Both the position numbers and the translations under genes were made by a program. From Phytoactinopolyspora halophila (lineage in GTDB: Bacteria; Actinomycetota; Actinomycetes; Jiangellales; Jiangellaceae), in the NCBI RefSeq assembly GCF_003287285.1, contig NZ_QMIG01000011.1:62001-126000 (forward strand): a stretch of 64,000 bases of DNA. Direction: 5' to 3'. The notes below the pieces were generated by a model that saw only the letters and a program-made list of their open reading frames with translations, was not told where the DNA came from and ran no database searches. Positions 1 to 64,000 of the stretch are shown here, piece after piece. The stretch's first letter is position 1; each line of letters begins with the position of its first letter.

Positions 1-506
1 CTCTCTTCCGCCAGCTCATCGGTCGACAGGATCGCGCGCAGGTTCGCGACCGCACGGGAGGTGTGGCTCTTGACCGTGCCCGTCGAGCAGTTCAGATCGC
101 TCGCGGCCTCCTCGACCGACAAGCCACACCAGTACCGCAGCACGAGCGTCGCCCGTTGCCGTTCCGGCAGGGTCTTCATGGCCGCCACGAGGGCGTCGCT
201 GTCCTCGAACGACACGGCTTCCGGTGCAGCCACGTCGAAGCCGTCGAGTCCCACTTTCTCCCGGCGCCAGGGTCGTCGCTTCTCGTCCAGGTGGGCCCGG
301 ACGATGATGCGGCGAACGTAGGCATCCTCCGCTCCTTCGCGGTGGATACGTGGCCACACGGCGTACAGCTTGATCAGGGCTGTCTGCACCAGGTCTTCGG
401 CCGCATGCCAGTCTCCGCACACCAGGTACGCCGTCCGGCGGAGGTAGCCCCGCCGGGCACTGACATATGCCACGAACTCGTCAGCTCGTGTCTGGCTCCG
501 AGCCAC
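1..506 (-). CDS. ECF RNA polymerase sigma factor, SigE family (3' end cut)
   Basis: Promoter-recognition subunit of RNA polymerase. I read 168 codons on the minus strand from a GTG at 506, preceded by a GAGGGAG ribosome site, to the window edge. Region 2 is visible early (tryptophan, aspartate and leucine-rich stretch around GDWHAAEDLVQ, then VRRIIVRAHLDEKRRPWRR). Sigma region 4 follows with LPERQRATLVLRYWCGLS and the recognition helix STGTVKSHTSRA. The short linker and the RRPWRR stretch are typical of the actinobacterial SigE-type ECF family of about 170 residues, so only the last few residues should be missing. No anti-sigma gene is visible because the downstream side is outside the window. 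The upstream neighbour is the sulfatase on the same strand, 126 bases away. The start is inferred; no ATG is available nearby. Confidence 0.9.
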   Translation of the reverse strand, partial: MARSQTRADEFVAYVSARRGYLRRTAYLVCGDWHAAEDLVQTALIKLYAVWPRIHREGAEDAYVRRIIVRAHLDEKRRPWRREKVGLDGFDVAAPEAVSFEDSDALVAAMKTLPERQRATLVLRYWCGLSVEEAASDLNCSTGTVKSHTSRAVANLRAILSTDELAEE

Positions 507-632
507 GCGATCAACTCCCTCGCGAACTTTCTCCCCTGCCACCTGCCAAACGGAATTCAACGCGGATCGGTTGTCATCCGATCGGGCCGGCTTTCCCGAT
601 GGGGAGCAGGAGCTCCGGCTCGGGAGAGACGA

Positions 633-1901
633 TCACCGCACGGGTGCCGGAGGGGGCTCGACCGGCCCCGCGAGCAGCGGATCACTCAAGTCGTTCATGT
701 ACCGGTCGAGTTCACCGGCGAGTTCATCTCGCACGCTCCTCCACTCCGGCTGCTGGGCGAGGTTGGCACTCTCCCACGGATCCTCGTCGAGCGCGTAGAG
801 CTCCTCGCCGGGGCGAGGCGCCAGATGGGCGTCATCCATGCCGCGCCGCGTCACGCTCTCCTCCAGATCCTTGCTTAGCTTCAGCTGCGGTCCTGGCGTG
901 TAGTTGCGGATGTACTTGTACCGATCGGTGCGCACGGCACGGATCGGATCGTAGCCGTCGTGATAGGTCTTTTGCAGGTACAGCGAGCGGCGCGACCGCT
1001 CCGCCGCTCCGCGCAGTTCGGGTTGCAGGCTGCGGCCTTCCAGCTGGGCCGGCAGCTGCTCGCCACACAGGTCAAGCACCGTCGGCACGACGTCCAGGTG
1101 GGTGACCAGTCCCGGGATGCGTCCAGGCGGTACGTTCCATGCACGTGGCGGCCGGGCGATCATCGCGACCCGCACGCCGGGGTCATACAGCGTGCCCTTG
1201 GCGCCGGGAAACGCGGCTCCGTGGTCGGTCGTGAAGATCACCAAGGTGTTGTCCGGATCGCCGTACTGATCGATAGCCTGCACCACCCTGCCGATCGCCG
1301 TGTCGAGCTGGCGCAGCGCCCCGTAGAAACTGGCGAGGTCCGCCCGGGTCTCGTCGTTGTCGGGCAGGTATGGCGGGACGTCGACGTCGCCCGGAGGGAA
1401 CGGATCGTAGTCCTCCGCCGGCCATGGCCGGTGGACCTCCCACATGCCGATCGTCACCAGATAGGGATCGTCGCTTCGCCCGTGCTCGGCGAACCAGGAC
1501 CGTGCCTCGTCGGCGACCTGCAAGGAACGCGGCAGAAAACCCAGCCCGCGCACCTCGTCGTAGCCAAGCACACACGGATCCGGGTCCTCGTGCTGCAGGC
1601 CGATGAGGGTGGTGTGCACCCCGGTGCCCTGGAGCAGTTCCGGCAGCGTCTGCACGCCGGGTGCATAGCGCCAGCCGTGGTGGGTCAGCCCCATCAGCCC
1701 GTTGCGGTGCGGAGAAACCCCGGTGAACAGGGCCGACCGGGCCGGCGTGCACAGCGGTGAGGTCGCGAAGGCCTGGTCGAAGACGAGGCCCTCGCTCGCG
1801 AAGCGTTCAAGTTCGGGTGTCGGCGCGTGCGGCGCACCGTAACAACTCAACCAGGTGCCGAGATCGTGGCAGTGGATGAGGACGATGTGCGGTGTTCGCA
1901 T
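633..1901 (-). CDS. Sulfatase (formylglycine-dependent arylsulfatase family)
   Basis: Hydrolyses sulfate esters, probably of a carbohydrate or plant/algal compound. The 422-residue protein has the S1-family layout: an N-terminal strand with metal aspartate D13, the formylglycine signature C51-T-P-A-R55 (C-x-P-x-R, modified by formylglycine-generating enzyme), and a second metal site at TTDHG around residue 230. No signal peptide is seen, so it appears cytoplasmic. The gene follows the LacI regulator (1984-3021) on the same strand. A 14-bp perfect palindrome lies 16 bases upstream of its ATG, so it is the likely target of that regulator. No formylglycine-generating enzyme or sugar transporter is adjacent. 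The exact substrate cannot be read. Confidence 0.9.
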   Translation of the reverse strand: MRTPHIVLIHCHDLGTWLSCYGAPHAPTPELERFASEGLVFDQAFATSPLCTPARSALFTGVSPHRNGLMGLTHHGWRYAPGVQTLPELLQGTGVHTTLIGLQHEDPDPCVLGYDEVRGLGFLPRSLQVADEARSWFAEHGRSDDPYLVTIGMWEVHRPWPAEDYDPFPPGDVDVPPYLPDNDETRADLASFYGALRQLDTAIGRVVQAIDQYGDPDNTLVIFTTDHGAAFPGAKGTLYDPGVRVAMIARPPRAWNVPPGRIPGLVTHLDVVPTVLDLCGEQLPAQLEGRSLQPELRGAAERSRRSLYLQKTYHDGYDPIRAVRTDRYKYIRNYTPGPQLKLSKDLEESVTRRGMDDAHLAPRPGEELYALDEDPWESANLAQQPEWRSVRDELAGELDRYMNDLSDPLLAGPVEPPPAPVR

Positions 1902-1916
1902 GCTGTGAGCGCTTTC

Positions 1917-1930
1917 TTAGATCGATCTAA
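1917..1930. promoter_or_regulatory. Candidate LacI-family operator
   Basis: Perfect palindrome TTAGATCGATCTAA with a central CG step, as is usual for LacI-family operators. It sits between the end of the lacI-type gene (1984) and the start of the sulfatase (1901), 16 bases upstream of the sulfatase ATG. It is AT-rich in a GC-rich setting. Binding is inferred. Confidence 0.65.
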
Positions 1931-1983
1931 TACAACGCCGCGACAACACCATGCTCCCCGGCAGATGTCAACTGCGCCCCGCG

Positions 1984-3021
1984 TCAGCTATCCCGGCCGC
2001 ACCCACACGACTCGCGGACGACGAGCTGGGGCTCCAGCACAAGCGACTCGGGCGGAATCTCGGGAGCACGGATCCGTTCCAGCAGCATCTGGGCAGCGCG
2101 CCCGCCCAGGGTGGCGGCCTTGACCGAGACAGAGGTCAACGACGGCGACCACGCCCGAGCCTGCTCGACGTCGTCGAAACCGACCACCCGGCACCGCGTA
2201 CCCACCTCGATCCCCGCATCGCGCAGGGAGCGCATCACCCCGAAGGCGATGGCGTCGCTGTGAGCGATGACCGCGTCCGGCGGTGCGCTCGATGACACCA
2301 ACGCACGCGCGACGTGCTGCCCATCCGTGGTAGACACCGGGGACGGCACGGTCCACGCCGGATCCAGGTCAGACTCCGACTCGGCCAGCCGCTCAGCAAC
2401 GGCGGCCTGCCGCTCCATGCGTGCGGCCCCGTCCTCCGGCCCGCCGAAATATGCGATCCGGCGAGCACCGTGGCCCAGCAGGTGGTCGACCGCCATCCGC
2501 GCACCTGCCCGGTTGTCGGTTCCGACGTAGCTGGCCGCCACACCCGGCACGGGCCGCGTAGCCAGCACGTACGGGATGTCGACCGCCTCCGGGGGCACAC
2601 CGATCTCGGCGCTGCTTCCGGCCGCCGCGACAATCAACATTCCGTCGATCTGGTGCTCAAGCAAGGTGCGAATCAGCATGCCCTGCCGCTCGGGATCGTC
2701 GAACGTGTTGGCCAGGAAAGCAACGTATCCGGCCGGGCGGAGCTCGCGCTCGACACCCTCGATGAAGTCCGCGAAAAACGGGTTGGCCAGCCCGGAGATG
2801 ACCAGCCCGACGGTGTGGGAACGGCGCATGCGCAAGCTCGCCGCGCCCCGGTTGTAGACGTAGCCCAGCTCGCGCACGGCGTCACGGACCTTCAGCCGGG
2901 TCGGCTCGGCCACCAGCGGGCTCTCGCGCAAGACGAGGGACGCGGTGGCGCGGGACACGCCGGCATGCCGGGCGACGTCCATCAACGTCACGCGGCGGGA
3001 TCGGTCGCTAGCTCCCGTCAT
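1984..3021 (-). CDS. LacI-family transcriptional regulator
   Basis: DNA-binding, ligand-responsive repressor. The 345-residue protein starts with a LacI helix-turn-helix at residues 11-32 (VTLMDVARHAGVSRATASLV) and a hinge helix with the GYVYNRGAASLR pattern at about 53-64. A periplasmic-binding-like sensor domain follows (TVGLVISGLANPFFADFIEGVE; later the typical VVGFDDVEQARAWSPSLTSV near residue 280). Length and order match the family. It is encoded just upstream of the sulfatase in the same direction, and a palindrome lies between them, so it most likely senses a sugar or sulfated sugar and controls the sulfatase. Upstream (3022-3072) is a short gap after the VOC gene. Confidence 0.93.
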   Translation of the reverse strand: MTGASDRSRRVTLMDVARHAGVSRATASLVLRESPLVAEPTRLKVRDAVRELGYVYNRGAASLRMRRSHTVGLVISGLANPFFADFIEGVERELRPAGYVAFLANTFDDPERQGMLIRTLLEHQIDGMLIVAAAGSSAEIGVPPEAVDIPYVLATRPVPGVAASYVGTDNRAGARMAVDHLLGHGARRIAYFGGPEDGAARMERQAAVAERLAESESDLDPAWTVPSPVSTTDGQHVARALVSSSAPPDAVIAHSDAIAFGVMRSLRDAGIEVGTRCRVVGFDDVEQARAWSPSLTSVSVKAATLGGRAAQMLLERIRAPEIPPESLVLEPQLVVRESCGCGRDS

Positions 3022-3072
3022 CGAACGTTTCCGACCTCGCGCGCTCGCCTACGCATTCACTGGCCTACTCGC

Positions 3073-3456
3073 TCACTCTGCATGCGGCTCGAAGAGCTCC
3101 AGCGGGTTCCCGGCCGGATCCTCCACCAGGATCTGGCGCCCGCCACGCCCCGTGACGATGTCGTTGCGAAACCGCACGCCAGCTTCACGCAGCCCTCCGA
3201 CGACGGCATCCAGGTCAGAGACTTCCAGCTGGATGCGGTTCCAGCCACCAGGTTCCGGAACCCGTCCATCCGGCATCGCCTGGCTGGCGCCTCCCGGACC
3301 ATCCGTCTGGTTGATCAGGAGCCGCAGCGCGTCACGCGTCACGATGGCGAACCCGGCAGACGGGTGGAATGCCACCGTGAATCCGAAGTGAGTGGTGTAG
3401 AACTCGATAGCCGCGTCGACGTCGTCGACGAAATAGCGCACGCTGACCGAAGCCAT
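3073..3456 (-). CDS. VOC-superfamily protein (glyoxalase/bleomycin-resistance fold)
   Basis: Small 127-residue protein with two beta-alpha-beta-beta-beta modules. It begins SVSVRYFVDDVDAAIEFYTT and ends with ILVEDPAGNPLELFEP, both characteristic of the vicinal oxygen chelate fold. A glutamate near the C-terminus (LELFEP) and Q85 (RIQLEV) could be metal ligands, but the full metal set is not evident. Members include glyoxalase I, dioxygenases and antibiotic-binding proteins; the specific role is unknown. It is divergent from the prolyl oligopeptidase and precedes the lacI gene. The ATG at 3456 is preceded by GGAAGGTGATCCC, which supports this start. Confidence 0.85.
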   Translation of the reverse strand: MASVSVRYFVDDVDAAIEFYTTHFGFTVAFHPSAGFAIVTRDALRLLINQTDGPGGASQAMPDGRVPEPGGWNRIQLEVSDLDAVVGGLREAGVRFRNDIVTGRGGRQILVEDPAGNPLELFEPHAE

Positions 3457-3573
3457 GGGATCACCTTCCAGCCGCTTTCATCCGCACCCGACGATAGCCG
3501 ACAGGTGAGACAGGCACGGTGGCTCGCCGGGTGCGGCGGTGATCGCCCATGGCGGCCTCGTAGAGTCGATCGG

Positions 3574-5712
3574 GTGGTACACGACACATCAGCCGATACA
3601 TCCACAGATATCTCAGCAGACACAGCTGCCCTCCGGTATCCGCGAGCTCCGGAGGGCAAGCACGCCGACGTGATGCACGGGGTCACGGTTCCGGACCCGT
3701 TCCGCCCCCTGGAGGACCCCGAGGCACCGGAAACAGCCGCGTGGGCCAGCGAGCAGGACATCCTGTTCGAGCAGTGCCGGCTTCGATGGCCAGAACGCGC
3801 GACGTTCCACGAGCGGCTGACCGCGCTGCTGCGTTCCGGTGCCGTCGGTGCTCCCGTATGGCGCGGCGAGCGCGCCTTTTACACCCGCCGGGCACCGGAG
3901 CAGGAGCACGCCGTCCTGCTCACCATCGACCCCGACGGCCAGGAGCGCACGCTCATCGATCCCGCGGCGCTGGACCCCACCGGCACCACCACGCTCGATG
4001 CGTGGCAGCCGTCGAAGGAAGGCGACCTGCTCGCCTACCAGCTATCCGAGGGTGGCACCGAGGAATCGGTGATCCGCGTGCTCGATGTGGCGACCGGGAA
4101 GATCGTCGACGGGCCGATCGACCGGGCTCGCTACTCCCCCATCGCCTGGATGCCCGGCGGCGAGGCCTTCTATTACGTCCGCCGGCTGGCACCCGAGCAC
4201 GTTCCCGGCGGCGAGGAGCAATTTCACCGCCGGGTCTACCTGCACCGGGTCGGCACCGACACGGACGGCGACGTCGAGATCTTCGGTTCCGGCCTGGACA
4301 AGACCAACTACTACGGCGTCTCGGTCAGCAGGGACGGCCGCTGGCTCGTCGTCTCCGCGGCCCAAGGCACCGCCCCGCGTAACGACGTCTGGATCGCCGA
4401 CCTGCATGCCAGCGATCCGGACAGTCCCGTGCTGACGCCGGTCATGGTCGGCGCCGACGCCCGCGCCGGCGTGCACGTCGGCCGGGACGGACGGCTGTAT
4501 GTCCTCACCGACCTCGACGCGCCGCGCCGCCGGCTGGCCGTCACCGACCCGGAGACGCCCGGACAGGAGCACTGGCGCGACCTTCTACCGGAAGATCCCG
4601 AGGCCGTACTCGGCGACGTCGCCATTCTCGACGGCTCCGAACTCGACCAGCCCGTCCTGCTCGCCGGCCGGACCCGGCACGCCATATCCGAGGTCACCGT
4701 GCATCGCCTCGACTCGGGCGAGCACGTGCACACCCTCGACCTACCCGGGCTGGGCAGCACCGGAGGGCTGGTCGAACGTCCCGAGGGCGGGCACGAGTCG
4801 TGGTTCGTCTACACCGACCACACCACGCCCACGCACGTGCTGCGCTACGACGCGCGGACCGGCTCCGTCGACACGTGGGCGCCGAGCCCCGGCGAGTTCG
4901 AGCTCCCGCCGGTACACACCGAACAGGTCACGTACCGCTCGGCCGACGGCACGCCGGTACGTATGATCATCGTTGCTCCCGCAGGCGACGCCCGTCCCGC
5001 CCGGCCCACGGTCTTGTACGGCTACGGGGGATTCGACATCGCGCTCACCCCCGCGTACTCGGCGACCACGCTGGCCTGGGTCGAGGCCGGCGGCGTCTGG
5101 GCGGTGGCCAACCTGCGTGGTGGCTCGGAGGAAGGCGAGCAGTGGCATCGCGCCGGAATGCGGGAGAACAAGCAGAACGTTTTCGACGACTTCCATGCCG
5201 CCGCCGACTACCTCGTCGAGCAGGGATGGACGACCCGTGATCAGCTCGGCATCTCGGGTGGCTCGAACGGCGGGTTGCTCGTCGGCGCAGCACTGACCCA
5301 GCGGCCCGAGGCCTACAGCGCCGTCGTCTGCTCGGCGCCCCTGCTTGACATGGTCCGATACGAACAGTTCGGCCTCGGTGCCACCTGGAACGACGAGTAC
5401 GGCACCGCTGACGATCCCGACGAGTTCCAGTGGCTCCTGAGCTACTCGCCCTACCATCACGTGCGCGACGGGATCGCCTACCCTGCGGTGTTGTTCACGG
5501 TCTTCGACGGCGACACCCGGGTCGACCCCCTTCACGCCCGCAAGATGGCAGCCGCGCTACAGCACGCGACCGCCAGCGATCCGGACGAACGACCGGTCCT
5601 GCTCCGCGCCGAACGCAACGTCGGGCACGGCGCGCGTGCCATCTCGCGCACGGCCGAGCTCGCGGCCGACCAGCTCGGTTTCCTCGCCGCGCAGCTGGGT
5701 CTGGCACGGTAG
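3574..5712 (+). CDS. Prolyl oligopeptidase family serine peptidase (S9A)
   Basis: Cleaves small peptides after proline, or related substrates, in the cytoplasm. The 712-residue reading starts at a GTG at 3574, chosen because homology-like sequence begins a few residues later (RYPRAPEGKHADVMHGVTVPDPFRPLEDP); the open frame continues far upstream but is not coding there. Residues about 80-420 form the beta-propeller and about 430-712 the alpha/beta-hydrolase domain. The triad is readable: nucleophile S564 in GISGGSNGG, D647 in DGDTRVDP and H685 in NVGHGA. The usual YGYGGF oxyanion region is present near residue 475. No signal peptide is seen. The ribosome site is weak, so a start a few codons away is possible. 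Confidence 0.93.
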   Translation: MVHDTSADTSTDISADTAALRYPRAPEGKHADVMHGVTVPDPFRPLEDPEAPETAAWASEQDILFEQCRLRWPERATFHERLTALLRSGAVGAPVWRGERAFYTRRAPEQEHAVLLTIDPDGQERTLIDPAALDPTGTTTLDAWQPSKEGDLLAYQLSEGGTEESVIRVLDVATGKIVDGPIDRARYSPIAWMPGGEAFYYVRRLAPEHVPGGEEQFHRRVYLHRVGTDTDGDVEIFGSGLDKTNYYGVSVSRDGRWLVVSAAQGTAPRNDVWIADLHASDPDSPVLTPVMVGADARAGVHVGRDGRLYVLTDLDAPRRRLAVTDPETPGQEHWRDLLPEDPEAVLGDVAILDGSELDQPVLLAGRTRHAISEVTVHRLDSGEHVHTLDLPGLGSTGGLVERPEGGHESWFVYTDHTTPTHVLRYDARTGSVDTWAPSPGEFELPPVHTEQVTYRSADGTPVRMIIVAPAGDARPARPTVLYGYGGFDIALTPAYSATTLAWVEAGGVWAVANLRGGSEEGEQWHRAGMRENKQNVFDDFHAAADYLVEQGWTTRDQLGISGGSNGGLLVGAALTQRPEAYSAVVCSAPLLDMVRYEQFGLGATWNDEYGTADDPDEFQWLLSYSPYHHVRDGIAYPAVLFTVFDGDTRVDPLHARKMAAALQHATASDPDERPVLLRAERNVGHGARAISRTAELAADQLGFLAAQLGLAR

Positions 5713-5754
5713 AGAGCGGCGGCCCGGACGAACCCCTACCGACCTGGATGGAGC

Positions 5755-6888
5755 ATGACACTTTTCCTGCAAGAGCAAGACGACGGCCCGGAACGCTTCA
5801 GCGGCGATTGGTGGGTCGACATCCTGCTGGACCGGCCGGCCCAGCTCATCGGCCTCGTCGTCGCGGCCCTGATCGTGCGCTACCTGATACACAAGGTGAT
5901 CAAACGGGTCGTGGCACGTACCGTCGAGAGCAAGCCCCCGGACCAGGTGCTCGGATCGACGACGGCGGCACGGGTCGTATTCGGAAGTGCCGGTGCCTAT
6001 TCCGAGCGGCGATCACTGCGGGTACAGACCCTCGGCTCGTTGACGAAGAGCACGGTCACGTTCGTCATCGGCGTGATCGTCATCGTCATGGCACTGGACA
6101 TCCTCGGCTACCCGATCGGGCCGCTGCTCGCGTCGGCCGGTATCGCGGGTGTCGCGCTCGGATTCGGAGCGCAGAATCTCGTCCAGGACTTCCTTGCCGG
6201 CATCGCGATGCTGCTCGAAGACCAGTACGGCGTGGGTGACTACATCGACATGGGCGAGGGAGCCGGGATGGTCGAGGCGGTCAGCCTGCGGGTCACCCGG
6301 CTACGAGCCATCGACGGCACGGTCTGGTACGTGCGCAACGGCAGCGTGAGCCGGGTTGGCAACTCCAGCCAGGACTGGGCGCGAGCCGTGGTGGACGTCG
6401 ACGTCGCCTACCACTCCGACACCGCCAGCGTGCGGCGGTTGCTGGAAGAGATCAGCCACAACCTTGCCCACGAAGAGCTCTGGAGCGAGCTGGTCCTGGA
6501 GGAGCCGGAAGTCTGGGGTGTCGAGACGCTCGGCAACGACAGCATCGTGATCAGGGTGGTCATCAAGACCCAGCCCATGGAGCAGTGGAAGGTCGCGCGC
6601 GAGCTTCGGGAGCGCATCAAGCGGCGGTTCGATCACGAGGGTATCGAGATCCCGTTCCCGCAGCGGACCCTGTGGATCAAGCAAGAGAATGAGGCCAGTG
6701 CCGCCGTCCCGGCAGGACCGGCTGTCTCGCCGGATCCGGATCCGGCGGTGGCGGGACCGGGCGCCGATCTCGACCGCGAATCCACCGCGGATACCCCCGA
6801 AGAGCAGCGCCGCAAGGTGAAGCGGCCGCCCGAGCCCGAACTCGAGGACGATTCAGAAGGCACCGGGGATGTGGAGGGCGACGCGTAG
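5755..6888 (+). CDS. MscS-family mechanosensitive ion channel
   Basis: Membrane channel that opens under membrane tension and releases solutes during hypo-osmotic shock. Of 377 residues, one hydrophobic helix lies at about 26-45 and a second at about 98-120. The pore-lining helix with the glycine/alanine pattern ASAGIAGVALGFGAQNLVQDFLAG sits at about 124-147. It is followed by the MscS beta-domain (GVGDYIDMGEGAGMVEAVSLRVTRLRAIDG) and a charged, disordered C-terminal tail of about 60 residues rich in P, E and D. It is 42 bases downstream of the peptidase in the same direction and may share its transcript. A strong hairpin follows the stop codon. Confidence 0.93.
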   Translation: MTLFLQEQDDGPERFSGDWWVDILLDRPAQLIGLVVAALIVRYLIHKVIKRVVARTVESKPPDQVLGSTTAARVVFGSAGAYSERRSLRVQTLGSLTKSTVTFVIGVIVIVMALDILGYPIGPLLASAGIAGVALGFGAQNLVQDFLAGIAMLLEDQYGVGDYIDMGEGAGMVEAVSLRVTRLRAIDGTVWYVRNGSVSRVGNSSQDWARAVVDVDVAYHSDTASVRRLLEEISHNLAHEELWSELVLEEPEVWGVETLGNDSIVIRVVIKTQPMEQWKVARELRERIKRRFDHEGIEIPFPQRTLWIKQENEASAAVPAGPAVSPDPDPAVAGPGADLDRESTADTPEEQRRKVKRPPEPELEDDSEGTGDVEGDA

Positions 6889-6912
6889 CCGCGCCACCCC
6901 CGAGCACCCCTT

Positions 6913-6969
6913 CCGCTGATCATGAACACTAGTCGGCCTATGTATTCGATTAGTGTTCATGATCAGCGG
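6913..6969. terminator. Bidirectional hairpin terminator between convergent genes
   Basis: A perfect 19-bp inverted repeat: left arm 6913-6931, right arm 6951-6969, with a 19-base loop. It lies exactly between the ends of the mscS gene (plus strand) and the osmC gene (minus strand). No long T tract is present, as is common in actinobacteria. Confidence 0.8.
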
Positions 6970-6982
6970 GGTTAGGGCGGCG

Positions 6983-7408
6983 TCAGGCGAGCGCGGCGTC
7001 GAGCGTGATCGTGGTGCCGGCCAGCGCCTGGCTGACCGGGCAGCCATCCTTGGCGGCCTCGGCTGCGGCCACGAAGTCGTCGTTCGAGATGCCCGGGACG
7101 ACGCCACGGACGGTGATCACGATGCCGGTGATGCCTTCACCGGGCTGGAACGTGACATCGGCCCGGGTGTCCAACGAGGTCGGTGGCGTCCCGGCCTTGT
7201 TGAGACCGTTGGAGAACGCCATCGAGAAGCACGACGCGTGCGCGGCAGCGATCAGCTCCTCCGGCGACGTCTTTCCGTTCGGCTCCTCCGAACGTGCCGG
7301 CCAGGACACGTCGTACGTGCCGAGACCGGACGACTCAAGCGTGACCTTGCCGGCGCCCTCGGTGAGGTTGCCCTCCCAGCGGGTCGTCGCGGTGCGGGTC
7401 GTAGCCAT
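6983..7408 (-). CDS. OsmC/Ohr-family peroxiredoxin
   Basis: Thiol-dependent hydroperoxide reductase. The 141-residue protein has the two redox cysteines of the family: C60 in HASCFSMAF (after the [10 protein letters not shown] helix) and C123 in DGCPVSQAL. The ATG at 7408 is chosen because GGAGGAAC lies 4 bases upstream; the open frame extends 45 codons further without support. The N-terminal [15 protein letters not shown] and the TLDAALA ending are typical of OsmC rather than Ohr. It is divergent from the globin gene, with 115 bases between starts, and ends next to the hairpin terminator. Confidence 0.93.
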
Positions 7409-7523
7409 AAATGTTCCTCCCACTCGGGTATGCGTGCGTGCGAGACGCTTCCCATCTTGCCGCGTGGAGGCTGCCGCTGCGACGGCAGGCTCCCCGCTCG
7501 ATCCCGGATGGGAGAATGGGAAC

Positions 7524-7913
7524 GTGAGTGCACGAGTGGACAATTTCTACGATGCTGTTGGCGGGCACGAGACGTTCGCCCGCCTCGTGCATCGCTTCTA
7601 CGAAGGCGTGGCGCAGGACCCCGAGCTGCGGGCCCTGTATCCGGAGGAAGACCTCAGCGGCGCGGAGGAACGCCTGCGGCTCTTCCTCGAACAGTATTGG
7701 GGCGGGCCGACGACGTACTCCGAGCAACGCGGACATCCCCGCCTGCGGATGCGGCACGCCCCGTTCAAGGTGAATCCCGCAGCCCGGGACCGCTGGCTGC
7801 ATCACATGAAGGTCGCCCTCGACGAGCTGGATCTGCCCCCGGAGTATCGCGACACCCTGTGGGAATACCTCGAACGCGCCGCCTACTCGATGGTCAACAC
7901 GTTCGAGGAGTAG
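7524..7913 (+). CDS. glbO: Group II truncated haemoglobin (trHbO)
   Basis: Haem protein that binds O2/NO and is often linked to respiration or NO detoxification. The 129-residue protein starts at a GTG at 7524 after GGGAGAATGGG. Diagnostic residues are present: the Y26 region [12 protein letters not shown] (helix B), LYPEEDL, the [22 protein letters not shown] block with proximal histidine H78, and tryptophan W91 (position G8), which marks the trHbO class. It is divergent from osmC, so both could be linked to oxidative or nitrosative stress. The downstream DinB gene is convergent. Confidence 0.95.
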
Positions 7914-7975
7914 GACGCCCGCCGACGACGCCGACGACGGCCCGGCAACCGGGGCCGGTCAACAACCAGAGCCGG

Positions 7976-8494
7976 TCACCCGGATGTGCGCCGCCGGAGG
8001 AGAATGCCCCGGATGAACGCCGCCTGCCCCGCATGCTGGGCGTCCTCGTCGGCGACGCTCACCAGCCGCACACCGAGAGACACGGCAGGTGTCCACGACT
8101 CGTCGACGATGCGATCGAGATCCGCGTCGGTAACACCCCCGAGATATCGAAGCGTCCGGGCATGCACCGCGTCGTAGTACCCGGTGAGCAGGTCCGCGCT
8201 CGCCCGGACCGCCGCCACGTCGTCGCTTCCGTGACCGAAACCGGTGACGGCGGGATCGAACGGTAACCCGAACCGCTGCACCCACCCCTCGGCCGTCCAG
8301 GCTTGCTCCTCGCCCGCGACGTCCGAGACGTGATCATCCTGGACCCGGGTCAGGTGCCACACCAGCCAGGCGATGGAGTTGGCCTGCGGGTCCAAGCGCT
8401 CTGCCAGCTCGTCGTCGGACAGTCCGGACACGGCACCGTGCACCGTCTCCTGTACCCGGCCGAACGCGTCAATGAGTAGATCCGCACTGTGCAT
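7976..8494 (-). CDS. DinB/DUF664-family protein (four-helix bundle)
   Basis: 172 residues, starting at ATG 8494 (HSADLLIDAFGRVQETVH). The pattern ending in SIAWLVWHLTRVQDDHVSD, plus a C-terminal histidine in DEDAQHAGQAAFIRG, matches the metal-binding three-histidine bundle of the DinB superfamily. In actinobacteria several members are thiol (mycothiol)-dependent S-transferases, so a mycothiol role is possible but not shown. The open frame extends 33 codons upstream without a typical protein pattern. It is convergent with glbO; a bulged GC-rich hairpin (about 7939-7956) lies between the two and could terminate either. Confidence 0.85.
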   Translation of the reverse strand: MHSADLLIDAFGRVQETVHGAVSGLSDDELAERLDPQANSIAWLVWHLTRVQDDHVSDVAGEEQAWTAEGWVQRFGLPFDPAVTGFGHGSDDVAAVRASADLLTGYYDAVHARTLRYLGGVTDADLDRIVDESWTPAVSLGVRLVSVADEDAQHAGQAAFIRGILLRRRTSG

Positions 8495-8609
8495 CTGGCC
8501 ACCGTATGTTCGTTCGCGATGCAGTGGCGAGCACGACTGCGCATGTGAGCGACAACACAGGGGGTGGCTCTCGCGAACGGGCTCCGAGAGCATCGTAGGC
8601 TAGCTCGTC

Positions 8610-10253
8610 GTGACGGATGTTCGTAAGGACTGGTGGCGCGCCGCCACCATCTATCAGGTCTATATCCGCTCGTTCGCCGACGGCAACGGTGACGGCGAGG
8701 GCGATATCGCCGGCCTGCGCCAGGCCCTGCCCTACTTGAGCGATCTCGGTGTCGATGCCATCTGGATCAATCCGTGGTACCCGTCACCGCTCAACGACGG
8801 CGGCTACGACGTCGCCGACTACCGCAACATCGATCCGCGGTTCGGCGATCTCACCCAGGCCAAGGCGCTGCTCGACGAGGCGCACGGTATGGGCCTGAAG
8901 ATCATCCTCGATATCGTGCCCAATCACAGCTCCTCCGAGCACGAGTGGTTTCAGGCAGCGTTGGCCGCGCAGCCGGGATCGCCCGAACGTGAGCGGTACA
9001 TCTTCCGCGACGGCCTCGGGCCCGACGGCTCCCAGCCGCCCAACAACTGGCTCAGCGTGTTCGGCGGATCGGCCTGGGAACGCATCACCGAACCCGACGG
9101 TTCGCCCGGCCAGTGGTACTTTCACATCTTCGACGTCACCCAGCCCGACTTCGATTGGGACAACCCCGAGGTGCGGGCGGAGTTCCTCGACGTGCTGCGG
9201 TTCTGGTTCGACCTCGGCGTGGACGGCTTCCGCATCGACGTCGCGCACGGGATGGTCAAGGACATGACCGCGCCCGACCTCCCGTACGACGAGTCCGGAC
9301 TGCTCGACTCGCCGACGATCGCCGATCATCCGTTCTTCGACCGTGAGGGTGTCCACGATATCTACCGCGGCTGGCGCGAGCTGGCCGACTCCTACGACCC
9401 GCCACGGCTGTTCGTCGCCGAAGCCTGGGTCGAGCCGCCGGAACGGCTCGCCCGCTACGTCCGCGACGACGAGCTGCACAGCGCGTTCAACTTCGACTAC
9501 CTCAAAGCCCCGTGGACTGCGCAGGGGCAGCGCCAGGCGATCGAGCGGTCCACGTCCGTCCTGCGCAATGTGGGTGCTCCCGCCACCTGGGTCCTGGAGA
9601 ACCACGACGTCGAGCGCATCGTCAGCCGCTACGGCCGCACGGAGACCGATGCCGCTGCGGGACATCTGCGCAAGACGGACGAGAGGGTCGACGAGGAGCT
9701 GGGGCGGCGTCGGGCTCGCGCGGCCGCCCTGCTCATGCTCTCCCTCCCCGGCGGCGCCTACATCTATCAGGGACAAGAGCTGGGCCTTCCCGAGGTGACC
9801 GTTCCCGACGAAGCGATCCAGGATCCGGTGTGGGAGCGGTCCGGGTACACCAAGCGGGGCCGCGACGGCTGCCGCGTACCGCTGCCCTGGAGGGTCGACG
9901 GCCCGTCATACGGTTTCGGTCCCGACGGCTCGTGGCTGCCGCAGCCGGAGGGCTGGGGCCAGATGTCCGTGCAGGCCCAGTCCGGCGACCCGCAATCGAT
10001 GCTGGAGCTCTACCGCGCGGCGCTCCGGATCCGGCGCGAGCATCCAGCACTTGCCACGGAGACCATGACCTGGCTCGACGGCCTCGGCGATGACGTACTC
10101 GCGTTCGTACGCGAGCCGCGCTTCGAGTGCGTGGTGAACTTCGGCGCCGAGCCAGTGGCGCTGCCGGAGCACCAGGACGTGCTGCTCGCCAGCGCGCCGT
10201 TGACCTCCGACGGCAGGCTGCCCGGCGACACCACTGTCTGGCTCGCCACCTGA
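8610..10253 (+). CDS. Alpha-glucosidase, glycoside hydrolase family 13
   Basis: Hydrolyses terminal alpha-glucosidic bonds of oligosaccharides (oligo-1,6-glucosidase, maltase or sucrase type). The 547 residues start at a GTG at 8610. The four GH13 blocks are visible: DIVPNHSS, GFRIDVAHG with nucleophile D210, FVAEAWVE with acid/base E271, and LENHDVER with D333. The N-terminal WWRAATIYQVYIRSFADGNGDGEGDI stretch is typical of the oligo-glucosidase subgroup and includes a DGNGDG calcium-loop-like segment. No secretion signal is seen. No sugar transporter or regulator is adjacent; the gene stands alone between the DinB gene and the first tctC. Confidence 0.93.
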   Translation: MTDVRKDWWRAATIYQVYIRSFADGNGDGEGDIAGLRQALPYLSDLGVDAIWINPWYPSPLNDGGYDVADYRNIDPRFGDLTQAKALLDEAHGMGLKIILDIVPNHSSSEHEWFQAALAAQPGSPERERYIFRDGLGPDGSQPPNNWLSVFGGSAWERITEPDGSPGQWYFHIFDVTQPDFDWDNPEVRAEFLDVLRFWFDLGVDGFRIDVAHGMVKDMTAPDLPYDESGLLDSPTIADHPFFDREGVHDIYRGWRELADSYDPPRLFVAEAWVEPPERLARYVRDDELHSAFNFDYLKAPWTAQGQRQAIERSTSVLRNVGAPATWVLENHDVERIVSRYGRTETDAAAGHLRKTDERVDEELGRRRARAAALLMLSLPGGAYIYQGQELGLPEVTVPDEAIQDPVWERSGYTKRGRDGCRVPLPWRVDGPSYGFGPDGSWLPQPEGWGQMSVQAQSGDPQSMLELYRAALRIRREHPALATETMTWLDGLGDDVLAFVREPRFECVVNFGAEPVALPEHQDVLLASAPLTSDGRLPGDTTVWLAT

Positions 10254-10575
10254 TCGTTCGACCTGACTGACACTGGTCACCTGTAGCTGCGTACGGGCGT
10301 CCACCATCGGATCCCAGAACCCGCTCCGGTCGAGATCCACTGCGACGTGCGCGGTGTCTGATCGCCCGGAATAGCGATCGCGATTCACGACCGTCGCCCC
10401 AACCGCGGACGTAAGTCTGTACATGATGCAGGACGCCTCATACACTGCACTCTATATACTGTATGAAATGTCAGGGAGCTGCCGACGACATGACGGAGAA
10501 CCCCACAGCGCCACAACGTGCTTGGGAGCCGGGTCGACACATCGGCCACGGCGACCCACGGAGGAGGTCCAGGAC
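10254..10575 (+). promoter_or_regulatory. Intergenic region with AT-rich promoter/operator of the first tctC
   Basis: The first 160 bases show no gene. From 10421 the composition becomes AT-rich. TACATGATGCA (about 10422-10432) and ATACACTGCA (about 10440-10449) precede a TATACT-like -10 overlapping the palindrome ATACTGTAT at 10456-10464. The tctC start lies about 110 bases further on, after a GAGGAGGTCC ribosome site. The half-sites resemble those upstream of many other units in the island. Confidence 0.6.
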
Positions 10576-11550
10576 ATGGGAGTCCGCACACTGAGCACGA
10601 CCCTCGTCGCGTTTCCGGCGTTGCTTCTCGCCGGATGCAACTCGGGGAACGAGGCACAATCCGCCGACGGCGACGGCGAGACCGGAATCGACTGCCCGGC
10701 CGTCGAAGTCATCGTGCCGTACTCGCCTGGTGGCGGTTCGGATCAGCAGGTTCGTCGACTACAACAAGCGCTCGAGGACGCGCTGGATACGCAATTCAAC
10801 ATCAACTATCAGACCGGCGGCGACGGCTCCGTGGGCTGGAACGCCCTGGCCGGGGCCGAGCCGGACGGCTGCACGATCGCCAACGTCGTGGCACCCAACA
10901 TCATCAACCTTTCGCTCACCGCGGGTGACGACGTCGGTTTCGCCGCGGAAGACTTCGAGTACATCGGCTGGACGGAGTACTCACCCAACATCATCGCCGT
11001 CGGGCACGACAGCAGGTTCGAGACGATCGAGGACTTCGTCAGCGAGGCCGAGGCCAACCCCGGCAATGTGACCATCTCCGGTGTCGGCTCCAACGGCGAG
11101 CTCCTGGTCAGCGAGATCAACCAGGCGATCGGCATCGACCTCTCGTTCGTCCCGGTCAGCGGCGGCGTGGGCGACATCATCCCGCAAGTCGCCGGTGGTC
11201 ATATCGATGCGGCCTACTCGGGCTTCTCCCTGCTGGACGGCGATCAGCTCACACCCCTGGCGCTGTCCGCGCCCAGCGACGAGTTCCCGGACGTGCCGAC
11301 CTTCGAAGAGGCCGGCTACCCCGGCGTGAACCTGGTGACATCCTGGGGATTCATCCTGCCGCCGGATACCCCCAGCGAGATCGTCGAGGCCTGGAATGCC
11401 GGACTCCAGGAGGCGATGGCCACCGACGACGTCCAGGCAGCGTACGAGGAGACCGGATTCACCGTCCTGGAGCAGGACGTCGACGAGGCACGCGAGTACT
11501 TCCAGGAGCAATACGACGCGACCGAGGCAGCACTCGAAGCCATGCAGTGA
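10576..11550 (+). CDS. tctC: Tripartite tricarboxylate transporter substrate-binding lipoprotein (orphan)
   Basis: Extracytoplasmic receptor of a TTT (TctABC) carboxylate importer. The 324 residues begin with a lipoprotein signal, lipobox LLAG-C21. The Bug/TctC fold follows with VIVPYSPGGGSDQQVRRLQQALEDAL (conserved glycine-rich carboxylate loop), GWNALAGAEPDGCTI and the late NLVTSWGFILPPDTP. The start was placed at ATG 10576 because the ribosome site and signal peptide begin there. No tctA or tctB is adjacent; a tctAB pair without tctC lies at 40.7 kb. The following gene is an FCD-type regulator, so ligand uptake and regulation are probably linked. Confidence 0.92.
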   Translation: MGVRTLSTTLVAFPALLLAGCNSGNEAQSADGDGETGIDCPAVEVIVPYSPGGGSDQQVRRLQQALEDALDTQFNINYQTGGDGSVGWNALAGAEPDGCTIANVVAPNIINLSLTAGDDVGFAAEDFEYIGWTEYSPNIIAVGHDSRFETIEDFVSEAEANPGNVTISGVGSNGELLVSEINQAIGIDLSFVPVSGGVGDIIPQVAGGHIDAAYSGFSLLDGDQLTPLALSAPSDEFPDVPTFEEAGYPGVNLVTSWGFILPPDTPSEIVEAWNAGLQEAMATDDVQAAYEETGFTVLEQDVDEAREYFQEQYDATEAALEAMQ

Positions 11551-11681
11551 CGGTGACGGACGGGCCGCGCGTCTCGCACCGCCGGCCTCGCGGCCCGTCC
11601 ACACTGCCACCATCGCTCGACGCCCGAGCCGTTCGCGAACACGCTGGCCCTTCGCTCGCGCGGTCGCCAGTATGCGGAGTC

Positions 11682-11702
11682 CATCATGTACACTGCATGA
11701 TG
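11682..11702. promoter_or_regulatory. Inverted repeat at the 5' end of the first FCD regulator gene
   Basis: Perfect 7-bp arms CATCATG / CATGATG around a 7-base centre, about 85-100 bases upstream of the assigned start of the regulator. It contains the TGCAT half-site also seen at other promoters of the island. Autoregulation is a reasonable inference. Confidence 0.55.
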
Positions 11703-11785
11703 GACTCGTCAGTGATCGAGTGGTGGGTAGTGAAGACGTGGTCGAGACGGTGGAATTGGCACGACGCCAAAGTCGCGGGGATGAT

Positions 11786-12499
11786 GTGGAAAACAAGAGC
11801 GCCGCAGCGGAAAGCCTGAGCCTGGGTTCGTTTGTCGGCAATCCCCGAAGGACAGCTCACGAATTCGTTCGGGAAACGCTGCGTGAAGGAATTCTCCGGG
11901 GAGATCTCGAAGGCGGAACTCGGCTGGTTCAGGCCGACATCGCACACGAGCTGGGCGTGAGCACCACGCCGGTGCGCGAGGCCCTCCGTGACCTCGCGAC
12001 CGAAGGTTTGGTGCGCCTCGACGCACATCGCGGCGCGATCGTGAACAAGCTGACGTTCGACGACCTACGCGAGATCGTGGAGCTGTGCCGGCTCGTCGAG
12101 CCCGAGGCCATGCGCCAGGTCGTAGAGATCGCCGATGACGATCTGGTGCAGCGGGCACGATCGCTGGCCGAACAGATGCAGCAGGAGACGGATTCGGCCC
12201 GCTGGGCAGAACTCAATCGCGCGTTCCACGCTCAACTCGTCGAGGCGATCCCCTCGCAGCGGTTGCGCAACCTGCTGCGCGGGCTACGCGACAGCGCCGC
12301 GCCGTACGTCGCGCTGGCACTTCGCCACCGCGGGGACGATCAGTTCGAACTCGCCAACGAGCAACATGGCCAGATACTCGAAGCCCTGGCCAGCGGAGAA
12401 GCGGACCGCTGTGCGGATCTGACGCGCACGCACGTGGATCTCACACTGCGCGCCATCGACGAATCGCGCCACCGGTTCACAGCGGACAGTTCGCATTAG
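11786..12499 (+). CDS. GntR-family regulator with FCD domain (first copy)
   Basis: Ligand-responsive repressor of organic-acid catabolism. A winged helix occupies about residues 20-85 (RRTAHEFVRETLREGILRGD, then LGVSTTPVREALRDLATEGLV). The all-helical FCD sensor follows, with metal-binding histidines in NRAFHAQL, EQHGQIL and RTHVDL. It is about 237 residues from GTG 11786. In-frame GTGs at 11720 and 11738 and an ATG at 11672 are alternative starts, and the ribosome site is poor for all. It shares most of its wing and much of its FCD domain with the next regulator, so the two are clearly paralogues. It lies directly after the orphan tctC. Confidence 0.9.
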   Translation: MENKSAAAESLSLGSFVGNPRRTAHEFVRETLREGILRGDLEGGTRLVQADIAHELGVSTTPVREALRDLATEGLVRLDAHRGAIVNKLTFDDLREIVELCRLVEPEAMRQVVEIADDDLVQRARSLAEQMQQETDSARWAELNRAFHAQLVEAIPSQRLRNLLRGLRDSAAPYVALALRHRGDDQFELANEQHGQILEALASGEADRCADLTRTHVDLTLRAIDESRHRFTADSSH

Positions 12500-12799
12500 A
12501 GATCGCGCGCATCCCTGCTGCGCCGCTCATGGCGTTCGGCAGCGCATCGTAACCGGTCAGCGTGCCTGACCAGCTCCCGATCCATTCGATGTACCAGCGG
12601 CTTTAGCCTCCCCGGCCAGGGATCGACGCCATCGCGCCCTGCGAGAGGTCACATCCGCAACCGCGCCGTTCCCCGTGCTGCCACGCACCGCTCCGACTGC
12701 CACGCATCGCGAGCAGACATCTTTCTATACTATGTATAATCGAATCAATCGTATGAAGAGTGAGACTCCGACAGATCCCGGAAAGACGGTGGAGCACCG
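12500..12799 (+). promoter_or_regulatory. Gene-free stretch with promoter/operator of the second FCD regulator
   Basis: Nothing recognisable in 12500-12715. At 12726-12738 is the 13-bp imperfect palindrome TATACTATGTATA, whose right half forms the -10-like TATAAT (12735-12740). The same 16-base arrangement, with one change, recurs at 14645-14660. No good -35 box is visible. The gene starts about 60 bases downstream. Confidence 0.7.
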
Positions 12800-13525
12800 G
12801 TGTACGACGCTTCCCTCACCGAGCGGCGCACGGCGCACGAATTCGTACGTGACACGCTGCGCCGCGCCGTCCTGCGCGGAACGCTCGCCGGTGGCACCCG
12901 GCTCGTCCAGTCGGAGATCGCCAGCGAGCTCGGCGTGAGCACCACTCCCGTGCGGGAAGCGTTGCGAGATCTCGCAACCGAGGGGCTGGTGGACCTCGAC
13001 GCCCATCGGGGCGCCACCGTGCACCAGCTCGAACTCGGCGAGGTTCGCGAGATCTACTCCTTGCGTCAGCTACTCGAACCCGAAGCCATGCGCAAGGCAG
13101 CCGGAACGCTGGACGAGAAGGTCTGGGAACGCGCCGACGACGTCCGTCGCCACATGGACGGGGAGACGGACAACGGGTTGTGGGCAGATCTGAATCGCGA
13201 GTTCCACGGGATACTCGTGGCCGGCCTTGCCATGCCGCGCCTGTGCTCCATCCTGCACAACCTGCAAGATGGCGCCGCTCCGTACGTCGGCCTGGTCCTG
13301 CAGAACACGGTCGAACTCCGCAGCCAGGCGAATCGCGAGCACGCGGCCCTGATGGACGCGCTGCGATCCCGAGACGGGGAGCGTGCCGCGGCGATCACCG
13401 TGGATCATCTCGCGCATACGGTCGAGGCGCTGCAATTCGCACATGATCAGCTGACAGCGACGGCTCCGGAGGGTCGTCGCGGTGGCGGACAGGAGGGCGA
13501 GCCAACGGAAGGCAGGGACGCGTGA
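12800..13525 (+). CDS. GntR-family regulator with FCD domain (second copy)
   Basis: 241 residues from GTG 12800, with GGTGGAGC just upstream. It contains the FCD-type winged helix (RRTAHEFVRDTLRRAVLRGT; LGVSTTPVREALRDLATEGLV) and a sensor domain with histidines at NREFHGIL, NREHAAL and VDHLAHTV. It is very similar to the regulator at 11786-12499 in the DNA-binding part, so both may recognise the same operator class. Its stop overlaps the GTG start of the Ldh2-type dehydrogenase by 4 bases, so the two are translationally coupled. The palindrome at 12726-12738 in its promoter suggests autoregulation. Confidence 0.93.
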   Translation: MYDASLTERRTAHEFVRDTLRRAVLRGTLAGGTRLVQSEIASELGVSTTPVREALRDLATEGLVDLDAHRGATVHQLELGEVREIYSLRQLLEPEAMRKAAGTLDEKVWERADDVRRHMDGETDNGLWADLNREFHGILVAGLAMPRLCSILHNLQDGAAPYVGLVLQNTVELRSQANREHAALMDALRSRDGERAAAITVDHLAHTVEALQFAHDQLTATAPEGRRGGGQEGEPTEGRDA

Positions 13526-14631
13526 CCGGCACGGCATCCCAACCATCGCATCCCGCCCCTGGAGAGCGTGGCAGGATCACCTCCCGCTATCCGGTGGACG
13601 AGCTCCGGTCGTTCATCGAGACCGTGCTGGGCCGCTATGACGTACCCCCGGCCGACGCACGGATCACTGCCCACCGCATGCTCGAAGCCGACATTCGCGG
13701 GATGGCTGGCCACGGCATCTTCCGGCTGCCGGCGTATGCCGACCGGCTCGCCGCAGGCGGATACACCATCGACGCGGATCTTCGCGTCACCCACGAGACG
13801 CACAGCAGCGCGCTCGTCGACGGCGGAAACGGGCTGGGGCACGTGATCGTGACCCGCGCTGCCCAGATCGCCGTGGCCAAAGCCAACCAGACCGGCCTGG
13901 CCTGGGTCGGCGTCCGGAGATCGAACCATGCGGGGGCCGCCGGCGTGTACGCCGCCATGGCGCTCGACCATGACCTCATCGGCCTGTACCTCGCGGTCGG
14001 CAGCGCCAACCACCTACCTCCCTGGGGCGGCGTCGAGCCGTTGCTAAGCACCAATCCACTGGCGGTGGCCATCCCCGCCGGCGCCGAGCCCCCCGTCGTC
14101 GTGGACATGGCCACCACAGTCGTCTCCTACGGACGGATCAAGGTGGCGGCGGAACGGGGCGAACGCATCCCGGAAGGGTGGCTGGTGGACGCGCAGGGCG
14201 AGCCGATCACCGATCCCACGCGCAGCGCCGAGGGTTTCCTCGTTCCTATCGGTGAGCACAAGGGGTCTGGCCTGAGCATGATCATTGGGATGCTGGCCGG
14301 CGTGCTCAACGGTGCCGCCTTCGGCCGCGACGTCGTGGACTTCACCCGGGATCAGCACACGCCGGCGAACACCGGGCAGACGATCGTGATGATCCGTCCC
14401 GACCTGTTCCGCCCGCTCGACGATTTCCAGGCCGAGATGGACCACCACGTCCGGCAGATCCGCGAATCGGCGCCACTGCCAGGGCACTCGCACGTACGCG
14501 TGCCTGGCGATCAGATTCCGGCACGCCGCGCGCGGGCTCACGAGCGTGGCATCGAGCTCGCCGGCCAGACCGCCGAGCGGCTCGCCCGGCTGGCGGACGA
14601 GCTCGATCTCGCCCGGCACCCGTTCCGGTGA
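13522..14631 (+). CDS. Ldh2/ComC-type NAD(P)-dependent 2-hydroxyacid dehydrogenase
   Basis: Oxidises or reduces a 2-hydroxyacid/2-oxoacid pair (malate, lactate, sulfolactate, ureidoglycolate or similar). The 369 residues follow the malate/L-lactate dehydrogenase family: HRMLEADIRGMAGHGIFRL at about 51-69, GLAWVGVRRSNHAGAAGVYA with the catalytic histidine of the SNH motif, LSTNPLAVAIPAG, VVDMATTVVSYG and the late GEHKGSGLSMIIGML. GTG 13522 lies inside the stop of the FCD gene (GTGA overlap). A second member of the family is at 48070-49134, near the second TTT system. The substrate is unknown. Confidence 0.9.
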   Translation: MTGTASQPSHPAPGERGRITSRYPVDELRSFIETVLGRYDVPPADARITAHRMLEADIRGMAGHGIFRLPAYADRLAAGGYTIDADLRVTHETHSSALVDGGNGLGHVIVTRAAQIAVAKANQTGLAWVGVRRSNHAGAAGVYAAMALDHDLIGLYLAVGSANHLPPWGGVEPLLSTNPLAVAIPAGAEPPVVVDMATTVVSYGRIKVAAERGERIPEGWLVDAQGEPITDPTRSAEGFLVPIGEHKGSGLSMIIGMLAGVLNGAAFGRDVVDFTRDQHTPANTGQTIVMIRPDLFRPLDDFQAEMDHHVRQIRESAPLPGHSHVRVPGDQIPARRARAHERGIELAGQTAERLARLADELDLARHPFR

Positions 14632-14645
14632 CGCAGACGCCACTC

Positions 14646-14660
14646 TATATTATGTATAAT
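14646..14660 (+). promoter_or_regulatory. AT-rich palindromic promoter/operator
   Basis: TATATTATGTATA (14646-14658) extending to TATAAT (14655-14660). It is identical at 15 of 16 positions, including the preceding TC, to the element before the second FCD gene at 12726-12740. It separates the Ldh2-type gene from the next gene, so a new transcript probably starts here. Confidence 0.7.
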
Positions 14661-14701
14661 GCTTGATGTTCAGCTGCCAGGCGCCGTCCGAAGGAGTGGG
14701 C

Positions 14702-15664
14702 ATGAGCACATACCGCGTGGTCGTGACCGATCAGGTCTTTCCCACGGTCGACCTCGAACGCGAGTTGTTGCACGAGATCGACGCCGAGCTGGTCGTCGCG
14801 CATGGCGACCGCGAGAAGGTCCTCGAGCTGGCCCGGGACGCGGATGCCCTGCTGAACACCTATCTGCCCGTGGACGCCGGCTTCATCGCGCAGCTGCGCT
14901 CTTGCAAGATCATCGCGCGTTACGGCATCGGGGTGGACAACATCGACCGGGATGCCGCCCGCGCCGCCGGCATCCCGGTCACGAACGTCCCGGACTACTC
15001 GGTGGAGGAAGTGGCCGCCCACACCCTCGCGTTGCTGCTGATGCTGCTGCGCCGGATTCCGGAAGGGCTGGAGACCGTGCGCACCGGGGCATGGACCATC
15101 GACCATGTCCGGCCGCTCGCCCGGCTGTCCGAGCTGCACGTGGGCCTGGTCGGGTTCGGCCGGATCGCGCAGCGCCTGGCCCGCTCGCTGGAAGCCCTGG
15201 ACATCACCTGCGTCGTCTTCGACCCTTACGTGTCCACGGAAGCGCGGGCTTGCGCTCCGGCACACATCCGGTTCGTCGACGAGCTGGACGCTCTCCTCGA
15301 ATCGGTCGACGCGATGTCGCTGCACTGCCCGCTCACCCCGCAAACACGTGGGCTGATCGGAGCCGACCAGCTCAGCAAGCTTCCGTCGCACGCCGTCCTG
15401 GTGAACACCTCGCGGGGCCCGTTGGTGGACACCGACGCGTTGATCGGTGCCCTCCTGGCCGGATCCCTCCGCGGCGCCGCACTGGATGTCGTCGACCCGG
15501 AGCCGCCCGCAGACCCGGCAGGTCTCGCGGCGACGCCCGGCCTGCACGTCACCCCGCACACCGCGTTCTACTCCGAGTCGGCACTGCGTGAAGCGCAGCG
15601 CAAGGCGACATCGCAGGTCATCCAGGGACTGACCGGACAGCCCCTGGACTATCAGGTGAACTGA
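14702..15664 (+). CDS. D-isomer-specific 2-hydroxyacid dehydrogenase (CtBP-like)
   Basis: NAD-dependent reductase/dehydrogenase of D-2-hydroxyacids. It has 320 residues from ATG 14702, preceded by GAAGGAG. The nucleotide-binding glycine motif is LVGFGRIAQRLARSL at about 147-161. Catalytic residues are visible: arginine in LVNTSRGPLVDT, glutamate in DVVDPEPPAD and histidine in TPHTAFYSE, the last with the C-terminal-binding-protein variation. The N-terminal TDQVFPTVDLEREL is common in actinobacterial CtBP-like proteins. It heads a plus-strand run with a hydrolase, a Gfo/Idh protein and a CinA-like protein. The substrate is unknown. Confidence 0.92.
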   Translation: MSTYRVVVTDQVFPTVDLERELLHEIDAELVVAHGDREKVLELARDADALLNTYLPVDAGFIAQLRSCKIIARYGIGVDNIDRDAARAAGIPVTNVPDYSVEEVAAHTLALLLMLLRRIPEGLETVRTGAWTIDHVRPLARLSELHVGLVGFGRIAQRLARSLEALDITCVVFDPYVSTEARACAPAHIRFVDELDALLESVDAMSLHCPLTPQTRGLIGADQLSKLPSHAVLVNTSRGPLVDTDALIGALLAGSLRGAALDVVDPEPPADPAGLAATPGLHVTPHTAFYSESALREAQRKATSQVIQGLTGQPLDYQVN

Positions 15665-15727
15665 CGACACGCTCGTACAGCGACGGCAGCGCATCGCGCG
15701 CCGCCCCAGGACGAAGAGGTGCAGCAC

Positions 15728-16957
15728 ATGTCCGACGAACCCGCCCGACGGATCCGGCTCCGCCGCGACGGCCAGCAGTGGGAATTCGACCGCGCGATCC
15801 GCGACACCGGCCGCGTCTACCACTTCCAGCCACCCGGGCGCGGCGGCTTGCCACCGTCGGTGCGCATGCATGACATGATCAGCAAACACGTTGGCCGGGG
15901 CGCGCAACGAGCGGAACGTCTCGGTGCCGCGGAGGCCGCGGCCGGCCACCACCTCACCGCGCTCGAGCACTATTTCGACGCCGCCGTGAAGTACGCCCAG
16001 GCGCAGCATCCGATCCTCGTCACCAATGCCGAGAAACGGTACCTGCACGGCTCGGCCATCCGCTGCTACGACGAGGTCCGCCGGCTGGCCCCCGCTCCCA
16101 TCGAGCACGTTCACGTTCCCTGGAGGGGCAGCACCGTCTCCGGGTACCTGCATCTGGCTCCAGTCGACGGGCCGGCGCCCTTGGTCTTCTTCATCCCCGG
16201 CTGTGACATGACCAAGGAGCTGGTACCCCACCCGCTGTACAACTGGGCCGCGCAGCGCGGCATGCACCTGTTCGTCTTCGACGGCCCCGGCCAGGGCGAG
16301 TGCAACCTCCGGGACATCCCCCTCACCATCGACGGGTACGAGGATGCCGCCAGCACGGCCTTGAGCCACCTGCTCGACCGCCCGGACATCGACGCCACGC
16401 GCGTCGGCCTCTACGCGATGAGCTTCGGCTCCTGGTGGGGTGCCCGGTTCGCCGCCACCGACCAGCGGATCGGCGCGGCGTCCTTCCCCTGGGCCAGCAT
16501 CTGCGACAAGTACTACCTGTTCGAAGAGGAATCGCCGCGGTACAAGCAGCTGTTCTCGTACCTGACGCGGGCCGCGGACGAGGACGAGCTGGACGAGTTC
16601 ATCGCCCGGATGGGGCTCGAAGAGATCCTTCCCCGGATCAGCTGCCCCACGCTGCTCACCCTGGGCGAATACGATCCGCGGAGCCCGCTGGACGAGGCGC
16701 TCGCGCTGTTCGACCGGATCCAGGCGCCCGCCCAGATGTGGGTGTTCGCCGATCAACATCACATGACCAACGTGCGCACGCCGGCGAACGCCACGCCGAT
16801 GTGGAACCTGGACATCCACCCCACCGGCATGGACTGGCTCGGCGACCGGCTCTCCGGCAAGCCGCTGGACCGCCCCGGCGAGGTGCTCTACCTCGAACCC
16901 AACGGCCCGAGCCCGCACGATCCGGACGCGCCCGCCAAGCGGCACTGGTACGAGTGA
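15728..16957 (+). CDS. Alpha/beta-hydrolase, FrsA/2,6-dihydroxypseudooxynicotine-hydrolase-like
   Basis: 409 residues from ATG 15728 (ribosome site GAAGAGG; a GTG 9 bases upstream is less likely). A helical N-terminal domain of about 120 residues (GHHLTALEHYFDAAVKYAQAQHP) precedes the hydrolase domain. The nucleophile serine is in YAMSFGSWWGA, the acid in TLGEYDPRSP and the histidine in FADQHHMTN. This N-terminal helical cap is typical of enzymes that cleave C-C bonds of dioxo compounds or act as esterases (the family of pseudooxynicotine hydrolase). The nearby oxidoreductases fit ring-fission or side-chain degradation. Specificity is inferred only. Confidence 0.82.
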   Translation: MSDEPARRIRLRRDGQQWEFDRAIRDTGRVYHFQPPGRGGLPPSVRMHDMISKHVGRGAQRAERLGAAEAAAGHHLTALEHYFDAAVKYAQAQHPILVTNAEKRYLHGSAIRCYDEVRRLAPAPIEHVHVPWRGSTVSGYLHLAPVDGPAPLVFFIPGCDMTKELVPHPLYNWAAQRGMHLFVFDGPGQGECNLRDIPLTIDGYEDAASTALSHLLDRPDIDATRVGLYAMSFGSWWGARFAATDQRIGAASFPWASICDKYYLFEEESPRYKQLFSYLTRAADEDELDEFIARMGLEEILPRISCPTLLTLGEYDPRSPLDEALALFDRIQAPAQMWVFADQHHMTNVRTPANATPMWNLDIHPTGMDWLGDRLSGKPLDRPGEVLYLEPNGPSPHDPDAPAKRHWYE

Positions 16958-16984
16958 CACCGGTTCGAGGAACGGGAGGCGAGC

Positions 16985-18118
16985 ATGGCGAACGACGGGA
17001 TCGGGCTGGCCGTCGTCGGCTGCGGAACGGTCGGCAGGGTCCGCGCCGAGCTGGCCCGCGAGCACCCGGCCGTTGGCTGGCTGGGCATGTGTGACATCGA
17101 CGAGGACCTGCGGGACCGGCTCGCGGCCGACACCGGGGCGGACGTCGCCACCGGCGACTTCCGGGAGCTGGTGCGCCGTCCCGAGGTGAGCGCCGTCGTG
17201 GTCGCGACGGACGAGAACTGGCACGTCGAACCGATCCTCGCCAGCGTGGAACGCGGACACCCGTTGTTCATCGAGAAGCCGCTGGCCACGGATCCGGTCG
17301 AGTCGGGCAGGGTGCTGCGGGCCATCGAGGACGCCGGCATCGACGCCGTCGTGGGCTACACGCAGCGATTCCGGCGCCGGTTCATCACGTCCCGCCAGCG
17401 GATTCGCGACGGCGTGATCGGCGACGTCACGACGGTGGTCACCCGGGCGTTCATGAACCGGATGGTCCCGTTGGCCACCCTCGCCCGCACCGAGCAGCGG
17501 GAGACGCTGACGCCGATGGTGGTTTCCGGGACGCACAGCCTCGATGCCTGCCTGTGGCTCCTCGAAGGGTTGGAGGGCAAGGAGCCGGTGGAGGTCTACG
17601 CGAAGGCGGGCGACACCGTTCTCGGACAGTACGGCACCAAGGACAACACGCTGGCCATCTTCACGCTCGCCGATGGTTCCCTGTGGAATCTGAGCATCAG
17701 CTGGGCGCTGCCGGCCACGTGGCCGGGAGCGGTCTACGGCCTGGAGATCGGAGTGGTGGGAACGTCCGGCGTTCTGGATATCGAGGACACCCATCGTGAC
17801 CTGGTCCTCGCTTCCGAGGAACCGCAGGATCGCAGCGCCGGATACGCTCCCAAGGGTTATGACGCGCCGCTTCCGCGCTATGTCGATTTCCTCGGCAGCC
17901 GGCCGTTCGGCGACGACACCGACGAGGGATTCTGGGGGCCGATGCGCGAGGAGACGATGAGCTGGTTCAATCGGTTACTGACCGGACGGCACACGCATCA
18001 CGCCACCGCCGCCGACGGTCACCGGAACCTGCTGATCACCATGGCGATGGACCGGTCCGCACGCACCGGCCAGCCGGTGCGGCTCCCGCCGGATCCCACC
18101 ACCGTGCTCGGCGACTGA
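16985..18118 (+). CDS. Gfo/Idh/MocA-family NAD(P)-dependent oxidoreductase (first copy)
   Basis: 377 residues. The N-terminal Rossmann fold (GLAVVGCGTVGRVRAELA) is followed by LFIEKPLATDPVESG with the family's EKP lysine at about residue 99. The C-terminal alpha/beta domain continues with VVSGTHSLDACLWLLEG, which contains a catalytic-type histidine. The family oxidises sugars, inositols and other hydroxy compounds. It lies 27 bases after the hydrolase in the same direction, preceded by GGGAGGCGAGC. A second member (35199-36275) starts the molybdo-hydroxylase operon. The exact substrate cannot be deduced. Confidence 0.9.
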   Translation: MANDGIGLAVVGCGTVGRVRAELAREHPAVGWLGMCDIDEDLRDRLAADTGADVATGDFRELVRRPEVSAVVVATDENWHVEPILASVERGHPLFIEKPLATDPVESGRVLRAIEDAGIDAVVGYTQRFRRRFITSRQRIRDGVIGDVTTVVTRAFMNRMVPLATLARTEQRETLTPMVVSGTHSLDACLWLLEGLEGKEPVEVYAKAGDTVLGQYGTKDNTLAIFTLADGSLWNLSISWALPATWPGAVYGLEIGVVGTSGVLDIEDTHRDLVLASEEPQDRSAGYAPKGYDAPLPRYVDFLGSRPFGDDTDEGFWGPMREETMSWFNRLLTGRHTHHATAADGHRNLLITMAMDRSARTGQPVRLPPDPTTVLGD

Positions 18119-18172
18119 CGCACCCGGCCGCCCCGAGCCGACCGGCGGAATCGACCAGCGAGGGGGACGCGG

Positions 18173-19510
18173 ATGAACGGCACCCGCCCGGCCGTGCGGG
18201 TCGGCATCTGTTCCATCGGTTCCGAGCTGCTCGGCGGCGATGTCGTGGACACCAACGCGGCCTGGCTGGCCCGGCGGGCGGTCGAGGCCGGGGCCGCGCC
18301 GTCGGCAACCGTGGTCGTCGGTGACGACCACGACCAGATCATCGGCGCTCTGGGCTGGCTTGCCGGCCGCTGCGACGTCATCGTGGCCGCGGGCGGGCTC
18401 GGGCCCACCGCAGACGACCTCACGCGCGACGCCGTCGCCGACATCGCGGGCGTGGCCCTGCACCGGGATGACGGGCTCGTGCGCCACCTGCACCAAACCT
18501 ATGCGCGTCTCGAACGTCCCGTCCCCACGGATGCGCTGCACCAGGCCGACATTCCGGCAGGCGCCACCGTCCACGAGCCACGCGGGACGGCGGCCGGCTT
18601 CTCGCTGGATCTCGCCGCCGGCGAGGGTCACCGACGGCTGCACGTCCTGCCCGGCGTCCCGTGGGAATATCGCGAACTCGCCGAGCGGGTCGTGCTCCCG
18701 GAGCTGATACGGCGCTCCGGCGGCGCGAGCCGGGTCACGCGCACCCTGCACGTGACCGGGATGGGCGAATCCGCCGTCGGGGAGGCGCTCCGGGACGTGT
18801 CCGCCCGGCTGGCCACCGCCCGCCTCGATCCCGGCCATCCCGAGCACGGCGTCGAGCTGAGCTTTCTGGCCACCGACGACGACGTGCTGGTGCGGTTCAC
18901 CGCCAGCGCGGCGTCTCCCGACGCGGCCCGCCAGCGCGCCTCCGCCTATGCGGACGAGGCCGCCGAACGTCTCGGAGACATGGTCGCGAGTACCGACGAC
19001 CGGGTCGAGCACGACGTCGCCCGGATGCTCCACCGCCACGGCACCACCATCGGCACGGCCGAAGGATTCACCGCCGGACGGATCTGCGCCACGGTGTCCG
19101 GTGCGCTGGCGGCTATCCGCGACCCCGAAGGCGGCACTCCTCGCGGCACTCCTCCCGGCGCCGGCGAGCTCCTCCGTGGCGGCATCATCGCGCACACGCC
19201 GCCGATGCTCGCCGGCCTCTTCGGCCTCGGCGACGACCAGCTCGCCAGCGGCGTCGCCAGCCCCGGGGTGGTGGAACAGATGGCTCGCCAGGCCCAGGAC
19301 CGGCTCGGCGCGGACGTCGCTCTCGGTGTCGACGTCGACACGGACGTGTCCACCGTGCGGTGGGCGATCGTCCTACCCGACCGGACCGTGCGCACCGGAC
19401 ACCAGTTCATCCCGGGAGGCGATCCGGACACCGTGCGGGCACGCTCCACCGGTCTCGCGCTCGACGCGCTACGCCGCGAGCTGTCTCAGCTGCGCCGACG
19501 CAGCGGCTGA
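18173..19510 (+). CDS. CinA-like protein with degenerate amidase domain
   Basis: 445 residues. The N-terminal MoCF/CinA domain is well preserved (GICSIGSELLGGDVVDTNAAWL; AAGGLGPTADDLTRDAVADIAG), as in proteins with ADP-ribose/FAD pyrophosphatase activity. The C-terminal region aligns with the PncC-type nicotinamide-nucleotide amidase, but its AESCTGG serine motif reads AEGFTAG. The usual YSNEAK lysine motif reads AHTPPM, and the TGIAGPGG loop is not recognisable, so the amidase is probably inactive. It follows the Gfo/Idh gene by 54 bases in a catabolic run, an unusual place for housekeeping cinA, so it is likely a specialised paralogue. Its role here is unknown. Confidence 0.88.
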   Translation: MNGTRPAVRVGICSIGSELLGGDVVDTNAAWLARRAVEAGAAPSATVVVGDDHDQIIGALGWLAGRCDVIVAAGGLGPTADDLTRDAVADIAGVALHRDDGLVRHLHQTYARLERPVPTDALHQADIPAGATVHEPRGTAAGFSLDLAAGEGHRRLHVLPGVPWEYRELAERVVLPELIRRSGGASRVTRTLHVTGMGESAVGEALRDVSARLATARLDPGHPEHGVELSFLATDDDVLVRFTASAASPDAARQRASAYADEAAERLGDMVASTDDRVEHDVARMLHRHGTTIGTAEGFTAGRICATVSGALAAIRDPEGGTPRGTPPGAGELLRGGIIAHTPPMLAGLFGLGDDQLASGVASPGVVEQMARQAQDRLGADVALGVDVDTDVSTVRWAIVLPDRTVRTGHQFIPGGDPDTVRARSTGLALDALRRELSQLRRRSG

Positions 19511-19534
19511 CGGACACGGGCCCGCAGCGAGCCG

Positions 19535-20764
19535 TCACTCTCCCAGGACGCGACGGGCGATCGGCTCGATCTCGTCGAGTTCGAGCAACCCGTGCTTGGC
19601 GATCGCAGCTTCTTTCATCTTCGAGAGGATCTCCAGGCCCTGGTCGGTCGTGGCTTCCAGGCCCAGCTGATCCAGGGCTTCGGCCACCGAGTCGATCCCG
19701 CTGCCCTTGCCGTAGACCACCGCCGGGCCGTCCTTGCCGACCAGCGACGGGAGGAACGGCACGGTCTCCGTCACGTCGTGGTCGCGCACGTTGCGGTACC
19801 AGGTGGTGATGATGCCCGATTCGATCTCGAACAGGCGGTCCCCGGTGACGGGACGGTTGCTCGGCTGCTGGACTCCGGACATCTCGCCGACCATCGCGGC
19901 GATCTCGGCCAGCTTCTCCGTCTCGATCCCGATATCCCGGTTGTACAGGGTGAGCAGCGCCAGCACCGTCTCTTCCATCGGGGTGTTACCGGCACGCTCC
20001 CCCAGACCGGCGATCGTCGTCTGGAGCACGCTGGCGCCGGCCGCGGCGGCGATCAGGCTGTTGGCCACACCCAGGCTGTAGTCCATGTGAAAGTGTGTCT
20101 CCAGCGGAACCTGGAGCCGCTCGCGCGTCACGTCCGCGAACCGCCGCACCGCGTGCGGGGTGAGCACGCCAAAGGTGTCCACCAGCACGAACGTGTCCAT
20201 GTGGCCGTGGGTGGCGACCTGCTCCATGAGGTCGAGGTAGTCGTCGAGCGCGGCCCGGGTGGCGTCGATGGGGAAGAACGCCACCTTCAATCCCTGCTCG
20301 TGCGCGTAGCGGGTGGCCTCGACCGACAGCTCCACCGCTCGCTCGACGCTCCACCGATAGCCGAGCTCGATCAGGTGCCGGCTGGACGGGATCTCCATGA
20401 CCACGCCGTCCACGCCACAGTCCACCGCCAGCTTGGCATCATCGAGCATGCAGCGGGAGAACGCGTAGATCTCGGAGGGCAGGTCACGCCGCGCGATAGC
20501 GCGCACCGCCTTCTCGTCCTCCGGCGACACGGCGGGCAGGCCCGCCTCGATGCGGTGCACTCCGGCGTCGGCGAGCGATTCGGCGATGCGGATCTTCTCG
20601 TCGGCGTTGAACATGACGGCCGACTGCTGCTCGCCGTCGCGCAACGTCACGTCGTGGATCTTGATCTCGTCCGGGAACGCGTACTCTGCCGTCACCTCGT
20701 CGTCGTGGTTCCACGGGCTGGTGAACCACCGATCGGTCTTCCACGGCGTCTGTTCGCTCGCCAT
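19535..20764 (-). CDS. HMGL-like / 2-isopropylmalate synthase-type (DRE-TIM) enzyme
   Basis: Metal-dependent TIM-barrel enzyme that forms or cleaves C-C bonds of acyl-CoA/2-oxoacid substrates. It has 409 residues from ATG 20764, after AAAGGAG. Signature motifs: HDVTLRDGEQQSAVMF (DRE aspartate and arginine) at about 36-51, ETHFHMDYSLGVANS (metal HxH) and GLGERAGNTPMEE. The C-terminal region is shorter than in LeuA, with no allosteric domain. Homocitrate-, citramalate-, re-citrate- and HMG-CoA-lyase-type functions are all possible. It lies downstream of the dikinase-like gene on the same strand but has its own promoter-like sequence at 20820-20849. Confidence 0.9.
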   Translation of the reverse strand: MASEQTPWKTDRWFTSPWNHDDEVTAEYAFPDEIKIHDVTLRDGEQQSAVMFNADEKIRIAESLADAGVHRIEAGLPAVSPEDEKAVRAIARRDLPSEIYAFSRCMLDDAKLAVDCGVDGVVMEIPSSRHLIELGYRWSVERAVELSVEATRYAHEQGLKVAFFPIDATRAALDDYLDLMEQVATHGHMDTFVLVDTFGVLTPHAVRRFADVTRERLQVPLETHFHMDYSLGVANSLIAAAAGASVLQTTIAGLGERAGNTPMEETVLALLTLYNRDIGIETEKLAEIAAMVGEMSGVQQPSNRPVTGDRLFEIESGIITTWYRNVRDHDVTETVPFLPSLVGKDGPAVVYGKGSGIDSVAEALDQLGLEATTDQGLEILSKMKEAAIAKHGLLELDEIEPIARRVLGE

Positions 20765-20819
20765 CGATCCGCTCCTTTGCTGCTCACGGCTACTGCGCGG
20801 CCATCCGACCAGCACCAGC

Positions 20820-20849
20820 AGTATATTATATGATGTATTATGTTGTAAA
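20820..20849 (-). promoter_or_regulatory. AT-rich promoter/operator of the HMGL-like gene
   Basis: Read on the minus strand: TTTACA (20849-20844), 18-base spacer, TATACT (20825-20820), with CATAATACAT and ATATAATATAC between. The -35 overlaps the final codons of the upstream dikinase-like gene. It belongs to the same AT-rich element class as the other island promoters. Confidence 0.6.
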
Positions 20850-22550
20850 TATGGCCGCTGCCGCGCTGGCCGGCGCGCCGAGATGTCCGTCGCCGGCGAC
20901 GGACACGGTTCCCCGCTCGCCGTCGACGGCCAGCAACGGCCGCTCGTCCCCGGACAGCCGCGGAAGATCGCATCCCACTACCGTCGGGACACCGATGGAG
21001 CGGGCGAACTCGATGAGATGCGCCCCGGTGCTACCCGCCCGGGTCACCAGGCCAGCCGCATTCCAGAGCAACGGTCCCAGCGCTGGTTCCGGCTCCGGCG
21101 CGAGCAGCACGTAGCGTCCCCCGGGCAGCAATCCACGCTCGCGCATGTCCTCCCACTGGCAGGCACGTCCCGCGCCGGCTCCCGGCACGGCCGCCGTCCC
21201 CGCATAGCGTTCCCCGACGGCAGACACCACCCCGTGCACGAACGGTTCCCACCGTTCGACACCGAAGCGGCTCGTCCGTGGCGGCGGCTCCCCGGCAAGT
21301 GCCCGAGCCAGGACTCCGGGGGCCAGCCGCCAGAACGCCGTCTCCGCGTCGGCCGACCCGTCCACACCCATGGCGCGCCGGACCGTCGCCAGGTGGGCCA
21401 GCACGCCGGCGGCCTCATCCGGGGCGGGGCCCGGTAACTCGGCCACCGTCTCCAGGGCAGCGGCGGGATCGTCACCGCGCAGCTGGCGCAGCACGTCACC
21501 GGCCCGGCTCGCGGCGGCGCGCGGCGAACCACCCCACACCCGGGCGGTCAGCTGCGCGGCGAGCGCCCGCGCGGCCGCCAGGGCCTCGGAGGGCTCGGCA
21601 CCCGAACCCTCGTCGGGCAACTCCGGCATCCACGACGCGGCGATCGCCCACGGCAGCACGAGCTCGTCACCGAGCTCGCCCGCGTAGCGCTCCGCCAGCC
21701 GGGCAACGCGAAGCGCGATCGGCCCGCCGAGCGCTCCCCCGTGGCACGCGGCACGCGAGCTGCCCGCCACCACGGCATCCCGCGACCGCATGCTCTGCAA
21801 CAGCGTCACCTCACCCGCGGCCACCGCCCATTCGATGAGGTTGTGCCCGAGCGCGGCCCCGACGTCGCGGGCGAGCTCGGCCACCTGTCGCAGCAACGGG
21901 CCGTCGTCCAGCGTGCCGGTGATCATCGTGCCGTCGCCGGCCACCGTGGCCTGCCAGCCATCGACATGGCCGGCCATCAGCGGCCGGAGGGGCCCATCCG
22001 TCGCGGTGATGCGCACGCTACCGTCGGCGGTGAGCCGCGCGGTACCACCCAGATCGGGGTTCAGCTCCGGTTGCACGAGCACCGCCAGGCCAAGACGGCC
22101 CGGATCCGTGCCGGTCCGCCGTGCCCGATCGAGCACCGCCGGGGCGAACGCCGAACCCCAGCATCCACGTACCGCGATGCCGAGCTCGTCGGGCGCGATC
22201 CCGTGGAAGCTGGAGAACGCGCCGGACCATGTCCCGTCCGCCTCGAGCGGGCTGGACGAGCGCACGATGTACGGCGGGTCGATCCCGGACAGCTGCTCGC
22301 GCAGCTCGGCCAGCAGCGCGTCGTCGGGATGCACGTCCATCGCCGCCAACCGCGCCGTGCCGTCGCTGCCGTGGCCCAGGGTGGAGGTGACCGCATCGAC
22401 GACGCCCCGGGACTCGCTGACCGGAACGATCACGCCCGGCAGCACCGGCAGTCCCACGGCATACGCCCGCGCCAATCCCGCTGCCTTCGCGCCGGCAACC
22501 GCTGGATCCGTGGCGCCGGCACCGGACAGGTGGTAACAGCGCGAGCTCAT
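20838..22550 (-). CDS. PEP-synthase/pyruvate-phosphate-dikinase-family protein (short dikinase-like phosphotransferase)
   Basis: 570 residues. The N-terminal ATP-grasp-like domain (about 1-245) starts with AVAGAKAAGLARAYAVGLPVLPG and has the VRSSSPLEADGTWSGAFSS motif. A middle helical region follows. A C-terminal swivelling phosphohistidine domain has H511 in AGSTGAHLIEFARSIGVPTVVG. It lacks the PEP/pyruvate TIM barrel of true PpsA, so it resembles the layout of rifampicin phosphotransferase or phenylphosphate synthase-type enzymes, which transfer phosphate to small molecules. Its start overlaps the stop of the M24 gene by 1 base, so they are coupled. It may activate the substrate imported nearby; that is inference. 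Confidence 0.8.
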   Translation of the reverse strand: MSSRCYHLSGAGATDPAVAGAKAAGLARAYAVGLPVLPGVIVPVSESRGVVDAVTSTLGHGSDGTARLAAMDVHPDDALLAELREQLSGIDPPYIVRSSSPLEADGTWSGAFSSFHGIAPDELGIAVRGCWGSAFAPAVLDRARRTGTDPGRLGLAVLVQPELNPDLGGTARLTADGSVRITATDGPLRPLMAGHVDGWQATVAGDGTMITGTLDDGPLLRQVAELARDVGAALGHNLIEWAVAAGEVTLLQSMRSRDAVVAGSSRAACHGGALGGPIALRVARLAERYAGELGDELVLPWAIAASWMPELPDEGSGAEPSEALAAARALAAQLTARVWGGSPRAAASRAGDVLRQLRGDDPAAALETVAELPGPAPDEAAGVLAHLATVRRAMGVDGSADAETAFWRLAPGVLARALAGEPPPRTSRFGVERWEPFVHGVVSAVGERYAGTAAVPGAGAGRACQWEDMRERGLLPGGRYVLLAPEPEPALGPLLWNAAGLVTRAGSTGAHLIEFARSIGVPTVVGCDLPRLSGDERPLLAVDGERGTVSVAGDGHLGAPASAAAAIFTT

Positions 22551-23788
22551 CAGTCGATTTCGATGATCTCGTGCGACTTGTACGTGGAGACGAGATCGTA
22601 GCCGTCCTCGGTGACGATCAGCATCTCTTCGAGGCGCACGCCGTGGTCGTACATCTTGCCGTGCTGGGTCTCCAGGGCGAATACCATGCCCGGCTGGATC
22701 TCCTGCGGATGGTCCAGCGACCAGATACGCGAGATGACCGGCTGGTCATACTGGGCGAGCCCGAGCCCGTGGCCCCACAGGTTCGCCGCCGCCTGGTCCT
22801 CGTCCTGGTATCCCCACTGCTCCATCGCCGACGGCCAGGTGGCGGCGATGTCGGCCGTCGTCGCCCCGGGGCGCACGGCGTCGATGGAATCCCACAACCA
22901 CTTGTGCGCCAGATCGTATGTCTGTTTGTGCTCCGCGGTCGCCTTGCCCCCCACGCAGTACGTGCGGTACACGCAGGACTTGAAGCCGTTCCACGTCAGC
23001 GCGGCGATGTCGATGATGACCAGCTCCCCGGGCCGGATGATCCGGTCCGAGAAGTTGCGCCAGTTGGGCCACGCGTTGGGGCCCGACGACACGATGATGT
23101 CTTCGACGTCTTCCACCCCGGGCACGGAGTACAGGTACTCGAAACCGAACGCCGCCACCTCGTTCTCGGTCCGGCCCGGCTTCAAGAACTGGGTGAACTC
23201 GTAGTGCAGGGCGTCGCACAGGGCTCCGACGATGCGAACGGCCTTCTGCTCGTCCGGGCTCTTGATGGAACGGGCCTCCATCATCGGGGTCATGCCGTCC
23301 GTCCACGTGATCCCGGCACGCTCGAAGGCCTGGATCATGTTGATGTCGATGAAGTCCACGCCGAGTGGCATGTCCCGCACGCCGGCGTCTTCAAGATCAC
23401 CGACGAGGGCCTCGGTGAACTTGGTGACCTGCTGTGTCGATGCCGGACCGGCAGCTCCCTTGATCCAGGCGAACGAGTGGCGAATGTTCTCCTTGGGGAT
23501 CCAGGGGTTGTGCACCTCGAGGTGGTAGCCGATATCTCCTTGCTCGTAGACGATGGGCTCGCGCCCCTCGACCAGCAACACGTAGCGCAGCCCCGGCTTG
23601 AGCCGATTCCAGCCCGGCGTGTAGGTGGCCGAGATGTAGCGCATGTTCTCGTCGTACATGCACAACAGCGCACCCAGACCGTGCCTGCGCATCGCCTCGC
23701 GGGCGCGTGACAGCCGCCAGGCCCGCACGTTCTGCCAGTTGATGCCTTCCTTCCAGTCGGTACTGAGTACGCCGAAGGCTTCCTTCAT
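22550..23788 (-). CDS. M24-family (pita-bread) hydrolase, creatinase/prolidase-like
   Basis: 412 residues with the creatinase N-domain (about 20-180) and the pita-bread domain (about 185-412). Expected ligands D260 (VIIDIAAL), histidine in WGHGLGLAQYD and glutamates in VFALETQHG and VRLEEMLIV are present. The second aspartate of the family's SD-x-x-RT motif is Cys272 here (KSCVYRT). Metal binding may therefore be altered or lost, as in creatinase, and the enzyme may cleave an amide other than a dipeptide (creatine-, ectoine- or DMSP-type M24 enzymes are precedents). It heads the minus-strand unit M24-dikinase-HMGL, divergent from the LIV-type importer. Confidence 0.88.
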   Translation of the reverse strand: MKEAFGVLSTDWKEGINWQNVRAWRLSRAREAMRRHGLGALLCMYDENMRYISATYTPGWNRLKPGLRYVLLVEGREPIVYEQGDIGYHLEVHNPWIPKENIRHSFAWIKGAAGPASTQQVTKFTEALVGDLEDAGVRDMPLGVDFIDINMIQAFERAGITWTDGMTPMMEARSIKSPDEQKAVRIVGALCDALHYEFTQFLKPGRTENEVAAFGFEYLYSVPGVEDVEDIIVSSGPNAWPNWRNFSDRIIRPGELVIIDIAALTWNGFKSCVYRTYCVGGKATAEHKQTYDLAHKWLWDSIDAVRPGATTADIAATWPSAMEQWGYQDEDQAAANLWGHGLGLAQYDQPVISRIWSLDHPQEIQPGMVFALETQHGKMYDHGVRLEEMLIVTEDGYDLVSTYKSHEIIEID

Positions 23789-23826
23789 CGTCTACTCCAC
23801 TTCTCATTCGGCGACCGTGCGCAATC

Positions 23827-23846
23827 GATTATACATTATGCACTAT
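23827..23846 (-). promoter_or_regulatory. Promoter/operator of the M24 unit
   Basis: On the minus strand this reads GCATAATGTATAATCG. It shares ATGTATAATCG with the element before the second FCD gene and contains a perfect TATAAT. It lies 40-55 bases upstream of the M24 start. Confidence 0.6.
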
Positions 23847-23855
23847 CCTGCACCA

Positions 23856-23888
23856 TTGACTCCTGCATCAGGCACGGTGCATTATGCA
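23856..23888 (+). promoter_or_regulatory. Promoter with overlapping palindrome before livH
   Basis: TTGACT (23856-23861), 18-base spacer and CATTAT (23880-23885). The -10 lies inside the perfect palindrome TGCATTATGCA (23878-23888), a placement suited to repression. The importer operon starts at 24000. Confidence 0.68.
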
Positions 23889-23999
23889 ACATCATACGGT
23901 TCGTCCGATCCGCACGGGATGTGCCGGCGGCCGGCCCACCAGCCGGCCACCGGCGCCCTACGGAAACAGCCCGTTGGTCGATGTGGCGGTGGGATCCCG

Positions 24000-24866
24000 A
24001 TGACCATGGAGTTCGTCTTCTTTCAGCTGCTCAACGGGCTGAGTTTCGCCGGGCTGCTGTTTCTCGTGGCCAGCGGCTTCACCCTGATCTTCGGGCTCAT
24101 GCGCGTGGTGAATCTCGCGCATGGTGGCTTCTACCTCGTGGGCGGATACATCGGCCTGACGATCGTGCTGGCGACCGGCAACATCTGGCTCGCCGCGCTC
24201 GGCGGTGCGCTCGCCGTCGGCGTCCTCGGCGTCCTGATGGAGACGTCGCTGCTGCGGCGCGTTCGCGGCCAGGAGCTCCCCGAGGTGCTGCTGACGATCG
24301 GCGTGGCATTCATGCTCGGCGACCTCACGCTCGCGTTCTGGGGCGGCGACCCCAGGGCAATGCCGCTTCCGGACTACCTATCCGGATCGGTGGATCTCGG
24401 CTTCATCGGCTACCCCCGCTTCCGCGTCCTGGTCACCCTCCTCGCCGTGGCGGTCGGGATCGCGCTGTGGCTGCTGATGAGCAAGACCCGCGTCGGCGCG
24501 ATCGTGCGCGCCGGCGTCGACGATCGCGAGATGATCGCGGCCCTGGGCATCAACATCCGGCTCGTGTTCACCGGGCTGTTCTTCTTCGGTGCGCTGCTGG
24601 CCGGGCTGAGCGGTGTCGTCGGTGCCGCGTTCCTGGGCCTCGTACCGGGCGAGTCCGACATCGAGATCCTGCTGTTCGCCCTGGTGGTCGTCATCCTCGG
24701 CGGGCTCGGCAGCCTGCCCGGGGCGGCCATCGGCAGCGTCATCGTCGGCCTGATCGACGCTTTCGCCAAGGCCCTCGTCCCCGAGCTGGCCTTCTTCACC
24801 CTCTTCGCACCCATGGCGATCGTCCTCGTCCTCCGCCCAGAGGGTCTGCTCGGAAGGAGAGCGTGA
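24000..24866 (+). CDS. livH: LIV-type ABC transporter permease (LivH family)
   Basis: One of two membrane subunits of a branched-chain amino-acid-type ABC importer. It has 288 residues with about eight hydrophobic segments. Typical motifs are GFTLIFGLMRVVNLAHGGFYLVGGY near the N-terminus and ALVVVILGGLGSLPGAAIGSVIVGLIDAFA near the C-terminus. ATG 24000 is used (GGTGGGA upstream); an in-frame ATG two codons later is possible. The stop overlaps the next gene by 1 base. LIV-type systems also import urea, amides, aromatic and dicarboxylic acids, so the ligand need not be an amino acid. Confidence 0.92.
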   Translation: MTMEFVFFQLLNGLSFAGLLFLVASGFTLIFGLMRVVNLAHGGFYLVGGYIGLTIVLATGNIWLAALGGALAVGVLGVLMETSLLRRVRGQELPEVLLTIGVAFMLGDLTLAFWGGDPRAMPLPDYLSGSVDLGFIGYPRFRVLVTLLAVAVGIALWLLMSKTRVGAIVRAGVDDREMIAALGINIRLVFTGLFFFGALLAGLSGVVGAAFLGLVPGESDIEILLFALVVVILGGLGSLPGAAIGSVIVGLIDAFAKALVPELAFFTLFAPMAIVLVLRPEGLLGRRA

Positions 24867-25930
24867 TGTCGCTGACCACCAAGGTGAAGCTCGGCCTGCT
24901 GGCCACCGGCATCGCCGCGGGTGTGGCGCTTCCCTACCTCACCAGCCCGTTCATCATCGGCATCGTCACGCTAGCGCTGGTGTTCGGGCTGTTCGCGATG
25001 AGCATCGACGTGCTCGCCGGATTCGGTGGCCTGGTGACCGTCGGGCAGGCAGGCATCTTCGCCGTCGCGGCCTACGGGGTGGGCTACACCGCGACCCATC
25101 TCGACGGTGGGCACGTCCTCCAGGTCGCCGTCGGGCTGGCCGCCGGCATCGCCATCTCGGTGATCTTCGCGATCATGGCCATGCGCACGAGCGGCGTCTA
25201 CTTCCTCATGGTCACGCTGGCGCAGGGCATGATCGTGTGGGGACTCGCATACCGGCTGGCGCCGATCACCGGCGCCGAGAACGGGTTGCGTGGCATCCTG
25301 CGCCCGCCGGCCGTCAGCGCCTACTGGACCTACTACTACCTGGTCCTGGCCATCGTCGCCCTGGCCGGCGGCCTGCTGTGGATCGTCACTCGCTCGCCCG
25401 TGGGCCTCGCCCTGCGCGGCCTGCGTGACGGCGAGGACCGCCTGCGGATGCTCGGCTACAACACCGCCTTCCACAAGGCCTACGTCTTCGTCCTCTCCGG
25501 CCTGTTCGCCACGATCGCCGGCATCCTCTACGTCTATCTCAACCAGTTCATCAGCCCGGCCGCGTCCGAGTTCGCCACCTCCGGACATGGCCTGCTGATG
25601 GCCATCCTCGGCGGCACCGGAACGCTCGTCGGCCCGCTCATCGGGGCATTCGTCATCGTGTTCGCCGAGAACATGCTGTCCACCTACGTCGAGCGGTGGA
25701 CCACCTTGCTGGGTGCGGTCTTCGTCATCACCATCCTCTTCGCGCGTGGCGGCCTGGTGGGAATGCTCTCCCAGGCGTGGCCACGCGTTCTCGCCCGGTT
25801 CGGCCACCCCGCCGCGTCCGGAGACGCCGGCGCCGGCAGCCCTCCAGGCGCCGCACTCGACGGCACCGCCCACGCCACCAGCAACCCGCACGGCATCACC
25901 ACCGAGGACGACCAAAGGAGTTCGCGATGA
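24866..25930 (+). CDS. livM: LIV-type ABC transporter permease (LivM family)
   Basis: Second membrane subunit, 354 residues from ATG 24866 after GGAAGGAGAG. It shows the LivM pattern AMSIDVLAGFGGLVTVGQAGIFAVAAYG, TSGVYFLMVTLAQGMI, and the EAA-like GLRDGEDRLRMLGYNTAFHKAYVFVLSG. The C-terminal tail of about 45 residues is polar and rich in A, G and T, longer than usual. Start and stop overlap with livH and with the receptor gene (ATGA), so the whole operon is translationally coupled. Confidence 0.92.
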   Translation: MSLTTKVKLGLLATGIAAGVALPYLTSPFIIGIVTLALVFGLFAMSIDVLAGFGGLVTVGQAGIFAVAAYGVGYTATHLDGGHVLQVAVGLAAGIAISVIFAIMAMRTSGVYFLMVTLAQGMIVWGLAYRLAPITGAENGLRGILRPPAVSAYWTYYYLVLAIVALAGGLLWIVTRSPVGLALRGLRDGEDRLRMLGYNTAFHKAYVFVLSGLFATIAGILYVYLNQFISPAASEFATSGHGLLMAILGGTGTLVGPLIGAFVIVFAENMLSTYVERWTTLLGAVFVITILFARGGLVGMLSQAWPRVLARFGHPAASGDAGAGSPPGAALDGTAHATSNPHGITTEDDQRSSR

Positions 25931-27276
25931 CATCGACCATCCCCCGGCGACTCCGTACTCCACTCGCCGTCACCGCCGCCGCGATGCTCGTCGCGGTTGC
26001 CTGCTCCGCGCCCGGCGCGGATGAGACCGCACCGCCGGAACAGGCCGGCGAGGACGCGGAAGGGCCCGGCGACGGGCAGGAGGACACCCCGACGGGCGAG
26101 GTGCCAGACATTGACGCGGATGCGATCAACGTCGGCGTCCTCGCCCCGACCACCGGCACGGTCGCCGCGAGCGGGCAGGACATGCTCAACGGGTGGAACC
26201 TGTACTGGGACGAGCACGGCAGCAGTGTCGCCGGCCGGGAGATCGAGTCGGTGCACGAAGACACGGCTGGCGACCCCTCGACCGGCTTGAACAAGGCCCA
26301 GCGGCTGGTCGGCGACGTCGGCGTCGACATGCTGGTCGGCCCCCTGCTGGCCAACGTCGGGCTCGCCGTCGCCGAGGAGATGAACCGGCAGCAGATGCCG
26401 GTGTTGCTGCCCATCGTCTCGGCCGACGATCTCACCCAGCGCGAGCAACTCGACTGGGTACTCCGGCCCGCGGGGTGGACGAGCAGCCAGACCACCCACG
26501 TGCTCGGCGAATACGTGGCCGAGCAAGGCTACGAGCGAGCCGTGACGATCTGTAACGACTACGCGTTCGGCCACGAGAGCTGTGGAGGTTTCGCCAACAC
26601 GTTCACCGACGCCGGAGGCGAGGTGGTGGAGCAACTCTGGAACCCGCTGGGCACCCAGGACTTCTCGACGTATATCGCGGAGATCCAGCAGGCGGATCCG
26701 GACGTGGTCTTCTCCGAGCAGGTCGGCGCCGACTCGGTCCGGCTGGTCCAGGCGTGGTCGTCGTTCGGGCTCACCGACGAGATCCCGTTGTTCGGCAACG
26801 ACACGCTGCTCGACCAGTCGCTGCTGCGCAACATGGGTGACGAGGCGATCGGCCTGCAATCGATCGGGAGGTTCACCGAGGGGCGGGAGGCACCCGCCAC
26901 GCAAGAGTTCGTCAACGCTTACCTCGACGCCTACGACGAGCTGCCCTCGTACTATGCGGCGGCCATGTACACGGCCGCACGCTGGGTGGCCGAAGCCGTC
27001 GAAGCCGTCGACGGCGACGTGTCCGACGGCGAGGCCTTCCTCGACGCCGTGCGTGACGTGCAGCTCGACGATTCGCCGATGGGCCCGATGAGCCTCGACG
27101 AGTACGGCAACCCGATCCAGGACGTCGACCTCCGTCGTGTCGAACGCCGGGACGACGGGCGGCTGTGGAACGTGTCCGTCGAGACGTTCGAGAGTGTCGG
27201 CCAGTTCTGGACGTACGACCCGGACGAGTTCCTCGATCAGCCCGTCTACAGCCGCGAGTACCAGGGCATCGAATAG
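25927..27276 (+). CDS. LIV-type ABC transporter substrate-binding lipoprotein
   Basis: 449 residues. Lipoprotein signal with C26 (LVAVAC), then an acidic, glutamate/glycine-rich linker of about 35 residues. The type I binding fold follows: INVGVLAPTTGTVAASGQDMLNGWNL, DTAGDPSTGLNKAQRLVGDVGVDMLVGPL and SYYAAAMYTAARWVAEAVEAV. AAAGGAGTTCGCG precedes the ATG. The ligand is unknown; related receptors bind amides, aromatic acids or amino acids. Placing the receptor between livM and livG is unusual but not rare. It probably delivers the substrate for the divergent M24-dikinase-HMGL set. Confidence 0.9.
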   Translation: MTSTIPRRLRTPLAVTAAAMLVAVACSAPGADETAPPEQAGEDAEGPGDGQEDTPTGEVPDIDADAINVGVLAPTTGTVAASGQDMLNGWNLYWDEHGSSVAGREIESVHEDTAGDPSTGLNKAQRLVGDVGVDMLVGPLLANVGLAVAEEMNRQQMPVLLPIVSADDLTQREQLDWVLRPAGWTSSQTTHVLGEYVAEQGYERAVTICNDYAFGHESCGGFANTFTDAGGEVVEQLWNPLGTQDFSTYIAEIQQADPDVVFSEQVGADSVRLVQAWSSFGLTDEIPLFGNDTLLDQSLLRNMGDEAIGLQSIGRFTEGREAPATQEFVNAYLDAYDELPSYYAAAMYTAARWVAEAVEAVDGDVSDGEAFLDAVRDVQLDDSPMGPMSLDEYGNPIQDVDLRRVERRDDGRLWNVSVETFESVGQFWTYDPDEFLDQPVYSREYQGIE

Positions 27277-27317
27277 GGACATCGACAGGGATCGCGGAAT
27301 CCGGACAGGGGCCATAC

Positions 27318-28064
27318 ATGACGCCGACAGCGCTGCACCTCGACGCGGTGACCGTGCGGTTCGCCGCTCTCACGGCCGTCGACCGGGTGTCGATGACGGT
27401 GCGCCGAGGTGAACGGTGGGCCGTGATCGGACCCAACGGTGCCGGAAAGACCACCCTGTTTCGCACCATCTCCGGCGAGGTCCTCCCTTCCAGCGGCCGA
27501 ATCACCCTGCTGGATCATGACGTGACCCGCAAACCCGCGTACCGGCGGGCACACCGCGGGCTCGGGCGCACGTACCAGATCACCAACCTGTTCTCCGAGC
27601 TGAGTGTCGTGGAGAACGTCGCCATCGCCGCCCTCGGCCGGACCCGATCACGTTTCCGCTCGTGGTGGCCGCTCCGGATGGAACGAGACGTCAGCCGGCG
27701 CGCACGCGAGGCGCTCGAACAGGTCCACCTGGCGCACCGGCACGACACCCCGGTCGCCGAACTCTCGCACGGCGAGCAGCGGCATCTCGAGATCGCCGTG
27801 GCCCTCGCCGCGGATCCGGCCGTGCTGCTGCTCGACGAGCCCGCCGCCGGTCTCTCGTCGTCGGAACGCATGCTCATGCGACGCCTGATCACCGAGCTGC
27901 CGCGCGAGCTCACCGTCGTGTTGATCGAACACGACATGAACCTCGCCCTCGAACTCGTCGAGCACGTGGTGTGCATGGACAACGGCGAAACCATCGCCAC
28001 CGGCTCGCCCGATGAGATCCGGGCGAACGAACGAGTCCAGGCCGTCTACCTCAAGAGTGACTGA
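27318..28064 (+). CDS. livG: LIV-type ABC transporter ATP-binding protein (LivG family)
   Basis: 248 residues. Walker A GPNGAGKTT at about 38-46, Q-loop YQITNLFSELSVVENV, signature ELSHGEQRHLEIAVAL, Walker B AVLLLDEPAAGLSSSE and switch histidine in LIEHDMNLALEL. The LSHGEQ signature is typical of LivG. ATG 27318 is 41 bases after the receptor gene. It ends in a 1-base overlap with livF. Confidence 0.92.
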   Translation: MTPTALHLDAVTVRFAALTAVDRVSMTVRRGERWAVIGPNGAGKTTLFRTISGEVLPSSGRITLLDHDVTRKPAYRRAHRGLGRTYQITNLFSELSVVENVAIAALGRTRSRFRSWWPLRMERDVSRRAREALEQVHLAHRHDTPVAELSHGEQRHLEIAVALAADPAVLLLDEPAAGLSSSERMLMRRLITELPRELTVVLIEHDMNLALELVEHVVCMDNGETIATGSPDEIRANERVQAVYLKSD

Positions 28065-28765
28065 TGCTGTCGATCGAGAATCTACGCTGCGCGTACGGGA
28101 CCGCCGAGATCTTACGTGGGATCGACATGGACGTACACGTAGGTGAGGTGGTGGCCCTCCTCGGCCGGAACGGCATGGGCAAGACCAGCCTGGTCCGGTC
28201 CGTGGCCGGCACGCGCCCGCCGGTCGTCTCGGGCGGGACGATCAGGTGGGCCGGTACCGATACGACACACGCGCCCAGCCACGAGCGCGCTCGCCTCGGC
28301 ATGGGGCTCGTTCCGCAAGGACGGCACGTCTTCTCCAGTCTCACCGTGCACGAGAATCTGACCGTCGCGGCGCGGCGCCGCCAGAACGGGTGGGATCTGG
28401 ACGAGGTGTACGCGTTCTTCCCGCGGCTCCAGGAGCGTTCCAGGTCGCGCGGGCGGAACCTCTCCGGAGGGGAGCAGCAGATGCTCGCCATCGGCCGCGC
28501 CCTGATGACGAACCCCCAGCTGTTGCTGATGGACGAACCGTCCGAAGGTCTCGCACCCGCCGTCATCGCGCAGATCCGGGAACGCATCCAGCAGCTCAAG
28601 GGTAGCGACATCGCCGTCTTGCTGGTCGAGCAGAATCTCGGCCTCGCGCTCAGCGTCGCAGATCGCGTCTACATCCTCGGTGACGAGGGCCGGGTCGCGT
28701 GGCACGGTCAGGCGAGCGAGCTCGAAGCCGACGACGACGCGCAGCAACGCCTCCTCGCCGTCTAG
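28064..28765 (+). CDS. livF: LIV-type ABC transporter ATP-binding protein (LivF family)
   Basis: 233 residues. Walker A GRNGMGKTS, signature NLSGGEQQMLAIGRALM, Walker B LLLMDEPSEGLAPAVI and switch region LLVEQNLGLALSVADRVYIL, all in LivF form. It completes the five-gene importer operon (24000-28765). The operon meets a convergent dehydrogenase gene 28 bases later, without an evident hairpin. Confidence 0.93.
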   Translation: MLSIENLRCAYGTAEILRGIDMDVHVGEVVALLGRNGMGKTSLVRSVAGTRPPVVSGGTIRWAGTDTTHAPSHERARLGMGLVPQGRHVFSSLTVHENLTVAARRRQNGWDLDEVYAFFPRLQERSRSRGRNLSGGEQQMLAIGRALMTNPQLLLMDEPSEGLAPAVIAQIRERIQQLKGSDIAVLLVEQNLGLALSVADRVYILGDEGRVAWHGQASELEADDDAQQRLLAV

Positions 28766-28793
28766 TATGGCGAGCCCTCGTCGATGATGGCGC

Positions 28794-29684
28794 TCACACC
28801 GTCTCGTCGCCCGCCATCCCTTGCTCCAGTACCGCACAGACCGCCGCGGCGTCGTCGGTGCCATGCCCCTGGGCGTGCGCGGCCAGGTAGTACGGCAACA
28901 CGCCCGTTAGCAGCGGTGTCGGCGCGCCAACCTGCCCTGCGAAATCGCGGATGGTGTCGATGTCCTTCAGGAACATCTGCACGGATGCGGTGGGCTCGTC
29001 GTAACTGCCGGCAGCCATGATCGGCCACCGTGCCTCGAATATCGTCGACGTTCCCGCCCCCGAGCGCACCACGTCGTACACGGTCTCCGGATCCAGGCCA
29101 GCCCGCCGGGCCAGCACGAAAGCTTCGGCCGTCGCGACGTTGTGGATCGATACGAGCAGGTTGGCCACGAACTTCATCCGGGAGCCCGTCCCGAACGTGC
29201 CGACGTGGTGCGTGACGCGAGCGATCCCGTCAAACACCGGCTGGCACTCCCGGATCGCGAGCTCGTCGCCACTGGCGTACACGGCCAGGTCACGCACTCG
29301 GGCCTGACGGCCGGTTCCGCTAAACGGGCAGTCCAGCATGGTCGCGCCGGCCGCCTCGATACGCTCGCGTGCCCGTTCCTTCGCCGCGAGCGGGAGGGTG
29401 CTCGTCTCCACGACCACGAGCCCGCGCCGGCATCCCGCGGGCAACGCATCGTCCGCGGTGACCTCCTCAAGGGCCCGCGTGCTGGGCAACGAGGTGATCA
29501 CCACGTCACTGGCGCGAGCGACATCGCCTGCCGCCGCGACTGCCCGGGAGCCCTCCGCCGCAAGCGCCGTCGACCGCTCCACGGCGACGTCGTGCACGAC
29601 GACGTCGAACCCGGCGTCCAGCAGGTTCGACGCCATCGCCGTCCCCATGATCCCGACACCGACGACTCCCACTGTCCGCACCAT
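28794..29684 (-). CDS. NAD(P)-dependent 3-hydroxyisobutyrate/2-hydroxy-3-oxopropionate-type dehydrogenase
   Basis: 296 residues of the beta-hydroxyacid dehydrogenase family. The N-terminal nucleotide-binding motif is VVGVGIMGTAMASNLLDAG at about 7-25. The substrate-site stretch is DCPFSGTGRQARVRDLAVYASG, and the catalytic lysine is in GSRMKFVANLLVSIHNVATAEA. A GGAGG site precedes ATG 29684. It is the last gene of a minus-strand run (Gfo/Idh, ThDP enzyme, molybdo-hydroxylase, alcohol dehydrogenase) and may reduce or oxidise a hydroxyacid product of that pathway. Confidence 0.9.
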   Translation of the reverse strand: MVRTVGVVGVGIMGTAMASNLLDAGFDVVVHDVAVERSTALAAEGSRAVAAAGDVARASDVVITSLPSTRALEEVTADDALPAGCRRGLVVVETSTLPLAAKERARERIEAAGATMLDCPFSGTGRQARVRDLAVYASGDELAIRECQPVFDGIARVTHHVGTFGTGSRMKFVANLLVSIHNVATAEAFVLARRAGLDPETVYDVVRSGAGTSTIFEARWPIMAAGSYDEPTASVQMFLKDIDTIRDFAGQVGAPTPLLTGVLPYYLAAHAQGHGTDDAAAVCAVLEQGMAGDETV

Positions 29685-29718
29685 GGATGCCTCCTCTCCC
29701 GTCGTCGATCACACCGGA

Positions 29719-30720
29719 TCAGCCGGGCAACGTCATCGTGACCTTCAGCGTCGAGCTGTCCCGCGCCGCGGCCACGGCTGCCGCGGCATCGTCGAGCGGA
29801 AAGTCAGCCGACCAGAGGTCGCGCAGGTGCAGCCGGCCGGATGTGGCCAGCTGGATCGCTCGCGTATAGTCGCGTGGCCGCGCGGCGCGCGCGTTCACCA
29901 CGTCGAGTTCCTTGTAGTAGAGCTGGTAGAGCGGAAGTTCGGCCGGACCGGACGGTGCGGTCCCGAACGCGAGCACCGTTGCACCCATGGCGGCAAGCTC
30001 GATCGACCGCGCCAGCGTCGAAGCGCTGCCGGCGGTTTCCACGACCAGATCCGCTCCCGCTCCACCGGTGACCTCGTCCAGGACATCGCCGGCGTCCCCG
30101 GGCGACGCCGTCGCGATCGCGCCCCATCGCTCGGCGAGTTCTCGCTTCCACGCCGAACGGGTCACGGCGACGATCCGGTCCACTCCCCGCTCGCGCAGCA
30201 GCTGCAGGTGCAGCAGGCCGCTCACACCCAGGCCGACAACCGCAGCCGTCTGGCCCGGAAAGACGTCGGCCACGCGGGTCTGCGCGTGGACACACGTGCC
30301 GAGGACCTGCAACAGGCTCGCGTCTCCGGTGGACAGCTCGTCGGGGATCGGATGCAGCTGGAACTCGTCGACCGCCACCCGTTCGCCGAAGCCGCCGTCG
30401 ACGTCGCGTCCCATGAGCGCACCGTGCGGACACAGATGGGGGCGGTCCGCACGGCACAGCCGGCAGTGACCGCACGCGATACCCGGATCGATGAGCACGC
30501 GCTGGCCCTCGTCGACGCGGCGGGCCGGGCCGGGACGTACCACCCGCCCGACGATCTCGTGCCCCAGTATCCGCGGCGTGTCGACGGGAATGGAACCGGC
30601 GAGAATCTTCACGTCGGTTCCGCACAAGCCCATCGTCGCCGGCGCGACCACCGCGCGCCCGTCGGACGCCGGCTCGGGTACGTCGGACACTGTCAACTGG
30701 TCGACTCCCGTGACGAGCAC
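29719..30720 (-). CDS. Zinc-dependent medium-chain alcohol dehydrogenase
   Basis: 333 residues from GTG 30720. The catalytic zinc site is seen at GLCGTDVKI and GHEIVGRV. The structural zinc cysteines are in DPGIACGHCRLCRADRPHLC, and the cofactor motif is VVGLGVSGLLHLQLL. It belongs to the sorbitol/threonine/galactitol-dehydrogenase branch. The canonical start is doubtful: the only strong ribosome site (GGAGG, 30743-30739) lies 18 bases from the GTG but 9 bases from an in-frame ATA at 30729, which would give the family-typical N-terminus MRAVLVTG. It is downstream of the molybdo-hydroxylase in the same direction. Confidence 0.9.
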   Translation of the reverse strand: MLVTGVDQLTVSDVPEPASDGRAVVAPATMGLCGTDVKILAGSIPVDTPRILGHEIVGRVVRPGPARRVDEGQRVLIDPGIACGHCRLCRADRPHLCPHGALMGRDVDGGFGERVAVDEFQLHPIPDELSTGDASLLQVLGTCVHAQTRVADVFPGQTAAVVGLGVSGLLHLQLLRERGVDRIVAVTRSAWKRELAERWGAIATASPGDAGDVLDEVTGGAGADLVVETAGSASTLARSIELAAMGATVLAFGTAPSGPAELPLYQLYYKELDVVNARAARPRDYTRAIQLATSGRLHLRDLWSADFPLDDAAAAVAAARDSSTLKVTMTLPG

Positions 30721-30793
30721 CGCTCTTATCGCCTGTCACCTCCTCCACACACCCGCGGGTATTCGTCGACTGCCACCCGTTCACCGGAGCCGC

Positions 30794-33502
30794 CTACACC
30801 AGGACCCGCGCCATCTCGGTCTCGTCCATGTCTTCCAACCGCTTGCGCAGCCCGTCCGCCGTCAGCGGCAGCGCGCGCAGGCGGATACCGATGGCATCGT
30901 CGACGGCATTGGCCACCGCCGCGGGCACCGGAGGCGTGGCCACCTCCCCCACGCCCAACGGCGGATGCTCCGGGCGATCCACGAGCGTGACGTCCACCCG
31001 TGGCACGTCCGGAAAGCGCAAGCTGCGATACCCGGTCCAGTCCTGCTCTTGCACGCCATCCTCGGTCAGCCGCAACTGCTCGTACAGCGTGCGGCTCAGC
31101 CCCTGCAACGCACCGCCCTGCAACTGATTGCGCACACCGTCCGGGTTGACGATGGCACCCGCATCGCAGACCACGACGAGCCGCACGACGCGAAACTCCC
31201 CGGACTCCGCGTCAACCTCCACCTCGGCCACTTCCGCGGCATAGCCCTTGGTGTCCTTGTACCGGGCGAACGCCATCCCGAGGCCGCGCCCGCTGGGACC
31301 GACCCGGGGCTGCCAGCCGGCGCGTTCGGCGGCTACCTCGACAACTCTCGTGGCCCGGCCGTCGCGCAGGTGCCGCAGCCGGAACTCGACCGGATCCACG
31401 CCCGCCAGCTCGGCCAGCTCATCCACGAACGACTCGATGGCGAAGACGTTGAAGAACGCGCCCAACGAGCGCAACGGACCCGTCCGCAGTGAACCGCGGA
31501 CCTCCGCTGCCGCGACGTCCAGGGCGGGTATGTCGTACAGCGGTACCGCGTTGCGCAAGCCGGGCTCGCCCAGGCCGACCCACGGCCGTTCGGCGGCACG
31601 CGCCCCCAGCCACGCGGCCATCAGCCGATCGCCGTCACCGTTCGGACGCGTGCTGTGCGAGTCCGTGATCACGCGATACCGCCACGCCCGGAGCGTGCCG
31701 TCGGCACCGAGCCCCGCGTGCATATCCGCGACCATTCCCGGCCCGTGAGGTTCCCAGGCGAACTCGTCGGCAAGCGAGAACTGGAAGCGTACCGGTGATC
31801 CCGGCACCGCACGCGCGGCGAGCGCCGCGAAGACGGCGGCGTCGTCGGCCCCGTTCATGCCGTAACACCCGGGCCCGTCGACATGCTCGACGACGATCCG
31901 TCCTTCCGCATGTCCGAGCAGCGCGGCCAGCTCGCGCCGCAAGGGATACACTCCCTGGCTGTGCGTCCAGACGCGAAGGACGCCGCCGTCGTGCACCGCC
32001 ACCGCGGCCGAGGGCGCCATCGGACCGTGTGCCTGGTAGGGCTTGGAGTACGACGCCGCATATCCGGGCAGCGTCTCCAGCACGTCCGTCACGTCCTGAT
32101 CCTGGTGCCAGACCCGCTCCCGCGCCGGGAGGTCTCGCAACATCCGCTCGGTGTCGCGCTCGCCGATCGTGGTGGTGCGCTTCCAGCGCGCGTCCAGCGC
32201 GAGCCGGTTCTGGGCGCGGATCGCCTGCTCTTCGCGTTCGGCGACGACGACGGCGAACCGGCCGTCCGGCACGATCTGCCGCACCCCGGGAACCTGCCAG
32301 CCACTGGCGAGATCGAGCTCGTCCAGCGTGGCGTCGTACGACGGCGGCAGCACGACCCGCGCGTGCAGCATCCCGTCCATCGTGAGGTCGTGCACGTACC
32401 CGGGCGCGCCCGTCAGCTTTGCCCGCAAGTCCTCCCGCGGCAGCGGCTCGCCGAGTGGTGGCGCGTCCCAGCGGGGCACATCGGTGTCCTCGATTGTTTC
32501 GGTGATCGGACGATCCGCGACGAGCTCTCCCAGCGAGATCCGCTCTCCGCTGGAACGGTCCACCGCCGTGCCGGTGTCCAGCTCGATCCGATCGGCCGCA
32601 CATCCCAAGGACGCGGCAGCGCGCCGGAGCAGCACGCGGCGCAACGCCACCGCCGCCATCGCCAGCGAGATCCCGCCGTGCTCGATCGAGAAGCTGCCCG
32701 AGGTCTGCCCCTGGTCCGGTGACCGGCCCGTCATCGTCGGCTCCACCCTCACCCGTTCCCGGGGGATCGCCAGCTGGCTGGCCACGATCTGGGCGAACGC
32801 GGTACGCAGGCCCTGCCCGAGCTCGACCTTGCCCGGATAGATCGCCACCTCGCCGCTGGGGTGCAGCCCGATCCATCGCGCGATGCGTGGCTCGTCCACC
32901 ACAGCCCGGGGTGTCGGACACCCGCCTGCGGCCTCCGCACCCTGGCCTGCTTGCGTGGAGGTCGCCGCGGAGCTGGTGCCGTCGTGGCCGGCCACATCCG
33001 CGCCACCGAGATCACCGTCCAGATCACGCACCTCGAATCCCGCGGCTCGGTGCGCCGCCCGCAGCATCCGCACGTGCGTGCCGCAGCGGCACAGGTGCTC
33101 ATCGAGAACCGCACACAACGTGCCGGTGTCCGGCACCGGGCCCTGCTCGAGCCGCGCCGCGACACTCATGATCATCCCGTTGACGCAGTACCCGCACTGG
33201 CCCGCCTGCTCGTCCAGGAAGGCGCGCTGGACCGGGTGGGGATTCTCCGGCCCGCCGAGACCTTCGGGGGTGGTGATCTGGCTGCCGTCCACCTCGGACA
33301 CCGGGGTGATACACGACTGGAGCGATACCCCGTCGACGATCACCCGGCAGGCGCCACACTCGCCGATGGAGCACCCGGTGCGCACGCCGGTGCACCCGAG
33401 GTCATTGCGCAGCACGTACATCAGCGGCGTGGTGTCCGGCACGCTCACCGGTTGCTGCCGGCCGTTCACCCACAGCGTGAACACGGGTCGTTCGTCTGCC
33501 AT
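30794..33502 (-). CDS. Fused [2Fe-2S]/molybdopterin hydroxylase (xanthine dehydrogenase family)
   Basis: 902 residues. The N-terminal ferredoxin-type domain carries cluster cysteines C44, C49, C52, C64 and the second cluster C103, C106, C138, C140. A linker of about 35 residues rich in A, G and T (165-200) joins it to the molybdopterin-binding domains, which end with the catalytic glutamate E853 in GVGEVATPP. This is the subunit set of two-component hydroxylases such as isoquinoline 1-oxidoreductase or nicotinate dehydrogenase, here in one chain, with no FAD subunit gene nearby. The partner electron acceptor is therefore unknown. It likely hydroxylates an N-heterocycle or aldehyde. The ATG overlaps the ThDP-enzyme stop. 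Confidence 0.88.
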   Translation of the reverse strand: MADERPVFTLWVNGRQQPVSVPDTTPLMYVLRNDLGCTGVRTGCSIGECGACRVIVDGVSLQSCITPVSEVDGSQITTPEGLGGPENPHPVQRAFLDEQAGQCGYCVNGMIMSVAARLEQGPVPDTGTLCAVLDEHLCRCGTHVRMLRAAHRAAGFEVRDLDGDLGGADVAGHDGTSSAATSTQAGQGAEAAGGCPTPRAVVDEPRIARWIGLHPSGEVAIYPGKVELGQGLRTAFAQIVASQLAIPRERVRVEPTMTGRSPDQGQTSGSFSIEHGGISLAMAAVALRRVLLRRAAASLGCAADRIELDTGTAVDRSSGERISLGELVADRPITETIEDTDVPRWDAPPLGEPLPREDLRAKLTGAPGYVHDLTMDGMLHARVVLPPSYDATLDELDLASGWQVPGVRQIVPDGRFAVVVAEREEQAIRAQNRLALDARWKRTTTIGERDTERMLRDLPARERVWHQDQDVTDVLETLPGYAASYSKPYQAHGPMAPSAAVAVHDGGVLRVWTHSQGVYPLRRELAALLGHAEGRIVVEHVDGPGCYGMNGADDAAVFAALAARAVPGSPVRFQFSLADEFAWEPHGPGMVADMHAGLGADGTLRAWRYRVITDSHSTRPNGDGDRLMAAWLGARAAERPWVGLGEPGLRNAVPLYDIPALDVAAAEVRGSLRTGPLRSLGAFFNVFAIESFVDELAELAGVDPVEFRLRHLRDGRATRVVEVAAERAGWQPRVGPSGRGLGMAFARYKDTKGYAAEVAEVEVDAESGEFRVVRLVVVCDAGAIVNPDGVRNQLQGGALQGLSRTLYEQLRLTEDGVQEQDWTGYRSLRFPDVPRVDVTLVDRPEHPPLGVGEVATPPVPAAVANAVDDAIGIRLRALPLTADGLRKRLEDMDETEMARVLV

Positions 33503-35202
33503 CAGCGTTCCTCGCCAGTTTCCCCGATCCGGGCGTCACCACTGCCTTCGATCCACGTCGGCGGATGCACCGAGAGGTCTACCCGCACGTCGATCAACGA
33601 CGGCCCGTCCAGCGCCAGCGCCTCCCGCACGGCCTGCCGGGCGCCGGCGTCGTCGGCGACCGTCCACCCCGGTACGCCCTGAGCCCGGGCGATCTCGGCG
33701 AAGCCGGTGTCCCGGAAGTCCGTACCGATCACCCGCCCGCCGAATCTCCGGTGCTGGTGGCTCTGCTGGGACGCGAACCGCGCGTCGTTGTACACGATGA
33801 CGGTCACCCTGGACCCGCGGCGGGCAGCCGTTTCGAGCTCGCCCAGGCACATCGCCAGACAACCGTCACCGACGATGGCCACCCCGCGCCGCTCCGGGTC
33901 ACCTTCCACGGCGCCGAGCACTGCCGGGTACGAATACCCCATCGCGCCGAATCCCGCGGACCGGATGTAACTCCGTGGCGCCAGGACCCGCAGCTTCTTC
34001 CCGAAGAACGAGTGCATGCCCGAATCGACGGAGATGAACGCGTCGCGCGGTAATGCCGTCTCAAGCTCATCGATCACCGTCCAGGGGTCGGCCCGTTCGA
34101 GCTCTCCCTGGCCGGGCTGGCGGCACGCGCGGCGTTCCTCCTCCAGCTGCGCGCGCAGCTCGTGCCAGTCGCCGGCCCGGTGGTGATCACGTTCCCGGAG
34201 CTCCGTGTCGAGCGCCACCACGAACTCGCCGGCATCGGCGACGACGTGGTGCTGTGCCGGGATTCCCTTGTAGCCGGACTCCGGGCCGACATCGACCCGG
34301 ATGACCGTCGACGTGTCCGGCCAGGCGGACCACTCGAACGTCGACACGTCGCTGAGTGGCGCACCGACGACGAGGATGACGTCGGCGTTCGCGAGCGCCT
34401 TCTGCGCCACCGCGTCACCTGCCTGGCGCGCCACCACACCCAACGCGTGCGCGTGGTCTTCCGGGATGCTTCCCCGGCCGCCATCCGTGGTGACCACGGG
34501 AAGGTCGTGGTTGGTCGCCAGGCTCGCCAGCGACTCGTGCGCGCCCGCCCAGTGCGTCCCGCCGCCGGCGACGATGATCGGCCGCTCCGCAGTGATGATG
34601 TGCTGCGCGGCAGCGCGCACCTCGGCGGGATGGGCGGCGATCCGGGCCGCGGGAACCGTATCCGTCACGGGAGTTGCCGAAGCCCGCATGGATTGCTGTT
34701 TCAGGACGTTCTTCGGCAGGTCGAGCAGCACGGGTCCCGGCCGGCCCGATGCGGCCGTCCACATCGCGCGTGTCACGGCGTGGGACGCGTCCGCTGCCTC
34801 GCGGAGCTGCATCGTGGCCTTGGTGATCGGCCGGTACAGCTCCAGAACGTCCACCACGTGGTACCCCTCGCGCAGCTCCAGATCTGTTGCGGGCAACATC
34901 TCGTTGCCGGTCAGCACCAGCAACGGCACGCTGTCCTTCCACGCGGTACCCACCCCGTACATCTGCCGCAGCGCGCCCGGCCCCACGTGGGCCAGGGTCA
35001 CGCCGAGCCGCGACGTCGCGCGTGCGTAGCCGTCCGCCATGTGCGCGGCGGCCTCTTCCTCGCGTGCGCTGACGAACTCCATGCGAGGATCGCGGGCGAT
35101 CGCGTCGGCGAGGTCGAGGGTGGAGGTGCCCACGACACCGAACACCGTGCGGACGCCGGCTGCTGCCAGGGTCGCGACGATCTCGTCGGCTGCCGTGCTC
35201 AT
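33502..35202 (-). CDS. Thiamine-diphosphate-dependent enzyme (acetolactate-synthase/decarboxylase type), first copy
   Basis: 566 residues. The N-terminal Pyr domain carries the activating glutamate E49 (SAREEEAAAHMADGYAR). The central domain has VILVVGAPLSDVSTFEW. The C-terminal PP domain has the ThDP metal motif VAIVGDGCLAMCLGELETAA followed by YNDARF. It resembles oxalyl-CoA- or benzoylformate-decarboxylase-like members rather than true acetolactate synthase, but the reaction cannot be fixed. Start and stop are each coupled by short overlaps to the Gfo/Idh and molybdo-hydroxylase genes. A second copy is at 52922-54634. Confidence 0.9.
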   Translation of the reverse strand: MSTAADEIVATLAAAGVRTVFGVVGTSTLDLADAIARDPRMEFVSAREEEAAAHMADGYARATSRLGVTLAHVGPGALRQMYGVGTAWKDSVPLLVLTGNEMLPATDLELREGYHVVDVLELYRPITKATMQLREAADASHAVTRAMWTAASGRPGPVLLDLPKNVLKQQSMRASATPVTDTVPAARIAAHPAEVRAAAQHIITAERPIIVAGGGTHWAGAHESLASLATNHDLPVVTTDGGRGSIPEDHAHALGVVARQAGDAVAQKALANADVILVVGAPLSDVSTFEWSAWPDTSTVIRVDVGPESGYKGIPAQHHVVADAGEFVVALDTELRERDHHRAGDWHELRAQLEEERRACRQPGQGELERADPWTVIDELETALPRDAFISVDSGMHSFFGKKLRVLAPRSYIRSAGFGAMGYSYPAVLGAVEGDPERRGVAIVGDGCLAMCLGELETAARRGSRVTVIVYNDARFASQQSHQHRRFGGRVIGTDFRDTGFAEIARAQGVPGWTVADDAGARQAVREALALDGPSLIDVRVDLSVHPPTWIEGSGDARIGETGEER

Positions 35203-36275
35203 GCGGAGATTCCCGCCAGCTCCAGGGCGTGGGCTTCCTGCGAGCTGTCGAGCGGAAGCTCCACGGCCTGGTTGGTCGCGGCCGAGATGTCCGCGGCGAG
35301 ATACACCTCCATGGTCTGCCGTGCCTGCTCCGGCGTCACCAGCACCGGCCGGTCGTAGGCGACTGCCTCGATGAAGTGATTCGTCTCGTCCCGCATCGGA
35401 CCGGCATAGACGTGACCGACCTCCTCGCCCGGCATGGTCGACAACGGCAGGCTCAATCCCCCGGACATGGTGTTGAGCATGGTGTCCCGGTGGGTGTCGT
35501 CGAGGATGAGCGCGCCCTCGCTGCCCACGATCTCGATCCAGGTGGACGAGAAGTTGGGATAACCGGGCGGCAAGATCCACCCGGCACCGATCGTGAGGAC
35601 CACGCCGTTGTCCAGCGTGACGACGATCGACATGCAGTCCGAGATGCCGTACTTGTCCTTCATCACGCGCTCGACCGCCTGCGCGTACACGCGCACCGGC
35701 ACCGCCGGTTCCATACACCACAGCAGGAAGTCGATGTCGTGGGTGGCCTCCATGGCGGCCGGTGAGAGCGTGATCCGGCCGCCGATCTTGTCGCCGAGTT
35801 TGCGGGTGATGTGCCGGCTGACCAGGCCGCTCACCGGGATACCGAGGGTCCCATCGTCCATGCTGCGCTTGACCAGCGCTTGTTTCGTATTGAACCGCTG
35901 CGAGTAACCGATCGTGAACGTGCAGTCGCGTTCCTGTGCACGCGCCACCAGATCGTCGGCCTCGCCGAGCGTAAGCGCGAGCGGCTTCTCCAGCAAGACA
36001 TCCTTGCCGGCGTCGAGAGCGTCCCGCGCCATCGGGTAATGCGTGGTCTCCGGTGTCGCCGAGATCATTACGGCGTGAATCCGTGCGTCGGCGAGGATCT
36101 CGTGGTAGTCGGCGACGGCGCTCGCGGCCCCGGTTTCCGCGGCCACCTCGGCGAGGCGCTCGGGTGACGTATCGCACAGGTGGAGCTGCTCGACCAGTGC
36201 GTTTCGGGCCGCCGTGCGGGCGCGTATGCCCCCGCACCACCCGGTTCCGATGATCCCGACGTTGACGCGCTGCAT
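35199..36275 (-). CDS. Gfo/Idh/MocA-family oxidoreductase (second copy)
   Basis: 358 residues from ATG 36275, after TGGAGGTAGCC. N-terminal Rossmann motif VGIIGTGWCGGIRARTA; EKP motif in DVLLEKPLALTLGEAD at about 96; histidine in MEATHDIDFLLW. It is the first gene of the operon Gfo/Idh - ThDP enzyme - molybdo-hydroxylase - alcohol dehydrogenase - hydroxyisobutyrate-type dehydrogenase. An AT-rich element lies immediately upstream. Confidence 0.92.
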   Translation of the reverse strand: MQRVNVGIIGTGWCGGIRARTAARNALVEQLHLCDTSPERLAEVAAETGAASAVADYHEILADARIHAVMISATPETTHYPMARDALDAGKDVLLEKPLALTLGEADDLVARAQERDCTFTIGYSQRFNTKQALVKRSMDDGTLGIPVSGLVSRHITRKLGDKIGGRITLSPAAMEATHDIDFLLWCMEPAVPVRVYAQAVERVMKDKYGISDCMSIVVTLDNGVVLTIGAGWILPPGYPNFSSTWIEIVGSEGALILDDTHRDTMLNTMSGGLSLPLSTMPGEEVGHVYAGPMRDETNHFIEAVAYDRPVLVTPEQARQTMEVYLAADISAATNQAVELPLDSSQEAHALELAGISA

Positions 36276-36308
36276 GCGGCTACCTCCAGGGGTACGGCGA
36301 ACTGCAAC

Positions 36309-36324
36309 GTACATTATATATGAT
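36309..36324 (-). promoter_or_regulatory. AT-rich promoter/operator of the molybdo-hydroxylase operon
   Basis: On the minus strand ATCATATATAATGTAC, containing TATAAT followed by the TGTA half-site. It lies about 35-50 bases upstream of the Gfo/Idh start in the 52-base gap after the MFS gene. Confidence 0.6.
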
Positions 36325-36327
36325 CGC

Positions 36328-37524
36328 TCATTCCCCGGCAGGAACGGCCCGCCGATGCGACTGCCGAACCGCCACGATCAGGACCGCGCCCACGAGCTGT
36401 GACGCTGCCGCACCGATCCACGCGAGCTGGTACGAGACGGCCGAGACAGCCAGCCCGAACAGCAACGGGCCAGCCACCGCTCCAGCGAACACACCCGCTT
36501 GCGCCACGCCGGTCGCCGTCGCCGGGGCGTCGCTGTTCGCCCTGGCCACGATGTAGGTCATCAGGCCGGGCCAGCCCCAGCCACCCACGAACGCGACCGA
36601 GGCGGCCACCCACAGCGCCGGCGACCCGGAACCCGCCAGCGGAAACGCCGCGAACGCCGCACCTCCAGCAGTCAGCAGCCCGGCCACGGTCACCAGGTCG
36701 ATCGAGGGACGCAGGTCCGAGAGCCACCCGATGACGACGCGGGCACCGAGACCCAGAGCGCTCACCGTGGTGAGCAAGGTACCGGCCACACCCGCGGACA
36801 TCCCGGTGTGCACGGCGTATTCGACCAGGAATGCCCCGAACGCGTTGGCCGCGCCGGCACCGAACGCCACCGCGACGGCGAGAGCCAGCAGCTGCCGGCG
36901 GGTGAAGGGTGCCGGCGGTGCGGGAGCTCGCCGGCGCGGGCCCGCACGGCCTGACTTCGACCGCAAGCGCCCCTGCATCATGAGGACGAGCGCGGCGATC
37001 ACCGCCGCGCCGCCGTATGCCCACCGCCATCCCCACTGGGTTCCGACAAGCGGCACGGCCATCCCCGCCGTCAACGTGGCCAGGGGGATCGCCGATTGCT
37101 TGATCCCGAATGCCAGGCCCTGGATGCGCGCGGGCACGTCGCTTGCCAGCAAGAGGTTCGAGCCCACTTGCAGGGTCGCGTGCCCGGCACCGGCCAGCGC
37201 CAGCGCCACGGTGAGCTGCGCCCAGGTGCCCGCCACGGTCATGGTCACCAGTGCCAGCACGGCCGCCGCCAGCCCGAGCCGCAGGACGCGGCGCGCACCG
37301 ACACGATCCGCCAGGTGACCGGCTGGCGCGGCGCCGATCGCCGCCAGGGCAAAGAAGACAGCCACGGCAATGCCCAACCGCGCCTCGGAGAACTGCAGCT
37401 CCTCGCGGATCAGGACGGCAAGCCCACCGAGCAGGAACGCTGGAAGCGGACCGAAAACGGTGATACCCGTAGCCAGGAAGATGGACCGCAGCCCGCGGCC
37501 GGCGGTCTCGTCAGCGGCGTTCAG
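36328..37524 (-). CDS. MFS transporter with apparent CTG start
   Basis: Secondary transporter, about 12 membrane segments. It has 398 residues if read from CTG at 37524. The first helix (residues 12-38: GLRSIFLATGITVFGPLPAF and on) is encoded before any ATG, GTG or TTG; the first such codon is a TTG at 37377, which would remove that helix. GAGGAGG lies 7 bases before the CTG, and the CTG overlaps the UspA stop as CTGA, mirroring the ATGA overlaps elsewhere here. Motif A-like GHLADRVGARRVLRLG is at about 70-85. It resembles CynX/NarK-like small carriers; substrate unknown. It belongs to the island set. Confidence 0.85.
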   Translation of the reverse strand: MNAADETAGRGLRSIFLATGITVFGPLPAFLLGGLAVLIREELQFSEARLGIAVAVFFALAAIGAAPAGHLADRVGARRVLRLGLAAAVLALVTMTVAGTWAQLTVALALAGAGHATLQVGSNLLLASDVPARIQGLAFGIKQSAIPLATLTAGMAVPLVGTQWGWRWAYGGAAVIAALVLMMQGRLRSKSGRAGPRRRAPAPPAPFTRRQLLALAVAVAFGAGAANAFGAFLVEYAVHTGMSAGVAGTLLTTVSALGLGARVVIGWLSDLRPSIDLVTVAGLLTAGGAAFAAFPLAGSGSPALWVAASVAFVGGWGWPGLMTYIVARANSDAPATATGVAQAGVFAGAVAGPLLFGLAVSAVSYQLAWIGAAASQLVGAVLIVAVRQSHRRAVPAGE

Positions 37525-37955
37525 TCCGCGTCCTCCTCGTCTCGGGGCAGCTTGACACCCAGGACCGCACAGTCCGCGCCGAGGAGCACGTCCTGTGCCG
37601 TACTGCCCAGAAATACCTTGCCGACGGGCGAGCGCCGCCGCAATCCCACGACGATCAGTGACGCGGCGTGCTCCTCGGCGGCGGCGAGGATCGCGTCCGC
37701 GGCATCGGACGGTCCGGACGGGAGGTACGTCTGAGCGCGGACCCCCTCCTCGCGTAGCTGGCGCACCGCGCGGTCCAGCTGTGCCTCGGCTTCCTCGCGG
37801 CGCTGCCGGTAGCGGCCCGCGTCGTTCTCGTTGCGCGGCATCGCGACGTGCGAGACCAGGACGACGGGAAGGTCACGCAAGACGGCTTCCTCGGCGGCCC
37901 GGCGCATGGCGCGCTGGCCGAGAGGACTGTCCGAGAGCCCCACCACGATCGCCAT
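37521..37955 (-). CDS. Universal stress protein (UspA domain)
   Basis: 144 residues. N-terminal IVVGLSDSPLGQRAMRRAAEEA and the C-terminal nucleotide-binding glycines in VVGLRRRSPVGKVFLGSTAQ (G-x2-G-x9-G-S/T) point to an ATP-binding UspA. It is coupled to the MFS gene by the CTGA overlap, a combination often seen where a UspA protein modulates a transporter. It is divergent from the CocE-type hydrolase. Confidence 0.9.
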   Translation of the reverse strand: MAIVVGLSDSPLGQRAMRRAAEEAVLRDLPVVLVSHVAMPRNENDAGRYRQRREEAEAQLDRAVRQLREEGVRAQTYLPSGPSDAADAILAAAEEHAASLIVVGLRRRSPVGKVFLGSTAQDVLLGADCAVLGVKLPRDEEDAD

Positions 37956-37993
37956 GACCTTCCTCCTCCCTCTCCGGGGACACTCGCCGACAC

Positions 37994-38020
37994 AATATTA
38001 AACATTAGGTATTATATAAC
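37994..38020. promoter_or_regulatory. AT-rich divergent promoter region (UspA-MFS / CocE hydrolase)
   Basis: AT-rich run containing AATATT, AACATTAGGTATTAT and TATAA in the 86-base gap between divergent genes. It has a -10-like TATTAT for the plus strand (38010-38015) and TATAAT for the minus strand (38016-38011). -35 boxes are not convincing. Confidence 0.5.
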
Positions 38021-38041
38021 TTCTTGTTCCAGGAGGTGACC

Positions 38042-39775
38042 ATGGAGGGCCACATGCAGATCGACTGGGACGTGCCCATCGTCGTCGACGACGGCCTCAC
38101 GCTTCGCGCCGACGTCTTTCGCCCGTCCACCACGGACGCCGATGCGCGCCATCCGGTCCTGCTCAGCTATGGCCCGTATGGCAAGGGCCTGTCGTTCCAG
38201 GAAGGATACGCGTCCTCCTGGGAGATCATGGTGCGCGAGCATCCCGACGTCGCGGCCGGCTCGACCAACGCCTACCAGAACTGGGAAGTCGTCGATCCGG
38301 AGAAGTGGGTGCCGCACGGTTACGCGTGCGTGCGGGTCGACTCGCGAGGCGCCGGGCGGTCACCGGGCTACCTCGATCCGTTCTCCGCCCGGGAAACGCG
38401 GGACCTCTACGCATGCATCGAATGGGCCGGAACGCAGCCCTGGAGCACCGGCAAGGTGGGACTGGCCGGCATCTCGTACTACGCGATCAACCAGTGGCAC
38501 GTGGCCTCGCTCCAGCCGCCCCACCTCGCGTGCATGGTCGTCTGGGAGGGCGCGGCGGACTCGTACCGGGACATGAGCTATCACGGCGGCATCTACTGCA
38601 CCTTCTTCGAGAACTGGTACGACATCCAAGTCACCTCTGTGCAGTATGGACGCGGTGCACACGGGCCGGTGAACCCGAACACCGGCCAGCCGGTATGCGG
38701 GGACGAGACGCTCTCCGAGGACGAACGCGCGCGCAATCGCGCCGACTTCGGCGCCCAGCTGCGCGCCCACCCCCTGGCGGACGATTTCCACCGGGAACGC
38801 TCGGCGGACTGGGCCAGGATCACGGTGCCGTTCCTGTCTGCGGGCAACTGGGGAGGCCAGGGCCTGCACCTGCGCGGCAACGTCGAAGGCTTCATCCGGG
38901 CCGCATCCACGCAGAAATGGCTGGAGGTGCACGGCCTGGAACACTGGACCGAGTTCTACACCGACTACGGGGTGAACCTGCAGCGGGAATTCTTCGACCA
39001 CTTCCTCAAGGGCGTAGACAACGGGTGGGATCGCAGGCCACCGGTGCTCTTGCAGGTTCGCACCGTCGACGGATTCGTCGAGCGCGCCGAGAGCGGCTGG
39101 CCCCTCCCCCGCACCGCGTGGACGGATCTTCACCTCGATGTCGAGGACCTCGCCCTGCGCACCGAGCGCCCGCCCCGGCCGGCGAGCAAGAGCTACGACA
39201 TGCTGGGCCCGGGACTCACGTTGACGACACCGCCGCTGAGCGAACCGATGGAGATCACCGGACCGCTCGCGGCGCGCCTCTTCCTCGCGTCGTCGACGAC
39301 CGACGCCGACGCCTTCCTCACGGTGCGCGCGTTCGCTCCCGATGGCTCGGAGATGCTGTTCCGCGGCGCCATCGACCCGCGTGCACCACTGGCGCAAGGG
39401 TGGCTGCGGGCATCGCATCGCCAGCTCGACGAGACACTGGCCACCCCGGAGCGCCCCTATCACACCCATCGAGACGTTCAGCCGCTGCGGCCCGGGCGCG
39501 TCTACCAGCTCGATGTCGAGATCTGGCCCACCAGCATCGTCCTTCCGCGCGGTTACCGGATCGCGCTCACCGTCGCCGGAACCGACTTCGACCATGGCCA
39601 GCAGGGCGCGCGCCTCGGCCATTTCGCGAACGAGTTCCGCGGCTGCGGGCCGTTCATCCATCAGGATCCGCGCGATCGCCCGGCGGACGTGTTCGGCGGG
39701 ACGGCGACGCTGCATACCGGCGGCCCGTACGAGTCCCGCCTGTTGCTCCCGGTGATACCGGACGGCGACACCTGA
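38042..39775 (+). CDS. CocE/NonD-family serine hydrolase (X-Pro dipeptidyl-peptidase C-terminal type)
   Basis: 577 residues from ATG 38042 (CAGGAGGTGACC upstream). Hydrolase core with nucleophile S145 in GISYYAINQW, VRVDSRGAGRSPG, and a C-terminal jelly-roll domain (about 360-577) with the typical RFR/HLG-type ending. H301 (GLEHWTEF) is a candidate triad histidine. The usual GWYD aspartate motif is replaced by GNWGGQG, so the acid residue may come from elsewhere. Family members hydrolyse cocaine, cephalosporin esters, glutaryl amides or proline peptides. The 38-kb context suggests hydrolysis of an ester or amide substrate, but this is unproven. Confidence 0.88.
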   Translation: MEGHMQIDWDVPIVVDDGLTLRADVFRPSTTDADARHPVLLSYGPYGKGLSFQEGYASSWEIMVREHPDVAAGSTNAYQNWEVVDPEKWVPHGYACVRVDSRGAGRSPGYLDPFSARETRDLYACIEWAGTQPWSTGKVGLAGISYYAINQWHVASLQPPHLACMVVWEGAADSYRDMSYHGGIYCTFFENWYDIQVTSVQYGRGAHGPVNPNTGQPVCGDETLSEDERARNRADFGAQLRAHPLADDFHRERSADWARITVPFLSAGNWGGQGLHLRGNVEGFIRAASTQKWLEVHGLEHWTEFYTDYGVNLQREFFDHFLKGVDNGWDRRPPVLLQVRTVDGFVERAESGWPLPRTAWTDLHLDVEDLALRTERPPRPASKSYDMLGPGLTLTTPPLSEPMEITGPLAARLFLASSTTDADAFLTVRAFAPDGSEMLFRGAIDPRAPLAQGWLRASHRQLDETLATPERPYHTHRDVQPLRPGRVYQLDVEIWPTSIVLPRGYRIALTVAGTDFDHGQQGARLGHFANEFRGCGPFIHQDPRDRPADVFGGTATLHTGGPYESRLLLPVIPDGDT

Positions 39776-39793
39776 TACCGGCCCGATCGCTCT

Positions 39794-39826
39794 TGCATCG
39801 GGCACATGCATCGTGCAAAATGTATG
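39794..39826 (+). promoter_or_regulatory. Direct repeat of TGCATCG-x-GCA upstream of the cupin/tctAB set
   Basis: TGCATCGGGCA at 39794-39804 and TGCATCGTGCA at 39807-39817, 13 bases apart, the second a near-perfect palindrome. AAATGTATGAAAT follows. They use the same TGCAT half-site as the livH operator. The first gene downstream starts at 39882. Confidence 0.55.
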
Positions 39827-39881
39827 AAATTCTGGGTTCATCATCCGCCTGTCCGGTCGCCGACGTGAGGAGATGACAACG

Positions 39882-40232
39882 GTGGGACTGGTCTCGTTCG
39901 ACGGGAAAGACGAGGAGAACCTCGTGGCCGGGCACTATTCACGTGGCCGGGGGCCGGTCTTGCGCAGCGACCAGATGGAGCTGACCAAGATCACATTCGA
40001 CGCGGGCGAGGGTGCCGACATGCACCAGCATCCCGAGGAACAGATCCTCTACGTCCTGGCCGGGGTCCTCGAGGTCACGGTGGGAGATGAGACCTACGAG
40101 GTGCACCCGGGCCAAGCCAGCTTCCACCCGTCCAACGTCTGGCACCGGGCCGTGGCGCGGGAGCGGACCACGGCGCTGTCGTTCAAGAACCTCGTCGCAC
40201 CGAATTACGAGAAGACCGGCGAGCTCCACTAG
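39882..40232 (+). CDS. Small cupin protein (first of a pair)
   Basis: 116 residues from GTG 39882; ATG 39873 is in frame but sits too close to the GAGGAG site. Single cupin barrel: DMHQHPEEQILYVLAG (metal HxH and glutamate) and ASFHPSNVWHRAVAR (second histidine). Such small cupins can be isomerases, oxygenases or ligand sensors. The next gene is another small cupin, and the two precede tctA and tctB, suggesting a carboxylate pathway enzyme. Function not assigned. Confidence 0.85.
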   Translation: MGLVSFDGKDEENLVAGHYSRGRGPVLRSDQMELTKITFDAGEGADMHQHPEEQILYVLAGVLEVTVGDETYEVHPGQASFHPSNVWHRAVARERTTALSFKNLVAPNYEKTGELH

Positions 40233-40271
40233 ACCGGGCCGGCCGCGAACGGAAACGAGCAAGGAGGCATC

Positions 40272-40607
40272 GTGCCGTTCATCGACTACACCGCGAGCCA
40301 GCAGGAGTACGTCACTCCACAGCACTCGACCGCCTACGGTGCCCTGGCCACGGGCGAGTCCATCGAGGTCGGCTACCTGTCGTTCACCAAGGGTGAGGGG
40401 GCCGAGCCACACCAGCATCCCCACGAGCAGATCGTCGTCGTGATACGTGGCCGCATTCGCGCTCGGCTCGGTGACGAGGAACGTGACCTCGGCCCCGGTT
40501 CCGGGTTTCACGTGCCGCCGAACGTCCCGCACGGCGTGACCGCTCTCGACGACTCCGAGGTGCTCAGTTGCAAGAATCTCGTGGACGGGCGCGGACACCG
40601 GATCTAG
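40272..40607 (+). CDS. Small cupin protein (second of a pair)
   Basis: 111 residues from GTG 40272 with AAGGAGG upstream. Cupin motifs GAEPHQHPHEQIVVVIRG and GSGFHVPPNVPHGVTAL give the three-histidine-one-glutamate set. It resembles its neighbour in the LSCKNLV / LSFKNLV ending and the spacing of motifs, so both likely arose by duplication and may form a heterodimer. It lies 77 bases upstream of tctA. Confidence 0.87.
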   Translation: MPFIDYTASQQEYVTPQHSTAYGALATGESIEVGYLSFTKGEGAEPHQHPHEQIVVVIRGRIRARLGDEERDLGPGSGFHVPPNVPHGVTALDDSEVLSCKNLVDGRGHRI

Positions 40608-40683
40608 CACCGATCCCACCAGCGGACCGAGCCCCCGGTCACGTCGAGGTGACCGACACGACCGCCCCGGAGGGAGGGCAGCG

Positions 40684-42174
40684 ATGCTAGAAGGCTTGCA
40701 GCTCGCCACCGGGCCGTCGTCGTTGTTCGTGATCGCCGTCGGCGTGCTCCTCGGGATCATGGTCGGCGCGTTGCCGGGCTTCACCGCGACGATGGGCACG
40801 GCGCTCCTGCTCCCGTTCACCTTTTCGATGGAACCGGGCCAGGGCCTGGCCATGCTGGGTGCGTTGTATGTCGCGGCCATGTACGCCGACGCCGTGCCCG
40901 CCTGCCTGGTCAACACGCCCGGCACGCCGTCCGCGATGGCCACCGCGTTCGATGGATTCCCGCTCACCCAGCAAGGGCATGCGCAGAAAGCGCTGGTCGC
41001 GTCGAGCTTCAGTTCCATGGTCGGAGCCACGCTGGGCGGCCTGACATTCCTGTTTCTCTCCGGTGTGCTCGCCAGCGTCGCGCTGCAATTCGGGCCACCC
41101 GAATTCTTCTGGATCGGCATCTTCGCGCTGACGATCATCGGCAGCATCGCTGGCGACTCGATGCTCAAAGGGCTCGCCGGTGGCGCCCTCGGCATGCTGA
41201 TCGGAACCATCGGCATCAGCGCCACCGGAGCGGTCTCTCGCTACACCTTCGATCTGCCCGATCTGCGCGGCGGGCTCAACGAGGTCGCGGCACTGATCGG
41301 GGTGTTCGCCATGCCGCAGGTCCTGCGGATGGTGGCGAACCGGCGCGAGAAACATACCGTCGCCAGCTACACCCGCTCACCCGGCGTCAGCCTGGAAACG
41401 GTTCGCGAGATCCTCCGGCGCCCCGTCAACCTGTTCCGCTCCGCGATCATCGGCACCCTCGTCGGTCTCCTGCCGGGCGCCGGAAGCCCGGTGGCCTCAC
41501 TCGTCTCATACAACGAGGCCGTGCGCTGGAGCAAGGACAAGACGAAGTTCGGCAAGGGATCCCTCGACGGCGTCGTGGCGTCCGAGGCGGCCAACAACGG
41601 CGCCGCCGGCGGGGCGATGGTGCCCCTGGCCGGGCTCGGCATCCCGGGCTCCGCGCCCGCTGCTGTCATCCTCGGCGCACTCCTCCTGCATGGCCTGCAA
41701 CCCGGACCGCAGCTGTTCCAGACCCGGCCCGAACTCGTGTACGGCTTCGCCTGGGCCATCGTGATCGCCGGTATCGGAACCTTCCTGTTCGGTAGCGTGC
41801 TGGCCGGTCTGCTGGCGAGGATGGTCACCATCCCGGTGCGCTTGCTCGCTCCCATCGTCTTGTTCCTGTCCGTCGTCGGCTCGTTCGCCATCCGCAACAA
41901 CATCATCGACGTGTTCTTGATGGTCGGCCTCGGCGTCGGCGTCTACCTTCTCGGCAAACTCGGCTTCCACCCCGGCCCCATCGGGCTGGGCGTGATCCTG
42001 GGACCCATCGTGGAGCCGGCCCTGGTCCAGTCCATGGCGATGACCGAGGCGAGCTCGGCATTCGAGGTCTTCTTCACGCGCCCGGTGAGCTTGATCGTGA
42101 TCGTATTGACGCTCATCTCGGTCGCCTGGGTCATCTGGTCCAAGCAAAGGGAGCGCCAACATGTCGTCGACTGA
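40684..42174 (+). CDS. tctA: TTT carboxylate transporter large membrane subunit (TctA), first copy
   Basis: 496 residues, about ten or more membrane helices. Diagnostic TctA motifs: GALPGFTATMGTALLLPFTF at about 25-44, AVPACLVNTPGTPSAMATAFDGFPL at about 75-100, and GLLPGAGSPVASLVSYNEAVRWSKDKTKFGKGSLDG at about 260-295. It is preceded by GGGAGGGCAGCG. It shares the same architecture with the tctA at 46079. There is no tctC beside it. Confidence 0.95.
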   Translation: MLEGLQLATGPSSLFVIAVGVLLGIMVGALPGFTATMGTALLLPFTFSMEPGQGLAMLGALYVAAMYADAVPACLVNTPGTPSAMATAFDGFPLTQQGHAQKALVASSFSSMVGATLGGLTFLFLSGVLASVALQFGPPEFFWIGIFALTIIGSIAGDSMLKGLAGGALGMLIGTIGISATGAVSRYTFDLPDLRGGLNEVAALIGVFAMPQVLRMVANRREKHTVASYTRSPGVSLETVREILRRPVNLFRSAIIGTLVGLLPGAGSPVASLVSYNEAVRWSKDKTKFGKGSLDGVVASEAANNGAAGGAMVPLAGLGIPGSAPAAVILGALLLHGLQPGPQLFQTRPELVYGFAWAIVIAGIGTFLFGSVLAGLLARMVTIPVRLLAPIVLFLSVVGSFAIRNNIIDVFLMVGLGVGVYLLGKLGFHPGPIGLGVILGPIVEPALVQSMAMTEASSAFEVFFTRPVSLIVIVLTLISVAWVIWSKQRERQHVVD

Positions 42175-42658
42175 ACGGCCCGTGGAACGGCCCGCCCCCG
42201 GCCCGCACGTCTCCACCGACCTGATCGCCGGAATGGCGCTACTCGCCATCGTCGCCATCGGTCTCCTCGGATCTGGCGAGGGCCACCTCGACTGGCTCTT
42301 CCCGGTCACGCTGAGCTGGATCCTCGGCGCCTTCGGCGCGTGTCTCGTGGTACGCGGCCTCCTCGGGTACGGCCACCGCGTGCCCGCCGTGCCACGCCTG
42401 CTTCGCGGCCAGAATCCCGACGTGGCGCTGTTCGTCGGGCTCGTCGTCGTGTACGTCATCGTGATCGAGCAGGTGGGCTTCTGGCTCCCCAGCGCGGCCA
42501 TGCTCGTGGTGGCCTCGGTCTACCTCGACACGTTCCGTTCCCGGCGCAACATCGCGATCTCGGTGCTCGTGGCGCTCGGCGTCTGCATCGTGGGGTACGT
42601 CGTCCTCACCAAGGTCTTCTTCGTGCCACTTCCCGGTGGCGAGTGGATCCCGTTCTGA
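42161..42658 (+). CDS. tctB: TTT carboxylate transporter small membrane subunit (TctB), first copy
   Basis: 165 residues with four hydrophobic helices (about 24-42, 46-66, 84-125 and 128-150), as in TctB. The ATG overlaps the tctA stop by 14 bases. The binding protein for this pair may be the orphan TctC at 10576, since none is encoded here. A long hairpin follows. Confidence 0.87.
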   Translation: MSSTERPVERPAPGPHVSTDLIAGMALLAIVAIGLLGSGEGHLDWLFPVTLSWILGAFGACLVVRGLLGYGHRVPAVPRLLRGQNPDVALFVGLVVVYVIVIEQVGFWLPSAAMLVVASVYLDTFRSRRNIAISVLVALGVCIVGYVVLTKVFFVPLPGGEWIPF

Positions 42659-42696
42659 CACGAGGGCCCCGAGGGACGTGGGCGCGCGTCTTCGCA

Positions 42697-42764
42697 ACTT
42701 CTTGGCCCTGCGGAACGCCCAGAGCCCTCGAAGCCCACCTGAACGTTCCGCAGAGCCAAGAAGT
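42697..42764. terminator. Bidirectional hairpin terminator between tctB and the M20 gene
   Basis: 20-base inverted repeat with one mismatch: left arm 42697-42716, right arm 42745-42764, 28-base loop. It sits between convergent genes ending at 42658 (plus) and 42793 (minus). Confidence 0.75.
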
Positions 42765-42792
42765 CAGGCTCGCCGGCTCCGTCGCGCCGGTT

Positions 42793-44022
42793 TCACCCGG
42801 GCGACGTGCCGGTGAGCCGATCGAGCAATCCGTTGTACATGAGCTGGGTATATGCCGACGTCATGTCGTGCAGTTCGGGCAGCGTGACTTTCTCGTTCGC
42901 GGAATGGGCGTCCCAGATACCGCCGCTGCCGAAGTATATTCCGGGGATACCGAGGTCCCAGAAGTGCTGCAAACCACCGACCGAATACCCGGTACCGAAC
43001 TCCACCGGCCGCCCGACGCCTTCCAGGTACGCCTTCTGGACCGCTCGGATGACCGGTGAGGTGCGTTCCACGACGGCAGGTTCCCGGAAGGACTCGGCCA
43101 TCGGGTCGAGAATCACCGGCGCGTCCGGCCGCTCCGCGTTGACCTCGTCGACCACCCGCCGGAAATCGGCGACGACCTGGTCAATCGTCTGGCCGGGGAC
43201 CGGGCGGACATCCACGGTGGCTTCCGCGCTGCCGGGCGAGATGTTGTAGGCGTGTCCGGCATGCAACTGCGTGTAGCAGCGGCTTTCGCTGCCCATCATC
43301 TCGCCGGCGAGATCCGGATCGTCGAGTGGCGATTCGGTCAGGTCCGCACCGAGGATGCGCGGCAGGACATTGATCAATCGCTCGATCGCGTTCGTTCCCG
43401 TCTCCGGCACGAGCGAATGCACGTTCGGCAGGTTCATCGACAGCCGCATCCACAGGCGCCCCTTGTAAACGCGAAGCACCTTGTTCTCGGACGGCTCGCA
43501 CGCCAGCATCATGTCCGACAGGAGAACTCGTTCGTCCTGGTCCTTCATGTACTTGATGCCGAGCTGATCACCGCGCTCACCGTCGGCCTCGATGATGACA
43601 CGGACCTTGCGCGTGGCCGGGATGCCGGATGCGGCGACAGCACCTGCGGCAGCGACCAATGCAGCGATCTTGCTCTTCGCGTCCACGGTGCCGCGCCCGT
43701 AGAGCGTGTCGCCATCTCGGTAGCCGTCGAACGGGTCACATACCCACAGCGGCCGCTCGTTGTCATCCACGCCGACGACGTCGCTGTGCGCGTAGAAGAG
43801 GAGGGCGGCGGGCCGCTCGTCGTCCGGGCCGTACTCGATGACGAGATTGGGTTTCTCGGGATCTCCCGCCATCTCGGACACGCGCCATCCAGCCGTCTCG
43901 AACCGGCCGGCGATGTACTCCGTGATCGCCCGAACGTCTCCAGGGGGATTCACACTCGGATATGTCACGAGGTCCTGCGTGGTCGCGGACACCTGCTCGA
44001 CATCGATGCTCTGGATCGTCAT
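42793..44022 (-). CDS. M20-family metallopeptidase/amidohydrolase
   Basis: 409 residues of the ArgE/DapE/CPG2 family, hydrolysing an N-acyl or peptide amide. Metal motifs: YAHSDVVGV (histidine), YGRGTVDAKSKIAAL (bridging aspartate), ADGERGDQ (catalytic/metal glutamate region, divergent from the usual EEE) and WDAHSANEKV (final histidine). A dimerisation insert is at about 195-310. AAAGGGG precedes ATG 44022. It is followed by the divergent/convergent TTT genes, so amide hydrolysis may feed or follow the imported acid. Substrate unknown. Confidence 0.9.
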   Translation of the reverse strand: MTIQSIDVEQVSATTQDLVTYPSVNPPGDVRAITEYIAGRFETAGWRVSEMAGDPEKPNLVIEYGPDDERPAALLFYAHSDVVGVDDNERPLWVCDPFDGYRDGDTLYGRGTVDAKSKIAALVAAAGAVAASGIPATRKVRVIIEADGERGDQLGIKYMKDQDERVLLSDMMLACEPSENKVLRVYKGRLWMRLSMNLPNVHSLVPETGTNAIERLINVLPRILGADLTESPLDDPDLAGEMMGSESRCYTQLHAGHAYNISPGSAEATVDVRPVPGQTIDQVVADFRRVVDEVNAERPDAPVILDPMAESFREPAVVERTSPVIRAVQKAYLEGVGRPVEFGTGYSVGGLQHFWDLGIPGIYFGSGGIWDAHSANEKVTLPELHDMTSAYTQLMYNGLLDRLTGTSPG

Positions 44023-44059
44023 GACCTGCCCCTTTCACCCTGTTCCCGGACCGGTGTCG

Positions 44060-44893
44060 TCACCACTGCGGTCCGTGTTCCACCCACTGCGGGGCTCGCC
44101 GTTCCAGGTAGGAATCGATGGCTTCGTGCCACTCGTCGGTACCGGTGAATTCCGCCAGCGCGTCACGCGCGTGCCAGATGGCGGTATACAGGAAATCCGA
44201 TCCCGCATTGATCGATGTCTTGGCGAAACGCAGCGACCGTGGGCTCGCCTCTTTGATCCGCTCGCAATACCGGACGACCTCGTCGTCGAGCCGTTCCGGT
44301 GCCGCGATCCGGTTGAGCAGCCCCATCTCCAGCGCTTCCTGCGCGGTGTACTCCCACGACATGTAGATCATCTCGCGGGCCTTCTTCTCGCCGACGATGC
44401 GGGGCAGCAACTGGGTACCCCAGAAGATGGGATAGCTGCCGGTACGGCAACCGTGCTGGCCGAATATCGCGTCGTCGGCAGCGATCGTGAGGTCGGCGAT
44501 CGCGGCGATCTGGTTCATCCCGCCGGTGCAGCGTCCACGAACCGCTGCGATCACTGGACGGCCGCACGTGCGCATGGCGATCGCGATATCGAAGAGCAAC
44601 GAGAGGTGATCTCGAAAGTTCTGCGTGTCCCGCTCCTTGTGCAGGGCCCAATCCCCACCCGCCGAGAAGTTCGAGCGGCCGTCCAGAACGATCACGCGGC
44701 ACGCACGATGGCTTCCCGCCCACCGGATGCACGCGAGCAATTCGTCGTAGGCCCGCGTCGTCATCGCGTTGTCGTTTCGGCCGGTGTGCACCGTTATCCA
44801 TGCGATGCCGGCGTCGAGCTGGCACGACATGTGCTGCAGCTCGGGAGGTAGCTGGGTGCCGTGCCGGGTGTTGGCCTCACGTTGCTCTGCCAT
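44060..44893 (-). CDS. Enoyl-CoA hydratase/isomerase-family protein (MenB/BadI-like)
   Basis: 277 residues with the crotonase fold. An oxyanion-hole region is at SNFSAGGDWALHKE. The stretch RPVIAAVRGRCTGGMNQIAAIADLTIAADDAIFGQ is followed by GSYPIFWGTQLLPRIVGEKKAREMIYMSWEYTAQEALEMGLLN. This last block is characteristic of the MenB/BadI branch, which forms or cleaves rings via C-C bonds. A ring-opening (2-ketocyclohexane-carboxyl-CoA hydrolase-like) or hydratase role is plausible. It is divergent from the second tctC and 37 bases upstream of the M20 gene. Confidence 0.87.
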   Translation of the reverse strand: MAEQREANTRHGTQLPPELQHMSCQLDAGIAWITVHTGRNDNAMTTRAYDELLACIRWAGSHRACRVIVLDGRSNFSAGGDWALHKERDTQNFRDHLSLLFDIAIAMRTCGRPVIAAVRGRCTGGMNQIAAIADLTIAADDAIFGQHGCRTGSYPIFWGTQLLPRIVGEKKAREMIYMSWEYTAQEALEMGLLNRIAAPERLDDEVVRYCERIKEASPRSLRFAKTSINAGSDFLYTAIWHARDALAEFTGTDEWHEAIDSYLERRAPQWVEHGPQW

Positions 44894-44987
44894 GCGCCTT
44901 TCCGTCCCTTCATCCTCGTCGATGCGGCTGTCCGGGCGTGGTCACGCGTCGAAAGCGGGCTGATTCCTCAGCTCTTCCGGAATCATC

Positions 44988-45018
44988 TTGTCACACACTG
45001 TATATCCTGTATTATATC
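44988..45018 (+). promoter_or_regulatory. Promoter of the second TTT operon
   Basis: TTGTCA (44988-44993), 16-base spacer, TATTAT (45010-45015). Overlapping it is an AT-rich TGTATATCCTGTATTATAT with two TGTAT half-sites. It lies about 45 bases upstream of the assigned tctC start and opposite the crotonase gene. Confidence 0.65.
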
Positions 45019-45061
45019 TCAAACTCAATAGCTAGCCCGTGCCTCGATGAGAGGGGACGCG

Positions 45062-46060
45062 ATGCGAAAGCGACCGCGAATCCGGACACGCTGCACGCTG
45101 TTATCACTGGCGGCACCGCTTCTACTGGCCCCGGCGGCCTGCGCATCCGATGCTGGATCCTCCGACGACGGAGGCGACGACTATCCGTCCGAATCCATCC
45201 GGGTGATCATTACGTTCGATCCCGGAGGCGGCTCCGACACCGATTTCCGCCGTCTCCAACCACACCTCGAAGAATCCCTGGGCGTGAGCCTCGAACCCGA
45301 ATACGTCACCGGAGCGGGCGGTGCCATCGGGTGGGCGGAGCTCGCCAACGCCGAACCCGACGGCTACACGATCGGTACCGTCGTGCTCCCGCACATCCTG
45401 TTGCAGCCCGAGCTGATCGAAGACACCGGATACGAGACATCCGATTTCGACATCATCGGGATGAACGCGTACGCGCCGCAGATCCTGTTCGTCGACGCCG
45501 AAGATCCCGCCTTCGAATCGTTCGACGAATTCGAAGCACACGTGCAGGAGAACCCCGGCAACGTCGACATCGGCGGTGCCGCAGAGTACAACCTGAGCCA
45601 TGCCGTTCAGGTCATGCTCGACGACGCAGGTCTCGACACCAACTACGTCGCCACCGGCGAGGGCGCGACGGCCGTGGTGTCCGGGGTCCGGGGCGGTCAC
45701 TACCCGGTCGGCATCACGTCCATCCAGCAGTATTTCGGCGCCGAGGACGAGATCCAGCCACTCGCGGTGAGCTCGGAAGAGACGTACGAGCTGGCGTCGG
45801 ACATCCCGACTCTGAGCGAACTCGGCTACGACGTGTCCGGGTCGACCAACTGGGGACTCGCAGCTCCGGAAGGAACGGACCCGGAAAAGATCGAGATCAT
45901 CAGCGATGCGGTCGCCGACGCCCTCGACGAGGAAGACGTCCTGCAGAACATGGAAGACGAGGGGCAAGGCATGATCGGCACGGGTCCGGAGGAGTCCGAA
46001 GAATACGTTCAGGACTATCTCGACGACATCCGGTCCGTGACGCCGTTGTTCGAACAGTAA
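45062..46060 (+). CDS. tctC: TTT transporter substrate-binding lipoprotein (TctC), second copy
   Basis: 332 residues from ATG 45062 (GAGAGGGGACGCG upstream). Signal with lipobox-like LAPAA-C27, slightly atypical because of the proline. TctC motifs: VIITFDPGGGSDTDFRRLQPHLEESLG, AIGWAELANAEPDGYTIGTV and TNWGLAAPEGTDPEKIE. It is acidic throughout (many D and E), unlike the more neutral orphan TctC. It is the first gene of a complete tctCAB operon. Confidence 0.93.
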   Translation: MRKRPRIRTRCTLLSLAAPLLLAPAACASDAGSSDDGGDDYPSESIRVIITFDPGGGSDTDFRRLQPHLEESLGVSLEPEYVTGAGGAIGWAELANAEPDGYTIGTVVLPHILLQPELIEDTGYETSDFDIIGMNAYAPQILFVDAEDPAFESFDEFEAHVQENPGNVDIGGAAEYNLSHAVQVMLDDAGLDTNYVATGEGATAVVSGVRGGHYPVGITSIQQYFGAEDEIQPLAVSSEETYELASDIPTLSELGYDVSGSTNWGLAAPEGTDPEKIEIISDAVADALDEEDVLQNMEDEGQGMIGTGPEESEEYVQDYLDDIRSVTPLFEQ

Positions 46061-46078
46061 GGGACAGCGGGTTCGCTC

Positions 46079-47566
46079 ATGTTCGATGGCCTGCTGCTCG
46101 CCCTCGACCCGGCGCATCTCCTGCTCATCCTTGCCGGGGTGGCCGGCGGCGTGCTCATCGGCGCGCTGCCGGGGCTGACGGCCACCATGGGTGCCGCGCT
46201 CCTCGTGCCGTTCACGTTCGTCATGGAGCCGTCGGCCGGGCTGGTCATGCTCGGAGCGATGTATGTCGGGGCGATGTTCGGCGACGCGGTACCGGCCGTG
46301 CTGGTCAACGTTCCCGGCACACCGTCGGCGATGGCCACGGCGTTCGACGGCTACCCGCTCAGCGAGCAGGGCAAGGGGCAGCGGGCGATCATCGCCGCAT
46401 GCTGGGCTTCGGCGGTCGGCGCGATTATCGGCGGCACCGCATTGCTGGTCATGTCGCCGACGCTGGCCGCCGCGGCCTTGGCGTTCGGCCCGCCGGAGTT
46501 CTTCTGGCTGGGCGCCTTCGCGCTGACCATCATGGGATCTGTCGCCGGCTCGTCGTTCTTCCGCGGACTCGGCGGAGGGCTCTTCGGCCTCCTGCTGAGC
46601 ACCGTGGGCATCGCACCGGCCGGCGGGACCAGCCGGTTCACCTTCGGTTTCTACCAGCTCCAGGGTGGTGTCTCGCTGGCCGCGGCCCTCATCGGGCTCT
46701 TCGCCATCCCGCAGCTGATCAAACTCGCGGAGAATCGCAAGCAGCGGACGCGAATCTCGCAGTACGTGCCCGAGCGCCGCGTGTTCCGGCACATCTGGTC
46801 CGAGTTGCGCAGGCCAGTGACCTTGATCAGATCGTCGGTCCTGGGGACGTTCATCGGCGTGCTCCCCGGCTCCGGCGCGTCGCTGGCGGGAATCGTGTCA
46901 TACAACGAGGCGGTTCGCTGGTCCAAGGACCGCACGAAGTTCGGCAAGGGGGCCGTGGAAGGCGTGGTCTCCGTGGAGACCGCCAACAATGCTGCCGCGC
47001 CAGCCTCCATGGTCCCGCTGCTGTCGCTGGGCGTGCCGGGTTCGAACGTCGCGGCCATCTTCCTCGGTGCACTGCTCTTTCACGGCCTGGAACCCGGGCC
47101 GTCCCTGTTCGACGATACGCCCGAGATCGTCTTCGCATTCGTCTGGGCCATGATCCTCGGCGGAATCGCGGTCTTCATCCTGGGCCGGGTGATGGCGCCA
47201 CTGCTGGTGCGCGCGATCCAGGCGCCCGTGTACGCGTTGATTCCCGTCATCGCCGCGCTGACCATGGTCGGCTCCTACGCCGTGCGCGGCAACATGTTCG
47301 ACACCTACATGATGTTCGTGCTCGGAATCGTCGGCTACGTCCTGATGAAGATCGGCATACCGGTGGCCGCCGTGGCGCTCGGGCTGATCCTGGGGCCCAT
47401 CGTCGAAAACGGCCTCGACGTCTCGCTCCAGATGGCCGAAACCGCCGGAATATTCACCGTGTTCTTCACCCGGCCGATCTCACTCGTGTTGATGGCGCTG
47501 ACGGTCCTGTCGGCGCTGTGGACCGTGTACTCCAACGTCCGACGCTCCTCGCGCACGGAGGGTTGA
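46079..47566 (+). CDS. tctA: TTT carboxylate transporter large membrane subunit (TctA), second copy
   Basis: 495 residues with TctA motifs GALPGLTATMGAALLVPFTF, AVPAVLVNVPGTPSAMATAFDGYPL and GVLPGSGASLAGIVSYNEAVRWSKDRTKFGKGAVEG. It is homologous to the tctA at 40684, with matching motif positions. It begins 18 bases after tctC. It completes the import channel together with tctB. Confidence 0.95.
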   Translation: MFDGLLLALDPAHLLLILAGVAGGVLIGALPGLTATMGAALLVPFTFVMEPSAGLVMLGAMYVGAMFGDAVPAVLVNVPGTPSAMATAFDGYPLSEQGKGQRAIIAACWASAVGAIIGGTALLVMSPTLAAAALAFGPPEFFWLGAFALTIMGSVAGSSFFRGLGGGLFGLLLSTVGIAPAGGTSRFTFGFYQLQGGVSLAAALIGLFAIPQLIKLAENRKQRTRISQYVPERRVFRHIWSELRRPVTLIRSSVLGTFIGVLPGSGASLAGIVSYNEAVRWSKDRTKFGKGAVEGVVSVETANNAAAPASMVPLLSLGVPGSNVAAIFLGALLFHGLEPGPSLFDDTPEIVFAFVWAMILGGIAVFILGRVMAPLLVRAIQAPVYALIPVIAALTMVGSYAVRGNMFDTYMMFVLGIVGYVLMKIGIPVAAVALGLILGPIVENGLDVSLQMAETAGIFTVFFTRPISLVLMALTVLSALWTVYSNVRRSSRTEG

Positions 47567-47568
47567 CC

Positions 47569-48063
47569 ATGAACGATGCCGGAACCACGGCGCCCGCCGG
47601 GACCGGGACCGGGCGCCGGATCGCGTTCAATCACGACCTGCTGTCCGGTCTGGCACTGATCATCCTGGGTTCGTTCGCCTACACCTGGGGGCCTGGCTGG
47701 GGAGAGCGCACGTGGGTGTTCCCCAACATGGTCTCCTGGCTCATGGTCGGCCTCGGCATCCTGCTCGCCGTGATCGGACTCGCCCGGCGCACGCGGGAGA
47801 AGCTGTTCGAGTCGTGGCGCGCCGCCGTCGACGTGAGCTGGTTCTCCGCGAGCGTGCTCGCCTTCTTCCTGCTCATCCCCCAGATCGGCTACTTCGTGGC
47901 AACCTGGCTGTTCATGGTCGTACAGGCGAGCGTGCTCGGGGGCCGGCGCCATCCAGCCGCCGTCGGCCTGATCATCGTCGTCGCGGGTCTCCTCGCGCTC
48001 GGCATGTACCAGCTGTTCGGCGGCGCGTTCAACGTTCACCTGCCCGAGGGCCGCTGGATCTAG
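47569..48063 (+). CDS. tctB: TTT carboxylate transporter small membrane subunit (TctB), second copy
   Basis: 164 residues from ATG 47569 (GGAGGGTTGACC upstream). Four hydrophobic helices with the central PQIGYFVATWLFMVVQ segment and LALGMYQLFGGAFNVHLPEG at the end. The frame is open far upstream without coding character. It ends 6 bases before the convergent Ldh2-type gene, with no visible terminator. Confidence 0.92.
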   Translation: MNDAGTTAPAGTGTGRRIAFNHDLLSGLALIILGSFAYTWGPGWGERTWVFPNMVSWLMVGLGILLAVIGLARRTREKLFESWRAAVDVSWFSASVLAFFLLIPQIGYFVATWLFMVVQASVLGGRRHPAAVGLIIVVAGLLALGMYQLFGGAFNVHLPEGRWI

Positions 48064-48069
48064 GCGTGC

Positions 48070-49134
48070 TCAGTGCCCATCGAAGGCAGCTGGCACCTCG
48101 ACCGCGTACCTTCGCGCGACGTCCACCAGCCGCTGCCATGTCGGATCGTCGATGTCGATGCCCTGGTCGCGCCGCCGGGCCGCGGTCCGTGCCTCCACCT
48201 CGCCCGGGTAGAGGATCTCGTCGTGCCCGTCGGCCAGCGGCGTGTCCTTCAGGTAATCGACGAACGCGCGGACGTCGCGGGTGAACTCCTCCAGCGGCCG
48301 GAAACGATCCACCGCGAACGCGGCAACGAATGCGCCGTCATTGGAGAACCCGCCCGGATCGTGACTGAACCCGATACCGGTCAACAAACCCGCGAAAACC
48401 TCCACCATGAACGACAGCCCGTACCCCTTGTGCACCTGGTCACCGCCGAACGGGAGCAACGCCCCGCCGTCGTCCTCGCCGAGCGCATGCGGATCGCGCG
48501 TGAGACTGCCGTCGGCAGCGACGATGCAGGGGTACGGCAGCAGCTCACCCCGCGCTTTCGCGATCCTCGTCTTTCCCTGGGCCACCGCCGACGTCGCCAT
48601 GTCCAGGACGAGCGGGCCGTCCAGCTCGGACGGGACACCGAACGACAGCGGGTTGGTACCCAGCCGGCGAGCACGACCCCCCAACGGCGCCACGACCTTC
48701 GGGGCGCGTCCGGAATCCGCCACCACGAACGAGATCACACCCCGTTCCGCCGCGCGGGCGCTGTACCAGCCCAGCCGTCCCATGTGACTTTGCCGCCGGA
48801 TGGTCACCGCTCCCGTTCCGTGTGCGTGCGCCTTCGCCGTGGCCAGATCCGTCGCGTGATTCGTCGCGGAAAACCCGAGCCCCCAGTTGGCGTCCACCAC
48901 GGCAGTCGTGTCGGTCTCGTCGTACACCTCGATCGGCGCATCCGGAACGATATGGCCGGTTTCCACGAGCCTGATATATCCGGGCGCGCGGTTGACGCCG
49001 TGCGAATCGTGACCGACGAGGTTGGCGGAGACCAGATGCTCGGCGACGTCCGCGGCCGGGCCCGGTGGCGTTCCCGCCGCGACGAAGATCTCCCTGACGA
49101 ACGTTTCGAGCTGGTCAGTCCCCACGGTCGGCAT
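48070..49134 (-). CDS. Ldh2/ComC-type 2-hydroxyacid dehydrogenase (second copy)
   Basis: 354 residues from ATG 49134. Family motifs: LVSANLVGHDSHGVNRAPGYIRLV (about 32-55), VTIRRQSHMGRLGWYSARAAERG with a histidine near the SH motif, LGTNPLSFGVPSELDGPLVLDMATSAVAQGK and GDQVHKGYGLSFMVEVFAGLLTG. It is a paralogue of the enzyme at 13522. It overlaps the end of the isopropylmalate-type dehydrogenase by 20 bases. Both enzymes may act on a hydroxy-di/tricarboxylate. Confidence 0.92.
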   Translation of the reverse strand: MPTVGTDQLETFVREIFVAAGTPPGPAADVAEHLVSANLVGHDSHGVNRAPGYIRLVETGHIVPDAPIEVYDETDTTAVVDANWGLGFSATNHATDLATAKAHAHGTGAVTIRRQSHMGRLGWYSARAAERGVISFVVADSGRAPKVVAPLGGRARRLGTNPLSFGVPSELDGPLVLDMATSAVAQGKTRIAKARGELLPYPCIVAADGSLTRDPHALGEDDGGALLPFGGDQVHKGYGLSFMVEVFAGLLTGIGFSHDPGGFSNDGAFVAAFAVDRFRPLEEFTRDVRAFVDYLKDTPLADGHDEILYPGEVEARTAARRRDQGIDIDDPTWQRLVDVARRYAVEVPAAFDGH

Positions 49135-50260
49135 CGTCACCCGCCTTCGCTCGATCGGCATCTGCCCGGCCGGCCGCTGCGAGGCCTGCGGCGCGGGCGA
49201 CGACCCGCCGGCACACCGCCCCAGCCACGTCAGACGTCGTCGCGTCACCACCCAGGTCGGCGGTGAGGGGCCCGCCGGCGCCCAGCACGTCGGCGACGGA
49301 CTCCTCGACGACCGTCGACCACGAGTGATGACCCAGGTGCGCCAGCATCAACGCCGCGCTGAGGATGGCCGCCAGCGGGTTAGCGACGCCTTGACCGGCG
49401 ATGTCCGGGGCGGTGCCGTGCAACGGCTCGAAATAGGCCCAGCGGTCACCGACACATCCCGACGCTGCCAGACCGAGCCCGCCGGCCAGTCCGGCCGCGA
49501 GGTCGGACAGGATGTCGCCGAACGCGTTGGTGCACAGGATCGTGTCGAACGCTTGCGGCGCGCGGACCATCTCCATGGCGCAGGCGTCCACGTTCTTCGT
49601 CTCGTATTCGACGTCGGGAAAGCTGGACGCCTGCTCGGATACCGCAGTGAGGAACAGCGAATCGGTGAGCGGCATGGCGCCGCGCTTGTGCACGGCCGTC
49701 ACCTTGCATGATCGCTCGCGTGCGCACTGCAACGCGATGCGCGCCGCCCGGGCCGAGGCTTCCCGCGTCACGACGCGTACCGCGCAGGCTCCGTCGTTTC
49801 CCACCGGATATTCGACACCCGCGTAGAAGCCCTCGGTGAGCTCGCGCACCACCATCACGTCCAGCGGACCCGACGGAGCGGGCACTCCCGGCAGGGTCCT
49901 GCAGCGTCGCAGGCTCGCCACGGTCTCCAGCTCCCGTCGCAACGCCCGTATCGGCTGCGGCAGCCCGCCGGGGATCCGGGCCGCATCCATGGCACCGACC
50001 AGGACGCCGTCGGCTTGCTGTGCGGCCTCCACCGTGGCACGCGGAAGCGGCTCACCCGTTTCCCGGTACGCGGCGTAGCCCGCAGCGTGTTCGGTGCGGA
50101 CCCAGCGCGGCCCTCCGGCACGCGTGACCGCATCGAGAACCCGGCACGCGGCAGCGATCACCTCGACACCTACTCCATCACCGGGAATGACGCAGATCTC
50201 TACCGGACGGCCCTGGCCCGGTGACCCGTTCGGCATCCCGCTCGGCATTCCGCTGGACAC
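49115..50260 (-). CDS. Isocitrate/isopropylmalate-type dehydrogenase (tartrate dehydrogenase branch)
   Basis: 381 residues from GTG 50260, chosen because AAGGGGAGG lies just upstream (alternatives ATG 50248 or further up). Motifs: VEICVIPGDGVGVEVIAAA, RELTEGFYAGVEYP, TAVHKRGAMPLTDSLFL (catalytic lysine), NAFGDILSDLAAGLAGGLGL (metal aspartates) and FEPLHGTAPDIAGQGVANP. The NAD-binding region and lack of the isocitrate-specific loop suggest a tartrate/3-isopropylmalate-type dehydrogenase for a hydroxydicarboxylate. This fits with the TTT importers nearby. Specificity unproven. Confidence 0.9.
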   Translation of the reverse strand: MSSGMPSGMPNGSPGQGRPVEICVIPGDGVGVEVIAAACRVLDAVTRAGGPRWVRTEHAAGYAAYRETGEPLPRATVEAAQQADGVLVGAMDAARIPGGLPQPIRALRRELETVASLRRCRTLPGVPAPSGPLDVMVVRELTEGFYAGVEYPVGNDGACAVRVVTREASARAARIALQCARERSCKVTAVHKRGAMPLTDSLFLTAVSEQASSFPDVEYETKNVDACAMEMVRAPQAFDTILCTNAFGDILSDLAAGLAGGLGLAASGCVGDRWAYFEPLHGTAPDIAGQGVANPLAAILSAALMLAHLGHHSWSTVVEESVADVLGAGGPLTADLGGDATTSDVAGAVCRRVVARAAGLAAAGRADADRAKAGDDADRGD

Positions 50261-50298
50261 TGCCCTCCCCTTGGGCTCCGGACCGAACCACGACAATC

Positions 50299-50321
50299 AT
50301 ATACAGTATATTTAGCATACT
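50299..50321. promoter_or_regulatory. Palindromic operator between divergent dehydrogenase genes
   Basis: Perfect 13-bp palindrome ATATACAGTATAT at 50299-50311, then TTTAGCATACT. It contains -10-like boxes for both directions (TATACT on the minus strand; CATACT on the plus strand at 50316-50321). The ATAC/GTAT centre equals that before the first tctC at 10456-10464. Confidence 0.65.
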
Positions 50322-50359
50322 ACGTGGTCCGCTGAAGCGAACCGGAGGAAACGAGGCGC

Positions 50360-51526
50360 ATGGTCGAGTTCACCGGAGAACACCGCACGTGGCAGGCGGC
50401 AGCTCGAGAATTCGCCGAACGAGAGATCCGGCCGATCTCGCTGGAGCGGGATCAGATCACCGATCCCGCGGCCACGTTCGACTGGGAGATCATCAAGAAG
50501 GGTTCCCGGCTCGGCTTCCGCACGGCCGCGGTCCCGACCGAATGGGGCGGCGGTGGTCTCGACTTCGTCGGCCAGGCGCTCGTCATGGCCGAGCTCGCGC
50601 GCGGGGATGCCGCGATCACCAAGACGTTCAGCCAGTGCTGGAAATGGAGTCACCTCATCGCCGCCGCGTGCACTGCCGACCAGCGGCGGCGTTTCCTCGA
50701 ACCGTTCCTGAACGACGACACGTACCTGCTCGGCAAGGGAGGCACCGAGCTGCACGCCGGTTCGGACAACCGGATGCCGCCGGACGACCCCGACGCCGGC
50801 TGGATGATGTCCGCCGAGCGGGACGGCGACGAGTGGATCCTCAACGGTCGCAAGCACTACATCGCCAACGGGAGCGTCGGCACGCTGTTCTTCATCGACA
50901 CCCGCACCGATCCGTCAGTCCGGCTGAGCGAGGGAACCACCCTGTTCCTGGTTCCCTCGGACAGTCCCGGATTCCGCGTCGGCACCGTCTACGACAAGGT
51001 CGGGTGGCGCTTCTACCAGAATGCCGAGCTCATCTTCGAAGACTGCCGCGTCCCGCACGCGAACGTGGTCGGCGAGGTCAACCGGGGCGTAGCGGCCCGT
51101 GCCGGAGACACCTCGGAGTTCGGCGATCTCGAACTGGCCGCGATCGCCGTCGGTGTCTGCGACGCCGCGATGGAGATGGCGCTGGCTCATGCCCGCGGCC
51201 GCCGGCAAGGCGGCAAGCAGATCGTCGAACATCAGGCGATCCAGCTCAAGCTCTCGGAGATGCACACCCTGACCGAAGCCCTGCGGGCGTTCACGTTTCG
51301 CACCGCTGCGGAAGCAGACGCCGGCGACGCGCGCAACAACGTGGCGCTGATGAATTTCGCGACCGACACCGTCCAGCGCGTCACCCACCTGAACATGGAC
51401 ATCCACGGTGCCCTCGGCGTGATGCGGGACCAGGGTGTCGAGAAACTCGTCCGGGATGCCGCCATCTGGACTCACCTGGCGGGTGATTCCGTACAGCGGC
51501 TCAAGGCCGTGCGGAATCTGCTCTGA
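50360..51526 (+). CDS. Acyl-CoA dehydrogenase-family protein
   Basis: 388 residues, FAD-dependent. N-terminal helical domain REFAEREIRPISLERDQIT. FAD/substrate loop region GKGGTELHAGSDNRMPPDD with GTELHAGSD in place of the usual acyl-CoA-dehydrogenase T/S motif. C-terminal ITKTFSQC, VEHQAIQLKLSEMHTLTEALR and GALGVMRDQGVEKLVRDAAI. The family glutamate base could not be located with confidence, so a nitroalkane-oxidase-like or hydroxylase-like role is also possible. GGAGGAAACGAGG precedes ATG 50360. The gene begins a plus-strand run with MFS and ThDP genes. Confidence 0.85.
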   Translation: MVEFTGEHRTWQAAAREFAEREIRPISLERDQITDPAATFDWEIIKKGSRLGFRTAAVPTEWGGGGLDFVGQALVMAELARGDAAITKTFSQCWKWSHLIAAACTADQRRRFLEPFLNDDTYLLGKGGTELHAGSDNRMPPDDPDAGWMMSAERDGDEWILNGRKHYIANGSVGTLFFIDTRTDPSVRLSEGTTLFLVPSDSPGFRVGTVYDKVGWRFYQNAELIFEDCRVPHANVVGEVNRGVAARAGDTSEFGDLELAAIAVGVCDAAMEMALAHARGRRQGGKQIVEHQAIQLKLSEMHTLTEALRAFTFRTAAEADAGDARNNVALMNFATDTVQRVTHLNMDIHGALGVMRDQGVEKLVRDAAIWTHLAGDSVQRLKAVRNLL

Positions 51527-51531
51527 CACGC

Positions 51532-52854
51532 ATGGGACGGTTCCGGGTGGGTGGCCACGCACTCCCGTCGTGGCCCACCTGTCGGCTCGCCGGTTACCTG
51601 GCCGCGCTCATGATGGTGCAGGCCATGGCGATGCAAACGTACGGGGCGCTGGCGCCGTTCATCCGCACCGATCTCGGTGTCTCCGCGTCCACCATGGGCC
51701 TGGTCGCCGCCGCACCCTATGTCGGCACGGCCGCCGCGGCATTCGTCTCGGGTGGATGGGTGGATCGGCACCATGCACGGACGACCGTTCTGCTCACCGG
51801 TCTGGGCATCGCCGCGTCGCTCCTGATAGCCGCCGGATTCTCGACGGTCACGACCGTCATCCTCGGGCTCGCCCTGGCCGGGGTGAGCCGCAGCGCGATA
51901 CCACCGCTCAGCGACCGCCTCGGGTACGAAGGCGCGCCACTGGCAGACCGCGGATTCGTGTTTGGTGTCAAGCAGACCGGCACCCCGATCGGCTCGGCTC
52001 TCGCCGCCATGACACTGCCCCCGCTCGCATCCGCCGGCCTGGGCTGGCAAGGTGCGCTCGCCACGACGGCCGCCGTCGTGGCGGGCGCCACTGTAGCGCT
52101 ACGCCACGGCCCTGACTCCGCCGCGCCCGCACGGCGCACCGTTCACGACGGTGCGGCCGGCGTAGCCCGGGGAGGACCGGATGATGATCAATGGGCGGGC
52201 GATACCGGGACGGAGGATGTGCGCGCAGCCGTCGCCACGAAACTCCCGTTGGTCCGCCAGCTCGCCACCCTGATCGCCATCAGTGCCGCCCTCGGCGTGT
52301 TCATGTCGTCTGCCATGACGTTCCTCACGCTGTACCTCGTCGACGACCGCGGGCTGGCGCCGGTCGAGGCAGCACGCTGGTTCGCGCTGTTCGGGCTCGG
52401 TGGCGGCGTGGGGCGTATCGCCTGTGGCTGGCTCAGCGACCGGGCCTTTCGTGGTCATCGCGGCCTGGCGCTGGCCACCAGCGCCGCCGGGGGCGGCATG
52501 ATCGCGATCATGCTGGGGGTCGCCGCCGACCCGCTCATCGCCACCACCGGCGCGCTCACCATGCTGATCTTCGGATTCTTCGCGCAGGGCTGGGTCGGGG
52601 TCATCCGCCTGTGGGGGACCGAGCTGGCCGGCTCCGGACGGTCCGGGCGGGCCGGCGGGCTGCTGCTCGGGTCGATGATGCTCGGGTCGCTCACCGGTCC
52701 CCCCGTTTTCGGCTGGCTGGTCGACACCGCGGGTGGCTACTCCACCAGCTGGACCGTGATGGGGACGCTGGCACTCGCGGCCTCCGCCGCGGTCCTCGTG
52801 GCCCAGCACCGGCAGCGGCGGCGCCCACCGTCCGATCACGACACATCGAGGTGA
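51532..52854 (+). CDS. MFS transporter (second)
   Basis: 440 residues with about twelve helices and a cytoplasmic loop at about 190-245. Conserved loop 2-3 motif GGWVDRHHARTTVLLTGLG, and GWLSDRAFRGHRGLALATSA in the second half. It starts 5 bases after the acyl-CoA dehydrogenase stop; a ribosome site is not obvious, and GTG 51547 is an alternative start. It is similar in size and layout to the CTG-start MFS at 36328 (both with SxGxxFGxKQxxxP-like motif: FGIKQSAIP / FGVKQTGTP), so they are probably paralogues. Confidence 0.88.
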   Translation: MGRFRVGGHALPSWPTCRLAGYLAALMMVQAMAMQTYGALAPFIRTDLGVSASTMGLVAAAPYVGTAAAAFVSGGWVDRHHARTTVLLTGLGIAASLLIAAGFSTVTTVILGLALAGVSRSAIPPLSDRLGYEGAPLADRGFVFGVKQTGTPIGSALAAMTLPPLASAGLGWQGALATTAAVVAGATVALRHGPDSAAPARRTVHDGAAGVARGGPDDDQWAGDTGTEDVRAAVATKLPLVRQLATLIAISAALGVFMSSAMTFLTLYLVDDRGLAPVEAARWFALFGLGGGVGRIACGWLSDRAFRGHRGLALATSAAGGGMIAIMLGVAADPLIATTGALTMLIFGFFAQGWVGVIRLWGTELAGSGRSGRAGGLLLGSMMLGSLTGPPVFGWLVDTAGGYSTSWTVMGTLALAASAAVLVAQHRQRRRPPSDHDTSR

Positions 52855-52921
52855 TGACACGGCCATGACCCACATCTCCAAACCCGCACCAGCATCGCCC
52901 CACCAGACGAAAGGACGGGAC

Positions 52922-54634
52922 ATGTGCGCGGAACACTCCCCGACAGAGCACCGGACGGTGGCCGACGCGTTGGTCCAGTTCCTGGCACGCGCCGGCGTCA
53001 CCCACCTCTTCGGGGTCGCCGGTAGCACGATCATGCCCTTGCTCGATGCCGTCGAGGACGATGGCCGGATCCGGTACGTCGCCGCGCGGTACGAGCTCAG
53101 CGCCGCCGAGATGGCCGCCGGGTACGCGCGAGCGTCGGCCCGGCTCGGCGTCGTCGCGACACACGTCGGCCCGGGAGCCACCAGCTGTATCACCGCCATG
53201 GCCGGTGCGCATCGAGACGGGGTGCCGCTCTTGCTCATCACCGGCAACGAGGAGAGCGACACGCTGGCGCGGATGCCGTACCACGACTGGCAGCTGCTCC
53301 CGGTCATGAGCCAGCTCTGCGCGTTCAGCTACCGGGTCACCCGGCCGGACGAGCTGCCACACGTCCTGCGACGCGCGCTCGGAGAGGCGCTGCGCGGCGG
53401 GACCGGCACGGTGCACATCGACCTTCCCGAGGACATCGCCCTGATGCCGGTCACCGACGACGACCTCGCCTCCTGGTCCGCCGCCATCGACCCGGTCCTG
53501 GCGCAGATCGCCGACGCACCGCAAGCACCCCTCAGCCGGCCGGCGCCGAACTCTGGCGAGGTCCACCGCGCGGTCGACCTCCTGGCGCGGGCACACGCGC
53601 CCGTCGTCCTTCTCGGTGAGACCTCCCGCCGTGGCGCCGCTGCGGAACGCATCCTCGACCAGTGCGACGGCCTCGGCATCCCCTACGCGACGACGTTCGG
53701 CGCCCGGGGCGGCATCGGCAGCCGCCCCGGGTATGCCGGGACCATTGGGAGGTTCGGTTCGCGGGACACGACCGCGCTCGTCGGCGATGCGGACGTGGTG
53801 CTGGCCCTGGGCGCCGAACTCACGGACGTCGACACGGTGCGGTGGTCGATCCCCCGCCCGGACACGGACGTCATCTGCGTGCATCCCGAGCCCGGCGTCA
53901 TCGACCGCCGGCTCGCCCCGACGCTGGGCGTGGTCGCGGACGTCGAGGAGTTTCTGCACGCGTTCGGCCCGGCCTACCGGGAGCGGGCGGTCTCGGTCGC
54001 CGGCAGCTGGATCGATCGGGCCCGCCTGGTGAACCGGGCCAACGGGCCGCTGGGTGACGTTTCCGGCGCGGAGGCCACGCTGGACGCCCAGCTCGTCACG
54101 AGAATGATCGACGCGGCGCCCGATTCGTGGATCGTCACCATGGATCCCGGCTTCGGCCCGCTGACACTGTCCGCGTCCGCCGATTTCGGCGGCAGCCCGT
54201 TCATCTACGCCCACGGCCTGGGCGCGATGGGCTTCGCCGTGCCCAACGCGATCGGCGCCACCATGACCGGCGGCATCGACGGTGCACTCGCCGTCATCGG
54301 CGACGGATCGTTCTTCATGTCCCTCTCGTCGCTTGAATCCATCGCCTCGCTGGATGTCCCCGTCGTGGTGCTGGTCCTGGACGACGGCGGCTTCGGATCG
54401 CAACGCAAGAAGCAGCAGGAAGGATACGGGCGCAACGTCGGCGTGGACTACGACAACCCGGACATCCCGCAGATCGCTTCGGCGATGCGTATCGACGCCA
54501 CCTGGGTGGAATCCGTGGCCGACATCGACCGGCTGTGCGCCGACCTGCCCGCTCGCACCCGCGGACAGGTCCTCGCGGTACGGCGGGCGCAAGTGCAGCA
54601 CGGCACGTGGTACGAGGGCGGCACCCGGCGTTGA
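52922..54634 (+). CDS. Thiamine-diphosphate-dependent enzyme, second copy
   Basis: 570 residues from ATG 52922 (AAAGGACGGGAC upstream; ATG 52865 adds 19 residues and is less supported). ThDP glutamate E58 in VAARYELSAAEMAAGYAR; central domain with VVLALGAELTDVDTVRWS; PP-domain GDGSFFMSLSSLESIAS followed by LDDGGFGSQRK (aspartate in place of the usual asparagine). It is homologous to the first copy at 33502, though diverged. It follows the acyl-CoA dehydrogenase and MFS genes and probably decarboxylates or ligates a 2-oxoacid. Confidence 0.9.
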   Translation: MCAEHSPTEHRTVADALVQFLARAGVTHLFGVAGSTIMPLLDAVEDDGRIRYVAARYELSAAEMAAGYARASARLGVVATHVGPGATSCITAMAGAHRDGVPLLLITGNEESDTLARMPYHDWQLLPVMSQLCAFSYRVTRPDELPHVLRRALGEALRGGTGTVHIDLPEDIALMPVTDDDLASWSAAIDPVLAQIADAPQAPLSRPAPNSGEVHRAVDLLARAHAPVVLLGETSRRGAAAERILDQCDGLGIPYATTFGARGGIGSRPGYAGTIGRFGSRDTTALVGDADVVLALGAELTDVDTVRWSIPRPDTDVICVHPEPGVIDRRLAPTLGVVADVEEFLHAFGPAYRERAVSVAGSWIDRARLVNRANGPLGDVSGAEATLDAQLVTRMIDAAPDSWIVTMDPGFGPLTLSASADFGGSPFIYAHGLGAMGFAVPNAIGATMTGGIDGALAVIGDGSFFMSLSSLESIASLDVPVVVLVLDDGGFGSQRKKQQEGYGRNVGVDYDNPDIPQIASAMRIDATWVESVADIDRLCADLPARTRGQVLAVRRAQVQHGTWYEGGTRR

Positions 54635-54659
54635 CCTCGGGCTGATATCGGCGCGAGCG

Positions 54660-55316
54660 TCAGAGCGCGAGCAGCGACATGCTGCTGCGAGCGAGCACCG
54701 TACCGTAGGGCGCGTCGAGCCGCTGCCACGAGCCGACCGAACGCACGACCACCTGGCCGTCGCCATCCACGAACTCCCCGCCCAGGAAGCTGTACGACGA
54801 TGCTGCGTGGGCCAGCCGCAGGGGCACGCCAGCGGCCAGCTCCTCGTTCCAGATCTGGGTGGCGAGCCCTTCGAGGGTCGCCCGTGCCGCCCGCGCGTCC
54901 TGGCCTTCGGTCTCTTCGGGTGCGCGCCGGCGGAACTCGGCCACGCCCGCGTCGACCTTGGCCCGCACCTCCGACAGCGGCAGGCGGGCCAGCTCCGACC
55001 AGCCCGAACGCGGCGGCAAGCTGGTCGTCCAGCGCAGTGCCGGTAGCGCCGGCGGCAGGTCGAGCTCGCCCGCGGCGCCGACCGCGCGCGCGGCCAGCGT
55101 CGAGGCCTCGACCACCTCGTCGATCTCCACCGGCTCGGCCAGCCGCACGGCGCGCATGGCCAGGGCATCGAACGGGGTACCGGCGAAGCATCCGACGACG
55201 GTGCCCGTCCCGACGATGCGCATCACCGCCTCGGCTTCGAACTTGGCGACCCGCTGCGCGAAGGTCGCCAGATCGGCGGCGGCACCCGGCTGCGCGGGAA
55301 CGAGAACGGTCATCAT
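54660..55316 (-). CDS. Conserved-type protein of unknown function
   Basis: 218 residues starting at ATG 55316, which overlaps the thioesterase stop by 4 bases. No family recognised. Features seen: N-terminal VLVPAQPGAAADLATFAQRVAKFEAEA, a glycine-rich GTGTVVGCFAGTPFDALAMRAVRL segment, a tryptophan/leucine-rich middle (ALRWTTSLPPRSGWSELARLPLSE), and a C-terminal beta-rich tail ending in SSMSLLAL. It looks soluble. The tight coupling to the tandem-hotdog thioesterase implies a shared role, perhaps in acyl-CoA or thioester handling. Confidence 0.82.
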   Translation of the reverse strand: MMTVLVPAQPGAAADLATFAQRVAKFEAEAVMRIVGTGTVVGCFAGTPFDALAMRAVRLAEPVEIDEVVEASTLAARAVGAAGELDLPPALPALRWTTSLPPRSGWSELARLPLSEVRAKVDAGVAEFRRRAPEETEGQDARAARATLEGLATQIWNEELAAGVPLRLAHAASSYSFLGGEFVDGDGQVVVRSVGSWQRLDAPYGTVLARSSMSLLAL

Positions 55317-56257
55317 TGGACCCCATGGAACGGTTCGAGGGCGGCTCGCTCCGGCGGGCTGACCGGGCGCGGACGGGCTTCCTGCAGGTCGTAGGCGACC
55401 AGGGCCGACGTGGCGCGGGCGTAGACGCGCTCGGCGTCGCGGATCGCGTAGGCGAGATCGAACGAGGATTCGCCCAGCCGGGTCACCCAGACCTCCACCT
55501 GAAGCCGCGCACCCGCCGTCACCGGCGCGAGATAGTCGATGTGCTGCCCCGCGACCACCGAGCCGGCGTGTCCCGCCAACCCGCCCGGGAAGTGCCGGGC
55601 GACGAAATCGATCCGCGCCTCCTGGATGTACTCCGCGAACGTGACGTTGTTGACGTGGCCATAGGAATCGAGGTCGTCGAAGCGCACGGCGCACTCGTAC
55701 TGGTGAACCTTGCCCTCCGGGCGCGGCGGCCCGCTCCGCCCGTCCGGTTCCTCGCCGCCCGGCGCACGATCGCGGTCCCGCGTGGCACCGGCGCTGCCAC
55801 GCCCGGCACGCGGGACCGGCCCGTCCGGCTGGAGATGGCGTTCGAGTACCGCCTTCTCCTCCTCCCCGAGCCGTCTCGGACGTCCCACCGAGAGGTCGTA
55901 CGGGACGAGCGTCGTGGACGCCAGCGCGTAGATCTCCCCTGACTCGTCGGCGTCGACGATCTCATAGCCCAAGGTGAACGTCGAGTTCTGCATCTCGCGC
56001 AGCCAGGTCTCGACCCGCACCGCGCCGGGCCGGAACCGCAACGGCGCGAGGTAGTCGATCTCGTGGCGGGCAACCACCACGCCCTCGGCGAGCCCGGCGG
56101 CGCCCCGCCGGGCTGCCTGCACGAACAGCATCTCCACGCGCGCTTCCTGAAGATAGCGCAGGAAGACCGCATTGTTGACGTGACCGTAGGCGTCCATGTC
56201 GGCCCACCGCATCGGCACGTGCGCGACGTGTCGCGGCGTGCTCGGGTCCATCTGCAA
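55313..56257 (-). CDS. Tandem-hotdog acyl-CoA thioesterase
   Basis: 314 residues with two 4HBT hotdog domains. The first has RWADMDAYGHVNNAVFLRYLQEARVEML (about 17-44). The second has RFDDLDSYGHVNNVTFAEYIQEARIDF (about 190-216). Both aspartates of the active-site D-x-D-x-Y-G-H-V-N-N pattern are present in both domains. A disordered linker of about 40 residues rich in R, G and P lies between them. TTG 56257 has a GGAGG site 8 bases upstream; ATG 56251 is an alternative. Duplication and fusion explain the length, twice the usual. It is coupled to the unknown gene downstream. Confidence 0.9.
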   Translation of the reverse strand: MQMDPSTPRHVAHVPMRWADMDAYGHVNNAVFLRYLQEARVEMLFVQAARRGAAGLAEGVVVARHEIDYLAPLRFRPGAVRVETWLREMQNSTFTLGYEIVDADESGEIYALASTTLVPYDLSVGRPRRLGEEEKAVLERHLQPDGPVPRAGRGSAGATRDRDRAPGGEEPDGRSGPPRPEGKVHQYECAVRFDDLDSYGHVNNVTFAEYIQEARIDFVARHFPGGLAGHAGSVVAGQHIDYLAPVTAGARLQVEVWVTRLGESSFDLAYAIRDAERVYARATSALVAYDLQEARPRPVSPPERAALEPFHGVQ

Positions 56258-56341
56258 CGATCGCTCCTCCGGAGCCGGGTCCGCCGGTCGACGGCCGGAC
56301 GTCTCTCACCGATTCAAGCTATCGGACAGGAGCAGCTCCGT

Positions 56342-57424
56342 CTAAACGCGGCGTACCGCGACCAGCTCGCGCAACCATTGCCGGGTCCGCGGTTCGGAGA
56401 CGGCCAGCACGAGGATGAGGATGGCACCCCAGGCGAACTCCTTCGCGAAGTTCGCGCCCTCGGCACCGGCCAGGGCCATGTTCAAGCCCGTGGAGACCTG
56501 CTGCATCACGGCCATCGCCACCGGCACGGCAAGCAGCCGGCCGACACCCCCGTACGGGCTCACCCCGGCCAGCACGGCGACGAGGATGGCCAGGATCAGG
56601 TAAGACGAGCCGAAACCCACCGAGATCGAATCGGTCCGCGACAGCGTGACCAGGCCGGCCAGGGCGGACAGGGAACCGCTGATGAGGTACGCGGAGACCT
56701 GTACCCGCTCGACCGGTAGGCGCGCGTACCGGCTGACCTTCTCGGACGCCCCCACGGTGTAGACCCGGAACCCCCAGCGGGTGGAGCGAGTCGCCACGGT
56801 CAGCGCCACGGCCGCCAGCACGAGCACCAGCAACACGAGCGGGACACCCGCGACAAGTATCGCGCCCACGCTGGCGAACTCGCCGGCCGCGAACACGGTG
56901 GAGCCCCCGGTCACACCCGTGGCCACGCCCGTGAACAGCGTCATCGTCCCAAGCGTCACCACGATCGGGGAAACCCGCAGCAACGACACCAACAAGCCGT
57001 TGACCGCTCCGGCCACGAGCCCGACACCGAGCGCGCAGCCGGTCGCGACGACCAGCGCGGTGCCGCCCATCTCCGGCGCCAGCGCCGTCATGACCTTGGC
57101 GGCAACGATCCCCGACAGGTTCGCCACCGCCACGATGGACAGGTCGATCCCGCCGATGAGCATGGCACACGCCACGGCGAGCGCCAGCAGGCCGATCTCG
57201 GACATCTGGAACGCCATCGAGGTGAGGTTGCGCGCCGTGGGATAGGCATCCGGCCGCAACGCGGTGAGGAGCACGAACTCGATGATCAGGATGGCGAGCA
57301 GGAGAAGCATGTGGTAGCGGTCGCGCCGCCGGTTCGGGTCGCGCAGCCCGCGCTGCCGGGATTCGGCCGGCTCCGTCGGCGGATCGCTCGGCTCGTGCCG
57401 CTTCACCGGTTGGACATCGCTCAT
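56342..57424 (-). CDS. Sugar ABC transporter permease (RbsC/LsrC-like), downstream copy
   Basis: 360 residues from ATG 57424, which overlaps the stop of the preceding permease gene (ATGA). Hydrophobic throughout after residue 35. Typical motifs AVACAMLIGGIDLSIVAVANLSG, VAGAVNGLLVSLLRVSPIVVTLGTMTLF and VLAGVSPYGGVGRLLAVPVAM. The N-terminal 35 residues are polar. It is last in the minus-strand operon binding protein - ATPase - permease - permease. Two different permeases suggest a heterodimeric pore, as in AI-2/LsrCD or rhamnose-type importers. Confidence 0.92.
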   Translation of the reverse strand: MSDVQPVKRHEPSDPPTEPAESRQRGLRDPNRRRDRYHMLLLLAILIIEFVLLTALRPDAYPTARNLTSMAFQMSEIGLLALAVACAMLIGGIDLSIVAVANLSGIVAAKVMTALAPEMGGTALVVATGCALGVGLVAGAVNGLLVSLLRVSPIVVTLGTMTLFTGVATGVTGGSTVFAAGEFASVGAILVAGVPLVLLVLVLAAVALTVATRSTRWGFRVYTVGASEKVSRYARLPVERVQVSAYLISGSLSALAGLVTLSRTDSISVGFGSSYLILAILVAVLAGVSPYGGVGRLLAVPVAMAVMQQVSTGLNMALAGAEGANFAKEFAWGAILILVLAVSEPRTRQWLRELVAVRRV

Positions 57425-58434
57425 GCCGCTGCCACCACCCCTCGTTGCCGGGCCATCCGTCGCCGCCGGATCGCCGGTGTCGCGACGCCGAGCAGCAGGA
57501 ACACGCCGACGAACACCTGTTTCCACTCGGTCGGGATGCCGACGAGCACCAGGCTGGAATCGACGAGTGTCACGAGCAGGACCCCGAACATCGTGCCGAG
57601 GACCGTGCCGCGCCCGCCCGCGATCGACGCCCCACCGAGGATGACCGCGGCGAGCACGGTCAGCTCCGAACCGACGATGGTGAACGGGTCGGCCGCGCGG
57701 ATGAGGCTGGCCGACATGAGCCCGGCGATGCCGGCGAGACCTCCGGACACGGCGAACACGGACAACCGCACCGGAACGATCGGAACTCCCAGGCGCCGCG
57801 CCGCGTCTTCGTTGCCGCCCAGCGTGTAGACGGCACGGCCCCAGCCGGTGTAGCGCAACGCGAGCGCCAGCGCCACGGCGAGCGTCACCAGGACGACGAC
57901 CCCGACGTGCAGCGGGGCCCGGGTGCCACCGGAGGATTGCAGCACGAAGACCGAGGCCCGTCCGAGCTCGGCCATCTGCGCCGGCAGATCCATCAGCCGA
58001 TCGGTGCCGACGAAGGCGAGCAGGGCGCCCCGGTAGAGGGTGAGCGTCCCCAGCGTGACGATCAGCGTCGGTAGCCGGAAAAGCGACACGAGCGCGCCGT
58101 TGACCAGGCCGAGCGCCGCTCCCAGCACCGCCGAGATGAGAAACGCCACGATGACGGGCCCGTCGTATCCGATCTCGGTCAGCGTCACGACCGTCACGTA
58201 CATCGAGGCGACGGCCGTAGCGGAGACGGAGACGTCGACACCTCCCGCGATCAGCACCACGAGAAGCCCGAGCGCCATGATGCCGATGACGATCATGCTC
58301 CGCAGGATGCTGAACAGGTGACCGGCGCCGAGGAACGCGGGCGCGGCGATCGCGAAGCCGATGACCAGCGCGCAGATGGCCGCGGCGAGGATCGCCTCGT
58401 GCCGGCCGAGGGCCTCGGAGAACCGTTGTTTCAC
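57421..58434 (-). CDS. Sugar ABC transporter permease (RbsC/LsrC-like), upstream copy
   Basis: 337 residues. Motifs VVLIAGGVDVSVSATAVASM, LGLVNGALVSLFRLPTLIVTLGTLTLY and VILGGASIAGGRGTVLGTMFG. It overlaps the ATPase gene (stop/start ATGA) and the next permease. It is homologous to its neighbour but clearly diverged. Part of the same importer. Confidence 0.93.
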   Translation of the reverse strand: MKQRFSEALGRHEAILAAAICALVIGFAIAAPAFLGAGHLFSILRSMIVIGIMALGLLVVLIAGGVDVSVSATAVASMYVTVVTLTEIGYDGPVIVAFLISAVLGAALGLVNGALVSLFRLPTLIVTLGTLTLYRGALLAFVGTDRLMDLPAQMAELGRASVFVLQSSGGTRAPLHVGVVVLVTLAVALALALRYTGWGRAVYTLGGNEDAARRLGVPIVPVRLSVFAVSGGLAGIAGLMSASLIRAADPFTIVGSELTVLAAVILGGASIAGGRGTVLGTMFGVLLVTLVDSSLVLVGIPTEWKQVFVGVFLLLGVATPAIRRRRMARQRGVVAAA

Positions 58435-59957
58435 GCCGCGACCTCCTCGTGCGTGATCGTCTGCCAGATGGTCTCCTCGTTCAGCTCCGGAGCCGGCCAG
58501 CTCCCGATCACGCGACCATCGCGCACGACGACGATCTCGTCGCAGACGTCCAGCAGCTCGCCGGGCTCGTCAGAGATCATCAGGATCGCGACCCCCCGAT
58601 CGGCCGTGTCACGGATCAGCTCGTGCAGTTCGGCGCGCGAGCCGACATCCACGCCGACAGTCGGATTGCTGAGGATGATCGCTTCCGGGTCCGGGGCCAG
58701 GGCCCGGGCCAGCAGCACGCGTTGCTGGTTGCCACCGGACAACGTGCCGGCCGGGTCGTCGACGTCGTCCACCTTGATACGCAGCGCCTGCCGCCATCGT
58801 CGTGCGACCTCCCGGATCCGGCCACGGTTCAGCAGCCCCGCGTTCCCGCTCACCTCCTGCAGGTCGTTCACGACGACGTTGTTGGCGACGGACCACTCCA
58901 GCACGAGTCCCTCGGTAAGCCGATCCTCGGGAACGTACTGGAGCAGCGGCAGATCCCGGGCGTTGCGCACCGGCTCTCCGTGCGCGTACAGCTGCCCCGT
59001 GTCGAGCGGCAACAGGCCGGACATCGCCAGACCGATCTCGGTCCGGCCGGAACCGACGATGCCGGCCAGGCCGACGACGCGCCCCTCGTGCAGCGCCACG
59101 TCGACGTCGCTGAATTGGCCCGACAGCGACCCGCCGCGCAGCTCCACCACGGGGGTGGTATCCGGCGCCTCACGAACCGCGCGTCGTTGCCGCTCGACGG
59201 TGTCACCGGTCATCAGCACCGTGATCCGTTCGGCATCGAAGTCCGCCGCAGGCCCGCTGGCCACCACATGGCCGTCGCGCAGCACCGTGACCTCGTCGGC
59301 GATGTCGGTCACCTCGCGCAACTTGTGGGTGATGAAGACGAAGGCCAGGCCCTCCGCACGGAGCTCGTCCACGAGCCCGAGCAGCCGATCGATCTCGTCC
59401 TGGGTCAGCGCTGCCGTGGGCTCGTCCATGAGGATGATGCGCCCTTCGGTCGCCACCGCTCGCGCGATGGCGACCAGCTGGCGTTCGGCCACCGACAGCC
59501 GTTCGACCGCAACGGCGGGGTCGACTCGCAATCCGACGCGTTGCAAGGCCTGCTCGACGCGGCGGCGGTACGCCCGAGGGTGGTAGCGGCGTAAGAGCCC
59601 CGATGCCGCCGGGACGGCCAAGTTCTCGGCGACCGACAGGTTGGGGAACAGCGCGAGATCCTGATAGATCACGCGCACCCCCTCGGCAACGCTGTCACGG
59701 GCGCTGACCTGAGCGACGTCCGAACGATCGCCGATGGTCAACGTCCCGGCATCCGGGCGCTCGGAACCGGCGAAGATCTTGGTCAACGTCGACTTGCCGG
59801 AACCGTTCTCCCCCACGAGGCAGTGCACCGTCCCGGCACGGACCGCCAGATCGACATCGTCGAGGGCCTGGACGGTGCCGTACCGCTTGGAGACACCCCG
59901 GGCCGCGAGAACCGGTGGCGCGTTCACCGCGGAACTAGAAGTCGTACTCGTCGACAT
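58431..59957 (-). CDS. Sugar ABC transporter ATP-binding protein (RbsA/LsrA-like)
   Basis: 508 residues with two ABC cassettes. The first has Walker A VGENGSGKSTLTK at about 48-60, signature LSVAERQLVAIARAVA and Walker B IILMDEPTAALT. The second is degenerate in Walker A (AGIVGSGRTEIGLAM) and has LSGGNQQRVLLARALAPDPEAIIL with SNPTVGVDVGS. The second Walker B has N in place of the usual DEP, as in RbsA-type proteins. The ATG lies within the stop region of the binding-protein gene, a 23-base overlap. Confidence 0.93.
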   Translation of the reverse strand: MSTSTTSSSAVNAPPVLAARGVSKRYGTVQALDDVDLAVRAGTVHCLVGENGSGKSTLTKIFAGSERPDAGTLTIGDRSDVAQVSARDSVAEGVRVIYQDLALFPNLSVAENLAVPAASGLLRRYHPRAYRRRVEQALQRVGLRVDPAVAVERLSVAERQLVAIARAVATEGRIILMDEPTAALTQDEIDRLLGLVDELRAEGLAFVFITHKLREVTDIADEVTVLRDGHVVASGPAADFDAERITVLMTGDTVERQRRAVREAPDTTPVVELRGGSLSGQFSDVDVALHEGRVVGLAGIVGSGRTEIGLAMSGLLPLDTGQLYAHGEPVRNARDLPLLQYVPEDRLTEGLVLEWSVANNVVVNDLQEVSGNAGLLNRGRIREVARRWRQALRIKVDDVDDPAGTLSGGNQQRVLLARALAPDPEAIILSNPTVGVDVGSRAELHELIRDTADRGVAILMISDEPGELLDVCDEIVVVRDGRVIGSWPAPELNEETIWQTITHEEVAA

Positions 59958-60984
59958 TGTCCGCGTCCACGTCGATCCAGGCGTCGTTACCGTAGATCAC
60001 CGAACCGTCGACCTCGATCGAGTCGTAGCCCTCGGCTCCGAGGTCGGCGCCGGAACTGATCTCCTCACCGGCCCGGATCCGCCGGGCGACCTCGTTCATC
60101 GCGTAGCCCGCCGCTCCGGGATCCCAGCCGCTCATCAAGTCCACGGCGCCGGTCTCCAGCAAGTCTTTGACGTTCGACGGCACGCTGGTGCCCACCACGG
60201 CGATGTCGTCGGTGAGTCCCGCTTCTTCGATCGCCTGTCCGGCCCCGACGATGTCCACGGCGGACGAGCCCTGGATACCCTTCAGGTCGGGATAGGTGGA
60301 GAGCAGCTCCCGGGTGCGTTCGTACGCGGTCTGCGTGTCATCGCTGGTCTCGACGTAGTCACCGACGAACGTCATGTCCGGGTAGTTTTCCTCCTGGTGC
60401 TTCTGGGCAGCCTCGACCCAGGCCATGTGGGTGGCGGAGGTGAGCGAGCCGACCATGAGCGCGTACTCGCCTTCCTCATCCATACGCTCGGCGAGCTCGT
60501 CCATCAGGTGCGCGCCGTACTCCTCGTTGCGGAACGGCTCGACGTCGTACTCGGTGTTTTCCAGCTCGGGAGCTTCATGCGTCACCACGGTGATGCCGGC
60601 ATCTTGCGCGCGACCGAGCACGGATTCCACCGCGTCGGGCTGGAACGGCACGACGGCGAGCACATCCACGCCCTGGGCGATGATGTCCTCGATGACCTGG
60701 ACCTGCTGAGCCGAGTCCGCCTGGGCCGGCCCCTGCTGGAATGCGTTGACGTCGTAGTCCTCATCGAACGACTCGACGCCGGTGGCCATGCGGTCGAACC
60801 AGGCAACCCCCTCCAGCTTCACGACCGTGGCATAGTCCTCGTCGCCCGAGGACTGCTCCGCCTCCTCCGGAGAATCCTCGGGGCTGTCGTTGGTGACCTC
60901 GTCGTCGGCCGTGCTGCACCCGGCAGCCAGCATGAAGGGGACGACGACCGTTGCGGTGATCCCAGTCCATCGTGTGCGCCGCAT
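59935..60984 (-). CDS. Sugar ABC transporter substrate-binding lipoprotein (RbsB/LsrB-like)
   Basis: 349 residues from ATG 60984 after GAGGGAG. Lipobox LAAG-C23, an acidic linker of about 30 residues, then the type I periplasmic fold: EDIIAQGVDVLAVVPFQPDAVESVL, GITVVTHEAPELENTEYDVEPF, IQGSSAVDIVGAGQAIEEAGL. The EAPELENT pattern is typical of LsrB/RhaS-like receptors. It is first in its operon, divergent from the DeoR regulator. Ligand could be a pentose, rhamnose, erythritol or AI-2-like sugar. Confidence 0.9.
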   Translation of the reverse strand: MRRTRWTGITATVVVPFMLAAGCSTADDEVTNDSPEDSPEEAEQSSGDEDYATVVKLEGVAWFDRMATGVESFDEDYDVNAFQQGPAQADSAQQVQVIEDIIAQGVDVLAVVPFQPDAVESVLGRAQDAGITVVTHEAPELENTEYDVEPFRNEEYGAHLMDELAERMDEEGEYALMVGSLTSATHMAWVEAAQKHQEENYPDMTFVGDYVETSDDTQTAYERTRELLSTYPDLKGIQGSSAVDIVGAGQAIEEAGLTDDIAVVGTSVPSNVKDLLETGAVDLMSGWDPGAAGYAMNEVARRIRAGEEISSGADLGAEGYDSIEVDGSVIYGNDAWIDVDADNVDEYDF

Positions 60985-61006
60985 CACAGTTCTCCCTCGG
61001 TATATG

Positions 61007-61022
61007 TTCAAATATGTTTGAA
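61007..61022. promoter_or_regulatory. Palindrome in the divergent sugar-ABC / DeoR promoter region
   Basis: TTCAAA-TATG-TTTGAA, perfect 6-bp arms with a 4-base centre, in an AT-rich patch (61001-61050). It is 22 bases upstream of the binding-protein gene. Likely the operator of the DeoR-family regulator; different from the AT-rich class in the catabolic island. The rest of the 197-base gap (60985-61181) shows no gene. Confidence 0.6.
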
Positions 61023-61181
61023 ACTAACTCTGAAAATGAGTGATTCGCAAGCTACAGATGTACGTTGCGGGACAATCGTGGCCGAGTCGAAATGAAATGT
61101 GTTCCCGCACGGCCACGAGCAACGGGCGATGATGGCATCCATACGCCGAGAGCTCCGGCGTGCAGAAGGGGAGGATGTTGC

Positions 61182-61967
61182 GTGAAGACGGAACGGCATC
61201 GGGCGATCATCGAACGACTCGACACCGGCGGTGATGTCAGCGTCGCCGAACTCGTCGAGATGTTCGACGTTTCCGAGATGACCATCCGGCGGGATCTGTT
61301 CGAGCTCGAACGCACCGGCGTACTCCGGCGTGTCCACGGCGGCGCCACACCCGTGGGTGGCCGCGCGTACGAACCACCCTTTCGCGTCCGCGAAGGTCAG
61401 CAACCGGACCGCAAACAGGCCATCGCCACCGCAGCCGCCGGTCTGGTGACACACGGTGACGCGATCGGCTTGGACGTCGGCTCGACGGTGCTGATGATGG
61501 CGGACTCGCTCGCGTCGGTACGCCAGCTCACCATCGTCACGGCGAGCCTGCGCGTGGCGTGGGCCGTCGCGTCGTCTCACGCGCTCGAACAGTCGGCTCG
61601 GCTGATCGTCACGGGCGGCGTGGTGCGGGCCGAAGAGCTCTCCATGACGGGACAGGCCGCCGCGGACCGGTTCCGTTCGATGCGCCTGGACAAGGCGTTC
61701 GTCGGCGTCGGAGGGCTGTCTCCGGCGGTCGGCGCGACCGAGTTCAACCTCGAAGATGCCGAGGTCAAGAAGGTGATGATCCGTTCCGCCCGGAAGGTGA
61801 TCGTGCTGGCGGACACCAGCAAGCTGGGCAACGAGAGCTTCGCCCATGTCGCGGCCGTCGACGACATCGATGTCCTCGTCACGGATGCCGCCGCCGACCA
61901 TCCGGCTGTCGTCGAGTTCGAGCGCGCTGGCGTCGAAGTCGTCACGGCCCGGCCCTCCCGGTCGTGA
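61182..61967 (+). CDS. DeoR/GlpR-family transcriptional regulator
   Basis: 261 residues from GTG 61182 with AAGGGGAGG upstream. N-terminal DeoR winged helix with ERHRAIIERLDTGGDVSVAEL and FDVSEMTIRRDLFELERTGVLRRVHGGA. The phosphosugar-binding DeoRC domain has GDAIGLDVGSTVLMMADSL and IVLADTSKLGNESFA. It most likely responds to a phosphorylated sugar from the FGGY kinase and represses the divergent sugar-ABC operon and itself. Confidence 0.93.
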   Translation: MKTERHRAIIERLDTGGDVSVAELVEMFDVSEMTIRRDLFELERTGVLRRVHGGATPVGGRAYEPPFRVREGQQPDRKQAIATAAAGLVTHGDAIGLDVGSTVLMMADSLASVRQLTIVTASLRVAWAVASSHALEQSARLIVTGGVVRAEELSMTGQAAADRFRSMRLDKAFVGVGGLSPAVGATEFNLEDAEVKKVMIRSARKVIVLADTSKLGNESFAHVAAVDDIDVLVTDAAADHPAVVEFERAGVEVVTARPSRS

Positions 61968-61992
61968 CGGCGCTGGCCAGGGCCACCAGCCC

Positions 61993-63084
61993 TCATGGCC
62001 ATAGCTCGGGCTGCACGGTCCCGTTCTCGATCAGGGATACGCCATCCACGACGAGGCTGCCCGGACCCGAGCGCGAGTCGTGCCGCAGATCCTTGACGAT
62101 GTCCCAGTGCAGCGTGGATTGATTGATCCCGCCGCATTCGGGATAGCCGCGCCCGAGCGCGATGTGCACCGTGCCCAGCACTTTCTCGTCGAAGAACAGG
62201 TCTCCGGTGAGCGTCGTCATCGCCGCGTTCACACCGATCCCGAGCTCGCCGACGTACCGGGCACCCGGATCGGTCGCGAGGAGGGCGCGAGCCAGCCCTT
62301 CCCCCTCGTCAGCGTGGACGTCGACGACGGCGCCCTGCTCGAACGTGAGCCGCAGACCCTCGACGGCCCGCCCGGCGAAGTAGAACCGTTCGGGGAACGT
62401 GATGTAGCCGGTGACGCTCTCCTCCACCGGTGCCGTGGCGATCTCGCCGTCGGGCAGGTTAGCCTCGCCCGCGAACACCACCCATGTGCGTTCGCTCACC
62501 CCCAGCTCCAGGTCGGTGTCAGGGCCGGTAATCCGCATGGTCCCCGCACGCCCCAGGCGCTCGGCAAGCCCACGCCACGTGTGCCGCGCCGCTGGCCAGT
62601 CCCGCAGGCATCCGGCGAAGAACTCGTCGAACAGTGCCGCCTCGTCGATCCCGGTGAATCTCGCCCATTCGGCGGTCGGAACCCGCACGACGGCCCACCG
62701 CGTCTCCGACCACCGCAACGCGGAGATCGCCCCCTTGGCTCGACGCTGCGTGGCCACCCGATCGTCGTCCATGTTCGGGGAGGCGGGAGGCAGCATGCCC
62801 CGGAACGACACGTGCACGTCGGACCACCGCAACGCCTCGGCTTCGAGGTCGGGCACGCGAGCGAGCTGCGCCGCATCGGCGTGTTCGAGCGCGCTGCGGT
62901 CGAACCGCTCGTCGGTGAGCAGGACCTGGGGAAACGCACCACGCCGGTACACCTCCGCCACGAATGCGTCCACGGCGGTGACCGAACCGGCATCGGTGAG
63001 AAACACGCTGACGGCGTCTCCGGCCTGCGTGCCCGTGCCGTCGGCGATCGTCCGGGCGAGTTCCGCCCACTGGTGTCGGCTCAT
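61993..63084 (-). CDS. M29-family aminopeptidase-like protein
   Basis: 363 residues. The C-terminal half shows M29 (AmpS/AmpT) motifs: GEANLPDGEIATAPVEES (metal glutamate), VGELGIGVNAAMTTLTGDLFFDEKVLGTVHIALGRGYPECGG (glutamate, histidine, tyrosine) and STLHWDIVKDL (histidine and aspartate), so the two-metal site is likely intact. The N-terminal half is less conserved. It is coupled to the FGGY kinase by a 4-base ATGA overlap, in front of the convergent DeoR gene. A peptidase in a sugar operon suggests an altered substrate, for example an amide-linked sugar. Confidence 0.88.
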   Translation of the reverse strand: MSRHQWAELARTIADGTGTQAGDAVSVFLTDAGSVTAVDAFVAEVYRRGAFPQVLLTDERFDRSALEHADAAQLARVPDLEAEALRWSDVHVSFRGMLPPASPNMDDDRVATQRRAKGAISALRWSETRWAVVRVPTAEWARFTGIDEAALFDEFFAGCLRDWPAARHTWRGLAERLGRAGTMRITGPDTDLELGVSERTWVVFAGEANLPDGEIATAPVEESVTGYITFPERFYFAGRAVEGLRLTFEQGAVVDVHADEGEGLARALLATDPGARYVGELGIGVNAAMTTLTGDLFFDEKVLGTVHIALGRGYPECGGINQSTLHWDIVKDLRHDSRSGPGSLVVDGVSLIENGTVQPELWP

Positions 63085-64000
63085 GTGCTCTCTCCGCGGG
63101 CAATGTCGTGCATGAGATGCCGGGTGGACTGGTAAAGATCCGTGGACCGGCGGTACAAGTCGTCGTACGTGGAGCGCAGCGTCCGATCCGGTTCGACCGT
63201 GCGCTCAACACGCACCCAGCGCTCGATGGCCTGCCGGTCTTCCAGCAGGCCGACGCCGTACGCGGCCAGCGCCGCGTCCCCGAACGACGCACCGGATCCC
63301 GCCGCGATCTCCTGGCGCTGCCCGCTGATATCGGAGACGGCACGCGTCCAGACGTCGTTACGGGTCCCGCCACCGACCGCGCGGATGACGGTGGGAGCAG
63401 CTCCCTGCGCGGCGTAGGTCTCCACGATCGCCCGGATCCCGCAGGCAATGCCCTCGAGGATGGCCCGGTAGAGATCGCCTCGCGTGTGTGACAGGGTCAA
63501 GCCGAGAACCGTCCCGCACGCGTCCGGATCGTTGATCGGTGTCCGTTCCCCGCTGAAGTACGGCAACAGCACGAGACCCCGCGCGCCCGGCGGCGAGTCC
63601 GCCGCCTCGGCGGCCAGCTGCTCGAACGACGCGGCACGGGTTTCCTCCGCCGCCGCGGGATCGAGCACGCGGAGAAACCACTGCGTCAAGCTCCCCGCAG
63701 TGGCGGTGCCGCCCGCGAGAACGTAGCTGCCCGGGAACACGTAGGGAGCGGAGTACAGCGTGTCACTCGGGATAGCGCGGTCGAGCATCTCGATGACGAA
63801 GATGCTCGATCCATACATGAGCATCATGCGTCCCGGTTCGGTGACGCCACAGCTGATCGCCTCCGCCGGGGCGTCGGTGGTGCCGGTGATGACCGGGACG
63901 CCGGAGGGCAGCCCGGTCTCGCGCGCCGCCTCGGGTGTGACGTGCCCGGCCACCTCGTAGGCCCACGCGATGTCGGGAAGGCGATCGGGAGTGACCACGT
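63081..64000 (-). CDS. FGGY-family carbohydrate kinase (5' part missing)
   Basis: C-terminal 305 or more residues of an FGGY kinase; the start lies beyond the right edge. Visible motifs: PVITGTTDAPAEAISCGV (start of the second ATPase lobe), a GSS phosphate loop in LMYGSSIFVIEML, LVLLPYFSGERTPINDPDACG (substrate-side FSGERTP) and RAVGGGTRNDVWTRAVSDISG (adenine-binding GGG). Members phosphorylate xylulose, ribulose, erythritol, rhamnulose or AI-2. Together with the Rbs/Lsr-type importer and DeoR regulator this forms a sugar or sugar-alcohol utilisation locus. Confidence 0.92.
   Translation of the reverse strand, partial: VVTPDRLPDIAWAYEVAGHVTPEAARETGLPSGVPVITGTTDAPAEAISCGVTEPGRMMLMYGSSIFVIEMLDRAIPSDTLYSAPYVFPGSYVLAGGTATAGSLTQWFLRVLDPAAAEETRAASFEQLAAEAADSPPGARGLVLLPYFSGERTPINDPDACGTVLGLTLSHTRGDLYRAILEGIACGIRAIVETYAAQGAAPTVIRAVGGGTRNDVWTRAVSDISGQRQEIAAGSGASFGDAALAAYGVGLLEDRQAIERWVRVERTVEPDRTLRSTYDDLYRRSTDLYQSTRHLMHDIARGEST

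Follow-up and report, generated by a model that had tools for sequence, protein, structure and literature searches.

How does a molybdenum hydroxylase that carries its [2Fe-2S] clusters and its molybdopterin site on one chain work without an FAD subunit beside it, and on which substrate does it act? This question is raised by a gene in a 64,000-nucleotide stretch of the Phytoactinopolyspora halophila genome (hereafter the window). A preliminary description had placed the gene in a coupled five-gene operon between positions 28794 and 36275 and had proposed a hydroxylation followed by decarboxylation and oxidation.

The gene unit in the window

The genes relevant to this analysis are the following:

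16985..18118, forward strand: second Gfo/Idh protein
28794..29684, reverse strand: HIBADH-type hydroxyacid dehydrogenase (best NCBIfam model L-threonate dehydrogenase, below cut-off)
29719..30720, reverse strand: zinc-type alcohol dehydrogenase (ADH_N and ADH_zinc_N)
30794..33502, reverse strand: fused [2Fe-2S] and molybdopterin hydroxylase, a single open frame of 902 amino acids
33502..35202, reverse strand: ThDP-dependent enzyme (acetolactate synthase/decarboxylase superfamily)
35199..36314, reverse strand: Gfo/Idh/MocA-type dehydrogenase
36328..37524, reverse strand: MFS transporter, with an inferred CTG start overlapping the Usp stop (CTGA)
37521..37955, reverse strand: universal stress protein (Usp)
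38024..39775, forward strand: CocE/NonD-type hydrolase, divergent from the reverse-strand unit

The overlaps behind the proposed coupling are real for three of the five genes. The TGA of the Gfo/Idh gene and the ATG of the ThDP gene overlap in ATGA (35202-35199), and the TGA of the ThDP gene and the ATG of the Fe-S/Mo gene overlap in TGATG (33504-33500). The alcohol dehydrogenase and HIBADH-like genes, on the other hand, are adjacent and not coupled, since gaps of 73 nt and 34 nt precede them. Moreover, the unit extends further upstream, to the MFS gene, 13 nt from the Gfo/Idh gene, and to the Usp gene, which is probably its first gene; the boundary at 36275 was also too short, as the Gfo/Idh gene starts at 36314. 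In the MFS frame, the first ATG, GTG or TTG is found only at 37377. The same-strand unit thus probably comprises seven genes, in the order Usp, MFS, Gfo/Idh, ThDP, Fe-S/Mo, alcohol dehydrogenase and HIBADH-like dehydrogenase.

Domains, branch and fusion of the 902-residue protein

The Fe-S and molybdopterin parts were indeed found in one open frame, which consists of an Fe-S domain (residues 1-155, with Pfam matches to Fer2 at 12-64 and Fer2_2 at 78-150), a linker (residues ~156-200) and a molybdenum domain in the permuted order of the IorB/AldH type (residues ~200-895). MoCoBD_2 and MoCoBD_1 each matched in two stretches (best 209-329 and 470-615), both above the Pfam cut-off, which places the chain in the xanthine oxidase family. 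All eight cluster cysteines are present (C44, C49, C52, C64, C103, C106, C138 and C140), as previously noted, and are predicted to hold the two [2Fe-2S] clusters of this family. The GVGE motif lies at 850-853, and its catalytic glutamate, E853, is invariant across an alignment of 30 rows. The predicted model of the chain had a mean pLDDT of 87.5 and a pTM of 0.90, with values below 50 for residues 163-193. None of the 20 NCBIfam molybdenum hydroxylase models listed scored above its cut-off (best 228.5 versus 830.45).

The molybdenum part follows the segment order of the Gluconobacter membrane-bound aldehyde dehydrogenase (8gy3_C) and not that of xanthine dehydrogenase. Half of MoCoBD_2 precedes MoCoBD_1 (470-615), as in the IorAB/NicAB/AldH branch, and residues 211-329 and 753-885 correspond to canonical residues ~425-590 and ~606-742, respectively. 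8gy3_C was the closest solved relative by sequence (E 2.3e-55) and, for the predicted model, by fold (Z 30.6, rmsd 2.5, 661 aligned residues). It is collinear with residues 206-894, so that the structure comparison suggested earlier supports the IorAB/NicAB-type relationship. The small Fe-S subunit of the same enzyme, 8gy3_B, is of the same type as the Fe-S domain of our protein (E 1.1e-36). However, 8gy3_B and 8gy3_C are separate chains in Gluconobacter, the identity to our protein is 25-26%, and for the cytochrome partner of the Gluconobacter enzyme we found no counterpart. IorAB and NicAB also combine an Fe-S part and a molybdenum part, permuted in IorB and NicB, without FAD, but are two-component enzymes, whereas the protein studied here is one chain and has neither a twin-arginine-like stretch ahead of the molybdenum part nor the haem domain carried by NicB.

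The second structure by fold was the aldehyde oxidoreductase of Desulfovibrio gigas (1sij; Z 27.2, rmsd 3.1, 665 aligned residues of the predicted model), which, like our protein, is one chain (~905 residues) with two [2Fe-2S] clusters and molybdenum and without FAD. Its segment order is canonical, in contrast to the permuted one found here. In the alignment, residues 489-711 matched 362-566 and residues 740-883 matched 758-899; because residues 211-329 had no collinear place, the order of 1sij does not describe our chain. The two proteins probably represent the same architecture reached from different branches. Judged by its sequence, the 902-residue protein belongs to the permuted IorAB/NicAB/AldH branch and is a molybdenum hydroxylase with one chain and no FAD.

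An assembly or sequencing artefact, which the preliminary description had named as a possible refutation, was considered seriously after the linker had been analysed. A one-base error could have hidden a stop between two overlapping genes of a native two-subunit enzyme: the other frame has a TGA at about residue 159, so that shifting the frame by one base close to residue 155 would yield the usual small subunit, and 33 other relatives examined have kept two frames. However, the same fusion was found in two genomes from another class of the phylum, G560 (54% identity, open frame of 964 amino acids, match span 9-900) and G461 (~40%, 947 amino acids, 27-896). Both chains have their own linkers, no stop and all eight cysteines, which refutes an artefact as a general explanation and makes it extremely improbable here.

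The clade containing the fused proteins, including the window protein and G734, had a support of 100/100. The placement of G734 (locus L072) within it was weak (80/43), and it was not counted as fused because its chain runs off the contig. The tree left out the distant L047 (33%), and the structure alignment contained 28 sequences, with seven of the 35 relatives, among these L032, left out. The best explanation for the fused clade is that neighbouring genes for the small and the large subunit were joined once, in an ancestor. When genome contigs were scanned with the fused protein, 15 loci emerged, none of which added a fused member, as all have separate frames, and a search at the order level found 2 of 22 genomes, including the source genome. 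Among the class loci, L024, L028 and L030 have stops within the matched stretch. Additional fused copies may have escaped the searches at class and phylum level, because the rows shown contain scores for only two candidates from each genome. In a literature search of titles and abstract openings, with most subscription journals outside its scope, no fused IorAB/NicAB-type enzyme was described. The fused protein is genuine and represents an uncommon variant within a known enzyme family.

FAD subunit and electron acceptor

No match to FAD_binding_5 was found on the contig holding the window, as had been claimed for the neighbourhood, and no FAD subunit was found at the three other loci of the fused clade (L069, L070 and L072), in line with the IorAB/NicAB/AldH branch. 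Could an FAD subunit from elsewhere complete a conventional Fe-S/FAD/Mo enzyme? Genome-wide, there were five strong FAD_binding_5 matches and a weak one (contig C76, E 1.2e-6). The strong match on contig C69 lies 11.5 kb from the only canonical molybdenum gene match of that contig. However, the five strong FAD genes are on the same five contigs as the five canonical molybdenum genes, at 0.9-1.4 kb from them in the four other cases. Furthermore, when five FAD proteins were used as queries at the 35 related loci (with flanks of varying length), a single locus, L049, gave a hit, which belongs to a separate canonical xanthine dehydrogenase locus. An orphan FAD subunit is therefore an unlikely partner, and recruitment of the C69 gene or the C76 match is quite improbable; this reservation of the preliminary description found no support.

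The dedicated cytochrome acceptor expected from that description was not recovered either. PF00034, the cytochrome family searched, had no match on the contig holding the window and matched in the genome only two stretches of one 319-amino-acid frame on contig C11. A NicB-like haem c was found neither in the chain nor in a neighbouring gene, nor at L069, L070 and L072, where proteins with at least two CXXCH motifs are also lacking. These two results argue against a route from the chain to the membrane (a quinone or a cytochrome bc complex) via a further, putative protein. In favour of this route, multi-haem proteins are contained in or neighbour five of the 35 related loci: L036 and L041 have three CXXCH motifs within the molybdenum frame, L042 and L043 an adjoining protein with three motifs, and L046 a six-motif protein nearby. 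In addition, the deoxyribose dehydrogenase operon includes a cytochrome c gene (PMC6365646). On this evidence, we consider the membrane route rather unlikely. The missing cytochrome neighbour in itself says little, since iorB itself is also reported to have none nearby (PMC6365646). The P. simiae deoxyribose dehydrogenase treated there is iorAB-like, acts on a sugar aldehyde and has MFS genes in its pathway, comparable to the MFS gene here, but it has two subunits, suspected Tat export and the cytochrome c gene, whereas the enzyme studied here is fused and has none of these. Our best guess, by analogy, is a soluble carrier, as proposed for the Desulfovibrio aldehyde oxidoreductase, a single chain without FAD for which PMC10223205 gives flavodoxin as the putative partner.

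Proposed pathway and conservation of the gene neighbourhood

We propose an aldehyde oxidoreductase function and favour an aldehyde-to-acid step after the ThDP enzyme over the earlier order with hydroxylation first. The enzyme would be located in the cytoplasm, where its molybdenum site would oxidise the substrate with oxygen from water and E853 would act as the base, as in the known chemistry of the family. Electrons would pass through the two N-terminal [2Fe-2S] clusters to an acceptor outside the chain, for which a soluble flavodoxin- or ferredoxin-like carrier is the simplest candidate. Least certain are the surrounding steps: the ThDP enzyme may release an aldehyde (or cyclic hemiacetal) from a 2-oxo acid, which the molybdenum enzyme would convert to the acid, while the MFS protein may serve import, after which the alcohol, Gfo/Idh and HIBADH-like dehydrogenases may carry out alcohol and hydroxyacid steps. 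The enzyme probably serves the breakdown of a small organic compound. As a whole, this reading of a cytoplasmic FAD-less permuted-branch enzyme that oxidises a ThDP-released aldehyde and uses a soluble acceptor is held with somewhat less than even confidence, and the multi-haem proteins at related loci count against it.

For the aldehyde, we counted that 8gy3_C and 1sij both belong to aldehyde-oxidising enzymes, that the fused gene of G560 is immediately preceded on its strand by an aldo/keto reductase gene, and that in G461 the fused gene is faced by a ThDP gene nearest to benzoylformate decarboxylase (at 327 bits, under the cut-off of 493), with an aldehyde dehydrogenase gene ~3 kb away. An iorAB-like enzyme in cell lysate also turned deoxyribose into deoxyribonate (PMC6365646). 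Against it, the ThDP enzyme of the window scored best with acetolactate synthase models, staying under the respective cut-off in each of the 25 NCBIfam rows shown, and its association with the fused gene is not conserved. We sought a conserved coupling in class genomes, plasmids and the genomes with fused genes. At E<=1e-110, the ThDP enzyme (from residue 2) was found in its own genome only (0 of 392 others among 393 class genomes); the best plasmid row listed had 33.5% identity, and the best match in the fused genomes (34%) lies elsewhere in G560, with none on the contig of the fused gene. The G461 ThDP gene is 28% identical and convergent with the fused gene. The coupling as an operon is thus not conserved in the other fused loci. 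A literature search for the solved ThDP relatives BbmA and CsmA listed nothing on this topic.

IorAB and NicAB, which belong to the same branch by domain order, hydroxylate N-heterocycles. This again counts against an aldehyde and suggests that the molybdenum enzyme might hydroxylate an imported heterocyclic acid, with the ThDP enzyme and the dehydrogenases acting on later products. The surroundings of the G461 fused gene look aromatic: they include a Rieske protein that comes closest to benzoate dioxygenase, though with a score below cut-off, together with cupin genes and a hydroxylase of the FAD_binding_3 type. Since G461 has an aldehyde dehydrogenase anyway, its molybdenum enzyme may do something else. 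In lumichrome breakdown, a single heterocycle pathway uses an enzyme of the xanthine oxidase type as well as a ThDP enzyme, and decarboxylation comes first (PMC12746152). However, none of the seven genes of the unit encodes a ring-cleavage enzyme or an amidase, the flanking genes scanned on either side encode, among others, carboxylate transporters, hydroxyacid dehydrogenases and hydrolases, and the nearest solved structures are aldehyde enzymes. A heterocycle or aromatic substrate is hence possible but doubtful.

Two further neighbours are common to the window and G560. The CocE/NonD-type hydrolase is 65% identical to a gene facing the fused gene there, and the second Gfo/Idh protein has a counterpart with 66% identity on the G560 contig that carries the fused gene; these shared neighbours point to a breakdown pathway. 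Among plasmids, the second Gfo/Idh protein was found in one record, beside tripartite transporter genes, with no molybdenum enzyme among the 25 annotated features of its incomplete gene table.

As the Desulfovibrio layout also arises from the permuted branch, a flavin-free single chain with two [2Fe-2S] clusters and molybdenum has probably evolved at least twice. It is conceivable, though we would give it only a small chance, that the fused proteins form a new cytosolic FAD-less subfamily that derived once from two-subunit IorAB-type enzymes (some of them exported or cytochrome-linked) and came to use a soluble carrier instead; in the window, translational coupling to a ThDP decarboxylase would then let the enzyme oxidise the aldehyde as soon as it forms. 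The fused clade offers a one-gene enzyme for asking who receives the electrons with no FAD subunit or cytochrome in sight.

The same-strand unit and its fused protein

The Fe-S-Mo gene lies in the window within a unit of genes on one strand:

37955-37521, minus strand, Usp
36328-37524, minus strand, MFS (predicted start)
36314-35199, minus strand, Gfo/Idh
35202-33502, minus strand, ThDP enzyme
33502-30794, minus strand, fused Fe-S-Mo gene
30720-29719, minus strand, ADH
29684-28794, minus strand, HIBADH-like

In the MFS frame, the first ATG, GTG or TTG codon is at 37377, and there the Pfam match starts at profile position 34. The open frame extends 49 codons further upstream, to a CTG that overlaps the Usp stop (CTGA) and is likely the start codon. 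Two opposite-strand genes for ABC ATPases of the branched-chain-amino-acid type end at a distance of 28 nt from this unit. The region 10423-49251 looks rich in carboxylate catabolism, with five tripartite tricarboxylate transporter genes (TctC, TctA, TctB, TctC, TctA), two Ldh_2-type dehydrogenases and several hydrolases. A second ThDP enzyme (52865-54634, plus strand; C1:114955-116619) is 33% identical to the Mo-coupled one.

The frame 30794..33502 (minus strand) encodes 902 residues, and its third-position GC (0.87) is near the value for the neighbouring genes. In this chain Pfam matched the following domains:

12-64, Fer2
78-150, Fer2_2
209-329 and 470-615, best matches of MoCoBD_2 and MoCoBD_1 (two stretches each)

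Eight cluster cysteines are present (44, 49, 52, 64, 103, 106, 138 and 140), as is GVGE at 850-853, of which E853 is invariant across 30 aligned rows. None of the 20 NCBIfam models listed reached its own cut-off. The observation in the preliminary description was sound, and the enzyme type is well assigned.

Residues 211-329 correspond to residues about 425-590 of the canonical Mo subunits 4zoh_A, 1jro_B and 1n5w_B, and residues 753-885 to 606-742 of a canonical model, with MoCoBD_1 between the two stretches. Compared with xanthine dehydrogenase, the Mo segments thus have a permuted order. In 1sij, residues 362-566 were matched by 489-711 and residues 758-899 by 740-883. The chain is collinear with 8gy3_C, the large chain of a Gluconobacter aldehyde dehydrogenase (197-890 to 48-767, E 2.3e-55). 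An AlphaFold2 model built from a 29-row alignment had a mean pLDDT of 87.5 and a pTM of 0.90, with residues 163-193 below 50. 8gy3_C was the top match both in Foldseek and when the Foldseek matches were re-examined with VIA-align 2 (Z 30.6, rmsd 2.5, 661 aligned), followed by the Desulfovibrio aldehyde oxidoreductases 1sij (Z 27.2, rmsd 3.1, 665 aligned) and 1dgj (Z 26.8, rmsd 3.0, 665 aligned). Some canonical Mo chains aligned only from about residue 344 onward (5y6q_C 347-886, 4zoh_A 348-886), the pattern that a permuted first part should give; 5g5h_C fits it untidily (191-890, 524 aligned).

Origin of the fusion

The Fe-S and Mo parts are separate frames in all 17 other genomes of the class matched at E<=1e-100, in all 15 loci from a genome-contig search and in one plasmid locus. 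A lost stop in the window was therefore suspected at first, and was ruled out by the fused relatives in G560 and G461, two genomes of another class of the phylum. At E<=1e-90 the phylum search matched 4 of 346 genomes, three of them fused, the own genome included. The open frame of G560 has 964 aa (54% identity, residues 9-900 matched), that of G461 947 aa (41%, residues 27-896); the Mo part of G734 reaches its contig end and was left unscored. In a 36-row tree the sequences of the window, G560, G461 and G734 form one group (100/100) with 32 two-frame rows outside; the window and G560 are sisters (99/97), G734 is weakly placed (80/43), and the rows of the window's class group with a Nocardioides MAG, which makes an actinobacterial host probable. 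Linkers differ among clade members. A single ancient fusion accounts most simply for this clade.

In the two-frame loci the frames overlap, lie close together or, in three loci, are one frame split by a stop codon. This stop alone separates the in-frame parts in L032 (12457-12459), L033 (3748-3750) and L034 (10454-10456), possibly a half-way state to fusion. A two-frame locus filed under a Klebsiella pneumoniae MAG (L039, contig CAMDRJ010000214.1) groups with a Comamonadaceae MAG (100/98) and may be a misbinned contig.

On the 18.3 kb contig of G560, the fused gene is immediately preceded on its own strand by an aldo/keto reductase gene and is faced by a gene for a CocE/NonD-type hydrolase; Gfo/Idh, MFS and Amidohydro_2 genes are further away. 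The CocE-type protein shares 65% identity with window 38024-39775; the Gfo/Idh shares 66% with window 16985-18118 and 30% with the operon's own Gfo/Idh. This second window Gfo/Idh had no match at E<=1e-90 in 392 other genomes of the class. Three window genes (fused Mo, CocE-type and second Gfo/Idh) thus recur on one G560 contig, and two of them were shown to be rare.

The fused gene of G461 faces a convergent ThDP gene, for which benzoylformate decarboxylase is the closest model (327 bits against a cut-off of 493). Nearby are aldehyde dehydrogenase and tripartite carboxylate transporter genes and a Rieske gene that comes nearest to benzoate dioxygenase (219 bits against a cut-off of 781); FAD_binding_3 hydroxylase, cupin and Amidohydro_2 genes are further off. 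A Mo enzyme stands beside a ThDP enzyme in two of the three fused loci, yet the two genes do not form a single conserved operon, since the G461 ThDP gene is convergent and its protein 28% identical to that of the window.

FAD subunit and electron acceptor

The genome has five strong FAD_binding_5 matches (contigs C3, C24, C69, C12 and C37), on the same five contigs as the canonical Mo matches, and a weak sixth on C76. The gap between FAD and Mo matches is 0.9-1.4 kb in four pairs and 11.5 kb on C69, inside one mostly same-strand cluster. There (C69:154500-172500) another ThDP gene lies in the stretch of about 10 kb that separates the canonical Mo and FAD frames. The single XdhC gene is on C3. 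In the three other loci of the fused clade, no frame resembled the five FAD proteins and none carried two or more CXXCH motifs. Among 35 related loci, one had an FAD hit, within a separate canonical locus (L049), and five had a multi-CXXCH frame (L036, L041, L042, L043 and L046). The Mo subunits of L036 (10459-13992) and L041 (10081-14076) carry three motifs in-frame and are NicB-like; a three-motif protein adjoins the Mo gene in L042 and L043, and L046 encodes a six-motif protein (8141-9574).

A genome-wide search for cytochromes of family PF00034 hit a single 319-aa frame on C11, in two stretches; judging from its length, this is perhaps QcrC. By eye, a twin-arginine-like stretch was seen in 9 of 17 Mo subunit heads of relatives and in neither the Mo-part head nor the N-terminal start of the window chain, so the fused enzyme would most likely be cytoplasmic. 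A missing cytochrome neighbour alone is not unusual, since iorB is likewise reported to have no cytochrome c gene nearby (PMC6365646).

Proposed role of the fused enzyme

In this family the Mo centre oxidises a heterocycle or aldehyde C-H and takes the oxygen from water; the glutamate acts as base and electrons exit via the clusters. In our preferred reading, the ThDP enzyme would decarboxylate first and the aldehyde would then be oxidised by the fused Mo enzyme. This is preferred because the nearest structures are aldehyde enzymes, because the neighbouring genes include carbonyl, alcohol and hydroxyacid enzymes, and because an iorAB-like enzyme is reported to turn deoxyribose into deoxyribonate (PMC6365646).

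Three points speak against our reading. IorAB and NicAB, two-subunit FAD-less enzymes, hydroxylate heterocycles; the surroundings of the fused gene in G461 look aromatic; and the window ThDP enzyme, whose best solved relative is BbmA, could equally join carbons rather than decarboxylate, since acetolactate-synthase models are closest to it. The preliminary description had placed hydroxylation, of a heterocycle or aldehyde, before decarboxylation. The lumichrome pathway is reported to run in the reverse of that order, a ThDP decarboxylase preceding a xanthine-oxidase-type enzyme (PMC12746152). Aldehyde oxidation after ThDP decarboxylation is the role that we prefer for the fused enzyme, and what is new here is a fused, soluble-looking form of a known type of Mo hydroxylase.
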